Of a stretch of DNA of 64,000 nt, positions 1 to 64,000 are shown piece by piece (position 1 is the stretch's first letter; each line of letters starts with the position of its first letter). Made by a program: the position numbers and the translations under genes. Origin of the DNA: Prevotella sp. (GTDB lineage: Bacteria > Bacteroidota > Bacteroidia > Bacteroidales > Bacteroidaceae); the NCBI GenBank assembly GCA_024695815.1, contig JAILHK010000034.1:62001-126000 (forward strand). Direction: 5' to 3'. Below the pieces are notes generated by a model. That model was given only the letters and a program-made list of their open reading frames with translations, was not told the DNA's origin and did not search any database.

Positions 1-251
1 GGGTAGTCGGCCATTGCCATGTTAAACAGGTACCATGCCGTATAGGCGTACTTGTCTTGAATATCCTTCCCGTAATTTTTAAGGATGCTAAGAACCTCTT
101 CAAGAATCTTGTGGTTCAGCTTCCGCATTCTTCCAGTGGTCGGGTCTTTGACCTCCATCTTATTGATGGCCCATTCTGCTAGCCTCTTCGAAAATAAACC
201 ATGGTGGTTATCTTCGTAAATCGCTCTTGCTTCTGATATATACTGCTTCAT
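1..251 (-). CDS. Partial phage hypothetical protein (MKQYISEARAIYEDNHHGLFSKRLAEWAINKMEV...), truncated by window start
   Basis: Minus-strand open frame starting ATG at 251 and running off position 1; not in the ORF track because it lacks a stop in the window. Confidence 0.7.
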   Translation of the reverse strand, partial: MKQYISEARAIYEDNHHGLFSKRLAEWAINKMEVKDPTTGRMRKLNHKILEEVLSILKNYGKDIQDKYAYTAWYLFNMAMADY

Positions 252-274
252 ATCTACCTATTTTTAACATGAAA

Positions 275-300
275 GGATTGGTAAGTTACCTCGCCAATCC
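275..300. terminator. Small hairpin between minus-strand genes (GGATTGG...CCAATCC)
   Basis: 7-bp inverted repeat 275-281/294-300; no long U-tract, so termination is uncertain. Confidence 0.35.
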
Positions 301-310
301 CTTCTAATAC

Positions 311-520
311 TTAGCGGCGATAATCACCACCCTTACCACACTCTTCTTCACAATCCTTCCAGCCTTCTTCGTAGCCTTTCTTGTAGCCTTCCTCGTAACC
401 ATCATTACGCATCATGGCTCCTGGCGAACCACCTTGGTTCCTGTAACTACGCATAGAATGCCTCATATGTGTGCGCATCTGTGCGCCTTCATTGTCCCGG
501 TCTAAAATAACAAATCCCAT
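311..520 (-). CDS. Small phage protein with GYEEGYKKGYEEGWKDC repeats
   Basis: ORF, collinear with neighbouring minus-strand genes. Confidence 0.6.
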   Translation of the reverse strand: MGFVILDRDNEGAQMRTHMRHSMRSYRNQGGSPGAMMRNDGYEEGYKKGYEEGWKDCEEECGKGGDYRR

Positions 521-541
521 AGCTAAATAATTTTATTGGAT

Positions 542-1057
542 TTAACCTTTGCTCATTTTCTGCAGGAGTGAATAGATGTCGTCAAGTTTCTTGTCTTGCT
601 TATCAGCTCTCTCTTGCAGATCCTTTATAGTCCGCGCTTGTTGTTTGTTCTCAGCGTATTGGGGGTTAAGCGTTTCCATCATGTTCTCACTCTCGGAGAT
701 AACAGACTTATGGTAATCTATCTGTTCTAGCGCCTTTTTCGATGTTTGCAGCATGGCATCCACCGCTTGCAGCATAGCCTCACGACTACCACTAAACGTT
801 ACGTTTCCTTTCTGAGCTATCTCAACGGATAGTGGGACTTCCAGAAAGCTCTCGTCTTTGCCGTTGACGGAAACAACCAAATCTATCACTTGTTGCATCT
901 GCATGCCCTGCATGATGTTTGGTGTCTGCGTAGGAAACTTTGCCCTCGGCTGACTCTTTGACTTTACCACACCAACGTCTAACGTCGGTTTATCCACCTG
1001 TCTGAGAATGTAGAACGGACTTCCGTTCACAAGGCTATTAAAATCCATGTTATACAC
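542..1057 (-). CDS. Phage hypothetical protein, C-terminal coiled-coil-like
   Basis: ORF, charged heptad-like C-terminus, collinear with neighbours. Confidence 0.75.
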   Translation of the reverse strand: MYNMDFNSLVNGSPFYILRQVDKPTLDVGVVKSKSQPRAKFPTQTPNIMQGMQMQQVIDLVVSVNGKDESFLEVPLSVEIAQKGNVTFSGSREAMLQAVDAMLQTSKKALEQIDYHKSVISESENMMETLNPQYAENKQQARTIKDLQERADKQDKKLDDIYSLLQKMSKG

Positions 1058-1066
1058 TTTTGGTTA

Positions 1067-2023
1067 TTAAGTTGGTGTTCCACCTGTTGTTGGCGTTGCA
1101 GGCGTAAGGGCTGCGTTGATTCTATCCACGATGTTGTCAGCTACTGCGGTTGCCCATATAGTAGGCACAACGGTCTTGCTGTTATCGGGCAAGGTGACAG
1201 TGGCGGGCTGGCATCGCTTAATAGCTGCAACTTCCTGCGAAAGCGCGTTAAGCTGACCAAGCACCGGTGCTACACTCTGCTGTGCAACGGCTGCGGTGTA
1301 CTTCTCGCTTTCCAATCGCGCAATATTGGCTGTCAGTGCAGCAATCTCTCGGTCCTTACGACTTGACTCCATCGCGTCTATCTTGCTATCAAGAGCGATA
1401 AAGTTGCGGTTCATGGTGTCTGTGAGTGCATAGGTCTGCTGACAGGTAGCAAGTTGGTCTGCTGCAGCCTTTGATGCTAACGACTGCTGAACACCTGCAA
1501 AGCCTTGATTGATGCTGTTTGTCTGCTGGCACATTGCCAACTGGTTTTCGCAACAACACTGAGTGAACTTAGATGCTAGGTCGCTATTGCCAGCTTGTAT
1601 AGCGTTCACAATCTGCAGGGTGCTCATGCCTTGCTGAGAAGCAAGTGTTGCAAGAGAGTTCTGCACATTCTGTACTGCGCTATTCACGGTCGCATAGTCC
1701 TGACCAAGCATGTTTGCTAGGTTCTGAATGGCTGTCCTACTTGCTTCACCATTGCTATTGATAGCATTCATGATAAGCTCGCGGCCAGAATCGTTGTTAA
1801 GTTGGTTGCTGAGGAAGCCTGCGCCGGCACCACCACCGAAGCCACCACCACCGAAGCCGCCATTACCCCAACCAAAGATTGAAGCAATGATAGCAAGGCC
1901 AAACAGATCAACGATACCATTCATACCATTGCCGAAACCAAAACCGCCATTACCAAAACCGCCAATGGGGATAGTAAACTGGGGCGTTCCGTTTCCTTCT
2001 GGAATCTGATAAATGTCTGCCAT
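1067..2023 (-). CDS. Gly-rich/coiled-coil phage protein with CCC cysteine cluster; start reassigned to MADIYQIPEGNG
   Basis: ORF 1067..2092; internal ATG at 2023 preceded by an A/G-rich stretch and a TATCTTTG promoter-like element (2082-2089, minus strand). Confidence 0.75.
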   Translation of the reverse strand: MADIYQIPEGNGTPQFTIPIGGFGNGGFGFGNGMNGIVDLFGLAIIASIFGWGNGGFGGGGFGGGAGAGFLSNQLNNDSGRELIMNAINSNGEASRTAIQNLANMLGQDYATVNSAVQNVQNSLATLASQQGMSTLQIVNAIQAGNSDLASKFTQCCCENQLAMCQQTNSINQGFAGVQQSLASKAAADQLATCQQTYALTDTMNRNFIALDSKIDAMESSRKDREIAALTANIARLESEKYTAAVAQQSVAPVLGQLNALSQEVAAIKRCQPATVTLPDNSKTVVPTIWATAVADNIVDRINAALTPATPTTGGTPT

Positions 2024-2081
2024 TTTTTCTTTTGTTAATTGGTTAATTGATAAATGATTATGTCTTTGCGCATCGACATGG

Positions 2082-2089
2082 CAAAGATA
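2082..2089 (-). promoter_or_regulatory. Bacteroidetes-type -7 element TATCTTTG for 1067..2023
   Basis: Reads TATCTTTG on the minus strand; lacks the AAACACGG box of the late promoters. Confidence 0.45.
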
Positions 2090-2134
2090 CAATCATGCAT
2101 CGTTAAAGAAAAATATTCAGACCTATTGTAAGGT

Positions 2135-2368
2135 TCACATATTGACCTCTTTAGAAAGCCTTCTGACTATTCGTTTAACCGTACTATCACTGATATTATA
2201 CCTCTCGGATAAGACTGCAATAATATAGTTATATTTATCCCCTCTATCCCTCATCACAAGGTACTCTTCGTAAAGCTCGATAAAAGCATAGTCACTCTGC
2301 CTAATGTCATGTTTTGACATTAGTTCCATCGAAATTCTGTTAATTTTTACCAAATCGGCGCACTTCAT
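2135..2368 (-). CDS. Small helix-turn-helix-like protein (77 aa)
   Basis: C-terminus IIAVLSERYNISDSTVKRIVRRLSKEV reads like an HTH (Mor/sigma region 4-like); family not confirmed. Confidence 0.6.
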   Translation of the reverse strand: MKCADLVKINRISMELMSKHDIRQSDYAFIELYEEYLVMRDRGDKYNYIIAVLSERYNISDSTVKRIVRRLSKEVNM

Positions 2369-2392
2369 AGTTAATAATCTAAATTATTTATC

Positions 2393-2400
2393 TATCTTTG
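2393..2400 (+). promoter_or_regulatory. -7 element TATCTTTG driving rightward transcription of a structured RNA
   Basis: Matches TAnnTTTG; lies about 7 nt before the start of a long inverted-repeat structure. Confidence 0.5.
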
Positions 2401-2406
2401 CACCCG

Positions 2407-2500
2407 TACCACCCACATAAAAGATAACCCTATCAGAAGGTGTCGGGATATACTCCCTCGGCTTACCTCCTGGTAGGGTGTTGTTTAAATGTGGGTGGTG
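2407..2500 (+). ncRNA. Candidate structured small RNA: long rod hairpin
   Basis: Nested complementary arms: ACCACCCACAT(2408-2418)/ATGTGGGTGGT(2489-2499); ACCCTATCAG(2427-2436)/CTGGTAGGGT(2470-2479); AGGT/ACCT; GGGA/TCCC; promoter immediately upstream. Confidence 0.55.
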
Positions 2501-2529
2501 CTACTTTAAATGATTAAGTCGGGGGAGTT

Positions 2530-3645
2530 TTACGTCTCGTTCGGAAAATCTATTGCGAACTGATCCATATCATATATCTTTGATGCAAACATACTCCAAC
2601 CAGAGGCTGCCTTATAAGCATTAAGGCTAGCATTCGGTACGTACACCTTTAAGTTGCTCTTGTTGGATAAGTCGTTATTTGTCGTGGAAAGAGTAGGTGG
2701 GGTAGTTGCAAGCACCTTTATAAACCTCGTATTGCCACTGATATTCATCAATGCCCCATCTGCAATAGTCGCTAAAGTTGAAGGAAGAGTTATGCCAACA
2801 CATAAATCCATCCAACTAAATTCACTATCACCTGGCAGCTCTGTAATTACGCCTAAATCGTCTATATATGTTATTTTTTTACAGTTTGCAAATGTGTTTG
2901 CGCCTATTGTTTCAAGACTGGGTAAACTCAAACGCCCCTCATACCCAGCTAAGTTCTGTTTGCCTAGTGTCTTTAGACTTGATAAGTCTATGTGACCGAT
3001 AGGAACATTGAATAATGCTCCTTCTCCAAGTTCTTCAACGTTTGATAGGTCAAGTGACGTTATGGGGCAGTTATTAAAACCATAAGCACCTATTATCTTT
3101 AGCTTGCTTGTATCCCCAACACTTGTAAGTGACGAACAGCCCTGAAACGCTGACCGTCCTATCTCTTCGATATTCTTCAAATCCACAGATTCAAGGTTGG
3201 TGCAGTTGTAGAAAGATGTGACGTCTATTGCGGATAGGTTCGTAAATTTTGCCAATTCATTAAAGCTGACTATTTCAGTATTTCCTTGAAACGGATGTGT
3301 ATATTGGTTTGGTGACAATGTTGTTATAAGCAATGCCGCGGTATCTGTAATACCCGTTCCGTCACTATGATATGTACTTGCATATCTATTGTCATTCAAG
3401 ACTGCAAGTACGGCTGGATCTGCAAAGCGGATATACTTACCACCGGTTATGTTTATCTCCAGTTCTGGCAGTTCCTCTTCTAGTACTTCTACATCATCAA
3501 CATAGGCATTGGTTGCTCTGATACTGCCAACAATTCTACTTGATGCATCAAGCCCTTCTCTTACCCAGTTTGCCAACTTGGAAACAATCGACAGGTTTAC
3601 ATCTTCTGTCTGTAGGTCGCTTTGAATTATTTTCAGGTGTTTCAT
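2530..3645 (-). CDS. BspA-like leucine-rich-repeat (LRR_5 type) phage protein, putative receptor-binding/tail-associated
   Basis: Repeats such as NLESVDLKNIEEIGRSAFQGCSSLTSVG and C-terminal VYVPNASLNAYKAASGWSMFASKIY typical of BspA-type proteins. Confidence 0.8.
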   Translation of the reverse strand: MKHLKIIQSDLQTEDVNLSIVSKLANWVREGLDASSRIVGSIRATNAYVDDVEVLEEELPELEINITGGKYIRFADPAVLAVLNDNRYASTYHSDGTGITDTAALLITTLSPNQYTHPFQGNTEIVSFNELAKFTNLSAIDVTSFYNCTNLESVDLKNIEEIGRSAFQGCSSLTSVGDTSKLKIIGAYGFNNCPITSLDLSNVEELGEGALFNVPIGHIDLSSLKTLGKQNLAGYEGRLSLPSLETIGANTFANCKKITYIDDLGVITELPGDSEFSWMDLCVGITLPSTLATIADGALMNISGNTRFIKVLATTPPTLSTTNNDLSNKSNLKVYVPNASLNAYKAASGWSMFASKIYDMDQFAIDFPNET

Positions 3646-3650
3646 ATTCT

Positions 3651-6600
3651 TTACGATGTTAATTTGCCAAATAGTCTGAATGCATTTATGTTTCCTCCAT
3701 CCTCTATTTCTACGGTGTCAAGGTCACTATTGTCTTCAATGCTCAGATTGCTTGCGGACAAAGCCGTTGGTCTTACAAGTGTAAACTCCGTTGGCGTACC
3801 AAGCTTCACTGATGTTACAGATGTTCCTGCGGGTAATATCACGTTCAACTCTGTGCTTCTCAGATCCACGCTGTCAATATTCCCACACTCGCTAAGGTCA
3901 ATATCCTCGGTTAGCCCCGTGCACCCCTGTAATGATAGCGATTGCAAGGCCGCCATCTTGCTAAAGTCCATTTGGTTGATAATGACACCCCCGTTATCGA
4001 AGGTGTTTTCAAGCAGTGTGCAGCCATCGAGAACAACACCAGTAACCCTATGTAGGTAGTACAATATTGACTTGTTAGTACTTACTGCCAACCTTCCGAT
4101 ATTAGGATATGGGCTAAAGTCTAACGTGCCAGTCATGCCCATTAAAGTGCTTCTGTAGAATACATCTGCACTCTCTCCATAGATGCTATCATACAGAGTG
4201 TTAAGTGCAAGATACAGATAGCTACCGTCTGCGCGTACAATAGGACTAAGGTCGTTCATAACCACAACCTTCTTAGTAAGTGTTGTTGTCTTACCAACAA
4301 GATTTACTGATGCGATCAGAGTATATGAGTATATTTCCTCGTCAGCGCCTGCAAGTCCTGCCGATAAAGCAATATCAAACCTACCAAGGCCACGCTTATA
4401 GTTCAGTACGGTTGTGTTATCAACGGTCTTGTATGTGTTCGGGTCAGTAATAAGATTCGCTGACACAATAGTATCATCTGAAAGCTTAATGCTCCACGAT
4501 ACTCCTTGTACCCCAACGGCACCTTCTGCAGCACTCTTAACAACGACTGAGAAGTTATCGCTTACGCCACCGCCATACAAGATTACTTCATCATCATTAA
4601 TTCTTGCTCTATCTTCTGTTGTTTCGATAGCAAGGGTGGGGTAGTCAGTCGGGTCAATATGCACAACTATCTCTGCGTTGCCGAGAGAAGAGTGAACAAA
4701 GATGTCATAAGCCTCATTCTCGCTGTTCATAGCCTTAAGAAGTATCTGGCGAGGGTTGGTAGTGTCAAGAACGCAACTCCTAACCATATCGCCGGCTATT
4801 GTTTCTATAGGCTGACCATTACCATCGAGTATGCGCTCACGGATGGTCCAAATTACATCGTTAGCCTCGTTGCTAAGATGGAATCGTGTTGCATTAAGAA
4901 TAGCCGTGTGACCCTCCTTAAGGTGCACTTCATGATTGTTGTCAACTGTTACATCACCACTAACACTAATAATGGTAGTGTTCAAATCATAGTCAATGAT
5001 AAGGCCAGAAGAACTATAGGTGAAAATGTCGTCACCAAACCATTGTGTCAACTGGGTGAGCTGCTCTGATGTAAGTGTGTCAAGTTCACTTGCCAACATA
5101 ATGTAACCTTTCAGTTCAAGCGTACCAATCTTAGCTATCAAAGACAATTCGTTGTAGGTAAGTAGATTATTACCACATGTGTTAGTGTCCCAGCGAACAT
5201 CGTTCATGCGAAGGACTTTATCAGACAAAGCATTGTTAATATCTGCTTCTGTTGGGTTGTCGCCAAGTTCTGCGATGATGCCGTTTATCCAGGCCATCAC
5301 AAGTGTTTTGGAGTTCAAGCTGTGCCCAGTGGTTCCATTGAGAACCAATTCGTGAATACCAGTTGGTACAAACAGGGATGAATCTTCACCGACATTGTAT
5401 CTTGTGAAGGTTGCGTTACTTCCGTTTGCTTCGGTATTCCAGAAGCTTATATTGGTCCACGATGTGTTATTCAGATTAAGACTATAAACAGTCGAAGGCA
5501 ATTCAAGGTTATCAAACTGATTACCCTGCGCGGCACTCATGAAGTTTACAATTCCGCTGCCCATGGCATACAGGTTCTTCACCTGCGATAAGTCACCACG
5601 ATTATCAACTGTGTCGCGTAACAAATCAAAGGTTGTGTATATATTACTTGTGTTGGCGTTCGCATCGCTACTTCTACCAAGCTGACCACGAATGTTTAGT
5701 GTCTGTAGGTTTGTTAGAGGATATACCTTGTCAGCACCTTCTCCAGATACTGTTTCAATGACGCCAGGGTCTGCTATGTTCAGTATTCCGTTATACGTGT
5801 TTTCGTCAACTTGTGTAACATCACACCCCACATTCAGTTCCTTAATAGGGGCTCCAAGCACCTTGTCATAAGAACCACTAAGTATAACACGAGCAAATGT
5901 AGGTGCTATAACACTTAGATCAAGCTTCTCGATAAAGTTGGCACCATATATATATGTAGGTGTCTTAGGTTGGAATGACAGAGGGCCTACGTTATAACGT
6001 GCAGGAAGTATTCTTGATGCGCTCTTCGTACCGAGATTTGTTGTCTCGTTAAGCATCATCTTGAAATAGGTCTGCTCGTTAGGATGAATAGTAACATATT
6101 CCTCTGAGTTTTCTACCCCTTGGTGTCCTGCATACAGGTCGATACGGCTATCGTTAAAGCCTCCAAAGCCCCATTTTGCGCTATAGTAGTTCATTGACTT
6201 ACTTAACCACCAATGGCGATGCAGTTTACGTGCGCCCTGCAGCCAGTTTAGATACATCTGCGAACCACCACCGCGAACCACATACTTGTAATAGCCGGAC
6301 TTGTTGTATATGACTTCTCCCCACTTGTCAGCATACTCTTCGTCATACATGCGTGTAAGGTTGTCATAATTGAATCCTGCAACATACATAGCCTGCGCTA
6401 CCTTGGGAACTATGGTGTTTATCCACTCGCCCCATCCTTCAAGTGAATCCCAAAGGAAATTGCTTGTGTTGGTACTTCTACCAGAGAATGCGTAGCCGTT
6501 ACCGAGACGTGTATTTCTGTCTATTGGCGGCTCAAATGCAATACCACCATCACCACGGGCACCCAACAAGATGTCCCAGTCCCATAATTTGGGGTAGAAG

Positions 6601-9600
6601 TGAATACCGTCGTCCGTGCAAATCTGCAGGTTTCGCTCGCAAGAGTCCACTGCGCCAAGTATGAGCATTGGTATATAGTAGCCGGCCCACTTATATACAT
6701 CTATATGATCTCTTGCGGTAGCATTGAATGCTGCCTGTGAAGAGTTATATGTGTTGGCTTGCCACCATTCAGTAGCTATGCTGTAGTTGTTGCGACAATC
6801 GGTAAGCCACTTCACAAAATCAATAAATGATTGTGCCTTGGCTACAAACTTAGAATTGGATCCAAACTTCTCTTCGTCTGCCGTCTTAGGATCCAAATCA
6901 TCGGGGTCTGGGTAAATCATTTCAAATGAGTCTTCCCATGCATAGTGAGCTGGAACAACTGAGTGGGTAACTTCGCCAGTTTCACTGTCCGTTGTATCAA
7001 CAACTTTTTCTGGAACTAGTTCGTCAAAAGCAACACCATCTTTAACCCAGTTCATAAACGACACAAATACGTTATTGATGTCTAGAACCTCCATACGCAA
7101 TGCATTACTGTTGTTCCACAAACGATTTGATGCCGTATCTGCTTTCTTGTTTTCAACCGTAAGACAGAATGGGTCTGTTGGGTCTGCCTTGTAGATACTG
7201 CGCTCGCCAAAACAGAAATCTGCCTTCTTTTCCTCCATCATAACATATTGGCCGAGGAATGTTATTTCACCCTCTCCGTTCTGATAGAATATAACGATTG
7301 GTTGACTGTCTGGTGCAGTGCGTATTGGTGTTGGGAAATCATTGTTAAAATGATCATTCCACACATGTTCCAAACCATAACTTTCTTTTTCACCCTTTGA
7401 TACGCTTGATACAAGCTGTGGAATTGTTCTCAGAACATATTTGCCATCAACCAGTGCGTTGTACCAGGAATCATTTATAATTCGTAGTGTACCGCCATTG
7501 TTTACGCCAGACGAGTCTGCGTAGTTAGCCTGTAATCTTAGCTTGTTGGTTGGTATGCTATTATTCTTCATCTTGTATCTGTTCTTAGCAAGACCAAGGT
7601 GAGATTGTCCTTCACATACAAACCTAGGCATATCGTTCTCGTTGGCTGGATTGAATTTCTTGTTGGTCCAAACCCTCAACGATGTCAATGGGTAAGAGAG
7701 TGTTGACTGACCGGCTTTTCTCAGTTGGGCATCGTATAGCTCAAAGTTCTTTGTGCTATCCCACGGATTGATAAAGATTACGTCACCATTGGTCGTACTC
7801 TGTTCTTTATCCGTTTTACCGCTGAGTAGGTCACTGAGATCGTTGGCCCTAATGAGCAAAGTAGGCAGTTTCGCCTTACACAGGTCATAATTAACAATGC
7901 CATTCTTCATGACGTTGTTATTTGCAAGTAGGCGAGTCTTTTCCGAGCTATCATAGACAAAGTTATTATATTCGTCCATATAGCCGATGGCGTAATTCCA
8001 CACACGCAACTTGTAGAACTTAATACCAGATGCAGCACCACCTATCTTAATAATGCCGCCATTGGTTATACCAAACGATTTGTTGCCAGTAGAGCCTCTT
8101 TCCAATACTCCAAGTGTGGATATATAGATAAGCTGATTGTCTTCTGTTGCGCTTGACGGGTTGAGTATGAAGGCCATTTTTACACGCTCGTTAGCCTTGA
8201 AGTTTGTCTTGATAACCATATTGTTAGAGTTATCATATAACATGGCACTATTTGGAGTTACCTCAATACGTGCTTCTCCTGACTTGCCGAGCATCATAAT
8301 GATGTCGTTGTCGCTATTCACCCTCTCTGCTTCAAATTCAAACTCAACGGTGCGTCCATACTCCTGTATGCTATACACCGACTCGTCAAATATGTTATAA
8401 TCAATGGTGGCATACTCAGTTTCACCGCTTACGCGTAGCGCATGCTCATGCCATCCACTTGTTGTATTGTATTTGATTCCCTGTGATAAAGTAACGTTGG
8501 CTTGTGAGCCTACAGGCGTCCACACGTTTTTGTCGTCCGTATTGTTACTTTTGGAGTATGCTGATAACTCTAGAGCCATTCCGTTAGGTGTTACAACCTG
8601 TGAGCTGCCACACGCAATATACATTGGCACCTCCAACAGAAGTTCCTGACCATGGTATGCTCTCAGATATATATCGCCTATCTGATTGCAGATGTCTGGA
8701 ATAAAGGTTAAATCAACCGACCTCGTTCCTGTTTCACCCTTTAGACTGGCGAGTAGTTCCTCCTTGTTGCTGTATGCAAGTTTCCAATCAATAGTTACTG
8801 CAGTATCGTAGCTAAGCGAGTCAGTGTAGTAACCCCAAGGTATTGTGATGGGGACATACTGTGTGCCATATATTGTTAGCGAACCAAGAGGGTAGGCTGC
8901 CACTTGTGCACTACTGCAGTTGATTCCAAGGTTTATGAACTTGTTAGCTAGCACAAGCTCACTCTTCACCTCAAACGTGTAGAACAAGAGGTTACTTCGG
9001 AAAGTAACATTGTTGTATGTGGTCTCAGCCCATATCTGCATTGTGTGCTGAATGTTCTCATTTGCCGTAGAACCGCGATATGGCCTAAGACCCGTTTCTT
9101 GATCTTCTGCATTGTTAATGTTGAGATATGTAACACCTGTAACACCTGCATTAACCGTGTAAGGTAGTCCGGCATTCTGTCCGTTGATACTTGCCAACTG
9201 TCCGTCAATACTCACATAGATATTTGCACTCTGCGATGTAATGTTTCTGTTTAAAATTACAGGAACCACAAAGCTGTCAGCTACATCAACGCGGTTGTAG
9301 TATTGAAAGGTACTCTCGATACTAAACTCCATAACAGTGATATACAGGCGCACATTCTTTTCAGCACCGGTATTCTGTGCTTTGAAACGAATGTCAATCT
9401 GATTTACACCACTCTCCAGGTAGTTATACAGATTCAAAGGGTTGCTTGTATCAAGCCTATCTCCGTAATTCTTGCTCTCTGCGATTTGGTGTGTCTTACC
9501 ACTGGGACAAGTGATTACATATGTAACAAGCAAATTGTCAACTTCGCTACGATCGCCAAGCTTGATGTCCCATGTATAGACCATCTTCAATGCGTCTTGA

Positions 9601-10034
9601 TTCTCGTCGCCTGCAGTTACATAGCGCGGGATGGTTAAGAATGCATCGTTAATATCTACAACATAATCGCTTGGTTTGGTCATTTCGAACAGAATTAAAT
9701 CCTGATACTGTTCGTTATTATCTTCCCGCCTATGATTAAGCCACAAGTTTTTGGCCTTCTCTGACGAAAAGAAGTATATCTTATTGTCTTCAATGTCTAG
9801 GTGCGTAACAAATGGGCGCTTCATCTGCTTGCGAAGCAATTCTTTTATAGATTTACCGCTTGCAGGCATATCATCACCACTAAGACTGACACCCGTAAGC
9901 TCATTACGACATGTAAGCCAGTTGGTAAATTCGTCAATATCTTCATCAAAGGTAACGCTTGCTACCTCGCCCTTTTCTTTGAGCCAACTAATAAACTCTC
10001 TAAGTACTCCCTGTATATCTTCCATATCAATCAC
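3651..10034 (-). CDS. Giant tail fibre/adhesin-like protein (2127 aa) with LamG-like region, CotH-like segment and C-terminal LRR-like repeats
   Basis: ORF; EYGRTVEFEFEAERV..MMLG (LamG/ConA-like), YPKLWDWDILLGARGDGGI (CotH-like PWDxDLxxG pattern), LQSLSLQGCTGLTEDIDLSECGNIDSVDLRSTEL. Confidence 0.7.
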   Translation of the reverse strand: MIDMEDIQGVLREFISWLKEKGEVASVTFDEDIDEFTNWLTCRNELTGVSLSGDDMPASGKSIKELLRKQMKRPFVTHLDIEDNKIYFFSSEKAKNLWLNHRREDNNEQYQDLILFEMTKPSDYVVDINDAFLTIPRYVTAGDENQDALKMVYTWDIKLGDRSEVDNLLVTYVITCPSGKTHQIAESKNYGDRLDTSNPLNLYNYLESGVNQIDIRFKAQNTGAEKNVRLYITVMEFSIESTFQYYNRVDVADSFVVPVILNRNITSQSANIYVSIDGQLASINGQNAGLPYTVNAGVTGVTYLNINNAEDQETGLRPYRGSTANENIQHTMQIWAETTYNNVTFRSNLLFYTFEVKSELVLANKFINLGINCSSAQVAAYPLGSLTIYGTQYVPITIPWGYYTDSLSYDTAVTIDWKLAYSNKEELLASLKGETGTRSVDLTFIPDICNQIGDIYLRAYHGQELLLEVPMYIACGSSQVVTPNGMALELSAYSKSNNTDDKNVWTPVGSQANVTLSQGIKYNTTSGWHEHALRVSGETEYATIDYNIFDESVYSIQEYGRTVEFEFEAERVNSDNDIIMMLGKSGEARIEVTPNSAMLYDNSNNMVIKTNFKANERVKMAFILNPSSATEDNQLIYISTLGVLERGSTGNKSFGITNGGIIKIGGAASGIKFYKLRVWNYAIGYMDEYNNFVYDSSEKTRLLANNNVMKNGIVNYDLCKAKLPTLLIRANDLSDLLSGKTDKEQSTTNGDVIFINPWDSTKNFELYDAQLRKAGQSTLSYPLTSLRVWTNKKFNPANENDMPRFVCEGQSHLGLAKNRYKMKNNSIPTNKLRLQANYADSSGVNNGGTLRIINDSWYNALVDGKYVLRTIPQLVSSVSKGEKESYGLEHVWNDHFNNDFPTPIRTAPDSQPIVIFYQNGEGEITFLGQYVMMEEKKADFCFGERSIYKADPTDPFCLTVENKKADTASNRLWNNSNALRMEVLDINNVFVSFMNWVKDGVAFDELVPEKVVDTTDSETGEVTHSVVPAHYAWEDSFEMIYPDPDDLDPKTADEEKFGSNSKFVAKAQSFIDFVKWLTDCRNNYSIATEWWQANTYNSSQAAFNATARDHIDVYKWAGYYIPMLILGAVDSCERNLQICTDDGIHFYPKLWDWDILLGARGDGGIAFEPPIDRNTRLGNGYAFSGRSTNTSNFLWDSLEGWGEWINTIVPKVAQAMYVAGFNYDNLTRMYDEEYADKWGEVIYNKSGYYKYVVRGGGSQMYLNWLQGARKLHRHWWLSKSMNYYSAKWGFGGFNDSRIDLYAGHQGVENSEEYVTIHPNEQTYFKMMLNETTNLGTKSASRILPARYNVGPLSFQPKTPTYIYGANFIEKLDLSVIAPTFARVILSGSYDKVLGAPIKELNVGCDVTQVDENTYNGILNIADPGVIETVSGEGADKVYPLTNLQTLNIRGQLGRSSDANANTSNIYTTFDLLRDTVDNRGDLSQVKNLYAMGSGIVNFMSAAQGNQFDNLELPSTVYSLNLNNTSWTNISFWNTEANGSNATFTRYNVGEDSSLFVPTGIHELVLNGTTGHSLNSKTLVMAWINGIIAELGDNPTEADINNALSDKVLRMNDVRWDTNTCGNNLLTYNELSLIAKIGTLELKGYIMLASELDTLTSEQLTQLTQWFGDDIFTYSSSGLIIDYDLNTTIISVSGDVTVDNNHEVHLKEGHTAILNATRFHLSNEANDVIWTIRERILDGNGQPIETIAGDMVRSCVLDTTNPRQILLKAMNSENEAYDIFVHSSLGNAEIVVHIDPTDYPTLAIETTEDRARINDDEVILYGGGVSDNFSVVVKSAAEGAVGVQGVSWSIKLSDDTIVSANLITDPNTYKTVDNTTVLNYKRGLGRFDIALSAGLAGADEEIYSYTLIASVNLVGKTTTLTKKVVVMNDLSPIVRADGSYLYLALNTLYDSIYGESADVFYRSTLMGMTGTLDFSPYPNIGRLAVSTNKSILYYLHRVTGVVLDGCTLLENTFDNGGVIINQMDFSKMAALQSLSLQGCTGLTEDIDLSECGNIDSVDLRSTELNVILPAGTSVTSVKLGTPTEFTLVRPTALSASNLSIEDNSDLDTVEIEDGGNINAFRLFGKLTS

Positions 10035-10251
10035 TCCATGTTGCTATGTCGTTCCATGTTAAATTATCAACCCACATACCCATGCCAAAACAAGACAGAA
10101 CGGCGTTAAGGGTAAGTTGTGTAGGCTCGTCAGAATTACTCCATACTTCTTCCGAACCAAGATAAACCGCCTCTACTGGCACATCGCCCAGTAGAATAGC
10201 GGTTACATCTATGTTGCTTTCCTTAACACCCATTCTTACTCTTGTGACCAA
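10027..10251 (-). CDS. Small phage tail-region protein
   Basis: ORF, overlaps neighbouring genes by short coupled junctions. Confidence 0.6.
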   Translation of the reverse strand: MVTRVRMGVKESNIDVTAILLGDVPVEAVYLGSEEVWSNSDEPTQLTLNAVLSCFGMGMWVDNLTWNDIATWSD

Positions 10252-11963
10252 GGACCAAAGTTATTATTCTTTGCCCATGCGGCTAATTTGATTACGTCAA
10301 TCATTTTACATTGAGCCACTACTTGAATGTGCTGAGTTGCTTCCTCTTCCGTTTCTGGCGTCTCTACCTTGCCTGGTACTGTCACCGCTGCAGGATGCTC
10401 AACGTCTGAACCAGGATAGAAGCTATCAACAGAGAAGTTGGCTGAGTCTGAATCGAAAGAGAGTGGGGTGGTCTGGTTGTTGATAACCTTTACTTTCAGT
10501 ACATCACATGCTTTGCTGTTATTCTTCTTGGTCAGCTTATACTGAGCATACAGGCCATCCTCCATTTCGCCAAGGTCAATAGAATCCGAACCAAACTCGA
10601 CAATACCACCACCGAGCTTCAACTTATCCTTTCCTTTCAGAGAAAGTTCTGCATTAGAAGTAATATCCATTGATGGCGCAAAGTGCTCAGTAATCTCGTA
10701 AGCGGAGCCACCAATCATCACGATACCGCCAACGGAAAGCGTTACTCCATCGTCACCGGCAGTTCCATACTTCTGCAGCACACCATCAACCTCAATGGTC
10801 TTAATGGCGTCCTTAAAATCAGAGATACTATATACCTTCTCTGCATCCGCAATGTCGGAAGGTAGGTCAAAATCATCGTTGAAGATGGTCTCACTACCCT
10901 GCAAAGTTACAGGTGTGTAACTGATAGTGACAACGGTCTCAATCTCCAAGGTCTTTTTCAGCTTACCCTTGCTTGTCACTTCCTCAGTGTACTTGGCATG
11001 CCTATTCTTGCTATTGTTGAAAGCATTGGCAGTCTTGATGATGTCGTTAGTGGTACACTGCTCGTCATTTGGATTGATGATGTCGTAGAAGTCGTCAGCC
11101 TGCTTCTCGTACTTGAACGATGTGGTGGGGTCTGATAGGTTGGCCTTGTCAGATGCAACCTTATTGCGCGTTGCCATCTTCCAGATACCATCCTTTTTGA
11201 AACGATACTCTTCTGTGAACAGAGAGGATTTCTTTGTGTTGAACGTACCAAATTCAAGACCGTCACCACCTCCATGCTCAAACTTCACCTTATTCTCGTT
11301 GCCTTGTCCGTCAGATCCACATGGCTGCAGGGCTACACCACCATCAGAACAGCGAACATCAACAGACTTTGCGCGGACTTTAAGATAGCCACGTTCATTC
11401 TTTCCGCTGTTCACATTGATGTCGAGAACGGTTGCATCCGTTCCCTCTTTATCCTTTGTGGTAAGGGTGATTTCAGAAGCGTTTAGCTGCAACTTAACAG
11501 GCTTCTCTTCTCCATCAATCACCTTAACACTTACCTCATCATCTTTGCCGGTTCCCCTATGGTGACTGCAAAGTTCAATATCATCACCAGGCTTTAGTGA
11601 GATATTGCCACCTTTCATGTTTGCACCGCTCTTATCTTCACCGGTTCCCAATGCCATTCTTGGTTCGATATTGACATTGTTATTGCTCACAATGGCTACG
11701 TTTGTACCCTTAGATTTAACAGTAAGCTCAAATGCCTCCTTGCCATTGATGTAGATGTGTGTCTTTGTTGAGTCGCTTGGGTCAACTTCGGCTGTTACAA
11801 CAGAACCGCTACCACCAGAAGGTATTATGTCAATGACTTCGTTGATCTTTTCCTGTGCATCATGTGCAGCCTTGGCCAACTCATTCCATTCTCCATGATC
11901 TACAGCCTCACCACTCTGTTTTGGTGTTGGGTTATAGATGTTTTCAATTTTACTTGTGCTCAT
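10236..11963 (-). CDS. Phage structural/tail protein (MSTSKIENIYNPTPKQSGEAVDHGEWNELAKAAHDAQ...)
   Basis: ORF 10236..12020; more likely start ATG at 11963. Confidence 0.7.
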   Translation of the reverse strand: MSTSKIENIYNPTPKQSGEAVDHGEWNELAKAAHDAQEKINEVIDIIPSGGSGSVVTAEVDPSDSTKTHIYINGKEAFELTVKSKGTNVAIVSNNNVNIEPRMALGTGEDKSGANMKGGNISLKPGDDIELCSHHRGTGKDDEVSVKVIDGEEKPVKLQLNASEITLTTKDKEGTDATVLDINVNSGKNERGYLKVRAKSVDVRCSDGGVALQPCGSDGQGNENKVKFEHGGGDGLEFGTFNTKKSSLFTEEYRFKKDGIWKMATRNKVASDKANLSDPTTSFKYEKQADDFYDIINPNDEQCTTNDIIKTANAFNNSKNRHAKYTEEVTSKGKLKKTLEIETVVTISYTPVTLQGSETIFNDDFDLPSDIADAEKVYSISDFKDAIKTIEVDGVLQKYGTAGDDGVTLSVGGIVMIGGSAYEITEHFAPSMDITSNAELSLKGKDKLKLGGGIVEFGSDSIDLGEMEDGLYAQYKLTKKNNSKACDVLKVKVINNQTTPLSFDSDSANFSVDSFYPGSDVEHPAAVTVPGKVETPETEEEATQHIQVVAQCKMIDVIKLAAWAKNNNFGPWSQE

Positions 11964-11980
11964 ATTGATAATCTTTATGT

Positions 11981-12265
11981 TTATACTAGAATAATTGGAA
12001 GGGCATTGCCGAACACCCACTGCGTTGGTTTGTCGGCTGTAACAAAATAAAGGGTGTCCTTGTCTTTAACAGGCAAAGCTTCGTATTCGCTCTTTTGTAT
12101 GACGACGATCTTTACGCCACTGCCACTGCCACTGCCACCGCCACCAATCTGACGCTGAACATCTGGCGATAACTTCTCAAATGTTATGGCGTTGTTGCTA
12201 ATATCGTCTGTCTCCATCAAAGGGTCTTTACGTCCCGTGTGTAGATTTTGTCTATATGTAGGCAT
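11981..12265 (-). CDS. Small phage protein with tail-fibre-like motif KSEYEALPVKDKDTLYFV
   Basis: ORF preceded by late-type promoter at 12284-12321. Confidence 0.7.
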   Translation of the reverse strand: MPTYRQNLHTGRKDPLMETDDISNNAITFEKLSPDVQRQIGGGGSGSGSGVKIVVIQKSEYEALPVKDKDTLYFVTADKPTQWVFGNALPIILV

Positions 12266-12283
12266 ATATTTAATATTTTAATG

Positions 12284-12321
12284 CAAAAATATACTAGATA
12301 CCTATTTCGGTTTCCGTGTTT
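12284..12321 (-). promoter_or_regulatory. Late-type phage promoter 1: AAACACGGAA-N20-TATTTTTG
   Basis: Plus-strand CAAAAATA 12284-12291, N20, TTCCGTGTTT 12312-12321. Confidence 0.75.
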
Positions 12322-12376
12322 CGGACTTCGTAAATGTCTGTAAATGAAAAAAGTAGGAGTTCTTCTCCCACTTCTA

Positions 12377-12673
12377 TCATAATCGTATCATATCAATATA
12401 TGTAGGTGTGTCGGTTAAGCATACCTTTATATAGGTATGTTGGGTGTCACCAAATATCAACGTCTTGAATATTGGACCTTCCCATGGAGTGATTAGAACT
12501 TTAGGCCATGGCCCGTTTGGACCATTTGACTTCTTTATAATAAGCCTACCTTTACTTGGAAGTTTAACCTCTAACGAATAATCTCCCGTAAGTTCAAATG
12601 CCTCTGACACCCAAGCATTAGCTTGTGCGTCCCAGTTACCACTTAGCGATATATGTCTATTGTACTGTTGCAC
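12377..12673 (-). CDS. Phage structural-region hypothetical protein
   Basis: ORF overlapping 12657..13649. Confidence 0.65.
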   Translation of the reverse strand: MQQYNRHISLSGNWDAQANAWVSEAFELTGDYSLEVKLPSKGRLIIKKSNGPNGPWPKVLITPWEGPIFKTLIFGDTQHTYIKVCLTDTPTYIDMIRL

Positions 12674-13649
12674 CGATACTTTGATTTGCTATTCTTAACA
12701 TACCCTCTGCTCTCGCATCGCCGTAGGCCACAAGGATAAGATAGGCTATGTAGTATGTAAATGCCGTGAACGCAAGGCTTGGAACAGGAACATCTGTGTC
12801 GATATCATATGTAGGCATGGCAATATAGGCCAGATCTATATCATCATCAGAGTTTGGCGCGGGCCATAATTCTATCTCAGCGTTCTCGTTTTCTATTAAG
12901 GCTGCTTGCGGCCTATCATCTGTAGCCTCGGCTCCGTGACTATCCATCAACTGCAGGTATTCGTCAGAATCCTCTGTGAGCAATGTCTTTTCGGTTACTG
13001 CACGATGCCAGTTCTCGCATTTTACCCTTAATAATCTTACGGCCGTATTCGGAAGTACAACTTTGTTTTCTACTCTATAAACATCGTCATATTCAAGTTC
13101 GAAATCTGGCAATTCGACCCCTTGTCTGCTTGGTACACGAAAAAAAAGCTTGTAGATTGGTGTGAGAGAACCAAACGCGCCAATTATATCCTGTAAGTTG
13201 AAACCGTTATGCTCTTGTGTTAGCTCAATTGAGGCGTCTGATTGTTGGATGGTCTGAACAATCTCATCTTCGTTTACACCTTCAATGGTTGCGTATAACG
13301 TTACACTACCATTTAATGGTTGAAACCTAATTGTTTGTCCGGCCAGAAGAACGTCTTTTATGTCGTCGTAATTCCAAGAGAAAGCAACGTTTCTTCCGCT
13401 CACGTATGGCGTACTATCTTCAGCCTGACATGGTATAGACGTTGATTTGTCTTTCACAACTAGTCCCCCACCTCTCAGCATCCTAACAGGTGCATAGAGG
13501 CATAACCACCGCAATGCATCATCAACCTTACTCTTAATAAGGTCGTTCATGGTTCCGAAGTCACCGGATGATGCCGAAATGTAAGAGTCGTTATAATTAC
13601 CCTCGTCTATACAGTTGCGTACTGCGCTGATTATGTCCTCTATACTCAT
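12657..13649 (-). CDS. Phage structural protein (head-tail or tail adaptor candidate)
   Basis: ORF in morphogenesis block between capsid and tail genes. Confidence 0.65.
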   Translation of the reverse strand: MSIEDIISAVRNCIDEGNYNDSYISASSGDFGTMNDLIKSKVDDALRWLCLYAPVRMLRGGGLVVKDKSTSIPCQAEDSTPYVSGRNVAFSWNYDDIKDVLLAGQTIRFQPLNGSVTLYATIEGVNEDEIVQTIQQSDASIELTQEHNGFNLQDIIGAFGSLTPIYKLFFRVPSRQGVELPDFELEYDDVYRVENKVVLPNTAVRLLRVKCENWHRAVTEKTLLTEDSDEYLQLMDSHGAEATDDRPQAALIENENAEIELWPAPNSDDDIDLAYIAMPTYDIDTDVPVPSLAFTAFTYYIAYLILVAYGDARAEGMLRIANQSIGATVQ

Positions 13650-13660
13650 GGCCTAATAGT

Positions 13661-13936
13661 TTACTCGGTTCCTGCAGTGGCTTCTGACTTGGCTTCGTAG
13701 CGACCGTCAGCCCACTCCTTAATAGCGCCTTCATCACCGATGGCTGCAGTGATAGCTTCCCTGATCTTACCATCAACATAGTTAGACAAGGTTGTACTAT
13801 CGCTGATCGTGTCACCGATAAAGTTCAACACTTCCTTCAACGACTCAATCTTATCGTTGTCGGTCTCTTTTGAAAGCAGGTCATCTACAATGGCCTTGGC
13901 TTTCTTTGCCTTAATGGCATCTGCGTACTTTCCCAT
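13661..13936 (-). CDS. Small phage structural-region protein
   Basis: ORF, collinear. Confidence 0.65.
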   Translation of the reverse strand: MGKYADAIKAKKAKAIVDDLLSKETDNDKIESLKEVLNFIGDTISDSTTLSNYVDGKIREAITAAIGDEGAIKEWADGRYEAKSEATAGTE

Positions 13937-13938
13937 AT

Positions 13939-14346
13939 TTATTCCTCCTTCTTCTTAAGGTCGAGATTTGGAAACTCAAATCCCTTCGCCTTGGCATGAA
14001 CCAAAGCTGCATCGGGACGCTGATAGACCTTACCAAGGTTTACGGCCACAAACTCTAGCAACTGTTCGGGCGATGTGATACTATCGACAACTGTTGCTTC
14101 CTTCTTCTCAATGGTGGGTGTTTCGCCACCTTCCACGGTGCGCTCGATACGTACAAATCCAGTCTTGAACTCTTCCGATGATTCAAGCAACTCCTGTGCA
14201 TACTGGCTGCGAAGCGTGAGGTGTGCCTTAACGTTTGTGAGGGTGTTGCCACCTTCAAATACGTAACGAAGCTTCTGGCCAGACTTGTTGCTAAGGATGA
14301 AGCTATAGTTGTGATAAGGTCGTGTAAGAACGTAAGTCTTAATCAT
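13939..14346 (-). CDS. Phage structural-region protein
   Basis: ORF, directly downstream of capsid gene. Confidence 0.65.
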   Translation of the reverse strand: MIKTYVLTRPYHNYSFILSNKSGQKLRYVFEGGNTLTNVKAHLTLRSQYAQELLESSEEFKTGFVRIERTVEGGETPTIEKKEATVVDSITSPEQLLEFVAVNLGKVYQRPDAALVHAKAKGFEFPNLDLKKKEE

Positions 14347-14419
14347 GATGTACTCGTTTTTTTTAAGAGGGCTGAGACCTCCTTTGTTGTGGAACCCTCA
14401 GCCCTACGGTGATTATGGT

Positions 14420-16099
14420 TTATGCTGCAATGTCTGTTCCGGTGTAGAGAGTCCATGTTACACTGTTGCCGTCCTTGGCAGAGCAGATGTAAACATTACC
14501 CTTTTCGTAGGTTACACCGCCAAGCTCATAGTCAGATGTCAGCGCAATCTTCATGTTGACAGAGGTGTGTGCTGCATCGGGAAGAACGTTAGAAGAGATA
14601 ATCCAATTGATGATGCCCTGGTTCTTCATGTTGAACATGTTGTTCTCTGGACCAACAATGATAGAATTGTAACCCTTCAATGCCAAAGCATCGGTATCGT
14701 ACTCCCAGTGTGTCTTAGACAGGTCAATCTCACCGGCACCCTGCGAATTGTCGTTTGTGCGACTGCGTTTCTTCTCCTTGATGTAGTGAACAGCGTTATC
14801 CATGTCAAGCACAAACGCGTAGTCGGCCATGCCCATGAAGTCCAGCGTCTGGTCCCAGATGTAGTTCACTGTACCGAATGTGTCCTTGAAGCGCTTGAAT
14901 GTCAAATCGAACTCCGAAGCGTTTTCGAAGTGGATCTCGCGGTTCTTGCCCGGGTTGATGTTCTCCAGACGCTCGATGAAGTTCTTACCACAGAAAGCAA
15001 ATGCACGGTTAGACGTTGCGAAGTCGGTGAACTGCAGCTTATTGATAGCAACAAGGTCACTGAGCAGGAACTCGTTTCCAATTGCATAGAAGTTGGGAAT
15101 CTGATAAATCAGACCTTCTGTGTAGAACACGTCCTGCACCACGCCGCGCTCGTTCATACGCTTGCGCTTTGCCATTGGGTTCACCCAGTAACCACGTTCA
15201 CAACGCATGCCATCCTTAACCATGGCATCCTCCAGCAGGTTCGCAACCTTAACGGGGTACTTCTTCTTTGCCTTCTCAAATTCCTCAGAGAACTCAACGT
15301 TCCAACCGTGCTTCTGCAGGTAAACCTTTCGCTCACGGGGCTGGAAGTTGTCTGGGGTCACAAGCAACTGGGTTTCACTCATAGCGTTCCACATACCCAT
15401 AAGGTAAGTGCCGGCAGGGATAGCGGGAACAGTCTGATAGTCGTACTCGTCACCCTTCTGTCCCTCGATGGCTGCGGGGCCGTTGATGGCGCACAGGGTA
15501 ATGCCAGTCTTGTCTCGTTCAACCACCTCCAGCGTCAAGAACTCACCGTTATGTTCGGACTGAGAACCAGGCTTGAAGCCGCCCATAGATGGAACACTGA
15601 TAAGGTCGTACTTGCGGAACACCATAAGGTTGCCAGAGAAGTTGCTCTTTGTCAGCTTAATGGTATCACCTGCAGCAATGTTCTGCGTGGTCTTACCGTC
15701 CATTGTCTCACCACCTACACGGGCATGGTCAACCTCGTAGTTTGTTGCGGTGCGGGTCTTTGCGACACGGCTCATGATACGAAGCAGGGGCACCTTGTGC
15801 GGGCGAAGAACTACAATATCACTCTCTCGCTCTGGTTCCTCCAAACCACCGTCACGAATCTGCGTGGCAGTTGCCTGCGTACCAGTCAAATCCTGTCCGG
15901 CGCTATCACCTCCAGGCATCTGACGGTCGTTCTTCTCGGGATCAACAGGGTCATGGTCAGAAGCGGGGTCTGCCGTTGACATGTTATCCGTTTCGGGGTT
16001 CTCTACAGTGCCGACAGCCATAGCGCCACCGCCACAAAATGCAGCCAGTACAAGAAGCAAGAAGCTCAGTACTCGGCAAAAGTTCTTTGAAATTTTCAT
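14420..16099 (-). CDS. Putative major capsid protein with signal-peptide-like N-terminus
   Basis: 559 aa; follows scaffold-like gene; HK97-capsid-like C-terminal pattern (FKDTFGTVNYIWDQTLDFMGMADYAFVLDMDNAVHYI); N-term MKISKNFCRVLSFLLLVLAAFCGGGAMAV. Confidence 0.7.
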   Translation of the reverse strand: MKISKNFCRVLSFLLLVLAAFCGGGAMAVGTVENPETDNMSTADPASDHDPVDPEKNDRQMPGGDSAGQDLTGTQATATQIRDGGLEEPERESDIVVLRPHKVPLLRIMSRVAKTRTATNYEVDHARVGGETMDGKTTQNIAAGDTIKLTKSNFSGNLMVFRKYDLISVPSMGGFKPGSQSEHNGEFLTLEVVERDKTGITLCAINGPAAIEGQKGDEYDYQTVPAIPAGTYLMGMWNAMSETQLLVTPDNFQPRERKVYLQKHGWNVEFSEEFEKAKKKYPVKVANLLEDAMVKDGMRCERGYWVNPMAKRKRMNERGVVQDVFYTEGLIYQIPNFYAIGNEFLLSDLVAINKLQFTDFATSNRAFAFCGKNFIERLENINPGKNREIHFENASEFDLTFKRFKDTFGTVNYIWDQTLDFMGMADYAFVLDMDNAVHYIKEKKRSRTNDNSQGAGEIDLSKTHWEYDTDALALKGYNSIIVGPENNMFNMKNQGIINWIISSNVLPDAAHTSVNMKIALTSDYELGGVTYEKGNVYICSAKDGNSVTWTLYTGTDIAA

Positions 16100-16125
16100 A
16101 TTTTCACAGTTTATATTAATAATGT

Positions 16126-16896
16126 TTATCCATTCTCTTTGATGAAGTCAGCGAGGCTTTTCTCCTTCTTTGGCTTCTGTGTCTGAGTGTGAAGTGGTCT
16201 TCCTGCAGAGAAAGAAGGCGGTACGCGACTTTCTTCATAAGTCTTGACTTTGTTTGCAAACTTCTCGTTACGCGCCTGCATAGCAGCCTCTTCTCTTGCA
16301 TCAGCTATGTCCTGGTCATAGTTCATGGCGTGAAGAATTGCAGTCCACGTTTCTTCGGAAACCTCTCCGTTGAAGGCGGGTGCAAACACCTCATTCCAGA
16401 AGTGTTCCCACATTCTATCAAACTGTTCGTCACTGATTCCCATCTTCTGCTGCACGGCTGACAAAGCTTCTAGACTCTTTCTTATGTTGTCATTCTGAGT
16501 CTTTTCGGCATTTTCTCCGTCAACCTGCTTCTGCTGCCAGTTCTTGAACTTTTCATCAACCTCTTCCATCACCTTCGGGTCGTCAAGTGCGGCCTTTACA
16601 TCAATGCCGTTTTCAACAAGCCAAACGAGAGGGTTCTTCTCTGGGTTTTCAGCCAAGTCCTTAAACATAGAACCAAGCCACCTGTTTCTGTCAAGTGCTT
16701 TTGATAGACCTGCGCCAGACTTTTTCATCGTCCTGTAGTTCTCGCGTTCCTCCGCAAGCCTACCGTATCGAGCTTCCTTGTCCTCAAAGTCAACATCAGG
16801 ATTGTCTTCAACAAACATAGATGCATACTTGTCTCGGTTAGGTCGCTGCGTTTGTTCCGTGGCCTGTGTTTGCGTCTTATTTACTTCTTCTCCCAT
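16126..16896 (-). CDS. Putative capsid scaffold protein
   Basis: Acidic/charged, coiled-coil-like, immediately upstream of capsid gene. Confidence 0.65.
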   Translation of the reverse strand: MGEEVNKTQTQATEQTQRPNRDKYASMFVEDNPDVDFEDKEARYGRLAEERENYRTMKKSGAGLSKALDRNRWLGSMFKDLAENPEKNPLVWLVENGIDVKAALDDPKVMEEVDEKFKNWQQKQVDGENAEKTQNDNIRKSLEALSAVQQKMGISDEQFDRMWEHFWNEVFAPAFNGEVSEETWTAILHAMNYDQDIADAREEAAMQARNEKFANKVKTYEESRVPPSFSAGRPLHTQTQKPKKEKSLADFIKENG

Positions 16897-16916
16897 AAAA
16901 AAATGAATTTATGGCG

Positions 16917-16954
16917 CAAATATCATAAATCTTAAAAGGTTATCTTCCGTGTTT
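16917..16954 (-). promoter_or_regulatory. Late-type phage promoter 2: AAACACGGAA-N20-GATATTTG
   Basis: Plus-strand CAAATATC 16917-16924, N20, TTCCGTGTTT 16945-16954; upstream of scaffold/capsid operon. Confidence 0.7.
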
Positions 16955-17021
16955 ATAAAAATCATAAACTTTTGTTGGCAGATTTCGTGTTATTGAACCC
17001 TGCAAAGTGTTCTATAATAAT

Positions 17022-17059
17022 AAACACGGAAATCCAACAAGTACTTAGACCTATTTTTG
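17022..17059 (+). promoter_or_regulatory. Late-type phage promoter 3: AAACACGGAA-N20-TATTTTTG
   Basis: AAACACGGAA 17022-17031, N20, TATTTTTG 17052-17059; portal ATG at 17083. Confidence 0.75.
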
Positions 17060-17082
17060 CAGCAATAAAAAATGTCAATATA

Positions 17083-19035
17083 ATGGTCAAGATAAGAACA
17101 CGTTCACAAGTCACGCCAAAAAGCCTATACGATTCTGTAAAAGAGCGTATCAAAGCGACTGGCATACCTACACATAGTCGTAGGCGTGTCGATTACGAAT
17201 TGCTTAGTAGATGTAGGCAAGCATGGCTCAACAAAGAGGACGCACGAATAACACGTGATCGCGTTCTCGGTTATGTATTCAGAGATCAATGGGGTGACGT
17301 TATTCAATACAAGAACGGCCGCATTTCAGAGAGAAAGTATATACAGACAAAGGGTAATGTGCCACTGCAGAACAACATCATGATTTCTATACAGAACTCT
17401 GTTGTTGGTCTATATACAAAACAAGCTGGAGAACCCAACTGTTTCGCTGTTAGAAAGGACGGTCAGCAGCTCTCGGATATGATGAGCGCCACCATACAGG
17501 CATGTTGGCAGAAAACCAAAATGCTTGATGGACTTAAGAATACATTCGAAGACTTTATTGATGGTGGTATTGCCGTAGCAAGAGAGACTTACGAAGAGCG
17601 TGACGGAAGAAAGGATGCTTGGACGGACTTCTATAACCCAAATTATGTTTTCTGGGAAGCCGGCTCAGACGTTCGTATGACGGACCTACGTTTGATAGGT
17701 GTTCTTCATGATGTTGCCCCGGGAAAGCTATACAACAAGTTCTGTAATAAGGAATACGGGTGGAGTATTAAAGAGATTAACGATGTCTTTGGTATTAATA
17801 CGGACGAGCATCGTTATTTGCGTTCATCGTCTATTCAGCAGAACAACCAAGATAGTCTTGATTATATCACCTTTGACGCACCATCAGACCCATCGCTTTG
17901 TCGATTGATAGAAGTTTGGTCAAAGGAAACCAAAACACGCTATCAGTGTCACGACCCTCTAGCAAGAAACGCAGACGAGGTAGAATATAGGGTTGAGATT
18001 GAAGATATATGGCACGTTAAAGAGCAAAATAACGAGCGCATTTCTCAGTATAAGCAATATGGAATACCCGAAGAAGAGTGGGCGCTGATTGAATACGAAC
18101 TGAAAGAGGATGAATTTTGGTACTTTACCTATATGGCACCAGATGGCACCGTTCTTGCCGAAGGTGAAACTCCATATGAGTTTGGTAGCCACCCTTTCAC
18201 AATCAAGTTATATCCTTATGTAAACGCAGAGATACACCCATTTATGGGTAATATCATCGACCAACAGCGTTATATAAATCGCCTTATCATCATGCATGAT
18301 ATGGCAGCTCGCTCTGCAGCAAAGGGTCTAACTATCTTCCCTATAGAGTCTATTCCTCATGGGTACACAAAGAAGGATATTGCCGAAGAACTGACGGAAT
18401 ACGATGGACTTCTGTTCTTCCAAACCAACAAGATGAATCCAAATCTACGTCCAGAGATTATAACATCTGGCGCAGTACAACTTGGAACACAGGAGTTGTT
18501 GCAAATGGAGCTTAACCTTGCTAGGGATATTACGAACGTATCTGGTGCCCTTCAAGGAAAGTCACCAACTGCAGGAACAAGTGCCGCCCGTTATGCACAA
18601 GAGACACAAAATGCTACAACTTCTCTCGCTTCTTTGATGCAGGACTTTACATCTTTCATGGAGTCAATCGCGCATAAGAAGTGTATGATGATTAAGCAAT
18701 ACTACCAAAAGGGTAGGATGGTTGTCAATAAGGACAAAACAGGACTTATCGAATATGATAACATGTCTGTGCGTGACGTTGACTTTGAGATAACAATCAA
18801 GGAGTCCGCCTCAACTGCTTCTTTTCGAACCTACATTAATGATACGGCACTGGAGTTGCTTAATATGCAAGCCATCAACGTTAAGCAATATTTGTCTATT
18901 GTCAACCTGCCTTTCGCTGACGAACTACTTCAACTTATCGAAAAGGACGAGGCGCAACAGGCGGCAATGCAGCAACTAGCAGCACAGGGCGCAAATATGC
19001 AACAAGTAAATAACGCACAGCAAATATTACAATAG
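17083..19035 (+). CDS. Phage portal protein
   Basis: Portal-like length, composition and position; start reassigned to MVKIRTRSQ at 17083, 24 nt after the -7 element. Confidence 0.75.
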   Translation: MVKIRTRSQVTPKSLYDSVKERIKATGIPTHSRRRVDYELLSRCRQAWLNKEDARITRDRVLGYVFRDQWGDVIQYKNGRISERKYIQTKGNVPLQNNIMISIQNSVVGLYTKQAGEPNCFAVRKDGQQLSDMMSATIQACWQKTKMLDGLKNTFEDFIDGGIAVARETYEERDGRKDAWTDFYNPNYVFWEAGSDVRMTDLRLIGVLHDVAPGKLYNKFCNKEYGWSIKEINDVFGINTDEHRYLRSSSIQQNNQDSLDYITFDAPSDPSLCRLIEVWSKETKTRYQCHDPLARNADEVEYRVEIEDIWHVKEQNNERISQYKQYGIPEEEWALIEYELKEDEFWYFTYMAPDGTVLAEGETPYEFGSHPFTIKLYPYVNAEIHPFMGNIIDQQRYINRLIIMHDMAARSAAKGLTIFPIESIPHGYTKKDIAEELTEYDGLLFFQTNKMNPNLRPEIITSGAVQLGTQELLQMELNLARDITNVSGALQGKSPTAGTSAARYAQETQNATTSLASLMQDFTSFMESIAHKKCMMIKQYYQKGRMVVNKDKTGLIEYDNMSVRDVDFEITIKESASTASFRTYINDTALELLNMQAINVKQYLSIVNLPFADELLQLIEKDEAQQAAMQQLAAQGANMQQVNNAQQILQ

Positions 19036-19036
19036 T

Positions 19037-19534
19037 ATGGCAACATTCGCAATACAAGATATTATATCTGGAATAGACAGACATCTTTCCGCGATTGGTA
19101 AGAGACAGAAAGATAGCGATGGGAAGAATGCTTTTTCCTATATCACATTATCTTCTGCAGAGAAGTTCGACTTGCTTTATCAGTATATAGAATCATCCGG
19201 CCATGATATTGAGGGTATATGCAGACAGTTGGTTGGTGAGTTTTCTATTAACGATACGAACTTGACTATTTCTTTTGCGAAGAACGATAACCAAAATTCG
19301 CAAAGGATGGCAAAGTCATACATTGTACTTAACTCCGTTGGCGAATACCTAGCGATGAACTCTCCTGGACTTGCAGACAAATACCATGCCGATGCAAGAA
19401 AAAGCATGGAGTCACTGGTGCTTTATGTCTTCCACAAGGAACCACCGGTAACGGCCGATGTTGATCCTATTACTATGATGGCAGTCAACACCACACCTAC
19501 CGAACCGGAAGAAGATTTAAATGATAATACATAA
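19037..19534 (+). CDS. Phage protein, divergent member 1 of a tandem paralog family
   Basis: ORF; C-terminal SYIVLNSVGEYLAMNSPGLADKYHADARKSMESLVLYVFHKEPP aligns with the next genes. Confidence 0.65.
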   Translation: MATFAIQDIISGIDRHLSAIGKRQKDSDGKNAFSYITLSSAEKFDLLYQYIESSGHDIEGICRQLVGEFSINDTNLTISFAKNDNQNSQRMAKSYIVLNSVGEYLAMNSPGLADKYHADARKSMESLVLYVFHKEPPVTADVDPITMMAVNTTPTEPEEDLNDNT

Positions 19535-19546
19535 TAATATATAACT

Positions 19547-20173
19547 ATGGCAAAAACGATCACTCTTAATCTTAACAAAGCACTCATTATTGAGGCTGTA
19601 AAGTCCGACACCTATCTGACGGGCCAGATTGACAAGTCGGCAGATGCTGTCAAAAACGCTTCGCTTGCATACAACGAACAAGCAGGCGACGAGACGTATC
19701 AAGAAAGAAAGCTCTTGCGCACTCTTCGCTCTGCAGTGGCAAAGTTTGAAGCAAACATGGCTGAATTTGTTGATTCTGCAACAGGAACCATTAGTGACAC
19801 TTTGGCATTAGCTTCTGCAGATGGTTCATTTCAAATCACAATCGTTGTTTCCGACCGCTATCAGAACGGGCTTGCAGGACCTCTTTCTTCTCTTGCAGAA
19901 GAGTTTATTGTGAACACAATGGATTACACTTGGTGGCAGGCTATCAAACCAAACCTCGCAGAGACTTATTATAAGTTCGCAGTAGAGACGCTGACGCATA
20001 TCCGTTTGTGCCTGGCAAAGACTGCACCGTCTAGTAGTAATGTTGACTACACATCTGTGAGCGGTGTTGTTACTAGTAACACACAAGAACCAACAGAACA
20101 GGCGCCGACAGAACCCGCAGAGCAAGTGCCTACAGAACCCACAGAACAAAACGACTCAGAGGGAGGTGAGTAG
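19547..20173 (+). CDS. Phage protein, tandem paralog 2, with C-terminal (E/A)PTEQ(V/A)PTEP repeats
   Basis: Shares YNEQAGDETYQ, WWQAI and AETYYKF..LTHIRLCLAKTAP with the next ORF. Confidence 0.75.
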   Translation: MAKTITLNLNKALIIEAVKSDTYLTGQIDKSADAVKNASLAYNEQAGDETYQERKLLRTLRSAVAKFEANMAEFVDSATGTISDTLALASADGSFQITIVVSDRYQNGLAGPLSSLAEEFIVNTMDYTWWQAIKPNLAETYYKFAVETLTHIRLCLAKTAPSSSNVDYTSVSGVVTSNTQEPTEQAPTEPAEQVPTEPTEQNDSEGGE

Positions 20174-20175
20174 TT

Positions 20176-20931
20176 ATGAAACAAACTATTCAGATAACAC
20201 TCATAAAGTCACTTATACTTAACTCTGTGAAGAACGAGACGTTTCTTCGCGGACAGGTGACTAAGGCTGCAGACGGTAGGCTAATAACAGAAGCCTATCA
20301 CGAACAAGCTGGCGATGAGGCTTATCAAATGGCTATACTAAATCGTGGTCTTTACACCAATCTTGAAGAGTTAAAGACCCACCTTTCTGATTACTTAGCT
20401 GACAATGGCCAAACATCGTCCGACAACCTGTATTCTGTAGAAGAGGGCGACAAAATCGTTCTTCATATAGACGTTTCATCACGTTTCAATAAAGCTTTCT
20501 CTAGCTCTCTTGCACGACTCAGCTCAAAGTATATTGAGGAAGCGATGCTAATGGACTGGTGGAAGCCAATCAATGAAAAACAGTCTGCACTTTATGCTCA
20601 GTTTGTAGAACGTGATTTAACTGCAATACGAAGATGTTTCAACAAAACAGCCCCGGTGGCCCCAGTCGTTCCTTATACTACTTCTCTAGAGGTATATGGT
20701 TCATCCGTAGAAATTCAAGTTGGTCATTCAGAAACAATAACCTACGCTATATCCGGAGGCGCTATAGACGATATTGAGGCGCGTACAGATGATTCACATG
20801 TGGCATGCGTAGTTAGGTCCAATGAAGGTTTTGAGGTATTAGGAAAGAACCTCGGGCATGCCAGAGTTGAATTATACTCACGCCATAACGAAGAGTTGTC
20901 AAAGACGATTCACGTTTATGTAATTTCGTAA
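20176..20931 (+). CDS. Phage protein, tandem paralog 3, with C-terminal Ig-like (Big_2-like) domain
   Basis: YHEQAGDEAYQ, DWWKPI, AIRRCFNKTAP; C-term VEIQVGHSETITYAISGGAIDDIEARTDDSHVACVVRSNEGFEVLGKNLGHARVELY. Confidence 0.75.
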   Translation: MKQTIQITLIKSLILNSVKNETFLRGQVTKAADGRLITEAYHEQAGDEAYQMAILNRGLYTNLEELKTHLSDYLADNGQTSSDNLYSVEEGDKIVLHIDVSSRFNKAFSSSLARLSSKYIEEAMLMDWWKPINEKQSALYAQFVERDLTAIRRCFNKTAPVAPVVPYTTSLEVYGSSVEIQVGHSETITYAISGGAIDDIEARTDDSHVACVVRSNEGFEVLGKNLGHARVELYSRHNEELSKTIHVYVIS

Positions 20932-20943
20932 AAAAAGTAAATT

Positions 20944-21579
20944 ATGAACACCTACACCGATAAAGAGCGAGGCAGGTACAAGCCAATTAGTTGCGATAAG
21001 CCACTCCCCGAAGAGACGTGGCCATATAGAGGTAGGCCCACATCACCAGACGACCCTCAGTTTACTATTAACGCGCCGAAGTTTGAAAAGCATATCTATA
21101 TTCGCCAGGACCAGATTATCTTCGACATCAATGATCAGTTGTCAATGTTGGCAACAGCAAGGAGAAAACCAGATGGCACTGAGGATGAAGCTTTGTCACA
21201 AGCTACCGAGAAACATCGTGGGTCGTTTGTAAGGTGGATAAGCAAACATACAGATGTGGCAAAGGACAATATGTCGGCCTTTATCTTAGAACGTTCGCGA
21301 AATGCTTCTATGAACAACATTAAGGATCATGAAGAAGAGGATATTACATTGCTTTTCCCAGATTGGTACGATGATACCTCCTTCAAATCACTAACGGATG
21401 CCGTACATGATTATGTTGTCAATGCAGCGTTGCACGAATACCTTGTGATTACTCTCACATCGAAAGACCCAGTCACCATTGATAAGAAAAACCTTGCAGA
21501 TGATGCTCTTCACAGAGTTTTCATCCTTGTCAATGATTCTATTCCAGGAACAATTAAGAAACATCAAGCACCATTTTAA
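20944..21579 (+). CDS. Phage protein, divergent tandem paralog 4
   Basis: ORF; DITLLFPDWYDDTSFKSLTDAVHDYVVNAALHEYLVITLTS block resembles the preceding three. Confidence 0.6.
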   Translation: MNTYTDKERGRYKPISCDKPLPEETWPYRGRPTSPDDPQFTINAPKFEKHIYIRQDQIIFDINDQLSMLATARRKPDGTEDEALSQATEKHRGSFVRWISKHTDVAKDNMSAFILERSRNASMNNIKDHEEEDITLLFPDWYDDTSFKSLTDAVHDYVVNAALHEYLVITLTSKDPVTIDKKNLADDALHRVFILVNDSIPGTIKKHQAPF

Positions 21580-21581
21580 TT

Positions 21582-22046
21582 ATGCAAGACCTTAAAACAA
21601 TAGTAATAACCATTATAGGGGCTGTGTTTACGTTACTCACCCCAATACACAATTTCATGGTCGCCATGCTGATATTGTTTGGCTTTAATTTTATTTGCGG
21701 CCTACTTAATGCGATAGTAAACAAAGAGCCTTGGGACAACAAAAAGGCCCTAATGTTCTTTGTGTATGTAGCATTCTTTCTTGTGACATCATGTGCAGCA
21801 TTTGTTATAGGAAAGTTGATGAATACAGAAGAACAGGCTATTGCGGTTGTAAAAGTATTGTGTTTTGTGGCCATATATATTTTTGGAACAAACATCTTCC
21901 GCAATCTGAGAGGTATTACTACAAAGGGTACCACTTGGTATAAGTTCTTCGATTTATGCTATTATGTTTTATCTGTTAAGTTCATCGAGAAATTTACTTT
22001 CGTAAAGAACTGGCAGGAGAGTAGGAATATAACTTTAGACAAATAA
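21582..22046 (+). CDS. Putative phage holin
   Basis: Several hydrophobic segments; directly upstream of amidase. Confidence 0.7.
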   Translation: MQDLKTIVITIIGAVFTLLTPIHNFMVAMLILFGFNFICGLLNAIVNKEPWDNKKALMFFVYVAFFLVTSCAAFVIGKLMNTEEQAIAVVKVLCFVAIYIFGTNIFRNLRGITTKGTTWYKFFDLCYYVLSVKFIEKFTFVKNWQESRNITLDK

Positions 22047-22048
22047 CG

Positions 22049-22684
22049 ATGATTGTAGCAATTGGAACACCACACCGACTAAGAGAACCGGGGAAACAAT
22101 CTCCAGATCATAGACTGAGAGAATGTATTTATGGCCGAGAGATTGCATCTGAGCTAAAGACAAAACTTGAAGGATATGGAGTACGGGCCTTCATAGATAT
22201 TGAAGCTCTTGATTTGCCATTAAACATGCAAACGCCAAATGTTTCACTTGAACGTAGTAGAGAACTGAACTTACGCGTTAATTACGTAAATAACCTTTGC
22301 AGGGAATATGGAAGCGATAATGTGATATATGTTTCCATTCACAACGATGCAATGGGTGCTGATGGCAAATGGCATGATGCAAATGGGTGGAGTGTTCGCG
22401 TATCAACAAAGGCTTCGGCTAAGAGTAAGATGCTCGCTGAATGTATATTTGACGCTGCATCTGACCATGGGTTTAAGGTTCGCAAGCCTTCACAGAAGCA
22501 AAAGTATTGGCCACAAAATCTTAAGGTGTTAAACGACACAGATTGTCCGGCTGTATTGACAGAAAACTTATTCCAGGACAACAAGGCTGACGTTGACTAT
22601 TTGTTGTCAGAAGAGGGTAGGCATAATATTGTCCGTATTCATCTAGAGGGAATACTTAGATATATAGAAAAGGTAAAGGTATGA
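22049..22684 (+). CDS. N-acetylmuramoyl-L-alanine amidase (Amidase_3-type endolysin)
   Basis: IYVSIHNDAMG...GWSVRVST...CPAVLTENLFQDNKAD matches zinc amidase motifs. Confidence 0.85.
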   Translation: MIVAIGTPHRLREPGKQSPDHRLRECIYGREIASELKTKLEGYGVRAFIDIEALDLPLNMQTPNVSLERSRELNLRVNYVNNLCREYGSDNVIYVSIHNDAMGADGKWHDANGWSVRVSTKASAKSKMLAECIFDAASDHGFKVRKPSQKQKYWPQNLKVLNDTDCPAVLTENLFQDNKADVDYLLSEEGRHNIVRIHLEGILRYIEKVKV

Positions 22685-23058
22685 GAGACACAGGTGTTTC
22701 TATTAATCGCAACTCAAAGCAAGTAGCTAAGTTGTCTGCCACTGTTCAAGACATGATGAATCAGTGGGCTGACGATCAATTTACCTACTTCAAACAAACA
22801 ATGGAGTTGATACGAGAAGGTGCACCTGTTCAGTGGGTTAAGCTTTACATGGAGGCTGTGAAGATGGGCATCATCAAGGAAACCAATGTCAACATAAACA
22901 TCAACCGCGAAGCTGATAGAGCAAACTTGCAGGCCCTTGTGCGTTCTCGTGTGACATCTGTTGTGCCAGAACAAGAGCGCACGCCTTTACCGGATAGGGT
23001 ATATACACCTTACGAAGAAGTCGAAAAAGTTCAAGAACAAAACGATACAAAAATATGA
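22681..23058 (+). CDS. Phage hypothetical protein
   Basis: ORF overlapping amidase and 23055 gene by ATGA-type junctions. Confidence 0.65.
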   Translation: MRDTGVSINRNSKQVAKLSATVQDMMNQWADDQFTYFKQTMELIREGAPVQWVKLYMEAVKMGIIKETNVNININREADRANLQALVRSRVTSVVPEQERTPLPDRVYTPYEEVEKVQEQNDTKI

Positions 23059-25565
23059 ACGAGAAACAACAACAACTAATCTTTGATAGGGGAATAACAA
23101 ATATTCCTTCTGATGCTACTTGTTCTGACAATGAACTTTCTTCTAGCGAAAATCTTATATATGTTGACGGTGAACATAGATTAATACGGCAACCTGTTGA
23201 AATACTATCCCCAGGAAGTGAGTTGTTGTTTGTTCATAAATTCAACAACGAGAAGGTTTATATCTACAAAAGTGTCGGTGTGTATATATATAGTAATGGC
23301 ATTGATACACTCTCACTGGTAATAGGCGATAACGAAGTTGGTGTTGGCGTTTCAGACAAAATATCTGCCATAGGAAAGATTTTGATAATTTCACAGCCAA
23401 CGGGATTACTATATTTCATTTATAATAATGGCAGTTATGTTGGTTATGACGGAATACCAGCACCAGAATTTGAATTTGCTCTTGGAGGCTCTAGTGTTGT
23501 AACGAGTACATTCTTGTCTCATGGCTTCTTTGATTTTGACGTTTTAGGTAATGTGTCAGGTGTAGCAGCAGGTCAGCAGGATTCGTTTAATAACGAACTT
23601 ATAGCCCTTTATGGAGAGAATCTTGATAAGGTGGCTAAAGCAAAAGGCTTTGCAAACCCATTTTTTGTTAGGGGTGCCGTAGAGTTATTTGACGGTACGT
23701 TTGCTATGATAACTCAGCCGTACCCACTCTTCCCGTCCGTAACACGAAACGGTGTATTTTTTGTAAGTTACAATAATAGTACGCCGGACCAATTGCGTAC
23801 TTACTATGCAAGACTAAAGTATAAACAATATACAGACTATACAGACTGGAGTGACATAGTGAAAGGTGTTGTTTTGTTCGTGTCAAAGGGTGTTGATATA
23901 CTTGATAAGGATGGAGATCAGCCGTTTGATAGAGCAATGTGGGATGAAAACAATAAACCTTTGTACCATGATTATATTGGCCTTGGAAATGGAAACTTAA
24001 TGAAGTGGCAAAAGGATTTTGCCGTAAATTCTAGTGAGGCTCATACAAACAACGCCGGTGCTGTGTGGAATGGTGTTTCATACGGTCTTAAGAGACGCAA
24101 CAGTTCAGACGTTCTCAGAGACTTAAAAGAGGTGTCTGTATTTTACAAGTTGGCAGATATTGGAAGAGGAATGATTACGGAATGGTCTAGTTCGTATGTT
24201 GACGAAATTTCTCCGTATCATTTGGTGAATATTGAAGCACAGACCCAATTGGGTGCAGATGATTACTTCTCTCGTTCTAAGATTTCTGCAGAATACATCT
24301 ATTCGTTCAACTCAAGATTGTTGCTTGCGAATGTAAAACGTGATATTTTTAGGGGGTTTAATCGTTTTCTTTCGTGGGATAACGACACAAATGCTAGCTA
24401 CCGTTTCTTCGTGACGTTAAAAACAGATAACGGCAATATAGTTGTTGGACGCTTGACTTCAACCAAACAAAAGCAGGGAGTGTATTTTTTCTATCCAGAT
24501 TCTAGGGCAACGCATGTTGACATATTTAAAGGAGACACATTAATACTAAGCAAGAATCTTAAAGAGCATCCAAGTCTTAATGGTGCATATTATTTTGCCT
24601 ACCCAGAAGAAGCGTATGTGGAAACTGGCAATGTAGAGCAACGACCACAAACAGACGTCGGTGCTTCTGAATATCTGTCAAACTTTATACTTCAATCGGA
24701 AGTAAACAACCCATTCGTATTACCTGCGCGTGGATATATAAGGGTTGGAACGGGCTTCGTCTTGGGCATGGTATCAAACACGCAAGCTTTGTCGCAAGGC
24801 CAGTTCGGTGAGCATCCATTATATGTGTTCTCTGATAGTGGCGTGTGGTCCGCAATTTTTGATAGCGAAGGATGGTTTACCAATGTTATTCCAGACAATA
24901 GAGAGGTGTGCAATAACCCTCTATCCATCACCCAAACAGATGATGCTGTGTTCTTCTCAACAGCAAAAGGATTGATGAAGCTCGTTGGTAAGGATGCTAT
25001 ATGTGTGTCTGAGCAACTGCAGGGGACGGACTTTAATGAGAAGCTAAAGAACGCATTAATTGCCTACGATTACAAAAGTTCTCTATTATGGATATTATCT
25101 ACCACAGGTGTACGTAAAGATTATGTCTATTCGTTAAAAGCTGGTACGTTTGGCACTGTTAATACAAAGCCTTTTGGTGCAGTTGTTAATGATTATCCAG
25201 ACACATTGCTGTCAGAAAACGGCACCTACAAAGTGTATTCGCTTTTAGAGAAGGATGATATAAGCACGTCAAGCGAAACTGGAAATGCTCAGTTAGTATC
25301 ACGTCCATTGAAGCTAGAGAATGCTTTCGCATTAAAGTCAATTATGCAAATCAAGCATGTAATGTCGCTTAGCGAAGGTGCTTCTCTAAATTTTACTATT
25401 GAGGCATCAAACAACCTCAAAGATTGGGTTCAGCTTAGCTCACTAAGGGGAACGCCTTGGAAGTATTACAGATTTACATACGCCTTTCAAAATCTGTCAG
25501 TCCGTGATACTTTTGCGGGAACAGTACTGATAACACAAGAGAGAAGAGTTAATAGATTACGATAG
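23055..25565 (+). CDS. Putative tail tube/stabilisation (nozzle-like) protein
   Basis: 836 aa; N-term FDRGITNIPSDATCSDNELSSSENLIYVDGEHRL reminiscent of podovirus tail/stabilisation proteins. Confidence 0.5.
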   Translation: MNEKQQQLIFDRGITNIPSDATCSDNELSSSENLIYVDGEHRLIRQPVEILSPGSELLFVHKFNNEKVYIYKSVGVYIYSNGIDTLSLVIGDNEVGVGVSDKISAIGKILIISQPTGLLYFIYNNGSYVGYDGIPAPEFEFALGGSSVVTSTFLSHGFFDFDVLGNVSGVAAGQQDSFNNELIALYGENLDKVAKAKGFANPFFVRGAVELFDGTFAMITQPYPLFPSVTRNGVFFVSYNNSTPDQLRTYYARLKYKQYTDYTDWSDIVKGVVLFVSKGVDILDKDGDQPFDRAMWDENNKPLYHDYIGLGNGNLMKWQKDFAVNSSEAHTNNAGAVWNGVSYGLKRRNSSDVLRDLKEVSVFYKLADIGRGMITEWSSSYVDEISPYHLVNIEAQTQLGADDYFSRSKISAEYIYSFNSRLLLANVKRDIFRGFNRFLSWDNDTNASYRFFVTLKTDNGNIVVGRLTSTKQKQGVYFFYPDSRATHVDIFKGDTLILSKNLKEHPSLNGAYYFAYPEEAYVETGNVEQRPQTDVGASEYLSNFILQSEVNNPFVLPARGYIRVGTGFVLGMVSNTQALSQGQFGEHPLYVFSDSGVWSAIFDSEGWFTNVIPDNREVCNNPLSITQTDDAVFFSTAKGLMKLVGKDAICVSEQLQGTDFNEKLKNALIAYDYKSSLLWILSTTGVRKDYVYSLKAGTFGTVNTKPFGAVVNDYPDTLLSENGTYKVYSLLEKDDISTSSETGNAQLVSRPLKLENAFALKSIMQIKHVMSLSEGASLNFTIEASNNLKDWVQLSSLRGTPWKYYRFTYAFQNLSVRDTFAGTVLITQERRVNRLR

Positions 25566-25620
25566 TAGTTACATTGTTTTTTTTATTAGGCTTTAAATTT
25601 TGTTATATTTTTGTTTAAAA

Positions 25621-25656
25621 GAAAAGCAACCCGTCTGTGAAGATAGGTTGCTTTTC
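25621..25656. terminator. Bidirectional terminator between convergent operons
   Basis: Perfect 11-bp stem GAAAAGCAACC (25621-25631)/GGTTGCTTTTC (25646-25656). Confidence 0.8.
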
Positions 25657-25672
25657 CATTGTCTGTTACTGC

Positions 25673-28600
25673 TTACTCGTTCATATTGTCTAGCCTTTCA
25701 ACAACGTCTTTCAGTAGTCTGTTGTATGCGTCACGTTTTTCTTTTCTTGAAGAAACACTCTTTGCGTTGATGGCATCATCATTCAGTTTTTTAAGGTTTT
25801 TGTCAACACTCTTAATGAGCTTCATTCTCGCGTAGTCAACGCCACTTGTCAACTCATGATATTTCATGCTGTGATATGGATTTGTTGCCATGTCCTTTTT
25901 ATAGCCCTTAATGTGTGCCTCTCGCTCACGTGCTTCGTCTCTATAATTCTTATACTTTGCCTGCTGACGCTTGTAGTCGGTACGATCATCGCCCTGTTGC
26001 AAGAAGGCTTTAACAACCTCAACCTTTCTGATGTTAAAGTCTGGTTCTCCGTCAGACTTAATCATTTCTTTAGCGTCACGCGCGATAGATAGTGTGTTAG
26101 CAAAGAACTTGCCGGGGCCGCCTAAGTATTGCTCGGTGATATACTGCATGGTGCCAGGATTGATTTGTATATATCCTCTATTTACATCATCGCCACCTGT
26201 AATATCGTTGAGCCCTTTAGAGATTGCAACAAAAGTTTTATTGGTGCTATTGAATACCATCTTGTACTCAGGTACGTACTGCTGATGGGGGAAGTTGTCT
26301 TCCATGAAGATTCGGGTACCCATCCACGAAAGGTTTTCTCCAACTGCAACAATAGGCGCACCAACGGTTGATACTCGGCCCACAAGAGAGGGTAGTGTAC
26401 TACCTATTCCCTCCTTACTTGAAATTGGTGTTTCAAAGTCAACTGGAGAGAATACATTAAGGAAGCCAGTAAGCTCATTGCTTACACTCTGATTTACAGG
26501 TATGAGGTCCGGGTTAATAGTCCATCCTGCTATCATATCGCCAAGACCGTAGAAAGCGGCCATTTCTTGACCTATAGGCAGAGTTAGGAAGGAACCATGG
26601 AACATTTTCTTCAACCATGCGGGGCTATCCTTGTCTGTTAGTATCTCTTCGATGCCAGGAACCCATCCCATATAGATACACATATTCTTTCTGCGAACCC
26701 ATTCTGGTAGGTTAGCATATGCATCATCATCGTCACCTGCAAGACCCATTAATGCCTTATTGACGGCTGCGGCCATGATAGCACCTGCGAATGGTGGAAG
26801 GGCATAGATGGAGGTGAACTTAGCGATGTTCTTCCAATTTAGCGTACCATCATTGTTCTTGAACCCTTTGAAGATGGTTGCCAAAGCTTGTATTGTTGCA
26901 TTAAAGAACATCTTACCTTCTCCAAGCAACTGAGAAGAATGCCCTGCAAGTTCTGCTGCAAGTCTTACCCTTCCCTTCTCACTCTTGAACCCTGCAGTTA
27001 CATTGCCTGCACCCTTTTTATTGAAGTTCACAGTTACCTCCTTTGCATCATAGGCACTGCGCTGCTTTGTTCTGCCTGCATAGTGTCTTGATGTTCTGTA
27101 GGTGGCAAAGCGGGCGTTGTTCTCGATCGCCTCATTCCACGCTTCAACGGCATTGAACACAGCCGTGATGATTCCGTCAGTTGTCTTGATGGCCTTATTG
27201 CGCTTCATTGCTGCAATGGTATTCTTCATATCTTTCTGAATATCCTGCACCTTGTTCATCTGAACGAATCCGGTTGTTCCACCATTATCCATAAACTCCT
27301 TAAAGTCACGTTCAAGTTCATTGCTTTCGTCAATGGTTCCATTTCTGTATTTCTTGAACAAGCCAACCATCTTTGGCAGTGACTTCGTGTAGTAAGAAGC
27401 TGCTTCTGCTGCATACCTGGCACCCTCTCTAGCGGAAAGAATGGCAGTGAAGTGAGTCCAGTCTCTAGCCATATTGCGAGCCATAAACGTAATGTTGTAA
27501 GTGGTACTTGCCTGAGACATCCAATTCTTCGCTGCAGCATTTGCCTTACTTAGCCAGTTGTCGCCAATACTGAACTTGGTAAGGCCGTTAATAGCCTGCG
27601 CCATGCGTGGGTTCCCGACAACGATCATGGTTTTCTTATCTCCGTTTACCATTACCTCTACAATATGTTCAGAACGCTTAGATTGGTCTGCGGGCTTGTA
27701 ATCAAAGTGCTCTGTATTTCTGATAGGAAGTGCAAGGCCTATTGATTTCTTGTCTCGCATATCATTGTCGAAGCGCTTAATTTCTTCGCGTATCTCTTCG
27801 ACTGACATATCATCTGTTATTTGTGGATAAACTGCCTCCCAATCTCCGTTAGCATCCTGTTCTACCCATGCTTCCCTTAAGATAATAAGGTCGTTGTCCT
27901 GGTTGGCATTGCAGAGCCTCCACAGATGCTGCTTAACGATATTGCGGTTACAGTCAACAATAGCCTTATATCCCATTGCGAATATGGTAGCCAATGGTGA
28001 GTCTGCCTCACTGAAACGTCCCTTGGCATGCTTCATTAGACTACCCGTCTTTTGAACACCTCTGGTATCGCGAGAGTTGATATACTGATACATGTCCTCA
28101 CCTCGTTTCTCCTTAAAACCACGCATTGGGACGTACCAATTGAACATGCTTTCCACATCGTCAATCTGTTTGTCGGTCTTCATTCCGGCTTGACGATACT
28201 TTTCAAGTGAATACTTATTAGCTGCGCCGATCTTTTCCCAGAGTACATCAACACCGGAACCAATAATATCTTCGCTTGTTTCTACATCTGCAATGACGCT
28301 AACCTCGTCATACTCTCCATCTTCGTTGCCGTACATGGCTGTAAAGCCAGAATAGTCGTGCTCTTCCGGTATATAGTCAGTTATCTCATTGTTGATGAAA
28401 CTTGTAAGGCGCCACAAATACTGGCCAAATGTTATATTGCCATCTGTTAGCTCTTTATAGCTGTCTTTCTTAGTTGACTTCCAACCATCTTCGATATAGT
28501 CCAGCCATCTATAACGTGCTTCCATCGGCGCCTTAGCAATAAGTTTCTTGCGCTTTTCTTCATCGATAACACCATCTTCGAAGTCCGTCTCAATACGGTT

Positions 28601-31600
28601 GAGGATAGACTCATACAGAGCATCCTCACCCTCGTTCAATGGTTCTTTGCCAATGTTCTGTTTGCTGCGCTTCTCAATGAAGTCCCTAACAAAGAACTCT
28701 CTGTTACGTTCAAGGCCATGCTTTGCAAACAGGTAGCGGTCAATCTCATGCCATCCCATTCCAGTCTTCTTCATGATACGACTAACAACCTCTACGATTG
28801 CATCTTTGTGGAACGCCTTAAACAGGTCCTGTTCGTTCTTAATCTTACCATGAGAAAGATTCTCTGCCATGTAGGCATTCTGACTGTCGGGAATGTCCTT
28901 ATCATGGGCAATAGCATTCTGGGCCACTTTCAGCGACACCATACTATCTTGGTATGCCTCCGTGGTCACAGTTCCTGCAGTGTCAATGCGCTGCTGATAA
29001 ACTTGCTTGGCAGAATACTCGTTGGCGGCGTCGATGTCGGCGTTTAGTTTATTGCGATCCTCATTCCATGAATCTGCAGCTTTGTTCAAAGCATCCATGA
29101 ATACGTTTGTGTTTTCATTATTATCAAGCTTTTCAACAAAATCAACAGTGTCTTCCCCATTGCCGAAAACTCTATTTGCTACATCGAAAATATCACGCAT
29201 CGCTCTGTGCTTTAACCGGTTAATAGGACTATTGTAGCTTTCAAGAATCTCGTCAAGAGCATCCTCTATGTTTTCCGATGTACTACTGCTCGTGTCTTTG
29301 TTTCCGAGGTTCAACATTTTCTTGATAGCATCCTTTATCTGCTGCCAAATACTTGTATTGTTATACTTAATGTTATCAAGCGCTGTTCGATACTTAGGAT
29401 TGGCAAGTTCTGCCAACATTTCAAATATGGAGATATTGCCATAATAAGAGTCGCCCTTATCGTTCTTTGGGTCTTGTTTCTTAACTTCTTTGTAAATAGC
29501 ATTAAGTTTCCTTGCTGCAGAAATCTGCGAATAACTCAGAAGCGGTCTTAACAATGGTTTGCTATAGTATAGCAGTACCTGCGAAGTTACATTGTGAATC
29601 ATTTCATGAAGCAATATTCTTGCCTTATCTTGATTCTCAATATTCTGCGTTTGGGCATCCCAGTTATAAAAAGTTATATTGATCAAAGGATTGGCTCCGC
29701 CATTTACACCTCCTTCAAGCGAGTCTGTAAATCTAAAATCAACCTTAAGTCTTTTCAATACAGCGAGAACCTTATTAAATATCTTGCCAGTTCTTTCATC
29801 GTTATTAAGGTCATTAAACATCATGGCAAGATTTTCAAGAGTGATATTGCCTTTTTTGTCAATATTGTACTTCTTTCTTAAATCCTCCCTAACTTTTTGC
29901 CTGCGGGATAGTTCGGCACGAATTATATTAATCCTTCGTCTGGTGGCAGCAACCCTTTGTTGCAACTTGATTCCGCTACTTTGCGCATCAGCTTTCTTAC
30001 TTTCTTTTTCAAGGCGTTGAAGCTCTTCTGATAAACCTTCTCGATAAACTCCATGTCTGTTAGTATATGACTTCTCTGGCTGCAAAGTTATATCATTTCC
30101 GCTACCATTGTTATTTGACTGACTATCATTTAACAAATTTTGAGAACCCGTCCAACTCTCTGCAGCCTGTTCAATGGCTTCCATTGGGTCGGTGGTGTCA
30201 ATCTTCTGGGCGTCCATCTTTTTGTACCCATAGTTGCCATACCGCGTACCTTTGTAGTACTCATTCCATGCTGCTTCGTTGAAGTTCTCAATCAGATAAT
30301 CAAGACGCTCAATGATTTGGTCATAGACATTTACTTCCTTTGCGCCCGGCATTGTTTGGTTCTGCTTAATGCCAAAGAACATCAAAATGCCGGCTTTCAG
30401 TTTTGCCCAAAGGCCAACCTTTTTAAGGTCTGCGCGGAACTCAGAGTTACTGCCAGCCTCACTTAGCATTTCCCTAACGTTTGTCAATCCGTATGCAGGT
30501 ATGCCATCGTGTTCAAATATTGGGTTGTTTTCAATAACATTAAAGATATTGTGCAGCTCATTGATTGCATCAATCATTTCAGAATCAAGAAGATGCTCGT
30601 AACCTTCCTCTACACATCTGTCTGCGTAGGCAGTAACAGTGTGTATCAGTTCGTGAAGTATTGTATCTGCCTTCGCCTGGTCTGCAATATAGTCAGCATT
30701 CATATACTTCCAGTTGTATTCAACGACCTTTCCACCTGCTTGGCCGCCTATATCATTGGAAAGTTTTTCATTCATGAATATCTCCATTGGAAGATTGCCA
30801 ACTTTTGCCATAATCTTATCAAACAAGACTTTCTTTGCCTTGCCTTCTTCTGTCGTGGCATCGTTCATCTTGTCAAACATGGCTTTTACATCATCAAGCG
30901 TCAGCTTGCCTTGCTGATAATGGTAAGCATTTCCTTTGAATCCACGGTACTCAAGCTCTTCAAGGATGGCTTCACGTATTTGCATGTGTCTCTCTCGGGC
31001 ATCCTTGTCCTCAGAAGCGGTAAGCTTCTCGATGTACTGGTCTTCAATAAGTACTTGCCATGCGAGTCTGTTGCTTTCCTTTCCTGCTTGCTCTTGGCGC
31101 AAATAAGCCTGCCTTAACATAACAGCCTCTTTGATTTCCTCTTTTAGGCTATCATTGTTAATATCCATCTTGTAGCGCTTTAACATCTGTTTTATCTTCA
31201 AAGAAACAGAGTATTTACTGCTACCATATTTGTCTTTAAACTCTTCGATAATTTCTTGGTACGGCCTATTTGTGCGAACAATGGCATCTGGCTTTTCAGT
31301 AGAGTCTGGCATAACAAAAAGCTCTTCCTTTGAATATCCGTACTCTTTGTGCAGATGATCAAGAACTTTTTCTACATTCTCTTCTTTAACCACACATGCT
31401 ATATCCTTTTTGGACGGTCTAAGATCACCATCCATAATAAGACCTTTTAACACATCATCCTTCATGGCGGGATGCTCGGACAACTTCTGACCCTTGCGCT
31501 TGGTGAACACAATGGCCATATGAGAGCCTTCACGATGGCAGCTTACTCCACTCTGTTCATCCTTAACCTCGTCGTAGTGTTCCCATACGTCTTTCTTTTC

Positions 31601-34600
31601 TACGGCCTTTCGTACCTTAAAGTTCTCTGGGTCGAAATTTTCTGCGAGCAACATGCCTCGCTCAACCGTAATTTCACCCGTCTCTTTGTTCTTGCGGGTA
31701 AACGTAACTATCTGGCCTTTGTATTTGCCAAGACTACCACATGCCTGCAGCACATTGCCAGTAATCATAAAGCGTATCTGACGATTGGTGTTCTTTGGAA
31801 TCATCTTATCCCACCATTCATCCCACTTTTTAGCTCTGCTTCCCATTGGAAGCTCTTCGCCAAAATCAGTCCTTTCAAGGGCGATTATTTCTAAATCACC
31901 ACGTTCGTCAATAATCTTCTGGATTGTCTTGCTATTGTTGACAACGGGAATACTAATCATTGAACGTGAGTCCTTAACTGCGAACACAGCCTTTACTTGC
32001 CGTGGATCGCCATTCTTTGTTTGGAAGCCAAGGAAACGGCCATACATTAAAGCGGCATCGCTACTAATATCGTCCGTTAATGGAACCAAGTATGGCCTAC
32101 CGGGCTTAAGATACATGGCTGCGTGATAGACGGTGTTCTGTTGGTCTCCCAATTCGCCTTTGTAGGTGTTAATGTCTGCAGTATGACTACGGCGCATTTC
32201 AACCAACGAAGGCCAGTTCTGAATCATGGTTTCCCATTCCTCTTCTGTCTGTTCGTCCTTTTTGGGGTGCTCACTGCGCAACTTCTCTTCAAGTTTTGTC
32301 TCTTGTTCGTTATAGCGTTCCTGGCGTTCGTTAATCTTCTTCTCAATTGCCTCTGCTACCTTTTCATCGGTCTGCTGTGTGAGACCACCCTTTGGCAAAC
32401 CGTCTTCGTCTAATGCGTCAAGTTCCTTCATCTTTTTCTTGATGTCAGAAGAGCGCATAGGCTTCTTAAGCACATTAACTTCTACTCGCTCAATAGAAGA
32501 GTCATGGGCAAATTCGTTCTCGCTTTCGTTATCCTTACCAGAAATGAAGGTTGCTTTGTCAATTGTTGTGGCCTCCAAATTCATAGTGGTTGATTCAAGA
32601 TCGTTGATACCATTCTGATTCAGATAGTCGATATGGTCTATATAGCGCTGAGAAAGTTCATTTATAACACGTTCCTGGATGGCACATGGAAGACGCTGAA
32701 TGTTAATAAGAACATCGTACAATAGTCCTGTATGCCCTTCCCATTCACCAGTTTTATCATTCCTCTTCAAACCCGTGTCTTTGTCCAATAGGCTATTGAT
32801 GTCGTTTAGATGCTCTAAAAGGTAATTCTTACAAACCTCGTCGCCATATTTGTTATCCATATCAATGGCATCAACCTTGTTGCTTGACACATCTTTTGTT
32901 CCCGTGCTTTGTGCATCCAGTGAAGACAGCTTCTTTTTGAGTGTCATCATAAGCTTCTGTTCTGCTGGAATTGGTGAGCTGACATAAAAATATTCACCCC
33001 TATGCACTTGACCTGTTCTGTCAATACGGCCGCGCATCTGGACCTCTTTTGTTACATCAGCATTTGGCTGCAAGATGATCATCTTCCTAGGATTCTGATT
33101 ACCAAAATTCTTGCTTGCGTGACCACTTATGCCTGTTGCACCTGCATCATTAATAATGAGTGCATCAAACTGTTCTTCTTTAGGTAATGGGCTTTTAGCT
33201 GAACCACCGTTAAACCTACGCATCACATCTTTGCCCTTTGCCTTGTATGGCATTTTGGTGTAACCGCCGCTCTGATTTCTTTCAAGTTGGTATTTACGGC
33301 CTGTTATTTCTCCGCAACTATATCCGGCATCGGCCATCATGTGACGAATAAGGTCAATGGGGCTAAGAGATAATTCAACCTTGTCATTGTCAGCAATATA
33401 TTCTTCTATACGGCTGCGTAAGTTTGCTAATGCAATAGCACCGGCAGAGTCAAGTTCGTCTTCTGCGTCAAATTCAACTCGGTTAATCGTCTTAAGCCTA
33501 TTGTTTTCATCTAGTTGCTTCTGCGTGATAACATACTTTAGACTAAATTTAACGCCTTTGTCAAAGATTGGTTTGAAGTTTATAGTATCTATCTCATCAC
33601 CCAACTCTTTAACATATGACTCCATGGTGTTGTGAACTGCAATAATGGGTTTACCACCCTGTTTAATCTGTTCTATTGCCATTTCAGCGGCCTTTTTCGC
33701 TTTCATGGCAAAAACCATAAGGTTAGTAACATTAGAAACCTGGCTCTTGTATGATGTGTTGGTTACAAATGTAAGAACACCTCCTGTCTTTGCGGCAGCT
33801 TGGTTTTGTAATTCGTATTGCTCTTGTTGTTTTTTTACCAGAGGATCAACGTAGTCGTGCTGAAAATCAATAATATCCTGCACAAGCGACATTGTCTTAT
33901 CGCTCGTTGTTCTACATTTTTCATACTCTTCTTCTGAATATATTTCCCTTGGTTCGGTCCATGTTGTCTTTACGCCAGACATATCGCGCTCACGGCGAAT
34001 CATTTCACCGCTTTTAAACAACGCCTCTGCCATAATTTCTTGCATAGAAACACCGTACTCCTTTATTGCTTGTAGCATTTCATTAAGAGGCATGTTAAGC
34101 GCACTCATTGAACTTTTTACTGCATACAACAACATGTTTTCTGGTCTCTTAGCATATGTAGCGGAAAGAAAAGTGGTTCCAGCCGATTCTTGAACAAGCT
34201 CCCTAAAGAACCTTCCTGTATTACTTTCACCGCTAGCATTATGGCTTTCATCAAGTATAAGAATGGCATCCTTTGCGTATAGACGCAACCAGTCTTTTCT
34301 TTTTTGTGATGCTTTTACAGAACCCTCTTCATCTTTTCCACTGATTTGAGTGTATGTCGTCATTACAAAGTCGTACTGTCTGCCCTTTTCGTTCTTTGGA
34401 AGCTTATCTTCCGCGGTATCATATAATGCATTCTGTACACTTGGTTTTGGGCGAGATATAACTTTCTTTCCGTCCTCGTCGGTAATGTCAGCTTCTGCGT
34501 CTTTATTTGTTATGAACGGCATATAATCTTGTCCTATGTCGCTCATGTCTCGATACATATCACTGAATAGTTTTGATTTTTCAGTTACAAAGATAACCTT

Positions 34601-37600
34601 TTTGCCATGTTTGATACCCCAATGTATGAGCGCGGCTGCTGTACGACCCTTGCCGACACCTGTCATATCGCCAACAATAAAGCTCTTACCTTCTTTCATT
34701 TTTCCAATAGCCAACGCAACTGCATCGACCTGTTCTGAAGCAAGACCGGTCGTTTTTCCACTTTCAAATGCGGAAAACATTTCTTCCTTGGTTTTATAAC
34801 CAAGCTCTTCTCTTACAAAATCTGCAGTGTCGCTCTTTTGGAAAAACTTTTCCTTAAGACGTTTAAAAGCATTCCTAATAGAATCCACTATACCACTTGG
34901 TATAACGGAACCAATTGCATACTTCTTTTCGGAACTACTAGAGGCTTCGTAGTCGGTCTTTTCCTTAGAAATATCTACCAACTGCGGCTTTGGAGAGTTT
35001 TCTAATGATCCCCCTCCGCTACTGTTTCCGTTGCTAGATACCTCAGTGGCCCTTCCACTTTCTCCGGATTCATTTGCCCCCAATCCTCCTCCATTATTTG
35101 TGGGCATAGAACCCGATTGAGAACGCCCTCCTGGTTGGTCTTGATTTTCTGGGCTATCGAACAAGCCCAGTCCCATGTTTCCTTGTTCGGACTTGGTGTG
35201 TTTTCGCCCACCATTTCCATTATTTTGTCCTCGTCCAGCTGGAACTTCCACGACCCCAGAAGTTCCTCCAGTTTCTTCTTGTTTGGTTCCTCCTTCTCCA
35301 GTTCCTGGTACAGGGGGTTCAGTTCCTCTTTCGTGCGTGTTACCCAAAGCCACCCCTCCGGTGTCTCCCACGCCATCGTCCATATTTCCTGTTTCTTGTT
35401 CTCCATTGTTATTCTCGTTTACGTTAATACCTTTTTCTGCTGCCCATTCGCCTACAGTTTTCATTACACCTTCAACTTTATACGGGTAGTTCCACATGTC
35501 TTCGATAAGTTCTCTAACCTCTGCATCGGTATAACCTGTTGCTTCTTTTAGTTGCTCACCGATAAAGTCGCGCATTTGATTTACCCAGCCGTCCTTACTT
35601 TCTGTGTTATCAAGGATAGTGTAGCCAAGTTCTGCGCCGGCATCAACCACTTCAAACATAACCGCAATCTGCTCTGGTGTCAGATTATCTACACTGTAAG
35701 CATCTGTTTGGCTGTTTTTGTCATTCTTTGCAAGCTTCTTTAGCTTTGTTAGTGCAGCCTGTAACCTAGCTTGTGCTGCAGCTTGTGTAGGGCTTATGTT
35801 TGTTGTAGGGCCTGCAGGCTGAATTTCGGCAGTTGTTGAAGATGGGGTTCCTGTTTCAGCCACATTTGGTTTTTCAACCTTTGGTGTTTCGTTAGTAGGC
35901 GTTATTGGCTTTTCCGTCTCACTTTGTGGCTGTTCTACCTGCGAAGTTGTAGCTACTTTCATGTTATAGATAAATAGGTAAGCAGCCTTCGCCATTTCTG
36001 TTGTATATGGGTTTGAAATGTCGAGATAACCCTTTGCAAGTACCTTCTGTGCGTCGCCTGCGTTTGAAGAATTAATATCCTCCACGGTCAGCGGGTGTTC
36101 AGAAATAATTTTCTCTCGCTCGCTCTGAGGCTTATCAGCGGGAGTCTCTTCTACTCCTGATTCTGGAGCATTGACTTCACTTCCTCCTGTATTGTGGGGA
36201 GTCCCTTCTGCTGTCGGTCTTGGTTCGCTACTTTCAGTTGTGCTAGGGCTTGTTTCTTCCCCTCCTTGGCTGCTTTGAGGATTGTCAGCCACAGGTACAT
36301 TTCCTTCTGTTCCATTGTCTATTCCAAAAATTTGTTTGAGTGCTTGTTCTTTTGTTAATACTTCGCCTGTGGCAGGTGCGTCAAACAGACCAAGTTCGCG
36401 GGTAGAACCATTTACAAGGTCGTAATACTGACGCAGGTAGTTAGATAATGTCTTTTGGTCTTTCAGACTTGCATACATCATTGCTAACTCGATGGCAAAG
36501 TTACTATATTTTCCGATATTCTTCGAACCATCCAAGTTAATTTGTCTTAACCAGTCGTTAGCGGCTGCTCGGGCGGCGGCATAACGCTCTTCGAAGTTCT
36601 TTCCCTTAACACCTGCAAACTGAGGTGAAGAGGTCGATAACTCATGAAATGCTTGAATACTCTCCTGTAAGTCTTTAAGGATTGAGGCTTCTCCAGTGAC
36701 AGAAAGTTCCCTACCAACAGAAGATACAATTGCACCCTGTATATTCTTGGGCAGCTCATAGAACATAGTTCTAAGGTCGGGGTTGGCACCGTTGAAGATA
36801 ATATCGGTCAGCATATCCTTTGCAAATTGACGTGCTGCTTCCTTATCTTCTAACAGGCTCTTTGCCTCTGTGTCGCTGATATATCCACCTTTATTGAGCC
36901 ACCTTACTGCTTCTTCTACGTTTGCTTCCACTCTTTCAGAAAGTGTAGCATCCGGATCATCGTGACGCAACATGATATTAGCAAAGCTTGTGTAGTTGTC
37001 GCCAAGTTTGGTGACAGTAGGTGTAACCTCTGGAATCTTTCTGCCGCCAGTTTCAAGGTCTGCTGCAGTAAACTGACCAAGACGGATTGCTTCTGCATCG
37101 TTTACATCAAGAACAATGTGTGCAAATGGCTTCTCCATCTGTGCAATGGACTCTGCGGTGGTTCCGAGTTCTGCTGCGTGTGCCATCAAGAACTCCTTAT
37201 ATTTCTTAGCGACTGCTTCATTGCCAGGCGCATAGATGTATTCGGCAAGGTTTCTGCGGCCATTGCCTTGGATAACCTCACCACGTCTGTTTGTCTGTGT
37301 GGCACTTCCGCTATACGCACTCTGTGTACCATTGAAGGTAAGCATCAGTTCTGGGCGGAAGTTAGCTTCACTTGCGTTGGCCTGTGCAGCGGCCTGTCTG
37401 TCTGCGCCAAACTCTGCCTTTGGCTGTGCTTCTGGAATGAAGTGCTTATCGTTGGTCTGTCCGTTTGTAAGGTGAGAACCTTGCACATCACCAAGTTCGC
37501 TGACGGTAAGATGTCCTTTTACCTTATCCTTTGTAGAGTACTGCACCTCAACCTCCATACCCTGCGGTACAGGCTTTTCTTCTTGTCTGTCGATACGCTG

Positions 37601-40600
37601 ACCTTCAACAACCTTATATCCACGGCCACGGGCTGCTTCTGGTGTGTCGTATCTATACTCCGGAACATTCTCGTCAATGGGTTCGGTTGGTGGCGTAGGT
37701 TGAACAGGTTGTGCAGGTGCTTCAACCTGACGTGTTGCAGGAACGTTAAGAACATTCTGCCAATACTGCAAGCGGCCCTGCTCTGCTTCAATGGCATTTT
37801 TGGTCTCTTGCATTTCGGCGATCTTCTCCTGTAGGGTCTTGCCTTTTAGTTCGCCTTTCTGTTGCTTCTCTTGTGTTTTTTGCAGATTGGCAAGATTGGC
37901 CTCCGACTCATTAATCATGCTCTGCACAAGGGCAGGAACATTTTCTTCACCTGCTTGTTCTACAAGTGCATTGTAGGTATCTTCATTCGATGCTTGCTCG
38001 TACTGAGGTTGACCATCTTCGCCTACCGGTATGCGTGACATGGCAGTGGTCTGCTCAACATCTGCATCATCTGCAACAACCTCTTCGGTTGGTGCTGCAT
38101 CTGTAGTTGGTGCGCCTTCTACCTCTACACCACTAGGCTGTTCGCTTTCAATTATAGGCTGCTCTTCGTCCATTGCACCCAACTTAGCACTTTCCTCGTT
38201 CTGTAGGCGTTCAAGTTCTGCGAGTTGGAACTGGTCAAGCCTAATTGGTGTCTCACTTACCACAAGATGCGAGTCCGTTCCAAGCTGAACTATATCGCCG
38301 TTAGCATCAACGGCAAGGATAAGTCCGCTATCAGAAGAGATTACGTTACCATCGTTATCCGTCTGAATATTACCACTAACGAGATTGTAGCTATTCTCGC
38401 CATCGGTTACAGCCATGATGTTTATATCTTTTTTCTGGCCGTTGATAGTACCTTTAAACGTATTCCTCTCACGCGTGTTGGCTGCAGCCTCAGCAAGTTT
38501 ATCACTCTTACGGTTCATGTATGATTCATACCTCGCCTTTTGGTTGTAGTAGTCAATAAGGATGGCACGCTCTTCGTCAGTCGCCCAATCAAGAGCTGAT
38601 ATGATTTCCTGATGTGAAAGGTCCTGCTGTTCTCTTTGCATAACCTCTTGCGCAAGAGTTTCGTTTCTTTCGAATAGCTTATCACGAGATACTTTTGCAC
38701 CTTCAAATCCGGTCTTAATCTCCATTCCATCGGTGCCATCGCTAGAGTCATAATCAATAGCTTCTGCATCTGCAACAGACGAACCATCCTGGGCGCTCTG
38801 TTCTTCGTGAAGTTCGCTATTATCAAAAGCTGCTTCGTGCATCTTCTTAGAGAAGGCAAGAATCATCTTCTGTTCTTCATCGGTACGCTTCATGGGGTCT
38901 TTCTCCATGGCGTTCTCTACCTCTTCTGGTTGTGCACCTGTCTCACCACAGAACTCTTGAAGGATCATGTTGTATTGGTTGCCCGGCCTTACAGAGAGAA
39001 TATACTTGTCAGACATCATATCTTTCTGTAGGCGGTCATTCAACATTTTGTAGTGAGCTGCCTTCATTTCGTCACGATTATTATACTCGTGTGTGCTGAG
39101 AACGTTTCCTTTTTCGTCAAGTTCCTCAATGGTATTGCCTGTGATTCTGTATGAGTCAACGCGAGGGGTGTTATAGACACCATTGGCTGCTGCTACTGCG
39201 TTGCCAATATTAAAACCTCTAAGAGCGATAAGGTCGCTTGCATACATAACGACAGCTTTTTTCTCTTCTGCAGACAGACCAGCATGCGAGATAGCGTTAT
39301 TCAGAGTGTTAGCAAAGTCCTTATTCTCTGCATTGTCAAGCATATCCTTGATGGCACGATAACGTTCTACATCGTCGAATGTGTCTCGCATCCCCTTATC
39401 TGTAGTATTCAGATTGTACTTCAATCCGTAGTAGTGGGCCTGCTGATAGCCACTCGCCATAATCTGAGGGGCGCGGAGAATGCCAGACGTTAAACCAGTC
39501 TTGGCCCATGTGTCGAGCTGTGTATGTAGGTCAGTGATACTCTCTGCGTTTGGATCATATTCATCGCCAGTCACAGCGTTAAGGATTGCAGTACGAGCCA
39601 TTCCATACTCTTCTTCAAATCCTTCACCGAACACGCTCTGAACACCAAGGAAGTTGAGGGTTTTTTCACCCGCCTTCCATACTTTGTTATCTGTGAACTT
39701 TGTAACGAAGTTAGTTATGTTCTTACCAATGGCCGTTTTAGCCCATTTGGCTGCCACCTTTCCAAAAACAGAGTCAATGCCGGGGCCTACCAATTCTGAT
39801 GCATTTTCTCCAGAGCGATTCAGCTCTTCAAAGAAAGCTGCCTTTAAAGCATTGGTGCCTCCTTCGAAATTAATATCGCCTTGCTTGTTTACGGTCAGTT
39901 CGCCAGAATATCTATCTGCAATACCTGCCATGGTAGATGCTGCTTGTATGGTGTTGGCTGAAATGGTACCACCAATCTCAGCGCCAATGGCACCACCTAC
40001 AACCTTTGAGCCAACCATCATGCTCTTATTGACCAAAGCAGCACTCTTGGTACCGAGGTTCTTTGTGAGGGCTTTCGTAAGTTCAGAAGCAACCATCTTT
40101 GTTCCTGCTTTGGCTCCCATATTAACACCGGCCTTATAAAGGTTGGCAAAACCGCCACCTGTAAGCGCAAAGTCTTTCATGAACACAAGTGACTGACCAA
40201 ATCCCTGTCCGGCACCATACCACCAACTGCGATTGTTGTTCAGTTGTTGTGCCTCCTGGTTGAGAAGGTAACTCTTCATGAGGGACTTCTCACTATCGGT
40301 AAATTCTGGTTTAACACCTTTTGCTTTGGCTTCATCCATCTTCTTCTTAAGCCCAAGCATTGCGCTAGAAGTATTAAGGTCTGAAAGTCCAAAGGTCATA
40401 GATGATTCGCTCGATACTACGTCCCATACACCACCGCCAAAACCTTTGTTGTCACGCTCAGCTTCCAATGCTGTCAGTCGCTGTGCTGCAAGACTGCGGG
40501 CCGCCCTAATTTCCTTGATGCTCTTATCATTTTGAGCCATATAAGAACCGTCAACAACCACACCACCTATAGTTGTTCCACCAATAGGTGTGCTATATTT

Positions 40601-41440
40601 CTGTGAGGCTTTTGCATAGGCTTCCTTTTCTTTTTTAGAAAGTTCTTGCATTTCCTTTTTGGTATCTTCTATCTGCTCTTCGATAGATCTTTCGCCAGAA
40701 ATATCAATGCCGAGGTCAAGCATCGTACTCTTGAACCTCTCATTATCCACCATCTGATCGTTGAAGTTCTGTGCTTCGTCAGCCTGGTTGACATCTGAGT
40801 ATTCTTGTCCCGTGGTGGTAACATATTTATCCTCCCAAGAACCTGTCTCAGCATTAAACGACTTCTTTACGCGAAGATTCTTGTTACGGCCTGCGCCAGC
40901 TTCACCAATGCCAGTTGTGGCCATATTCTTCACTCCTTCATCGAACTTGTCAATACCCTTTGTGGCATTCTGAATAGCACCCTTTGCGTTTCCGATGGTC
41001 ATATTCATGGCCATTTCTTCCTGCCACGTTGGCTTATAGCCACCACTCTGCTGAGGCTGAGCTGCTTCTGCAGGTTTTGTTTGTGGTTGAGTCTGAGCTT
41101 GTGGCTTCGGTTTCTCCACATTGAGATTAGACGCCATCGTCCTTGCAGTGGCATCCATGCTCTCGATAGTAGCCATCGGGTTATTGGTTGGAATATTAGG
41201 CTTCGCCTGTGGTTGTGGTGCTGCGAAGTCGCTACTTATTGCGTTATAGAAATCATCCTCAGAACCTATCTCTTGGTCACTAAAAACACCACTACTGATA
41301 AGGTTTTGATGGAACTGACGCGATGTGTTCTCGTCCTTAATAGCTGCCTTAAATTCGTCAAGGCTTCCAATCTGTTGGTCTGTTACCTTACCACTATTGA
41401 TAAGATTGTGGTAAAGTTGCTCTCTTTTATCTTGTGCCAT
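25673..41440 (-). CDS. Giant polyvalent phage protein (5255 aa): N-terminal repeats, ParB-like region, strawberry-notch-type SF2 helicase, two zincin motifs, C-terminal large-polyvalent-protein region
   Basis: GDMTGVGKGRTAAAL Walker A (~34643-34675), ILDESHN, QMRGRIDRTGQ; HELIHT (30638-30655), HEMIHN (29591-29608); IQGNGRRNLAEYIY ParB-like. Confidence 0.9.
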   Translation of the reverse strand: MAQDKREQLYHNLINSGKVTDQQIGSLDEFKAAIKDENTSRQFHQNLISSGVFSDQEIGSEDDFYNAISSDFAAPQPQAKPNIPTNNPMATIESMDATARTMASNLNVEKPKPQAQTQPQTKPAEAAQPQQSGGYKPTWQEEMAMNMTIGNAKGAIQNATKGIDKFDEGVKNMATTGIGEAGAGRNKNLRVKKSFNAETGSWEDKYVTTTGQEYSDVNQADEAQNFNDQMVDNERFKSTMLDLGIDISGERSIEEQIEDTKKEMQELSKKEKEAYAKASQKYSTPIGGTTIGGVVVDGSYMAQNDKSIKEIRAARSLAAQRLTALEAERDNKGFGGGVWDVVSSESSMTFGLSDLNTSSAMLGLKKKMDEAKAKGVKPEFTDSEKSLMKSYLLNQEAQQLNNNRSWWYGAGQGFGQSLVFMKDFALTGGGFANLYKAGVNMGAKAGTKMVASELTKALTKNLGTKSAALVNKSMMVGSKVVGGAIGAEIGGTISANTIQAASTMAGIADRYSGELTVNKQGDINFEGGTNALKAAFFEELNRSGENASELVGPGIDSVFGKVAAKWAKTAIGKNITNFVTKFTDNKVWKAGEKTLNFLGVQSVFGEGFEEEYGMARTAILNAVTGDEYDPNAESITDLHTQLDTWAKTGLTSGILRAPQIMASGYQQAHYYGLKYNLNTTDKGMRDTFDDVERYRAIKDMLDNAENKDFANTLNNAISHAGLSAEEKKAVVMYASDLIALRGFNIGNAVAAANGVYNTPRVDSYRITGNTIEELDEKGNVLSTHEYNNRDEMKAAHYKMLNDRLQKDMMSDKYILSVRPGNQYNMILQEFCGETGAQPEEVENAMEKDPMKRTDEEQKMILAFSKKMHEAAFDNSELHEEQSAQDGSSVADAEAIDYDSSDGTDGMEIKTGFEGAKVSRDKLFERNETLAQEVMQREQQDLSHQEIISALDWATDEERAILIDYYNQKARYESYMNRKSDKLAEAAANTRERNTFKGTINGQKKDINIMAVTDGENSYNLVSGNIQTDNDGNVISSDSGLILAVDANGDIVQLGTDSHLVVSETPIRLDQFQLAELERLQNEESAKLGAMDEEQPIIESEQPSGVEVEGAPTTDAAPTEEVVADDADVEQTTAMSRIPVGEDGQPQYEQASNEDTYNALVEQAGEENVPALVQSMINESEANLANLQKTQEKQQKGELKGKTLQEKIAEMQETKNAIEAEQGRLQYWQNVLNVPATRQVEAPAQPVQPTPPTEPIDENVPEYRYDTPEAARGRGYKVVEGQRIDRQEEKPVPQGMEVEVQYSTKDKVKGHLTVSELGDVQGSHLTNGQTNDKHFIPEAQPKAEFGADRQAAAQANASEANFRPELMLTFNGTQSAYSGSATQTNRRGEVIQGNGRRNLAEYIYAPGNEAVAKKYKEFLMAHAAELGTTAESIAQMEKPFAHIVLDVNDAEAIRLGQFTAADLETGGRKIPEVTPTVTKLGDNYTSFANIMLRHDDPDATLSERVEANVEEAVRWLNKGGYISDTEAKSLLEDKEAARQFAKDMLTDIIFNGANPDLRTMFYELPKNIQGAIVSSVGRELSVTGEASILKDLQESIQAFHELSTSSPQFAGVKGKNFEERYAAARAAANDWLRQINLDGSKNIGKYSNFAIELAMMYASLKDQKTLSNYLRQYYDLVNGSTRELGLFDAPATGEVLTKEQALKQIFGIDNGTEGNVPVADNPQSSQGGEETSPSTTESSEPRPTAEGTPHNTGGSEVNAPESGVEETPADKPQSEREKIISEHPLTVEDINSSNAGDAQKVLAKGYLDISNPYTTEMAKAAYLFIYNMKVATTSQVEQPQSETEKPITPTNETPKVEKPNVAETGTPSSTTAEIQPAGPTTNISPTQAAAQARLQAALTKLKKLAKNDKNSQTDAYSVDNLTPEQIAVMFEVVDAGAELGYTILDNTESKDGWVNQMRDFIGEQLKEATGYTDAEVRELIEDMWNYPYKVEGVMKTVGEWAAEKGINVNENNNGEQETGNMDDGVGDTGGVALGNTHERGTEPPVPGTGEGGTKQEETGGTSGVVEVPAGRGQNNGNGGRKHTKSEQGNMGLGLFDSPENQDQPGGRSQSGSMPTNNGGGLGANESGESGRATEVSSNGNSSGGGSLENSPKPQLVDISKEKTDYEASSSSEKKYAIGSVIPSGIVDSIRNAFKRLKEKFFQKSDTADFVREELGYKTKEEMFSAFESGKTTGLASEQVDAVALAIGKMKEGKSFIVGDMTGVGKGRTAAALIHWGIKHGKKVIFVTEKSKLFSDMYRDMSDIGQDYMPFITNKDAEADITDEDGKKVISRPKPSVQNALYDTAEDKLPKNEKGRQYDFVMTTYTQISGKDEEGSVKASQKRKDWLRLYAKDAILILDESHNASGESNTGRFFRELVQESAGTTFLSATYAKRPENMLLYAVKSSMSALNMPLNEMLQAIKEYGVSMQEIMAEALFKSGEMIRRERDMSGVKTTWTEPREIYSEEEYEKCRTTSDKTMSLVQDIIDFQHDYVDPLVKKQQEQYELQNQAAAKTGGVLTFVTNTSYKSQVSNVTNLMVFAMKAKKAAEMAIEQIKQGGKPIIAVHNTMESYVKELGDEIDTINFKPIFDKGVKFSLKYVITQKQLDENNRLKTINRVEFDAEDELDSAGAIALANLRSRIEEYIADNDKVELSLSPIDLIRHMMADAGYSCGEITGRKYQLERNQSGGYTKMPYKAKGKDVMRRFNGGSAKSPLPKEEQFDALIINDAGATGISGHASKNFGNQNPRKMIILQPNADVTKEVQMRGRIDRTGQVHRGEYFYVSSPIPAEQKLMMTLKKKLSSLDAQSTGTKDVSSNKVDAIDMDNKYGDEVCKNYLLEHLNDINSLLDKDTGLKRNDKTGEWEGHTGLLYDVLINIQRLPCAIQERVINELSQRYIDHIDYLNQNGINDLESTTMNLEATTIDKATFISGKDNESENEFAHDSSIERVEVNVLKKPMRSSDIKKKMKELDALDEDGLPKGGLTQQTDEKVAEAIEKKINERQERYNEQETKLEEKLRSEHPKKDEQTEEEWETMIQNWPSLVEMRRSHTADINTYKGELGDQQNTVYHAAMYLKPGRPYLVPLTDDISSDAALMYGRFLGFQTKNGDPRQVKAVFAVKDSRSMISIPVVNNSKTIQKIIDERGDLEIIALERTDFGEELPMGSRAKKWDEWWDKMIPKNTNRQIRFMITGNVLQACGSLGKYKGQIVTFTRKNKETGEITVERGMLLAENFDPENFKVRKAVEKKDVWEHYDEVKDEQSGVSCHREGSHMAIVFTKRKGQKLSEHPAMKDDVLKGLIMDGDLRPSKKDIACVVKEENVEKVLDHLHKEYGYSKEELFVMPDSTEKPDAIVRTNRPYQEIIEEFKDKYGSSKYSVSLKIKQMLKRYKMDINNDSLKEEIKEAVMLRQAYLRQEQAGKESNRLAWQVLIEDQYIEKLTASEDKDARERHMQIREAILEELEYRGFKGNAYHYQQGKLTLDDVKAMFDKMNDATTEEGKAKKVLFDKIMAKVGNLPMEIFMNEKLSNDIGGQAGGKVVEYNWKYMNADYIADQAKADTILHELIHTVTAYADRCVEEGYEHLLDSEMIDAINELHNIFNVIENNPIFEHDGIPAYGLTNVREMLSEAGSNSEFRADLKKVGLWAKLKAGILMFFGIKQNQTMPGAKEVNVYDQIIERLDYLIENFNEAAWNEYYKGTRYGNYGYKKMDAQKIDTTDPMEAIEQAAESWTGSQNLLNDSQSNNNGSGNDITLQPEKSYTNRHGVYREGLSEELQRLEKESKKADAQSSGIKLQQRVAATRRRINIIRAELSRRQKVREDLRKKYNIDKKGNITLENLAMMFNDLNNDERTGKIFNKVLAVLKRLKVDFRFTDSLEGGVNGGANPLINITFYNWDAQTQNIENQDKARILLHEMIHNVTSQVLLYYSKPLLRPLLSYSQISAARKLNAIYKEVKKQDPKNDKGDSYYGNISIFEMLAELANPKYRTALDNIKYNNTSIWQQIKDAIKKMLNLGNKDTSSSTSENIEDALDEILESYNSPINRLKHRAMRDIFDVANRVFGNGEDTVDFVEKLDNNENTNVFMDALNKAADSWNEDRNKLNADIDAANEYSAKQVYQQRIDTAGTVTTEAYQDSMVSLKVAQNAIAHDKDIPDSQNAYMAENLSHGKIKNEQDLFKAFHKDAIVEVVSRIMKKTGMGWHEIDRYLFAKHGLERNREFFVRDFIEKRSKQNIGKEPLNEGEDALYESILNRIETDFEDGVIDEEKRKKLIAKAPMEARYRWLDYIEDGWKSTKKDSYKELTDGNITFGQYLWRLTSFINNEITDYIPEEHDYSGFTAMYGNEDGEYDEVSVIADVETSEDIIGSGVDVLWEKIGAANKYSLEKYRQAGMKTDKQIDDVESMFNWYVPMRGFKEKRGEDMYQYINSRDTRGVQKTGSLMKHAKGRFSEADSPLATIFAMGYKAIVDCNRNIVKQHLWRLCNANQDNDLIILREAWVEQDANGDWEAVYPQITDDMSVEEIREEIKRFDNDMRDKKSIGLALPIRNTEHFDYKPADQSKRSEHIVEVMVNGDKKTMIVVGNPRMAQAINGLTKFSIGDNWLSKANAAAKNWMSQASTTYNITFMARNMARDWTHFTAILSAREGARYAAEAASYYTKSLPKMVGLFKKYRNGTIDESNELERDFKEFMDNGGTTGFVQMNKVQDIQKDMKNTIAAMKRNKAIKTTDGIITAVFNAVEAWNEAIENNARFATYRTSRHYAGRTKQRSAYDAKEVTVNFNKKGAGNVTAGFKSEKGRVRLAAELAGHSSQLLGEGKMFFNATIQALATIFKGFKNNDGTLNWKNIAKFTSIYALPPFAGAIMAAAVNKALMGLAGDDDDAYANLPEWVRRKNMCIYMGWVPGIEEILTDKDSPAWLKKMFHGSFLTLPIGQEMAAFYGLGDMIAGWTINPDLIPVNQSVSNELTGFLNVFSPVDFETPISSKEGIGSTLPSLVGRVSTVGAPIVAVGENLSWMGTRIFMEDNFPHQQYVPEYKMVFNSTNKTFVAISKGLNDITGGDDVNRGYIQINPGTMQYITEQYLGGPGKFFANTLSIARDAKEMIKSDGEPDFNIRKVEVVKAFLQQGDDRTDYKRQQAKYKNYRDEAREREAHIKGYKKDMATNPYHSMKYHELTSGVDYARMKLIKSVDKNLKKLNDDAINAKSVSSRKEKRDAYNRLLKDVVERLDNMNE

Positions 41441-41464
41441 ATCTGGTTATAATTTGTTCTTTAT

Positions 41465-42337
41465 TTATTTAGGAAGGAGTGATGTTTTGCCACCTTTGCT
41501 GTTTCCAGGAAGAAGACTTGTTGCGACTTTTTTACCGCCGCCACCACCACTATTGCCGACATGATGTGTTTTCTTGGTAACGGTCCTTTCTGTTCCAATC
41601 TTGTTACCAAACTCGTCAAGTGTGTAGTCTTCATCAATGGTAAACGTACTCTCAGTGTCTTGCCCAACCTTGTTAGCGCGGATAAGGTTTGCTCTTGCAG
41701 CGATCCTTCTCGTCTCACCATCATATTCTTCTTGCGTAATCTTATGTTCTGCAAGCTTTTTGTTAAGCTCTAACTGTTCCCTACGCAAATCCTCCATATA
41801 CTTTTCCTTCTTCTCGTTCAACTCGTATTGCTTCTGCAGTCTCTCGTTCTGCTTTCTACGAATATCAAGAGATTCTTTCTGATATGCAGTCTGTGCTTTA
41901 AGGTTTTCGATAGATGCAAGCTGTTGCCTCCTAGCTTGTTGGTACGCATAGTAACGTGCATTGTTAGCATCGCGCCTGTCTCGTTCTTTTTCGTACCTCT
42001 GCTTTTCATCAACCGCCATATTGTTTGTAATCTGCATGGCAGGAGCGCCGTTATATGCGGTTACTACATTGGCAATATGCCTTCCTGCATCAGCAAGGGC
42101 AAATAGCTTTTGGTTCGCAACACTGGCTTTTCTATATTTCTCTTCCATTGCGGGAGGTGTAAAAAGGCTATTGATGTAGTCTGCACCTGCCGTATCTGTT
42201 CCACCAATATAGAGTGGAACATTAGTAGAACCTTGGACTGGCGTACCACCATTCTGTGCGGTAGCTTGTGGGGTAACTACTTGTTGCCCCATTGGTTTTA
42301 TTGGTTCTACTTTTTTGAAATCAAATAGATTTGGCAT
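41465..42337 (-). CDS. Putative internal virion/ejection protein, coiled coil
   Basis: ORF 41465..42400; start reassigned to MPNLFDFKK at 42337; long KEKYMEDLRREQLELNKK coiled coil, directly upstream of giant protein. Confidence 0.6.
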   Translation of the reverse strand: MPNLFDFKKVEPIKPMGQQVVTPQATAQNGGTPVQGSTNVPLYIGGTDTAGADYINSLFTPPAMEEKYRKASVANQKLFALADAGRHIANVVTAYNGAPAMQITNNMAVDEKQRYEKERDRRDANNARYYAYQQARRQQLASIENLKAQTAYQKESLDIRRKQNERLQKQYELNEKKEKYMEDLRREQLELNKKLAEHKITQEEYDGETRRIAARANLIRANKVGQDTESTFTIDEDYTLDEFGNKIGTERTVTKKTHHVGNSGGGGGKKVATSLLPGNSKGGKTSLLPK

Positions 42338-42356
42338 AATAAAACGTTTTATGCGG

Positions 42357-42394
42357 CAAAAATAGGATGAAAACAAACAATTCATTCCGTGTTT
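42357..42394 (-). promoter_or_regulatory. Late-type phage promoter 4: AAACACGGAA-N20-TATTTTTG
   Basis: Plus-strand CAAAAATA 42357-42364, N20, TTCCGTGTTT 42385-42394. Confidence 0.75.
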
Positions 42395-42472
42395 TAACAT
42401 TCACAATGTTATAATTATTTAAAGTTATTTGCTATCATTTGTTGCCTATTTGTTAAACATATGTTAAGTTTT

Positions 42473-42480
42473 TAAATTTG
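42473..42480 (+). promoter_or_regulatory. -7 element TAAATTTG immediately before ATG of 42485 gene
   Basis: Matches TAnnTTTG; predicted TSS nearly coincides with the ATG. Confidence 0.4.
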
Positions 42481-42484
42481 TGGC

Positions 42485-43006
42485 ATGAAGTACGACTATG
42501 ATATATCCAGACAACTACAAGACGACCTTATAAAAGCTTATAATAAGGTTGCACACCTATGTTGGTCACAGGCAGAGGCCTACCAAAAGACCGTTATTCA
42601 GCCTGCGCCAAGGTTCTACGTGAGTCCAAAGCAAGCGCTGCAGATTATATCACCCATGGTTAAGGGTGACTTTAGTCGGGTTGAACTCATGCGTCCGATT
42701 AAGAAGCGTATGTATTATGCTTTATATGATGTGGTTGTAAAGTTGTCGGAAAAAAGACAATTTGTTGGAAAGTCTCTTTTCTACATCTTGCAATTTGCTG
42801 TGTTGTCGCCGGCACCAGAGTTCTATATTTCCCCGGTCAACTTCTCTCTTATCCGTGCAGGAATGATTAAGGGCACAATATCTGATGATGGTCGCCCCAT
42901 GAAAACGGAAGCACAGAAACGATCCTACGAGAAGTTGAAGAAGAAACGTAAAGAGCTTCGTGAATACAGAGAGAAAATGAAGATGCTCAAAATGACGCCT
43001 CTGTAA
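42485..43006 (+). CDS. Basic phage protein (173 aa), tail-to-tail overlap with terminase
   Basis: ORF; Lys/Arg-rich C-term KLKKKRKELREYREKMKMLKM. Confidence 0.65.
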   Translation: MKYDYDISRQLQDDLIKAYNKVAHLCWSQAEAYQKTVIQPAPRFYVSPKQALQIISPMVKGDFSRVELMRPIKKRMYYALYDVVVKLSEKRQFVGKSLFYILQFAVLSPAPEFYISPVNFSLIRAGMIKGTISDDGRPMKTEAQKRSYEKLKKKRKELREYREKMKMLKMTPL

Positions 43007-45149
43007 GCTCTCTAGTTTCCCTCTTTCGTTCAATTACCGTACCCCACGATGGTTTATATGGAGTAGCATTAAAGGCTACCCATAGTCCTATTGCTGTACT
43101 CATAAGAATATCATCATGCTTTCCGCTGCCGACTTTATTTCCCATGGATCCATCTTCCCTACGCTCATACCATCTTAATTCCTTATACATTTCCGCGTCA
43201 GGCTCTTCCCATAATTTATCGTCAACGCATGCTATAAGGTTATCAATTATCCATCCCTTTGTAAGCTTGTTGGTTTGGAATCCGTAAACAGGCTTGATGC
43301 CCTCAGATGTCGCTTCTGGTTCTTTTGTTCTTTGATATAGGTTAGGGTAGTAGCCGGCAATCTCTTCGATGATTGTTCCGAAGTGATCACCCTCTGTATT
43401 ATTCTCACGTTCCCTATCAGCCGTGTTACTCTCGATGATTAGAGTGGCATCATCATAGTAGTGAGCAAGAGCTGCTGCAGTCCATGCGAGAATATCGTGA
43501 CGGACATGCCCCCTCCACCTTGCAACAACCCTCGGTCTGCCTTTTACCTCTGGGCATAGTCCCATTTGGTCAATAACAGTCATAACGGTATAGTCTGAGG
43601 TATCTGACTTACCACCAATATCCACAGAAACAAGATACCTATTCTTTACATGGAAGATGTGGTTATTAGGTGTGGCCCAAATCTTTAAATCACCTTGGTT
43701 GTCGTTTCTAAAGTTGATTTTTGCGTTAAGATATACGTTATCGTTGCGCCTTTCAAATGGTGGAAGTACGATATTTGCGTAATACTTAGGAGGCCCTGGC
43801 TTGCATTCCTCTTTCAGTGCATCAATTGAATAAGGGTCAAAGACAAGGTTGCCGGAGTTACGGAAGGCTTCTTCGGGGTCTATTGGTGCTTCGGTAGCCA
43901 TGTGGGCATGGTCTCTGTGCTTATTGCGCTCTATTCTATACCAGTTGATAGCTTCAAAACATGCACCAAGCTTCCACATCTTCCAAAAGAACTTACCAGT
44001 TTCACGATAACCAGGAGGGCATTGCTCATTATTTCTATTCTCCCATAACCATGTGGCAAATTCCTCTTGTTGCTTCTCGTTAAAGCCCTTATCTCCCTTT
44101 GGTTCCATATCGTTCTCGATCATAAAGAACGGAATGAAAAGAAAGCGGTATGCAGATGTAGAGTTTTCTTTCATGGCATCTTGGCATAGGTCATAGAAGA
44201 AGCCACTATTACCCATACCGGTACTTTCGAATACCTCAATCTCGTCTGGAAGTCCGATAAGTGACTGCGAAGCTGCAGAAAGCACACCCTCTGGGTCATG
44301 CTCTGGTGTCTTTTTCCATATAGCAACCTCTGAATAGTGCAGGCACTTGTAGTTATCACCACGAAGCTTCTCATAGTTCTCGAACGATGCTACAGAAATA
44401 ACGTTACTACGAACAGCAAAACGCCCGTCAGAGACGATAAAGTCAGAGTCAGAACCCTCATAAGGCAACATCTTGAACTTTGTTCCAGGAAGTCCCAACG
44501 TCCATCCTTGTTGAGACTCGATAGCCTTACGATACATAGCCTTAATCTTCTTTGATGTAGAACCAACCTGTGTTACCACGGCTGCATTCCAACCATTCGG
44601 GTGTCTGTAGTCCTGCATCCACTTGATATACATCTGAACAAGGGTAGAACCGCCCCACTGACGAGCCTTAAGAAGAACGACACGAATAGGTATTCCTGCC
44701 TTTCTCATGCCCTCTAGGACGGCAATCAAGACCCTCTGAGCATATCTAAGACGGAAAGGCGTAAGATTACCGGTTATCTTATGCACAATCTTATCCGTCA
44801 TAAACATGGCAAACTCGGGGTCGTCAATAAAGCGAGCCTGGAACAGTGCTTCTATAACGTCCATATGGTAATCTTCATCGTAATCACGGCCCATGCCATT
44901 CTCCACATACTTCTGAATACTACCATACCTAAGAACCTCATTCCAAATCACTGTCTCTAAGGTCTCTTTCGGCACCCACATGTCTTTTATCAAGTCCTCA
45001 CCAATGTAAAGGTCTGGAATTGTCACATGCACCCTGTCACCTTCCTTAAAACCATAGCAATTGAAGCCGGTAAATGGATCGTAAGGGCCAAATATCTCTT
45101 GCCTTCGCCTGTTATTCTCTGCTATTAACTCTCGTATCTCTTGATTCAT
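42987..45149 (-). CDS. Phage terminase large subunit
   Basis: LLKARQWGGSTLVQMYIKW (Walker A-like), YLVSVDIGGKSDTSDYTVMTVID and HYYDDATLIIESN nuclease-type motifs. Confidence 0.9.
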   Translation of the reverse strand: MNQEIRELIAENNRRRQEIFGPYDPFTGFNCYGFKEGDRVHVTIPDLYIGEDLIKDMWVPKETLETVIWNEVLRYGSIQKYVENGMGRDYDEDYHMDVIEALFQARFIDDPEFAMFMTDKIVHKITGNLTPFRLRYAQRVLIAVLEGMRKAGIPIRVVLLKARQWGGSTLVQMYIKWMQDYRHPNGWNAAVVTQVGSTSKKIKAMYRKAIESQQGWTLGLPGTKFKMLPYEGSDSDFIVSDGRFAVRSNVISVASFENYEKLRGDNYKCLHYSEVAIWKKTPEHDPEGVLSAASQSLIGLPDEIEVFESTGMGNSGFFYDLCQDAMKENSTSAYRFLFIPFFMIENDMEPKGDKGFNEKQQEEFATWLWENRNNEQCPPGYRETGKFFWKMWKLGACFEAINWYRIERNKHRDHAHMATEAPIDPEEAFRNSGNLVFDPYSIDALKEECKPGPPKYYANIVLPPFERRNDNVYLNAKINFRNDNQGDLKIWATPNNHIFHVKNRYLVSVDIGGKSDTSDYTVMTVIDQMGLCPEVKGRPRVVARWRGHVRHDILAWTAAALAHYYDDATLIIESNTADRERENNTEGDHFGTIIEEIAGYYPNLYQRTKEPEATSEGIKPVYGFQTNKLTKGWIIDNLIACVDDKLWEEPDAEMYKELRWYERREDGSMGNKVGSGKHDDILMSTAIGLWVAFNATPYKPSWGTVIERKRETRELTEASF

Positions 45150-45592
45150 ACCTTACTCTTTCGTGTAATACCTATCAAATAACCACCAAATAGGCAGTAA
45201 AGGTGAATAAACGCATTAACATGGGGAAGCATGAACGAAAGCGCCAAAAACCACTTGTTGTTCCAAATCATATCCTTAAAACGATGGACCTTACCCCATG
45301 ATATTCCAACCATACAAAACAACACACCACTAAAACCCATGGTCGGCTCACTCATGAAACATGGGAGAAACGAACATATCACAGCACACAAATAAGACAA
45401 AACAAGGTGCATCCTCGTCCGAATCATCCAAAAACATAAGATATTCGCCAATAGATGATATATGTTGGCATGGCTCAAAGGATAAAGAACATGCCCCCAA
45501 AAATTATCACAAGGAAAAGAAAATGCCGGAAGAAAAAAGTAAAATATTACCAGAACAACCGACAAAACTAACTTCTTCTTCCACCAACGCAT
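45146..45592 (-). CDS. Rhomboid-like intramembrane serine protease
   Basis: Multi-pass hydrophobic protein with HANIYHLLANI, GFSG (GxSG) and HVNAFIHLYCLFGGYLIG (catalytic His helix pattern). Confidence 0.75.
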   Translation of the reverse strand: MRWWKKKLVLSVVLVIFYFFLPAFSFPCDNFWGHVLYPLSHANIYHLLANILCFWMIRTRMHLVLSYLCAVICSFLPCFMSEPTMGFSGVLFCMVGISWGKVHRFKDMIWNNKWFLALSFMLPHVNAFIHLYCLFGGYLIGITRKSKV

Positions 45593-45954
45593 AACCTAAA
45601 TACTGAATAAAACAACAATATGAACAACAAAACCATCATCGTCTCGCCGTAGGCGATCTTTTTTTTCTGCCACCACGTCAGTTCCTTCTCTACTGGATAA
45701 GGAATACTGTCACGCTTGACAAAACTATCGGTAACAATCCTATCCCTCCACCTATCCCTAAACTCTGTACGCCATTTAGTAATACGTATAGTATCATTCA
45801 TACGCTCAGAAGAAACAGAATCATGGATATATACACTATCCCACGAAACAAAAGAGTCAGTACGAGTAATATACTCAGTGTGTACCTCAGGAACATAACG
45901 GATCGTCCTACAACTGCATAAGAACAATAACACAAACAAAATTGTATAACGCAT
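45568..45954 (-). CDS. u-spanin-like lipoprotein (lipobox plus C-terminal TM)
   Basis: MRYTILFVLLFLCSC lipobox; C-terminal ETMMVLLFILLFYSVFRLCVG TM segment; 128 aa. Confidence 0.65.
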   Translation of the reverse strand: MRYTILFVLLFLCSCRTIRYVPEVHTEYITRTDSFVSWDSVYIHDSVSSERMNDTIRITKWRTEFRDRWRDRIVTDSFVKRDSIPYPVEKELTWWQKKKIAYGETMMVLLFILLFYSVFRLCVGGRRS

Positions 45955-45986
45955 AAAATTCAGTTAAATGATACTTAAAGGGTAAC

Positions 45987-46075
45987 TATACCCCGGGGGC
46001 CTAGAAAAGGACATTTGTGTTTGTGTCTTTTTCTGCTGTACCTTGCGCGGGTGGTCATGCCCCCGGGGGGCTTGG
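45987..46075. repeat. Pair of GC-rich palindromes (CCCCGGGGGCC / GCCCCCGGGGGGC) able to pair with each other
   Basis: Read directly; unusually GC-rich against AT-rich phage background. Confidence 0.7.
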
Positions 46076-46094
46076 GGTCGCCATGTTCCCCACA

Positions 46095-46772
46095 TCATCG
46101 CCCAAAAGCCGAGGCGGCATCCTTGCGTATAGCTGCATCGGTCTGCGGTAGGGTGCTTGTGACATTGGTGCGGACATTGTTATAGACATCTTCCTTGCTG
46201 ATGCTATTGTTAGGCTGACCTTGCAGGGAAACACCTATACTTGCCATCGCATTGCCTGCTTGTGCGGTTGCATTGGCTATATTAGCTGCCTTTTCGTTCT
46301 CGAACTGCATCTGCTGCGCTGCATATGCCCTTTGGCTCTCCATCTGCTGCGCTGCTATGTTGTCTTTGCGTGCGGTGTCTTGTGCAGCGATATTAGCGAT
46401 AGTATCGCCCACCATTTTATTGGCATTGTCTTTAGCAATCTGCGTGGCTGCATCTGTTGCGCCCATTACTGCTGCCTGCCCTTGCGCCCTCTTTACATGC
46501 TCTCTGGCTGCATCCCTTGCCATTGTGACGAGCCTTTGCCCTGCTGCGCTATCTACATAATCTTCGTTATATCTGCGCTTATACCATGCTTCTTCCTGCG
46601 AATGTTGGTTGGCTGCAATCTTTTGCGCCTGCTTTCGTGCACTAGATGCAGAGATACCACCGATAATTGAAGTGGCAAGACCACCGACTGCGAGTGCAGT
46701 TCCCAAAAAAGGCTTCCCATGGCTTGTATAAGGCACGGAGAGCGGTTGTTTTGTGATGTTGTTGTAAATCAT
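46095..46772 (-). CDS. Putative internal virion protein (T7 gp14-like layout)
   Basis: N-terminal Gly-rich TM (FLGTALAVGGLATSIIGGISASSARKQAQ) followed by Ala/Gln-rich coiled coil. Confidence 0.55.
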   Translation of the reverse strand: MIYNNITKQPLSVPYTSHGKPFLGTALAVGGLATSIIGGISASSARKQAQKIAANQHSQEEAWYKRRYNEDYVDSAAGQRLVTMARDAAREHVKRAQGQAAVMGATDAATQIAKDNANKMVGDTIANIAAQDTARKDNIAAQQMESQRAYAAQQMQFENEKAANIANATAQAGNAMASIGVSLQGQPNNSISKEDVYNNVRTNVTSTLPQTDAAIRKDAASAFGR

Positions 46773-46861
46773 AGTTATTCCACGTTAGTTATACATATTT
46801 GCTACCACTTTACGCATGGGACTGACGAAAACTGCCTGTGTGACCTTGTTTGCCGCTTTTA

Positions 46862-46888
46862 GGTTGTAATCCTAGTAGGATTATTACC
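46862..46888. promoter_or_regulatory. Operator-like palindrome GGT-N2-TAATCCTA-G-TAGGATTA-N2-ACC
   Basis: Perfect 8-bp arms (46867-46874/46876-46883) plus outer GGT/ACC. Confidence 0.5.
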
Positions 46889-46915
46889 TTGGTCGCCTGC
46901 GTGCTTGATTGACTG

Positions 46916-46953
46916 CAAAAATAGGCTGAAAATGGGGTGAAAAAGACGTGTTT
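46916..46953 (-). promoter_or_regulatory. Late-type phage promoter 5: AAACACGTCT-N20-TATTTTTG
   Basis: Plus-strand CAAAAATA 46916-46923, N20, AGACGTGTTT 46944-46953 (7/10 match to box). Confidence 0.65.
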
Positions 46954-47256
46954 AGTAGATTACAAAGCTAAAATGGGTGTATTCTAGCTTTTTAATGTTC
47001 GCCATCGTTGCCTTTTCCCTTCATCATGTTAACTTGTCAATACTCTTTAAAAGTGAACATATTTTGCACACATCATGTTTTTCTTATCATCATTTTAACA
47101 CTTTGGTTTATTGTCTTGCTTTGTAACTCGCTGATAATGTATGTTTTGTTTACTTTTTAGCTATTTCCCTAACATATTATATATTAAGTACTTAGTCTTT
47201 TTCGCTCTTAAGGGAGGATAAAGACCAAATGTAAAGAAAGCCCCAATTTGCCTGAT

Positions 47257-47330
47257 TTCTTGTTATGGAATGTTAAAAACAACACTTTCTTGTTATCAAT
47301 TGTTAAGTTTTTGCTGATTTGTTATCAAGG
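47257..47330 (+). promoter_or_regulatory. Three phased TGTTAT repeats upstream of early promoter
   Basis: TGTTAT at 47261, 47291 and 47320 (30 and 29 bp spacing); the first two share TTTCTTGTTATnnaNTGTTAA. Confidence 0.5.
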
Positions 47331-47345
47331 TTTCAAATAAATGAT

Positions 47346-47353
47346 TACCTTTG
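47346..47353 (+). promoter_or_regulatory. Early operon -7 element TACCTTTG
   Basis: TAnnTTTG match followed by ~200-nt leader and small-ORF operon. Confidence 0.6.
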
Positions 47354-47431
47354 CATCGTCAACCAAGGCAAACCGATTACACACGCAGAAAGTTGATAAA
47401 GGTTGCCGAGCGGAAGCGAACGGATGAAGAT

Positions 47432-47444
47432 TGCTCTTTGACAT
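47432..47444 (+). promoter_or_regulatory. boxA-like antitermination signal TGCTCTTTGACAT
   Basis: Matches the rrn boxA pattern TGCTCTTTnACA; in the early transcript leader. Confidence 0.55.
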
Positions 47445-47478
47445 ACTGGGACACAAAATATAACACTTGTACTCTAAG

Positions 47479-47529
47479 ACCCTGCTGCACGGCTCTTGGC
47501 TGATGCTACCCTTTGATGTGGGGCAGGGT
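47479..47529 (+). other. Leader stem ACCCTGC...GCAGGGT
   Basis: Perfect 7-bp complementary arms 47479-47485/47523-47529; same stem sequence as tRNA-like element at 50807. Confidence 0.5.
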
Positions 47530-47559
47530 TACTAATTATTAATTAAAAGATGTAAGATT

Positions 47560-47985
47560 ATGAAAAAGAATTTAACTGAACGTGCCAAGAATGGCAGAAA
47601 CGGAGTACAACTAGTTTACGTTCTCGACTGCATCAAGAATAGCACAAGGGCTTTCGATGAAGGGCGAGAATTTGAAACGGATGCAGATGCCTTGCAATTC
47701 TTCTTTGATTGCTTCGACCAAGAATTTAATTTTGATTATAACAAGCATTCATTTCCCGCCCTGCATGTTAGAATAGGAGAGTGGTTAAAAGGCTTGCCAT
47801 CATGCTGCAACATTAAATACTCCGATTACGATATAGAGTTACTCGGTGTTAAGTGGGGCATCTTGTCAAGTATTGATGATAAAAAGGCTTGTAAGTTCGT
47901 TTGCAATTACTTTTCCATGTGTGGTTTGCGTATCTTGCAAGCAGCAAAAAAGGTTGGTTTAAATCCATATAAATACGCATTTTAA
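47560..47985 (+). CDS. Early phage hypothetical protein
   Basis: First ORF of early operon. Confidence 0.7.
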   Translation: MKKNLTERAKNGRNGVQLVYVLDCIKNSTRAFDEGREFETDADALQFFFDCFDQEFNFDYNKHSFPALHVRIGEWLKGLPSCCNIKYSDYDIELLGVKWGILSSIDDKKACKFVCNYFSMCGLRILQAAKKVGLNPYKYAF

Positions 47986-48010
47986 TAACTAAAGATAGGA
48001 GATATAACAA

Positions 48011-48280
48011 ATGAAAGCAGATGTAACAATTAGCAATATTTATTGGAATGCAGGTTTGAAAAACTTCTTTTTCCGTGACCAAGCATTTAGCACACTTGAA
48101 GAACTTGTAAAACGTTCCACCATGGGCGGGCAAGTCACATTAAATGCACTTGACGAAGTGACCAACGATATGGATATTGACGACGTAGAAGAGACATTCT
48201 ACTCTGAGAGTGTTGAGAGTTGTGCAGAAGAATTTGGAATTGAATTAGAAGAAGAGGAGGACGATGAAGATGAAGAATAA
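48011..48280 (+). CDS. Small acidic early protein
   Basis: ORF with acidic C-terminus EELEEEEDDEDEE. Confidence 0.65.
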   Translation: MKADVTISNIYWNAGLKNFFFRDQAFSTLEELVKRSTMGGQVTLNALDEVTNDMDIDDVEETFYSESVESCAEEFGIELEEEEDDEDEE

Positions 48281-48452
48281 CAAAAGGACTCAGCCATATC
48301 AGCTATGTGGCAAGAAGATTAACGGAGAAGTGGAAGTTTTACAAGAAAAGACTTCCATTTCTTTTGCTAGCGGGTTTATCAAGAACATGCGCAAGAGATA
48401 CGAAAAAATGGGTTATTTGTACCTTTATGCTATACCTTACAAATTGGCTTGA
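48264..48452 (+). CDS. Small early protein
   Basis: ORF overlapping previous. Confidence 0.6.
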   Translation: MKMKNNKRTQPYQLCGKKINGEVEVLQEKTSISFASGFIKNMRKRYEKMGYLYLYAIPYKLA

Positions 48453-48455
48453 AAA

Positions 48456-48689
48456 ATGAACACGATGGAAAAGTACTGCGAAGAGGTTCGCAACCAAATC
48501 GCAAAGGGAATTGATTTTGAAAAGGATGCTTTTGAACTTCCTTTATCAGTCAAATCGGAATTGGCAGAAGTGGCAAAGAAATACGGCTATCGTAAACCAA
48601 AAGACTCTTATTTTGGTCTTGGCGGGTCGTTTTATTGCTGCCTACAGAGAGTTTATAAACGAATGATACAAAAAGTGATAATAGAATGA
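48456..48689 (+). CDS. Small early protein
   Basis: ORF, collinear. Confidence 0.6.
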   Translation: MNTMEKYCEEVRNQIAKGIDFEKDAFELPLSVKSELAEVAKKYGYRKPKDSYFGLGGSFYCCLQRVYKRMIQKVIIE

Positions 48690-48880
48690 AATATATTATT
48701 AAAAAGACCATTTTCGGAGATTTCAAGCTAACGACCAAAGATAATTGGTTTGCCTATATCAGTAATGCAAGGGAGATTAGGACATTATCGCCATCACAAG
48801 GCTTTCATGAGGTTGAAGATGTTATTGATTATGCAGTACGTTATTTAGGCATCCCGAGAGAAGATATAGAAGTTATTTAG
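48686..48880 (+). CDS. Small early protein
   Basis: ORF, ATGA overlap with previous gene. Confidence 0.6.
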   Translation: MKYIIKKTIFGDFKLTTKDNWFAYISNAREIRTLSPSQGFHEVEDVIDYAVRYLGIPREDIEVI

Positions 48881-48928
48881 GGCATATCCGTTAAGGCGGT
48901 GCAGGGTAGTTCGAGCCTATCCTGCCCA
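48880..48928 (+). other. tRNA-like T-arm element 2 (imperfect acceptor)
   Basis: Hairpin GCAGGGTAG-TTCGAGC-CTATCCTGC (48901-48925) with T-loop-like TTCGAGC; GGGCA(880-884)/TGCCC(923-927). Confidence 0.4.
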
Positions 48929-49123
48929 CATATAGTACAGATTATTTCGGGGTCAGCACCTTTGAGCCACCTATTCAAAGTGACAGAAAGCGGGCGAGGG
49001 ATTTTTTTTAAGCATTTTGCAGTTTGGTTACTTCTTTTACCCGAGCAAAAGAACATGCAAACGCAGCTAAGAACGGATGAAGCTAGAACACTTCCGGAGA
49101 GTATGCAACCACCAAGTGAGTAA

Positions 49124-49218
49124 CATTGGGCGAGAAAGGAAAGCGCAAACGAATGGAGACCACACCTCGGAAACGTTAAAACACAAAGGCTACCATTGGG
49201 CGATAATGTAAAGCGCAC
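49124..49218 (+). repeat. Direct repeat CATTGGGCGA-N6-AAAGCGCA, two copies 70 bp apart
   Basis: 49124.. CATTGGGCGAGAAAGGAAAGCGCA and 49194.. CATTGGGCGATAATGTAAAGCGCA. Confidence 0.7.
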
Positions 49219-49256
49219 TTTTTAGTAAAATTATTAACCAATAAAATATTTGAATT

Positions 49257-49718
49257 ATGAAAGTAGAAACAAGAGAAAGAGTTAAAAAGGAGTCTTACGA
49301 AGTCTTTATCGCTAATGATGGCAGAGAATTTGACTCTAGGGCAGAATGTTACAAGTATGAGAAAAGCGCAAGAGGTGTGCTTAATGCTTTGGCTATGGGA
49401 TGCCTAGTTAAAAAGGCTTTTGAGAGAGATATTTTCGGTTTTGGTAGCGAAGATTGCATAATCGAGGTTTACAAGCCCACGACCGATGATGATAAGAAAA
49501 ACTTGTTGCAGTTATATCAAGTTTACAACTCTCACGATGACGCACCAAGCCAAAAATTCATTGACCTTGTTGAGCAGGCAGTTGAGGATAAAGATTACCT
49601 TTTGGTCGGTCGTGATTACGATGGGCAGAGTTTTTTTGTTTATGGCACTAGAAAATCCATGCAGAGCGACTTGGATGCCTTTTGCCTTTTGAATGATGAT
49701 GAAGAGGATGATATTTAA
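49257..49718 (+). CDS. Early phage hypothetical protein
   Basis: ORF, collinear. Confidence 0.65.
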   Translation: MKVETRERVKKESYEVFIANDGREFDSRAECYKYEKSARGVLNALAMGCLVKKAFERDIFGFGSEDCIIEVYKPTTDDDKKNLLQLYQVYNSHDDAPSQKFIDLVEQAVEDKDYLLVGRDYDGQSFFVYGTRKSMQSDLDAFCLLNDDEEDDI

Positions 49719-49731
49719 TAGCTATGTAAAT

Positions 49732-49863
49732 ATGATTAAAGTAGAAGATATGGCTTTTGACATGGAGTCAGCGAACTTCATGGGCATCAAGTGGATGCGA
49801 CTTATCCACGTTATTTGTGATTGTGACATTATTAACTATTATACAAAGTTTTTGGAACGATGA
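49732..49863 (+). CDS. 43-aa early protein (MIKVEDMAFDMESANFMGIKWMRLIHVICDCDIINYYTKFLER)
   Basis: Open frame with ATGA overlap to next gene; shorter than ORF-track cutoff. Confidence 0.4.
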   Translation: MIKVEDMAFDMESANFMGIKWMRLIHVICDCDIINYYTKFLER

Positions 49864-50237
49864 AAGAAACACTAATTCCTGCACCATTCGATGATAAGAA
49901 CCTTTGCGATGATTGCCTGCGTGACGACATTTTCGATGGCTACGATACGGAGGAAAGCGGAAAGAAAGGAGTAACAGAACGTATTTGCGTGTTATCCAAT
50001 CCCGATATAGAGGACTGCGTTATTAAGGCAAGGTGGGATTGTAGCAACAAAATCACGATTACCCCACTAGGATTTGGTAGATGGGCAGGCGATTTCGCCA
50101 CCGAAACAAAAAGTGTCTTCGATTTCTATCAAAAGATGTTTAAAGCATGGGAAAAGGACATTGAAGATTTGCGTGTGAGATTTTGGATCCAAAATAATAC
50201 GATGGAAATAAAGTTTTATTATCTAATAAACGAATAA
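49860..50237 (+). CDS. Early phage hypothetical protein
   Basis: ORF, collinear. Confidence 0.65.
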   Translation: MKETLIPAPFDDKNLCDDCLRDDIFDGYDTEESGKKGVTERICVLSNPDIEDCVIKARWDCSNKITITPLGFGRWAGDFATETKSVFDFYQKMFKAWEKDIEDLRVRFWIQNNTMEIKFYYLINE

Positions 50238-50239
50238 AG

Positions 50240-50533
50240 ATGAAGAGATTATTAATGATTATTGTGCTTGCCTTAATGGTAGGCACAATTTGCGCCCAAT
50301 CGGGCATCAAGCGACAAGGTAACACCTTTATAGAGGTAAGTAACAAACAAGCCAAAGGAGAGGACATCAAGACTCCTTACACCTACAAGGCAAAGGATGG
50401 TAAGATTTATCCCATTTTTCGTTCCAAGAACGGAAAGTATTATATCATCCGTACAAGCAAGAAGAGCGGGAAAGAATATAAGCAATATTTGCCACAAGTA
50501 ACCGAAGCACTATGCGATACTACGAAGAGTTGA
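50240..50533 (+). CDS. Small secreted protein of phage accessory region
   Basis: Signal peptide MKRLLMIIVLALMVGTICAQ; YTYKAKDGKIYPIFRSKNGKYYIIRTSKKSGKEYKQYL. Confidence 0.7.
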   Translation: MKRLLMIIVLALMVGTICAQSGIKRQGNTFIEVSNKQAKGEDIKTPYTYKAKDGKIYPIFRSKNGKYYIIRTSKKSGKEYKQYLPQVTEALCDTTKS

Positions 50534-50649
50534 GCCTAATCGGTAGGGCTTTAATTTGGCTGCTTGCGGGCATCGGCATACTGATGTCCGTATATAGCCT
50601 AATAAGGATAGTGATATACAATCTCATTATTAACGGAGTGATACAATAA
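50512..50649 (+). CDS. 45-aa single-TM protein
   Basis: MRYYEELSLIGRALIWLLAGIGILMSVYSLIRIVIYNLIINGVIQ; overlaps previous gene. Confidence 0.45.
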   Translation: MRYYEELSLIGRALIWLLAGIGILMSVYSLIRIVIYNLIINGVIQ

Positions 50650-50651
50650 TC

Positions 50652-50807
50652 ATGAAGAGTGTTAGAGAACAATTCAACGAGCAGTTATTTGCCTTTACCA
50701 AGGACTATGACGAGGTATTGCCTTACTTAAATAGCCCTTTCTACGAAGTGCGTAACACATATCATTCCAATGGCTTGTTCAATAACTATTATATTGGGAT
50801 GATTTAA
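50652..50807 (+). CDS. 51-aa early protein
   Basis: MKSVREQFNEQLFAFTKDYDEVLPYLNSPFYEVRNTYHSNGLFNNYYIGMI. Confidence 0.4.
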   Translation: MKSVREQFNEQLFAFTKDYDEVLPYLNSPFYEVRNTYHSNGLFNNYYIGMI

Positions 50808-50848
50808 CCCTGCATGGTGCTTGTGTAGGTTCGACTCCTACGCAGGGT
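50807..50848 (+). other. Minimal tRNA-like element (acceptor stem + T-arm only)
   Basis: ACCCTGC (50807-50813)/GCAGGGT (50842-50848), 11-nt linker, GTAGG-TTCGACT-CCTAC T-arm; no D or anticodon arm. Confidence 0.6.
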
Positions 50849-50876
50849 GCAAACGTTTAATTAAAAAAAGAAGATT

Positions 50877-51050
50877 ATGAAGTACAAAGTTGAGATTATC
50901 GAGACATTATGTCGTGTAGTTGAGGTAGAAGCATCGTTAATGAGCGATGCAGAACAACTAGTAAAAGACCAGTACCGCAAAGAAGAAATCGTGCTTGATG
51001 ATGACGATTTTGTTGATGTGGAGTTTCGCTGCATAGAAAATTATGAGTAA
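50877..51050 (+). CDS. DpnD/PcfM-like family protein
   Basis: MKYKVEIIETLCRVVEVEASLMSDAEQLVKDQYRKEEIVLDDDDFVDVEF is the characteristic DpnD/PcfM pattern; read manually (below ORF cutoff). Confidence 0.75.
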   Translation: MKYKVEIIETLCRVVEVEASLMSDAEQLVKDQYRKEEIVLDDDDFVDVEFRCIENYE

Positions 51051-51250
51051 TGATAGACATGGGACAAGTGCCTAGTGCTTTTGACAAAGAAGCATCTAGA
51101 CAACAAAGGATGATTGTTAATAATGATAGCCAAGTAATTGCTATCGAGAGAGAGATAAGGGCTTTGCGTAATGCTGAAAACGTTGATACTGCAGCAATAC
51201 GTTTAGCCAAGTGTAAGTTAATAAAAAAGTATCACGAATATGGACTATAA
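51050..51250 (+). CDS. Small early protein
   Basis: ORF, TAATG overlap with previous gene. Confidence 0.55.
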   Translation: MIDMGQVPSAFDKEASRQQRMIVNNDSQVIAIEREIRALRNAENVDTAAIRLAKCKLIKKYHEYGL

Positions 51251-51569
51251 TCAATTTCAAATCGTAGAGGATATGAGCGAAGTTACCCATATCTTTAAAA
51301 AAGTGTTCGATGGCGGGAAGTCTTATGGAACTGACACCGCAAAGATGGGGTTCTTCCATGGGCAGATGATGGCTGCAAAGGTAGAGGGCAACACCATTGT
51401 TTTCGCCCTGCCATTTAACGGCCCGATTAGCATGTTGCAAGACCTGCTAACGAACACACATTACAACAAGACTAATAGTATCATGGTTACTTGTGAGGTC
51501 AACGATGATAATACCGAACTTGTAGCCACATTCTATTCAAAGGAGTTCAAACTATTCAGCGAATTATAA
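51240..51569 (+). CDS. Early phage hypothetical protein
   Basis: ORF, collinear. Confidence 0.65.
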   Translation: MDYNQFQIVEDMSEVTHIFKKVFDGGKSYGTDTAKMGFFHGQMMAAKVEGNTIVFALPFNGPISMLQDLLTNTHYNKTNSIMVTCEVNDDNTELVATFYSKEFKLFSEL

Positions 51570-51570
51570 T

Positions 51571-51867
51571 ATGGAAAAAATTAATAGCAGTAACATAGAC
51601 AAAGAGTTATCACTTAAGATTGCAGAACTCATCCTTACAATCCTAGAAGGCGCCCCAATGGAAGAGTCTCTCAGTTATCTGCAGGGAGTCACTGCTGCAT
51701 TGGCTAGTTTTATTCAAGAAATAAAGTCTAAAGCAGTACTATCGGATGATGATGGCTTAGAAAAGCTTGTGCTATCGTGGCTATCTGCCATCGACCCACT
51801 CACTAAGTTGAGTTTTTCAAAGTTTATTTCAACAAGTTGTATTGATATTGATTTAGATAATTTATAA
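51571..51867 (+). CDS. Early phage hypothetical protein
   Basis: ORF, collinear. Confidence 0.6.
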   Translation: MEKINSSNIDKELSLKIAELILTILEGAPMEESLSYLQGVTAALASFIQEIKSKAVLSDDDGLEKLVLSWLSAIDPLTKLSFSKFISTSCIDIDLDNL

Positions 51868-51870
51868 ATT

Positions 51871-52398
51871 ATGGAAATAAGACAAGCAATTAGTATGTAT
51901 CTTAAGGCATACGTCCTGGAACACCCGGAGTTTAAGGCTAAGTATGAGAACCCAAACAAGAATATTGATGATTGTTTGCTCTATATTCAAGCCAAAATAC
52001 TAGAAAAAGTGACGGAAGAGCAGAAGAAAGATGGTGCAGCCGTAGTAATCCCGAGTGATGATGAACTATTTGACCTCGCAGTTTCTTACTACTCTAACGA
52101 TGATTTGAAGATAGAGGGCGATAAGTTTGATGATGTAAAAGTTCTTTCGGTGTCAGCTACTACTTTTACTGACGAAGAAAAGCAGAAGATGCGTCAAGAA
52201 GCCATCAAGAAGTATCAAGATGATGTTATCGCAGAACAGAAGAAGAAAGACCAAGAACGTAAAGAAAAAGCAAAGAAAAAGAACGATAAGAAACCTAGCA
52301 ACCCAATCCTTGTTCCCGACACCAAGGAGGAAGAGGATAATGAGAGTAAAAAGGCAGGTGAAAAGACTGCAAAGGTAGTACAAATGAGTTTATTCTAA
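51871..52398 (+). CDS. PcfK-like protein
   Basis: MEIRQAISMYLKAYVLEHPEF...ILEKVTEEQKK..VIPSDDELFDLAVSYYSNDD; adjacent to PcfJ-like gene. Confidence 0.75.
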   Translation: MEIRQAISMYLKAYVLEHPEFKAKYENPNKNIDDCLLYIQAKILEKVTEEQKKDGAAVVIPSDDELFDLAVSYYSNDDLKIEGDKFDDVKVLSVSATTFTDEEKQKMRQEAIKKYQDDVIAEQKKKDQERKEKAKKKNDKKPSNPILVPDTKEEEDNESKKAGEKTAKVVQMSLF

Positions 52399-52400
52399 TC

Positions 52401-53540
52401 ATGAAACCAAGGAACGAAAAAGAACGTAGGGTAGTGGAGTTATCTGCTACCTTACCTTTGTTGAGAGATAAAGATGCAGAGCGCATGGAGTGGGAATTTA
52501 AATATTACTACAAGCGCAAGGGATTGGCTTACTTCCTTGTTATGGAGAGGTGTAAGGAATACCAAGTTATCCGCTATTACTATAAGACAACCCGAAGGCT
52601 TTTTGAGTTCGCACAAGTATGGATGAATAGCCAAGAGAAGCATGTATTGGCAAAAGATAGGCATCCGTTTGGTTGTGACCGATGGAAAGAGGATAGTAAC
52701 ATGACTCTTAAGCCATGGTTCAAGTACGAATTGAAGTATGCGTACTCATACCTTGGTGGGGTGGATAGATTAGGGTTTAGTGGTGTTATTGTGCGCTCAT
52801 TGTTACCCGAACTGAAGAAGCGGGGAATGTGTAAAAGCACACATAATGTCAATCCTTATCGCTTTGTATGGGAGTTACTCCATAATAACCGCCTAGAAAC
52901 ATTGCTTAAGGTTAGACAATATCTGCTTATGGGATATTTTTGTTACGAAACGCTCACCGATGCGCTATGGCAATCCATCCGTATCGCCCTAAGACATGGC
53001 TACCATTGGGATAATAAGGAAGAATTAAAAGATTGGTGTGACATGATTGGAATAATGAATAAGATTGGCGCAGACACACACAATCCTCACTATATATGCC
53101 CGACCGACCTAAAAAAAGCTCATGATATGTGGAACAAGAGGTATCGCAGATACCTTGATGTAGAACAACTGAAACATGAACTTGAAAAGGCTGCCATGTA
53201 TGAAAGCACATTCTTTGAGAACCGAAAGGCTTTCCTTGACTTGGTATTTAAGAGCAGGGAAATAGAGGTGTCAGTTATCCAATCAGCGCAAGACATCGTT
53301 AGGGAGGGCGATGCGATGCATCATTGCGTCGGCATGTATTACAACAAACCTAACTCGTTGATAATGTCTGCAAAGATAGATGGTAAACGAATTGAAACAA
53401 TCGAAGTAAACCTTATCACCTATCAACTCGTTCAAAGCAGAGGACTGCAGAATTGCTCAACCAAGTATCACAATCGCATCGTAAGGCTTGTAAAGAAGCA
53501 CCTTGACGAGATAAAAGAACGAAACATAAAAGCAGCATAG
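52401..53540 (+). CDS. PcfJ-like protein
   Basis: GDAMHHCVGMYYNKPNSLIMSAKIDGKRIETIEVNLITYQLVQSRGLQN. Confidence 0.8.
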   Translation: MKPRNEKERRVVELSATLPLLRDKDAERMEWEFKYYYKRKGLAYFLVMERCKEYQVIRYYYKTTRRLFEFAQVWMNSQEKHVLAKDRHPFGCDRWKEDSNMTLKPWFKYELKYAYSYLGGVDRLGFSGVIVRSLLPELKKRGMCKSTHNVNPYRFVWELLHNNRLETLLKVRQYLLMGYFCYETLTDALWQSIRIALRHGYHWDNKEELKDWCDMIGIMNKIGADTHNPHYICPTDLKKAHDMWNKRYRRYLDVEQLKHELEKAAMYESTFFENRKAFLDLVFKSREIEVSVIQSAQDIVREGDAMHHCVGMYYNKPNSLIMSAKIDGKRIETIEVNLITYQLVQSRGLQNCSTKYHNRIVRLVKKHLDEIKERNIKAA

Positions 53541-53542
53541 CC

Positions 53543-53608
53543 ATGAGGAATGTCATTATAGCAATAATCGTAATCATCTTATTCATTATAGGATTGATAG
53601 TGGGGTAG
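53543..53608 (+). CDS. Possible 21-aa hydrophobic peptide MRNVIIAIIVIILFIIGLIVG
   Basis: Short open frame directly after PcfJ gene; stop codon lies in a terminator stem. Confidence 0.3.
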   Translation: MRNVIIAIIVIILFIIGLIVG

Positions 53609-53632
53609 CTTCGGCTACTCCACATTTTTTTA
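53602..53632 (+). terminator. Terminator of early operon, TTCG tetraloop
   Basis: GGGGTAGC-TTCG-GCTACTCC followed by TTTTTT. Confidence 0.8.
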
Positions 53633-53672
53633 TTTTGATACAATAATAATTAATAAATCACGTTAAATAGAC

Positions 53673-54116
53673 ATGGAGAAAAAGGAGATTTTAGTTAAAG
53701 ACCTATTTATAGAGGATGGTATCTTCCGTGGTACCACCAACTTTAAGGATGGGTATGAGTTTACCTTCGACGTAACGAGGGAACAAATCATTCGCTTTTT
53801 ACTTGACCACCGAAAGGGCAGGCTATGTTATGCATCCGATGGTACAACTATGTTAGATGATAAAGCCTTGCTTCGCAACTACATCGAGCAGCAGGAGAGG
53901 GTATATCATATAGAACGTAAGAAAGCCAACCCATCGTCAATAGGTGGGCATCGTGATGGTGCAGGTAGGAAACCAAAGGACAAGGTGGCTACACAAGTAA
54001 TATCTGTGCCGGTAAGAAAGGATTTTCTGGAATTGATTATTAACAACTTTCCTAACCGATCCGAATATATACAACACGCAATAAAAAACCAACTTAAAAG
54101 GGATGGGCTAATCTAA
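53673..54116 (+). CDS. Ribbon-helix-helix-like DNA-binding protein
   Basis: C-terminal GRKPKDKVATQVISVPVRKDFLELIINNFPNRSEYIQHAIKNQL. Confidence 0.6.
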   Translation: MEKKEILVKDLFIEDGIFRGTTNFKDGYEFTFDVTREQIIRFLLDHRKGRLCYASDGTTMLDDKALLRNYIEQQERVYHIERKKANPSSIGGHRDGAGRKPKDKVATQVISVPVRKDFLELIINNFPNRSEYIQHAIKNQLKRDGLI

Positions 54117-54130
54117 AACCCATCCCTTTT
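54096..54130. terminator. Bidirectional terminator between RHH gene and integrase
   Basis: Perfect 12-bp stem AAAAGGGATGGG/CCCATCCCTTTT with T-run. Confidence 0.85.
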
Positions 54131-54131
54131 T

Positions 54132-55271
54132 TTATTGTCCCATACCAACTGCTTCTACTATTGTTGAGTCTAAGACCTTTGCATATGTCTTTTCGGTCTC
54201 TCTTATGCTTGCGTGACCAAGTAAGTGCTGAACGATATGCATAGGCAGCTTATACTCGTTTATCATTATTGTCGCCCCAGTATGCCTTGCCCAGTGTGTT
54301 GTAACAGGCTTGTTAATACCTGCACACAAAACGGCAACCTTAAGATATTCGTTGTACTTAACATTGCTGATGATGGGCAGTTTGTAGTTATATCGCTGCA
54401 GGATATTCATCGCAGGCTTCACCAATACCGATATAAAGGATTGTCTTGTTTTTATCCTTTTATTCTTATATATAACCTGTCCGCTAACCTCTTCGCACTT
54501 ATCGTAACTAAATTCCGCCAAATCTGAATACGACATCATCGTGTATGCCTGGAATATAAATAGGTCACGAACCCTGCGAAGCTTATCAATATCTATGTTG
54601 CACGACTCAAAGCGATGAAATTCTGCAGGTGTAAGACACCTCTTTAACCCATCCTCGTCACCTCTTTTGATATTCAGCTTCGCATATGGGTTGCGCTTAA
54701 TCAGTCCGTCATTGATGGCTTCGTCAATAAACATCTTCAACAACTTGTGGTAGTTCCAACGAGTTGACTCCTTTTGACCCATCCCAGAAAGCACTCTATC
54801 CATATCCATTATCTTCCTTTCACTTATATCGGAGAAATATACTATCCCTTTCCATTTATTGATAAACCTGAGGAATACATCATACCTTTTGCGTGTTCCT
54901 TCTGCGATGGTTGGATATTTTCTTTGTGTAGATCTTGTGATGTATGATACAAACGTCCCTGTCTGCTTCAACTCGTCCTGCAATATAGATGGCAGAGCGT
55001 TAATATCAATCTCACCCTGCTTAATCATTGCGGTTATGACAGATGTTGCCTTTTGCTTGATAATATGGAGCTGTTCGTTTAGTTCCATATAATCGTCACG
55101 GCATGCCGACACAAAGCCACCCTTAGACCACTCCTTAGGTAATAGCTTAATGCCTGTATTGACATACTTTTGCTTGCCATCTACATAAATTCTTAGCTCT
55201 ACGGGTGCAGAAACACCTCTTTTTGCACGACCTCTTCGGTCATAAATAAATGTTAAAGTTGGTACAATCAT
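54132..55271 (-). CDS. Tyrosine recombinase (phage integrase, Bacteroidetes type)
   Basis: THWARHTGATIMI (HxxR) and HLLGHASIRETEKTYAKV; adjacent to tRNA. Confidence 0.92.
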   Translation of the reverse strand: MIVPTLTFIYDRRGRAKRGVSAPVELRIYVDGKQKYVNTGIKLLPKEWSKGGFVSACRDDYMELNEQLHIIKQKATSVITAMIKQGEIDINALPSILQDELKQTGTFVSYITRSTQRKYPTIAEGTRKRYDVFLRFINKWKGIVYFSDISERKIMDMDRVLSGMGQKESTRWNYHKLLKMFIDEAINDGLIKRNPYAKLNIKRGDEDGLKRCLTPAEFHRFESCNIDIDKLRRVRDLFIFQAYTMMSYSDLAEFSYDKCEEVSGQVIYKNKRIKTRQSFISVLVKPAMNILQRYNYKLPIISNVKYNEYLKVAVLCAGINKPVTTHWARHTGATIMINEYKLPMHIVQHLLGHASIRETEKTYAKVLDSTIVEAVGMGQ

Positions 55272-55308
55272 TGTAATAAACTGTTAAAATAATAAATTTT
55301 AGAACTTT

Positions 55309-55385
55309 TGGTAGAAAAATGACAAGGTGGTGGTAGAACAATGGTAGAAAACCAGCAGCAAATATCGACAAATGACGACAAATGA
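55309..55385. repeat. Putative integrase/Xis arm sites: TGGTAGAA x3 and CGACAAATGA x2
   Basis: TGGTAGAA at 55309, 55331, 55342 (22 and 11 bp spacing); CGACAAATGA tandem at 55366-55385. Confidence 0.5.
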
Positions 55386-55500
55386 TAGCAGGTATGTTCT
55401 TTACCATACACACACCTCGTAATTAATTGTTAGACAGTTTGTTACCTTGATTTTTAAGGGGTTGTGAGAGTTTATGTTTGACCTATCAAACCCGCTTTCT

Positions 55501-55573
55501 TGTGATCCGCTTGGGGTTCGAACCCAAGACCCCAACATTAAAAGTGTTGTGCTCTACCAACTGAGCTAGCGGA
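55501..55573 (-). tRNA. tRNA-Lys (anticodon TTT)
   Basis: Acceptor GATCCGC/GCGGATC, D-loop AGTTGGTAGA, anticodon loop CTTTTAA, T-arm TTGGGTTCGAACCCAA. Confidence 0.95.
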
Positions 55574-55638
55574 TCAACCTCAGTGCTTTTAAATAAAAGC
55601 GGGTGCAAAGGTACAAACTTTTTTTGAACCCGCCAAAT

Positions 55639-56247
55639 TTATTGCGATGTTTTTTTGTTTTTTGCTATTTCTTCAGCAATGGCATGTTGGTAGCATGTGC
55701 GACAAAGTGGCTCGTATTCTTGCGTTTCGCCAAGCAAGACACGCTTGTCGTTCTGCACCTTTCGGTGACTGACATAGGCCAGCGATCCGCATCTGACACA
55801 GATGGCATGCACCTTGGTGACGTCGTCGGCAATGGCACAAAGGGCAGGCATCGGTCCAAAAGGTTGGCCACGGAAGTCCATGTCGAGTCCTGCCACAATG
55901 ACGCGGATGCCACGGTTGGCCAGCTCGTTGCACACGTTTACGATGCCATCGTCGAAGAACTGTGCCTCGTCGATGCCCACCACGTCGATGTCGCTGGTCA
56001 GCAAGAGGATGCTGGCCGAAGACTCAATGGGTGTTGACTGTATATGCTTTTGGTCATGACTTACCACGTCTTCCTCCGAATAGCGCACATCGATGGCCGG
56101 TTTGAAAATCTCTACGCGTTGCTTTGCAAACTGAGCGCGGCGCATGCGTCGGATCAGTTCTTCGGTCTTTCCCGAAAACATAGAGCCACAAACCACTTCG
56201 ATTCTGCCGGGACGATGATTCTCGCCTGTTGCTGGATATGTAATCAT
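55639..56247 (-). CDS. tdk: Thymidine kinase (host)
   Basis: [34 protein letters not shown]. Confidence 0.93.
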
Positions 56248-56368
56248 GGTGCAAAGATAGTAAAAAGTTTATGCTTTGTGGTTCATTGTTCAAAGTTTTT
56301 TTTAGTAAAATGTTGTTAATTTGCAACAATTATGATTTGCGAACTATAAACAATGAACTAAAAATCAC

Positions 56369-56376
56369 TACCTTTG
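56369..56376 (+). promoter_or_regulatory. -7 element TACCTTTG for rsmI
   Basis: TAnnTTTG shortly before ATG at 56385. Confidence 0.5.
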
Positions 56377-56384
56377 CATCCGAT

Positions 56385-57056
56385 ATGGGAATATTATATA
56401 TAGTACCCACGCCGGTGGGAAATATGGAAGATATGACGCTGCGCGCCATACGCATCCTGAAGGAAGTCGATTTGATATTGGCAGAAGATACCCGTACGTC
56501 AGGCATCCTGCTGAAGCATTTCGACATTAAGAACCAGTTGCTTTCCCATCATAAATTCAACGAGCATGGCACCAGTGCCTCGGTGGTTCAGCGACTGTTG
56601 GCCGGACAGAACGTGGCACTGATTAGCGATGCGGGTACGCCCGGCATCAGCGATCCTGGTTTCTTCCTGGCCCGCGAGGCCGTAAGGGCTGGGGTAGAGG
56701 TGCAGTGCCTGCCTGGTGCCACGGCCTTTGTGCCAGCGCTGGTGAGCAGTGGTCTGCCCTGCGACCGATTTGCTTTCGAGGGATTTCTGCCTCAGAAGAA
56801 GGGACGCCAGACCAAGTTGCAGTCGTTGGTTGACGAAGAGCGCACCATGATTTTCTATGAGTCGCCCTATAGGTTGCTGAAGACGTTGCAGCAGTTTGCC
56901 GAGTTTTTCGGTGCCGACCGTCAGGTGAGTGTGTGCCGTGAGATTTCGAAGATTCATGAAGAGAGCGTGCGTGGCAGTCTTGAAGAGGTTATTGCCCACT
57001 TCACGGCTACCGAGCCTCGTGGCGAGATTGTCATTGTGCTGGCAGGAAAGAGTTGA
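56385..57056 (+). CDS. rsmI: 16S rRNA 2'-O-ribose methyltransferase RsmI (host)
   Basis: LYIVPTPVGNMEDMTLRAIRILKEVDLILAEDTR, ISDAGTPGISDPG; start reassigned to MGILYIVP. Confidence 0.93.
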   Translation: MGILYIVPTPVGNMEDMTLRAIRILKEVDLILAEDTRTSGILLKHFDIKNQLLSHHKFNEHGTSASVVQRLLAGQNVALISDAGTPGISDPGFFLAREAVRAGVEVQCLPGATAFVPALVSSGLPCDRFAFEGFLPQKKGRQTKLQSLVDEERTMIFYESPYRLLKTLQQFAEFFGADRQVSVCREISKIHEESVRGSLEEVIAHFTATEPRGEIVIVLAGKS

Positions 57057-57103
57057 ACGCGAGTAAGAACATAGTTACAGAACATTATAAATAAATAAGG
57101 TAT

Positions 57104-57955
57104 ATGAAAAAGATTTTGGTATGGTGCGTTTGCATGTTGGCAGTGGTCTCATGTAAGAATGGTGCTAAGGATGCCAATGACTTGGCTCTGAATCATACGA
57201 TTGACTCGTTGAACAGAGTGAACTATCAGAAAGATAGCGAGATTAACGATATGCTGGAAACCCTGAACGTGATACAAGAGGGCTTCAAAGCCATCAACGA
57301 GGCCGAGGGTCGTGTCACCGTGGAGCGTACTGGCGAAGGCACAAGCAACGAAACAAAGATTCGCGAGAATGTGCAGTTTATCCAGTCGAAGCTTGCCGAG
57401 AATCGTGAGCTGATTAACAAGCTGCGCATTCGTCTGCGCGAAAGCAGCATTGCCAGCGACCAGCTGAAGAAGACGGTGGAGAGCCTCTCTGAGCAGTTGC
57501 AGGCCAAGACAGCTGAGCTCGAGGAACTGCGTAAGGAACTGGCAGAGAAAGATATCCACATTGCAGAGCTCGACGAGAAGGTCAGCAACCTGGCAGACAA
57601 CGTGAGCACGCTGACCGAGGACAACAAGCACAAGCAGGAGACCATTAGCACCCAGGATAAGGAGTTGAACACGGCATGGTTTGTGTTTGGCACCAAGAAA
57701 GAGCTGAAAGAGCAGAACATCCTGAAGAAGGGTGAGGTGCTGCAGGGCAACTTCAACAAGAACTACTTCACGAAGATAGACATCCGTGTGGACAAGGAAA
57801 TCAAGCTGATGTCTCGTGACGCCAAGTTGCTCACCAGTCATCCAGCCGGAACCTACAACCTGTTGCGTGATGCCAACAAGCAGTATGTGCTGCGCATCAC
57901 CGACCCCCAGCGCTTCTGGAGCACAAGCAAGTACCTGGTTGTTCAGGTGAAGTAA
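57104..57955 (+). CDS. Coiled-coil lipoprotein (host)
   Basis: Lipobox AVVSC; long heptad region. Confidence 0.75.
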   Translation: MKKILVWCVCMLAVVSCKNGAKDANDLALNHTIDSLNRVNYQKDSEINDMLETLNVIQEGFKAINEAEGRVTVERTGEGTSNETKIRENVQFIQSKLAENRELINKLRIRLRESSIASDQLKKTVESLSEQLQAKTAELEELRKELAEKDIHIAELDEKVSNLADNVSTLTEDNKHKQETISTQDKELNTAWFVFGTKKELKEQNILKKGEVLQGNFNKNYFTKIDIRVDKEIKLMSRDAKLLTSHPAGTYNLLRDANKQYVLRITDPQRFWSTSKYLVVQVK

Positions 57956-57991
57956 CCATATAACGCGAGTAAACGAGCTGTTTGCTCTGGG

Positions 57992-58028
57992 AAAAGTGCC
58001 ACTTTTCGATGAGAAAAGTGGCACTTTT
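57992..58028. terminator. Terminator hairpin, 16-bp perfect stem
   Basis: AAAAGTGCCACTTTTC/GAAAAGTGGCACTTTT. Confidence 0.85.
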
Positions 58029-58189
58029 GTTTTTCCTGTGTTTTGATGAATCGTAAGTTTAGCATGCCGCTGAGAATAAAATAATAACGAATGCGTGTTT
58101 TAATGCCACTATTATTGATGAAATGAAAAAAAATACAAGAAAAATGTTTGTTTTTGTATCTTTTTCTTGTATTATTAAAATTATATAAT

Positions 58190-58197
58190 TAACTTTG
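58190..58197 (+). promoter_or_regulatory. -7 element TAACTTTG upstream of susC-like gene
   Basis: TAnnTTTG match. Confidence 0.4.
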
Positions 58198-58250
58198 CAA
58201 GCTGTTAATTTGAAAAAACAAAGAAATATATAGGATTATTTACAGTTTAT

Positions 58251-61200
58251 ATGGAGAAAAGATTTGTGATGCTTTTGGCCGGATTGTTCCTGTCGATAGG
58301 AATGGTTTTAGGTCAAAGCAAGATTACAGGAACGGTCTATGAAGACACTGGAGAACCTTGTATCGGAGCTACGGTGATGATACAGGGCACGAACAATGGA
58401 ACAAAAACAGACATTGATGGTCAATTTACGTTGACTGTCCCTGATGGCAAGAAGCTTGTCATCAGCTATATCGGCATGATTACCAAGACGGTGACACCGA
58501 AAAACGGTATGAAGGTGACGCTTCAGGCCGATGCCCACATGGTGCAGGAGGTCGTGGTCACTGGCGTACAGAAGATGGATAAGCGCCTGTTTACCGGTGC
58601 TACCACCAAGATAGATGCCGAGAAGACCAAGTTAGACGGTGTGGCCGACGTGACCCGTGCGCTGGAAGGTCGTGCAGCTGGTGTCAGTGTGCAGAACGTG
58701 TCGAGCACGTTCGGTACGGCACCGAAGATTAAGGTGCGTGGTGCTACCTCTATCTATGGTTCCTCTTCACCCCTCTGGGTGGTCGACGGTGTCATCATGG
58801 AGGATGCTGTCAACGTGAGCAGCGACGACCTGTCGAGTGGTGATGCGCAGACCCTGATTGCCAACGCCATTGCCGGACTGAACGCCGACGATATCGAGTC
58901 GTTCCAGGTTCTTAAAGACGGTTCGGCCACCTCTATCTATGGTGCACGCGCCATGGCCGGTGTGGTAGTTATCACCACCAAGAAAGGTCGTGTGGGACAC
59001 AGCGCAATCAACTATACCGGTGAGTTTACCTACCGCATGAAGCCCAGCTACAGCGAGTATAACATCTCAAACTCTCAGGAGCAGATGGGTATCTATAAAG
59101 AGATGGCAGCCAAAGGTTGGCTGGAATTCTCGGCCTTGGCCAACGGTGCTTCAAGTGGCTTGTATGGTAAGATGTATAACCTGATTCAGCAGTACGACGA
59201 AACCAAAGGCGCCTTCGGACTGCCATACACACAGGCTGCTATGAATGCCTACCTGCAGCAGGCAGAGTTCCGCAACACCAACTGGTTTGACCTGTTGTTC
59301 AATGACAATGTGATGCAGACCCACTCTGTCAGCATTTCCAGTGGTACGGAGAAGGCAAATCTCTATGCATCGCTGTCGGCTATGCTCGATCCAGGATGGA
59401 CAAAGGCCAGCGACGTGAAGCGTTATACGGCCAACGTGAATGCCTCTTTCAACCTGTCGAAGCAGCTGACGCTGACCTTGCGTACCAATGCCAGCCATCG
59501 TTCGCAGACGGCACCGGGTACGCTGAACCAGAATACCGACGTGGTGAGTGGTGCAGTGAGCCGTGATTTCGATATCAACCCCTTTAGTTTTGCACTCAAC
59601 ACCGCCCGTACGCTGGATCCCAATCAGACGTATAAGCGTAACTTTGCCGACTTCAACATCTTCCACGAGTTGAACAATAACTATATCGACATCGACGTGA
59701 TGGATGTGAAGTTCCAGGGTGAAGTTTCTTATAAGCCTATCCTTGGCTTAGAGGTCAACTTGCTGGGTTCCTACCGTGTGAACCGTTCTAGTCGCGATCA
59801 TAATGTGCTGAACACCTCAAACCAGGCCGAGGCCTATCGTGCCGGTGTGGACGATCCAAACGTGATGTACAGCAATACCTATCTGTACACCGATCCCGAC
59901 AAACCCAACTCACTGCCTATCAGTGTGATGCCTAAGGGCGGTATCTGGATTGAGAACCAGAACCGCGTGAAGCAGTACGACTTCCGTGGTACTATTAATT
60001 ATAATAAGGTGTGGGACGATATCCATATCTTCAACGCCTTGGTGGGTATGGAAGCCAACCGTGCCGACTATGATGCCTCTGAGAATCAGATCTACGGCAT
60101 GGACTATGAACATGCACGCTTGGTGAAGATCACTCCCGAATTCTTTAAGCAGGCAAAGGAAGAAGGTACAACGTTGTACCAGCGTTCCAGCTCATGGAAC
60201 CGTCGATTGGCTTACATGGCCAACCTGAACTATTCTTATAAAGGTCGCTATCAGTTGAACCTGACTGGTCGTTATGATGGTACCAACCAGTTGGGTAAGG
60301 CCCGCAGCTCTCGCTGGTTGCCTACCTGGAATGTGTCGTCTTCTTGGAATGCCCATGAGGAGTCGTTCTTCAAAGACTGGATGGAGAAGACCAACGGTGC
60401 TGTCAGTCATGCCACCCTGCGTCTGAGCTACTCGCTGACTGGTGAGCAGACTACTGCTTCGAATGCATACCCCATCTACTATCCCACCATCATCTGGCGT
60501 CCTCAGAGCGATCAGCAGGAGACAGGTTTGGTGCTCTATCAGTTGGGCAACTCTGATCTGACTTTCGAAAAGAAGTACGAGTTCAACCTGGGTGTTGACC
60601 TGGGCTTCCTGAACAACCGCATCAACTTTGTCAGCGACATCTACTGGCGCGACAACAAGTCGCTGATGGGCTATATGAATACCAACGGCTACGGTGGCGA
60701 GCTGCGTAAGTTTGCCAACGTCGCAGCCATGAAGTCGCACGGTATTGAGTTTACCATCTCTTCACAGAACATCCGTACGAAGGATTGGAACTGGAATACC
60801 GACTTCACCTTCTCTTACAACAAGACTGAGATTACCCACCTGTTGTCCACCAGTCGTGTGATTGACCTGGTGACTGTTGGCGGTGCCTCACGTGTGGGCT
60901 ACGACCACCGTTCGCTGTTCTCTATTCCTTTCGTAGGCCTGAACGATGAGGGTATTCCACAGATTATCAATGAGAAGGGCGAGGTGACAACGACAGACAT
61001 CAACTTCCAGGAGCACGTCAACCTGGACTTCCTGAAGTATGAGGGTCCTACAGAACCAGCCTATACCGGTGGTTTCAACAATATGGTGTCATGGAAGAAC
61101 TGGCGTCTGAACATGTTCTTCACCTACTCGTTCGGCAATAAGATTCGCCTTGACCCCGTCTTCTCTTATGCCTATAGCGACCAGAGTGCTATGCCTAAGG

Positions 61201-61571
61201 AGTTCAAGAACCGTTGGGTCATCCCCGGAGACGAGAAACGTACCAACATTCCCGCTATTGCATCTGTGGCACAATCCTATAGCGACCGCTATCTGGGCTA
61301 TGCTTACAATGCATACAACTATTCTACGGCTCGCGTGGCCGACGGTGGCTTTATTCGTCTGAAGAATATCTCACTGTCATACGACTTTGCACCGCAGCTG
61401 ATTTCTAAGATTGGACTCAGCACCGCATCGCTGAAGCTGGATGCTACCAATGTATGGCTGCTCTATTCAGACTCCAAGCTGAATGGTCAGGATCCAGAGT
61501 TCATCAACTCGGGTGGTGTGGCACAGCCCCTGTCTAAGCAGTTCACCCTTACACTGCGATTAGGAATCTAA
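58251..61571 (+). CDS. SusC/RagA-family TonB-dependent outer-membrane transporter
   Basis: ITGTVYEDTGEPCIGATVMIQGTNNGTKTDIDGQFTL; IESFQVLKDGSATSIYGARAMAGVVVITTKKG. Confidence 0.95.
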   Translation: MEKRFVMLLAGLFLSIGMVLGQSKITGTVYEDTGEPCIGATVMIQGTNNGTKTDIDGQFTLTVPDGKKLVISYIGMITKTVTPKNGMKVTLQADAHMVQEVVVTGVQKMDKRLFTGATTKIDAEKTKLDGVADVTRALEGRAAGVSVQNVSSTFGTAPKIKVRGATSIYGSSSPLWVVDGVIMEDAVNVSSDDLSSGDAQTLIANAIAGLNADDIESFQVLKDGSATSIYGARAMAGVVVITTKKGRVGHSAINYTGEFTYRMKPSYSEYNISNSQEQMGIYKEMAAKGWLEFSALANGASSGLYGKMYNLIQQYDETKGAFGLPYTQAAMNAYLQQAEFRNTNWFDLLFNDNVMQTHSVSISSGTEKANLYASLSAMLDPGWTKASDVKRYTANVNASFNLSKQLTLTLRTNASHRSQTAPGTLNQNTDVVSGAVSRDFDINPFSFALNTARTLDPNQTYKRNFADFNIFHELNNNYIDIDVMDVKFQGEVSYKPILGLEVNLLGSYRVNRSSRDHNVLNTSNQAEAYRAGVDDPNVMYSNTYLYTDPDKPNSLPISVMPKGGIWIENQNRVKQYDFRGTINYNKVWDDIHIFNALVGMEANRADYDASENQIYGMDYEHARLVKITPEFFKQAKEEGTTLYQRSSSWNRRLAYMANLNYSYKGRYQLNLTGRYDGTNQLGKARSSRWLPTWNVSSSWNAHEESFFKDWMEKTNGAVSHATLRLSYSLTGEQTTASNAYPIYYPTIIWRPQSDQQETGLVLYQLGNSDLTFEKKYEFNLGVDLGFLNNRINFVSDIYWRDNKSLMGYMNTNGYGGELRKFANVAAMKSHGIEFTISSQNIRTKDWNWNTDFTFSYNKTEITHLLSTSRVIDLVTVGGASRVGYDHRSLFSIPFVGLNDEGIPQIINEKGEVTTTDINFQEHVNLDFLKYEGPTEPAYTGGFNNMVSWKNWRLNMFFTYSFGNKIRLDPVFSYAYSDQSAMPKEFKNRWVIPGDEKRTNIPAIASVAQSYSDRYLGYAYNAYNYSTARVADGGFIRLKNISLSYDFAPQLISKIGLSTASLKLDATNVWLLYSDSKLNGQDPEFINSGGVAQPLSKQFTLTLRLGI

Positions 61572-61606
61572 GAAGTATGGTATTTAATGATAATAGAACG
61601 AATAAG

Positions 61607-63388
61607 ATGAAAAATAAGATATACAACATATTGGTGATGGGAATGGGTGTGCTTGTCTCGACGGCCTGTTCCGACTTCCTTGACAAGATGCCCGACGAGC
61701 GCACAGAGCTCAATACCGTAGAGAATGTGGTGGACTTGCTAAAAGGCTCTTACCCTTCAAACAACTACCAGTTTATCTGTGAACTGTCAAGCGACAACTT
61801 TATCGACAACAATGCGCCTCACCTGCCGTCTAATCCTAACGACAAGCAGATTGAGAACCACTATAACTATCCATCGGCTGCACGCTGGAACGACGAGATG
61901 TTCCAGTTTGAAGAACCCCTCTCGGCTACCTATTCTGATTCAGAGTCGCACGGTCGTGTGTGGGACGGATGGTATAACTCTATCGCTGCAGTCAATGCGG
62001 CTTTAGAGGCTATCGATAACCTGGCAAAGGAAGAGGGCATCGACAGTCACGAGGACTATGGACATTTGTCTCCCCGCCTGCGCGCCGCTTACGGTGAGGC
62101 TCTCCTGCTGCGTGCCTACGACCACTTTGTCTTGGCCAACATCTTTGGTCAGGCCTATCGCAACGAGGCTCAGAGTGCGAAGGATATTTCTATTGCCTAT
62201 GTCACCGAGCCCGAGACCGAACTGCAAAAAAACTACGACCGCCTGTCGGTCAAGGAGGTCTATGACCTGATCATCAAGGATATGGAAGAGGGTCTGAAGT
62301 ATGTCAGCGACAGCTACTACGATGCACCTAAGTACCATTTCAATACCAATGCAGCCCATGCCTTTGCAGCCCGCGTCTATTTGTTCCACCACGACTGGGA
62401 CAAGTGTATCGCCGAAGCCAACCAGGTGTTGGGCACCAACGATGCCTCTCTGCTCCGCATGTCAATGGACTATTCCATCTTTTCCGACTGCGCCAGCTCT
62501 AGTGACTACGGCAACAAGTGGCAGGATCCGAAGTTGAACAACAACCTGATGCTGCTCGATACCTATAGCTCTTATTCACGTCTGGTATTCGGCTATCGCT
62601 ATAGCGTTGCCGGCGAGGCAGCCTCAGAAGTGCTGATGGTTCGCACCAACAGTGAGCTGTGGAATTCCTACATCGCCAACCCCATCACAATGGTCAGCGG
62701 CATGCTGTTCAGTTCCAGTCAGCACGACTACGGCTTCTACTCTTGTAAGATTAACGAACAGTTCCAGATGCTCGACAAGATTGCACAGACGGGATATGTT
62801 CACCAGATTATCCGTGCCTTCACGGCCATGGACCTGCTGTTGGAGCGTGCCGAGGCTTATATCATGAAGAACGATTTGGCCAATGCCAGTCATGACCTCC
62901 AGGCCTATTGGAACAACTCTATCGAGACCTTCTCTGAAAAAGACAAGGAGACCTTTGTCACACCCGGCGACATCAAGTTGCTGACTGACAATATGATCAA
63001 GTCGAACTTCAAAAACAAGACCAACTGTTTCGCCAACTGGGATTTCGTGTCGCAGAACATCTCGTCGGCCATTCACATCACTCCTGAGGCAGTGCCTTAT
63101 ATGAACTGTCTGAACGACTTCCGTCGTTTTGAGCATAGCTTTGAGGGCATGCGCTTCTTCGACCTGAAGCGTTGGGGCATGGAGTGGACCCACTACTATG
63201 GTCTGGACAAGAAAGCTATTGTGATGAAGGGCGTGGACAAACGTCGCGCCTTGGAAGCACCTTGGGAGGCTAAGTTTAATGGTGCAGGCAGCTCTCGCCC
63301 TGATATGGTGAGCGTGACGGAGACCAATGCTCGTCGTGAACTGGTGGCACCAAAATACAGTCAGTTCAGAATTAATTCAAACAAATAA
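61607..63388 (+). CDS. SusD/RagB-family nutrient-binding lipoprotein
   Basis: Lipobox STAC, CSDFLDKMPDE start, pairs with SusC; start reassigned to MKNKIYNILVMG. Confidence 0.93.
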   Translation: MKNKIYNILVMGMGVLVSTACSDFLDKMPDERTELNTVENVVDLLKGSYPSNNYQFICELSSDNFIDNNAPHLPSNPNDKQIENHYNYPSAARWNDEMFQFEEPLSATYSDSESHGRVWDGWYNSIAAVNAALEAIDNLAKEEGIDSHEDYGHLSPRLRAAYGEALLLRAYDHFVLANIFGQAYRNEAQSAKDISIAYVTEPETELQKNYDRLSVKEVYDLIIKDMEEGLKYVSDSYYDAPKYHFNTNAAHAFAARVYLFHHDWDKCIAEANQVLGTNDASLLRMSMDYSIFSDCASSSDYGNKWQDPKLNNNLMLLDTYSSYSRLVFGYRYSVAGEAASEVLMVRTNSELWNSYIANPITMVSGMLFSSSQHDYGFYSCKINEQFQMLDKIAQTGYVHQIIRAFTAMDLLLERAEAYIMKNDLANASHDLQAYWNNSIETFSEKDKETFVTPGDIKLLTDNMIKSNFKNKTNCFANWDFVSQNISSAIHITPEAVPYMNCLNDFRRFEHSFEGMRFFDLKRWGMEWTHYYGLDKKAIVMKGVDKRRALEAPWEAKFNGAGSSRPDMVSVTETNARRELVAPKYSQFRINSNK

Positions 63389-63403
63389 GGAGGAAAAGCT
63401 ATC

Positions 63404-64000
63404 ATGAAGAAAAAGACAATCAATATATTGATGCTGCTTGCTGTGATGGCAACAGCTTTTCAGATGACTTCTTGTTCGGATGATGACTTTACGGCCACCA
63501 TCTTCGATACGAACGACTATCCTCTGGATCGCAACCTTTATACGTTTCCTCTGGATACCTTCGTGAAGGTCAACTTTCTGGAGCCTTACAATATGCGCTT
63601 CGTCTATAAGATGGAGTACATTGCTTCGGACAAGGACAAGAACCTGACACCGGCTTCTTACGACAAGAGTTGTCAGTTGGCCGTGCTGACCAAATACCTG
63701 TGGCACGATGTCTATAAGGATGTGGCAGCCGAGCACGACATCTTCTTGAAGAAGTTCAGTCCCCGCATTATCCATGTCATCGGTTCTAAGAACCTGAACA
63801 CCTCGTCTGGTACTGAGACCCTCGGTGTGACTGAGGGCAACACCAAGGTGACGCTTTATCGCACCAACCTGCTGAACCCTGACGATATTGCTGACATGAA
63901 CGAGTACTTCTTTGAGACAATGCACCATGAGTTTGGTCATATCCTGGACAACAACTCGTTGCACCCCACACCGTTCAACGTGCTGAGCAACGGCCGTTAT
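63404..64000 (+). CDS. Putative zinc-binding metallopeptidase lipoprotein (partial)
   Basis: MKKKTINILMLLAVMATAFQMTSCSDDD lipoprotein signal; FETMHHEFGHILDNN HExxH motif; runs off window end. Confidence 0.85.
   Translation, partial: MKKKTINILMLLAVMATAFQMTSCSDDDFTATIFDTNDYPLDRNLYTFPLDTFVKVNFLEPYNMRFVYKMEYIASDKDKNLTPASYDKSCQLAVLTKYLWHDVYKDVAAEHDIFLKKFSPRIIHVIGSKNLNTSSGTETLGVTEGNTKVTLYRTNLLNPDDIADMNEYFFETMHHEFGHILDNNSLHPTPFNVLSNGRY

Follow-up and report, generated by a model that had tools for sequence, protein, structure and literature searches.

A lineage of Bacteroidales tailed phages carries, as a core late gene, a gene for a rhomboid-family protein directly 5′ of the gene for the terminase large subunit (TerL), and the capsid proteins of these phages begin with a hydrophobic leader. 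We give about even chances to the reading that the rhomboid cuts this membrane leader during head maturation. If this is true, it would be the first known tailed-phage capsid maturation through intramembrane proteolysis; our literature searches found no such paper, and as far as they reached the capsid-maturation role that we infer for a phage rhomboid is new. It would also help to explain the signal-peptide-like leaders on Bacteroidales phage capsid proteins, and a bacterial-type rhomboid could then be matched with a specific predicted natural substrate. The proposal can be tested directly in the isolated phages BKO1-TP3, BS-TP4 and BF1-TP2.

The phage rhomboid and its place beside the terminase gene

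The 64,000-nucleotide stretch of Prevotella DNA analysed here (the window) contains one end of a prophage integrated into a Bacteroidales MAG. The prophage end is marked by a tyrosine integrase gene (54132..55271, minus strand, PF00589) adjoining a tRNA-Lys gene (55502-55575, found by ARAGORN), with host genes beyond them. The source assembly has a separate, larger rhomboid on another contig. The phage ORF at 45146..45592 (minus strand, ATG start codon) encodes 148 aa and is, as judged from its sequence and predicted structure, a minimal six-helix rhomboid and a predicted protease with an intact active site. The hallmarks listed in an earlier note on this DNA are present: HANIYHLLAN (H41, H46 and N50), GFSG (S88, codon 45329-45331) and a histidine in the last helix. 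That note was right about the histidine-bearing helix, but the catalytic residue is H130 (NAFIH-LYC; codon 45203-45205) and not H124, the first H of HVNAFIH, which varies among homologues. The family assignment and the six-helix core are both borne out. The window ORF scores 24.3 bits with Pfam PF01694 (Rhomboid; cut-off 22.6), all 29 viral sequences in alignment A2 hit PF01694 as well (E≤0.1), and phmmer relates the window protein to GlpG with E=0.004. An AlphaFold2 model built with the 29 viral sequences as input has a pLDDT of 91.7. Foldseek ranks 1-34 in the PDB are GlpG rhomboids only, with probability 1.00 and a TM-score of up to 0.72, the best E-value being just 1.1e-3; in a viral structure library the top two matches are GlpG-like podovirus proteins.

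Among 93 distinct phage homologues G86, S88 and H130 are invariant. H41 is kept in 91 of them and H46 together with N50 in 92, with no exception to the latter pair among sequences covering those positions. GlpG and the phage protein share the fold, the GxSG serine at the start of helix 4, the histidine of the last helix (helix 6), the HxxxxHxxxN motif of helix 2 and the standard N-in/C-in charge pattern. The phage protein differs in being shorter, in its weak Pfam score, in being phage-encoded beside TerL and in the HxxC of the last helix in most members, where HxxG is usual. It adds a new branch to a family already known, with annotated examples that predate this analysis. Rhombosortase identity was rejected: with the NCBIfam model TIGR03902 the relatives reach at most 17.3 bits against an equivalog cut-off of 84, and the window protein gives no match. 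In close pairs the rhomboid has a median dN/dS of 0.15 (14 pairs), which indicates purifying selection; the corresponding values are 0.12 (capsid protein) and 0.04 (TerL). Rhomboid pairwise distances track TerL distances (r=0.78) and capsid distances (r=0.69). Since the sequences are related, these figures express conservation and not independent events.

TerL is encoded at 42987..45149 on the minus strand (phrog_24361 terminase, 1.7e-4; homologues are annotated as terminase), and its start overlaps the rhomboid stop by 4 nt (ATGA), so that the rhomboid is indeed upstream of terminase on this strand. On the other side a u-spanin-like gene (45568..45954, minus strand) overlaps the rhomboid start by 25 nt, as had been described. 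Its product has an N-terminal lipoprotein-like signal and a C-terminal TM segment, as judged by eye and by hydropathy, and gives no family or profile match.

The linkage to TerL is conserved. All 86 distinct rhomboid homologues with TerL in the locus are encoded immediately before it on the same strand. A TerL-only search of IMG/VR returned 19 loci, 18 of them with upstream sequence, and in each of these 18 TerL is directly preceded by the rhomboid. Because the arrangement is found in 86/86 cases, we conclude that the rhomboid is a core late gene of the lineage and not stray cargo. Both the conservation next to TerL that the earlier note had proposed to look for and the late-gene position are thereby supported. 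Its statement that rhomboids are very unusual in phage genomes is partly right: in the lineage studied the gene is universal, and phage rhomboids have been annotated elsewhere too. Related loci occur in Prevotella MAGs, Bacteroides congonensis, Phocaeicola and the three isolated Bacteroides phages BKO1-TP3 (PQ571269), BS-TP4 (PQ571277) and BF1-TP2 (PQ571263), in two of which the gene is annotated as rhomboid. These three share with the window the rhomboid directly 5′ of TerL and a leader-bearing capsid protein; they differ in the gene upstream, and their rhomboids are 27-36% identical to ours. Loci L254 and L256 keep the rhomboid in spite of a broken linkage to TerL. A relocated TerL, with rhomboid and leader both retained, is seen in one cluster and in genome G078.

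The capsid protein and its N-terminal leader

The gene at 14420..16099 (minus strand) encodes the major capsid protein, which by profile and model comparison is SU10-like with an HK97 fold. PF17236 (SU10_MCP) matches 12 of 15 aligned capsid relatives; the window copy alone stays below the PF17236 threshold and aligns with the relatives that match. The capsid profile finds the VP1 capsid in the PDB (3e-12), and Foldseek relates the model (pLDDT 72 overall) mostly to tailed-phage capsids, with VP1, phicrAss001, SU10 and HK97 among the matches. With the capsid protein of the window as query, tblastn found no match among named phages at E 0.01. The model has a helix at residues 3-23, disorder to about residue 100 and then the shell domain. 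Upstream lie a scaffold-like gene directly 5′ of the capsid gene (16126..16896, minus strand, phrog_22323) and, on its other side, a P22-like portal gene (16972..19035, plus strand, PF16510 4.8e-29).

Residues 1-28 of the capsid protein (16016..16099, minus strand), MKISKNFCRVLSFLLLVLAAFCGGGAMA, form the leader that we regard as the candidate rhomboid substrate. Capsid loci were searched with two clade alignments from which the first 40 residues were left out, the mixed alignment A3 having too few conserved stretches. These leader-free queries recovered 117 loci, and the leader is present in all 114 that have a complete N-terminus. It consists of a basic end, about 17 hydrophobic residues and a near-invariant small-residue motif, G..MA, followed by an acidic stretch and a long disordered tether; its last residues are SGGGAMA (rumen clade) or GASSGVMMA (Bacteroides clade). 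Among 92 homologues G23 is kept in 89, G24 in 85, M27 in 85 and A28 in 89. The motif is conserved like the shell domain, and the sequence flanking it on either side is not: mean pairwise identity reaches 56% in residues 20-28 and 51% in the shell domain but falls to 28% in the linker that follows the motif.

Leader and rhomboid go together in the phages, and the relation has a direction. Among 99 leader loci with TerL, a rhomboid lies in the locus in 88 and elsewhere in the record in 8 (96/99); the remaining 3, where it was not found, are fragments of 14-24 kb. The leader is absent from the capsid proteins of the non-Bacteroidota phages SU10, CRP-7 and Vibrio 1.205.O. No rhomboid was detected in the stretches of CRP-7 and Vibrio 1.205.O, and the annotation of the first 30 kb of SU10 lists none. 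With few leaderless lineages covered, the correlation has little weight on its negative side. SU10-like capsid genes occur in 22 of 295 Bacteroidales genomes, most of them with the leader, and G078 is the only one of the 22 with a linked rhomboid; in G084 and G315 the capsid protein has no leader and there is no linked rhomboid. We rejected a strict exclusive pairing, given about 18 elements in these 295 genomes that have a leader and no linked rhomboid. In the phages examined a rhomboid implies a leader, but the presence of a leader gives no assurance of a linked rhomboid. Elements with a leader and without a linked rhomboid seem domesticated, and each of their hosts carries at least one rhomboid itself; here either host rhomboids would have to serve or the leader needs none.

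A proposed role in head maturation and competing explanations

The following sequence of events can be proposed. The leader would place the capsid protein, or the growing prohead, at the inner membrane; the rhomboid would cleave it at or near the glycine motif; and the cut would free proheads for maturation and DNA packaging. The wider generalisation, that heads of this lineage have a capsid anchored by a cleavable inner-membrane leader and that a phage intramembrane protease, not a soluble prohead protease, matures them, we put forward tentatively and hold to be slightly less probable than its opposite. Proheads of T4 and SPN3US are located at the inner membrane, and in SPN3US they remain there without the protease, proteolysis being required for their release (PMC7411985). 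The proposed N-terminal capsid cut enabling head maturation resembles the work of prohead proteases of the HK97 S78 and T4 gp21 types. Unlike those, the phage rhomboid is an unrelated, membrane-embedded enzyme, whose fold places it in none of the known prohead protease families. An S78 prohead protease was not found in 11 records, and no protease family was found among the head genes of the window and BKO1-TP3. Capsid leaders are not unique to the rhomboid-bearing lineage, since the capsid proteins of the P. gingivalis phages (Nixviridae), which also belong to Bacteroidales, have signal-peptide-like leaders; these are thought to be cut by a classical prohead protease, and rhomboids are unmentioned there (PMC10367356).

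Rhomboid substrates follow a P4/P1/P2′ rule (PMC2941825), and with G24 as P1 this rule, which is permissive, fits 80 of 92 leaders. The N-in/C-in charge pattern of the rhomboid means that its active site should open towards the periplasm; the leader, basic at its N-end and acidic after, should be N-in by the positive-inside rule, which would put the glycine motif on that same side. There is a difficulty: full translocation of an N-in leader would carry the capsid domain out of the cytosol, in which it has to stay. Unless the leader inserts only partly or transiently, or is cut before translocation goes further, the model is wrong.

An alternative explanation, which we consider unlikely but well worth weighing, is that the rhomboid is an active protease that cuts a different membrane protein, belonging to the host or to a competing phage, in host takeover, superinfection exclusion or counter-defence, while the leader is handled by another enzyme such as host signal peptidase I. 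A precedent exists in Stenotrophomonas phages DLP3 and DLP5, whose rhomboids lie among moron-like genes; their gp93 resembles ours as a phage-borne rhomboid and is set apart by the table of that paper, where it stands among hypothetical genes with no tie to TerL or capsid (PMC7326821). The domesticated elements with leaders and no linked rhomboid fit this explanation as well, as do the A-x-A sites found in some leaders. Moron genes come and go, whereas the rhomboid is found in every sufficiently complete relative, beside TerL, and its divergence parallels that of TerL and the capsid protein. As for the signal peptidase, the leader motif is conserved beyond what that enzyme needs and the A-Q junction favoured in Bacteroidetes occurs in just 1 of 92 leaders, so that ordinary processing by signal peptidase I is disfavoured. 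It is improbable, though not negligibly so, that the leader stays on the capsid as a membrane or interface anchor or assembly element and that the rhomboid targets another component of the head pathway. What speaks for this is a small conserved gene of the phrog_27246 family (window 42485..43006, plus strand), which in many relatives lies directly 5′ of the rhomboid and overlaps its start; the overlap persists in relatives with a relocated TerL gene, which leaves room for a different partner of the rhomboid. On the other hand, no hydrophobic segment was found in the phrog_27246 protein or in the scaffold, and in the late-region proteins of the window, BKO1-TP3 and BF1-TP2 the clear shared membrane segments, variable lysis-like genes aside, are those of the capsid leader and the rhomboid.

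Among the roles offered by the earlier note, virion maturation through the membrane leader of the capsid is the one that the comparative data favour, with cleavage itself inferred, and the link to lysis and the spanin is weak. Regulation of lysis through cutting of the u-spanin or a holin seems to us quite improbable, even though the u-spanin-like gene is overlapped by the rhomboid in the window and in some relatives and its C-terminal TM segment would be N-out, as rhomboid substrates typically are. The Bacteroides phages and most relatives have another small gene upstream and a spanin-like protein of another architecture, which tells against the suggested role in lysis timing; we rejected the spanin as a constant partner on the same grounds. 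The amidase and holin-like genes of the window are elsewhere, at 21582-22684. The fold alone would also permit a pseudoprotease, an iRhom- or derlin-like chaperone that inserts or extracts the capsid protein. We regard this as very improbable: pseudoproteases lose the catalytic serine or histidine, whereas both are invariant in the 93 homologues, and assignment to the iRhom/derlin class was rejected since the pair is retained.

Other features of the phages and of related elements

The phrog_27246 family is a constant neighbour (window 42485-43006; L254:3350-3802; L256:13167-13541) and has a repeated PAP-x-FY-x-x-P motif. Some annotations of the isolated phages deserve a comment. In the records PQ571269, PQ571277 and PQ571263 TerL is labelled 'tail spike protein', and the BKO1-TP3 rhomboid is labelled 'glycoside hydrolase'. 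A reverse transcriptase annotated in the late region of BKO1-TP3 (L252:23818-25308) is possibly part of a diversity-generating retroelement. The same phage type is seen in a Bacillota MAG (L261, JAMPFD010000007.1), which is perhaps mis-binned.

In the Bacteroidales genomes sampled (G080, G087, G148, G168, G189 and others; loci L076-L099 and L103-L122), an SU10-like capsid gene with a leader occurs once or twice in each genome sampled from several families. Several of these elements have no portal or TerL match alongside, and in G168 TerL is elsewhere among host genes. It is possible that these leader-bearing elements are domesticated and gene-transfer-agent-like.

Two further ORFs of the window were noted. 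A single ORF of 5255 aa (15.8 kb) fills 25673-41440; its counterpart in BKO1-TP3 is annotated as DarB-like antirestriction, and its product is perhaps an injected internal virion protein. A small secreted-looking protein encoded at 50240-50533 has an A-Q junction (ICAQSG) and, unlike the capsid leaders, fits the signal-peptidase Q rule of Bacteroidetes.
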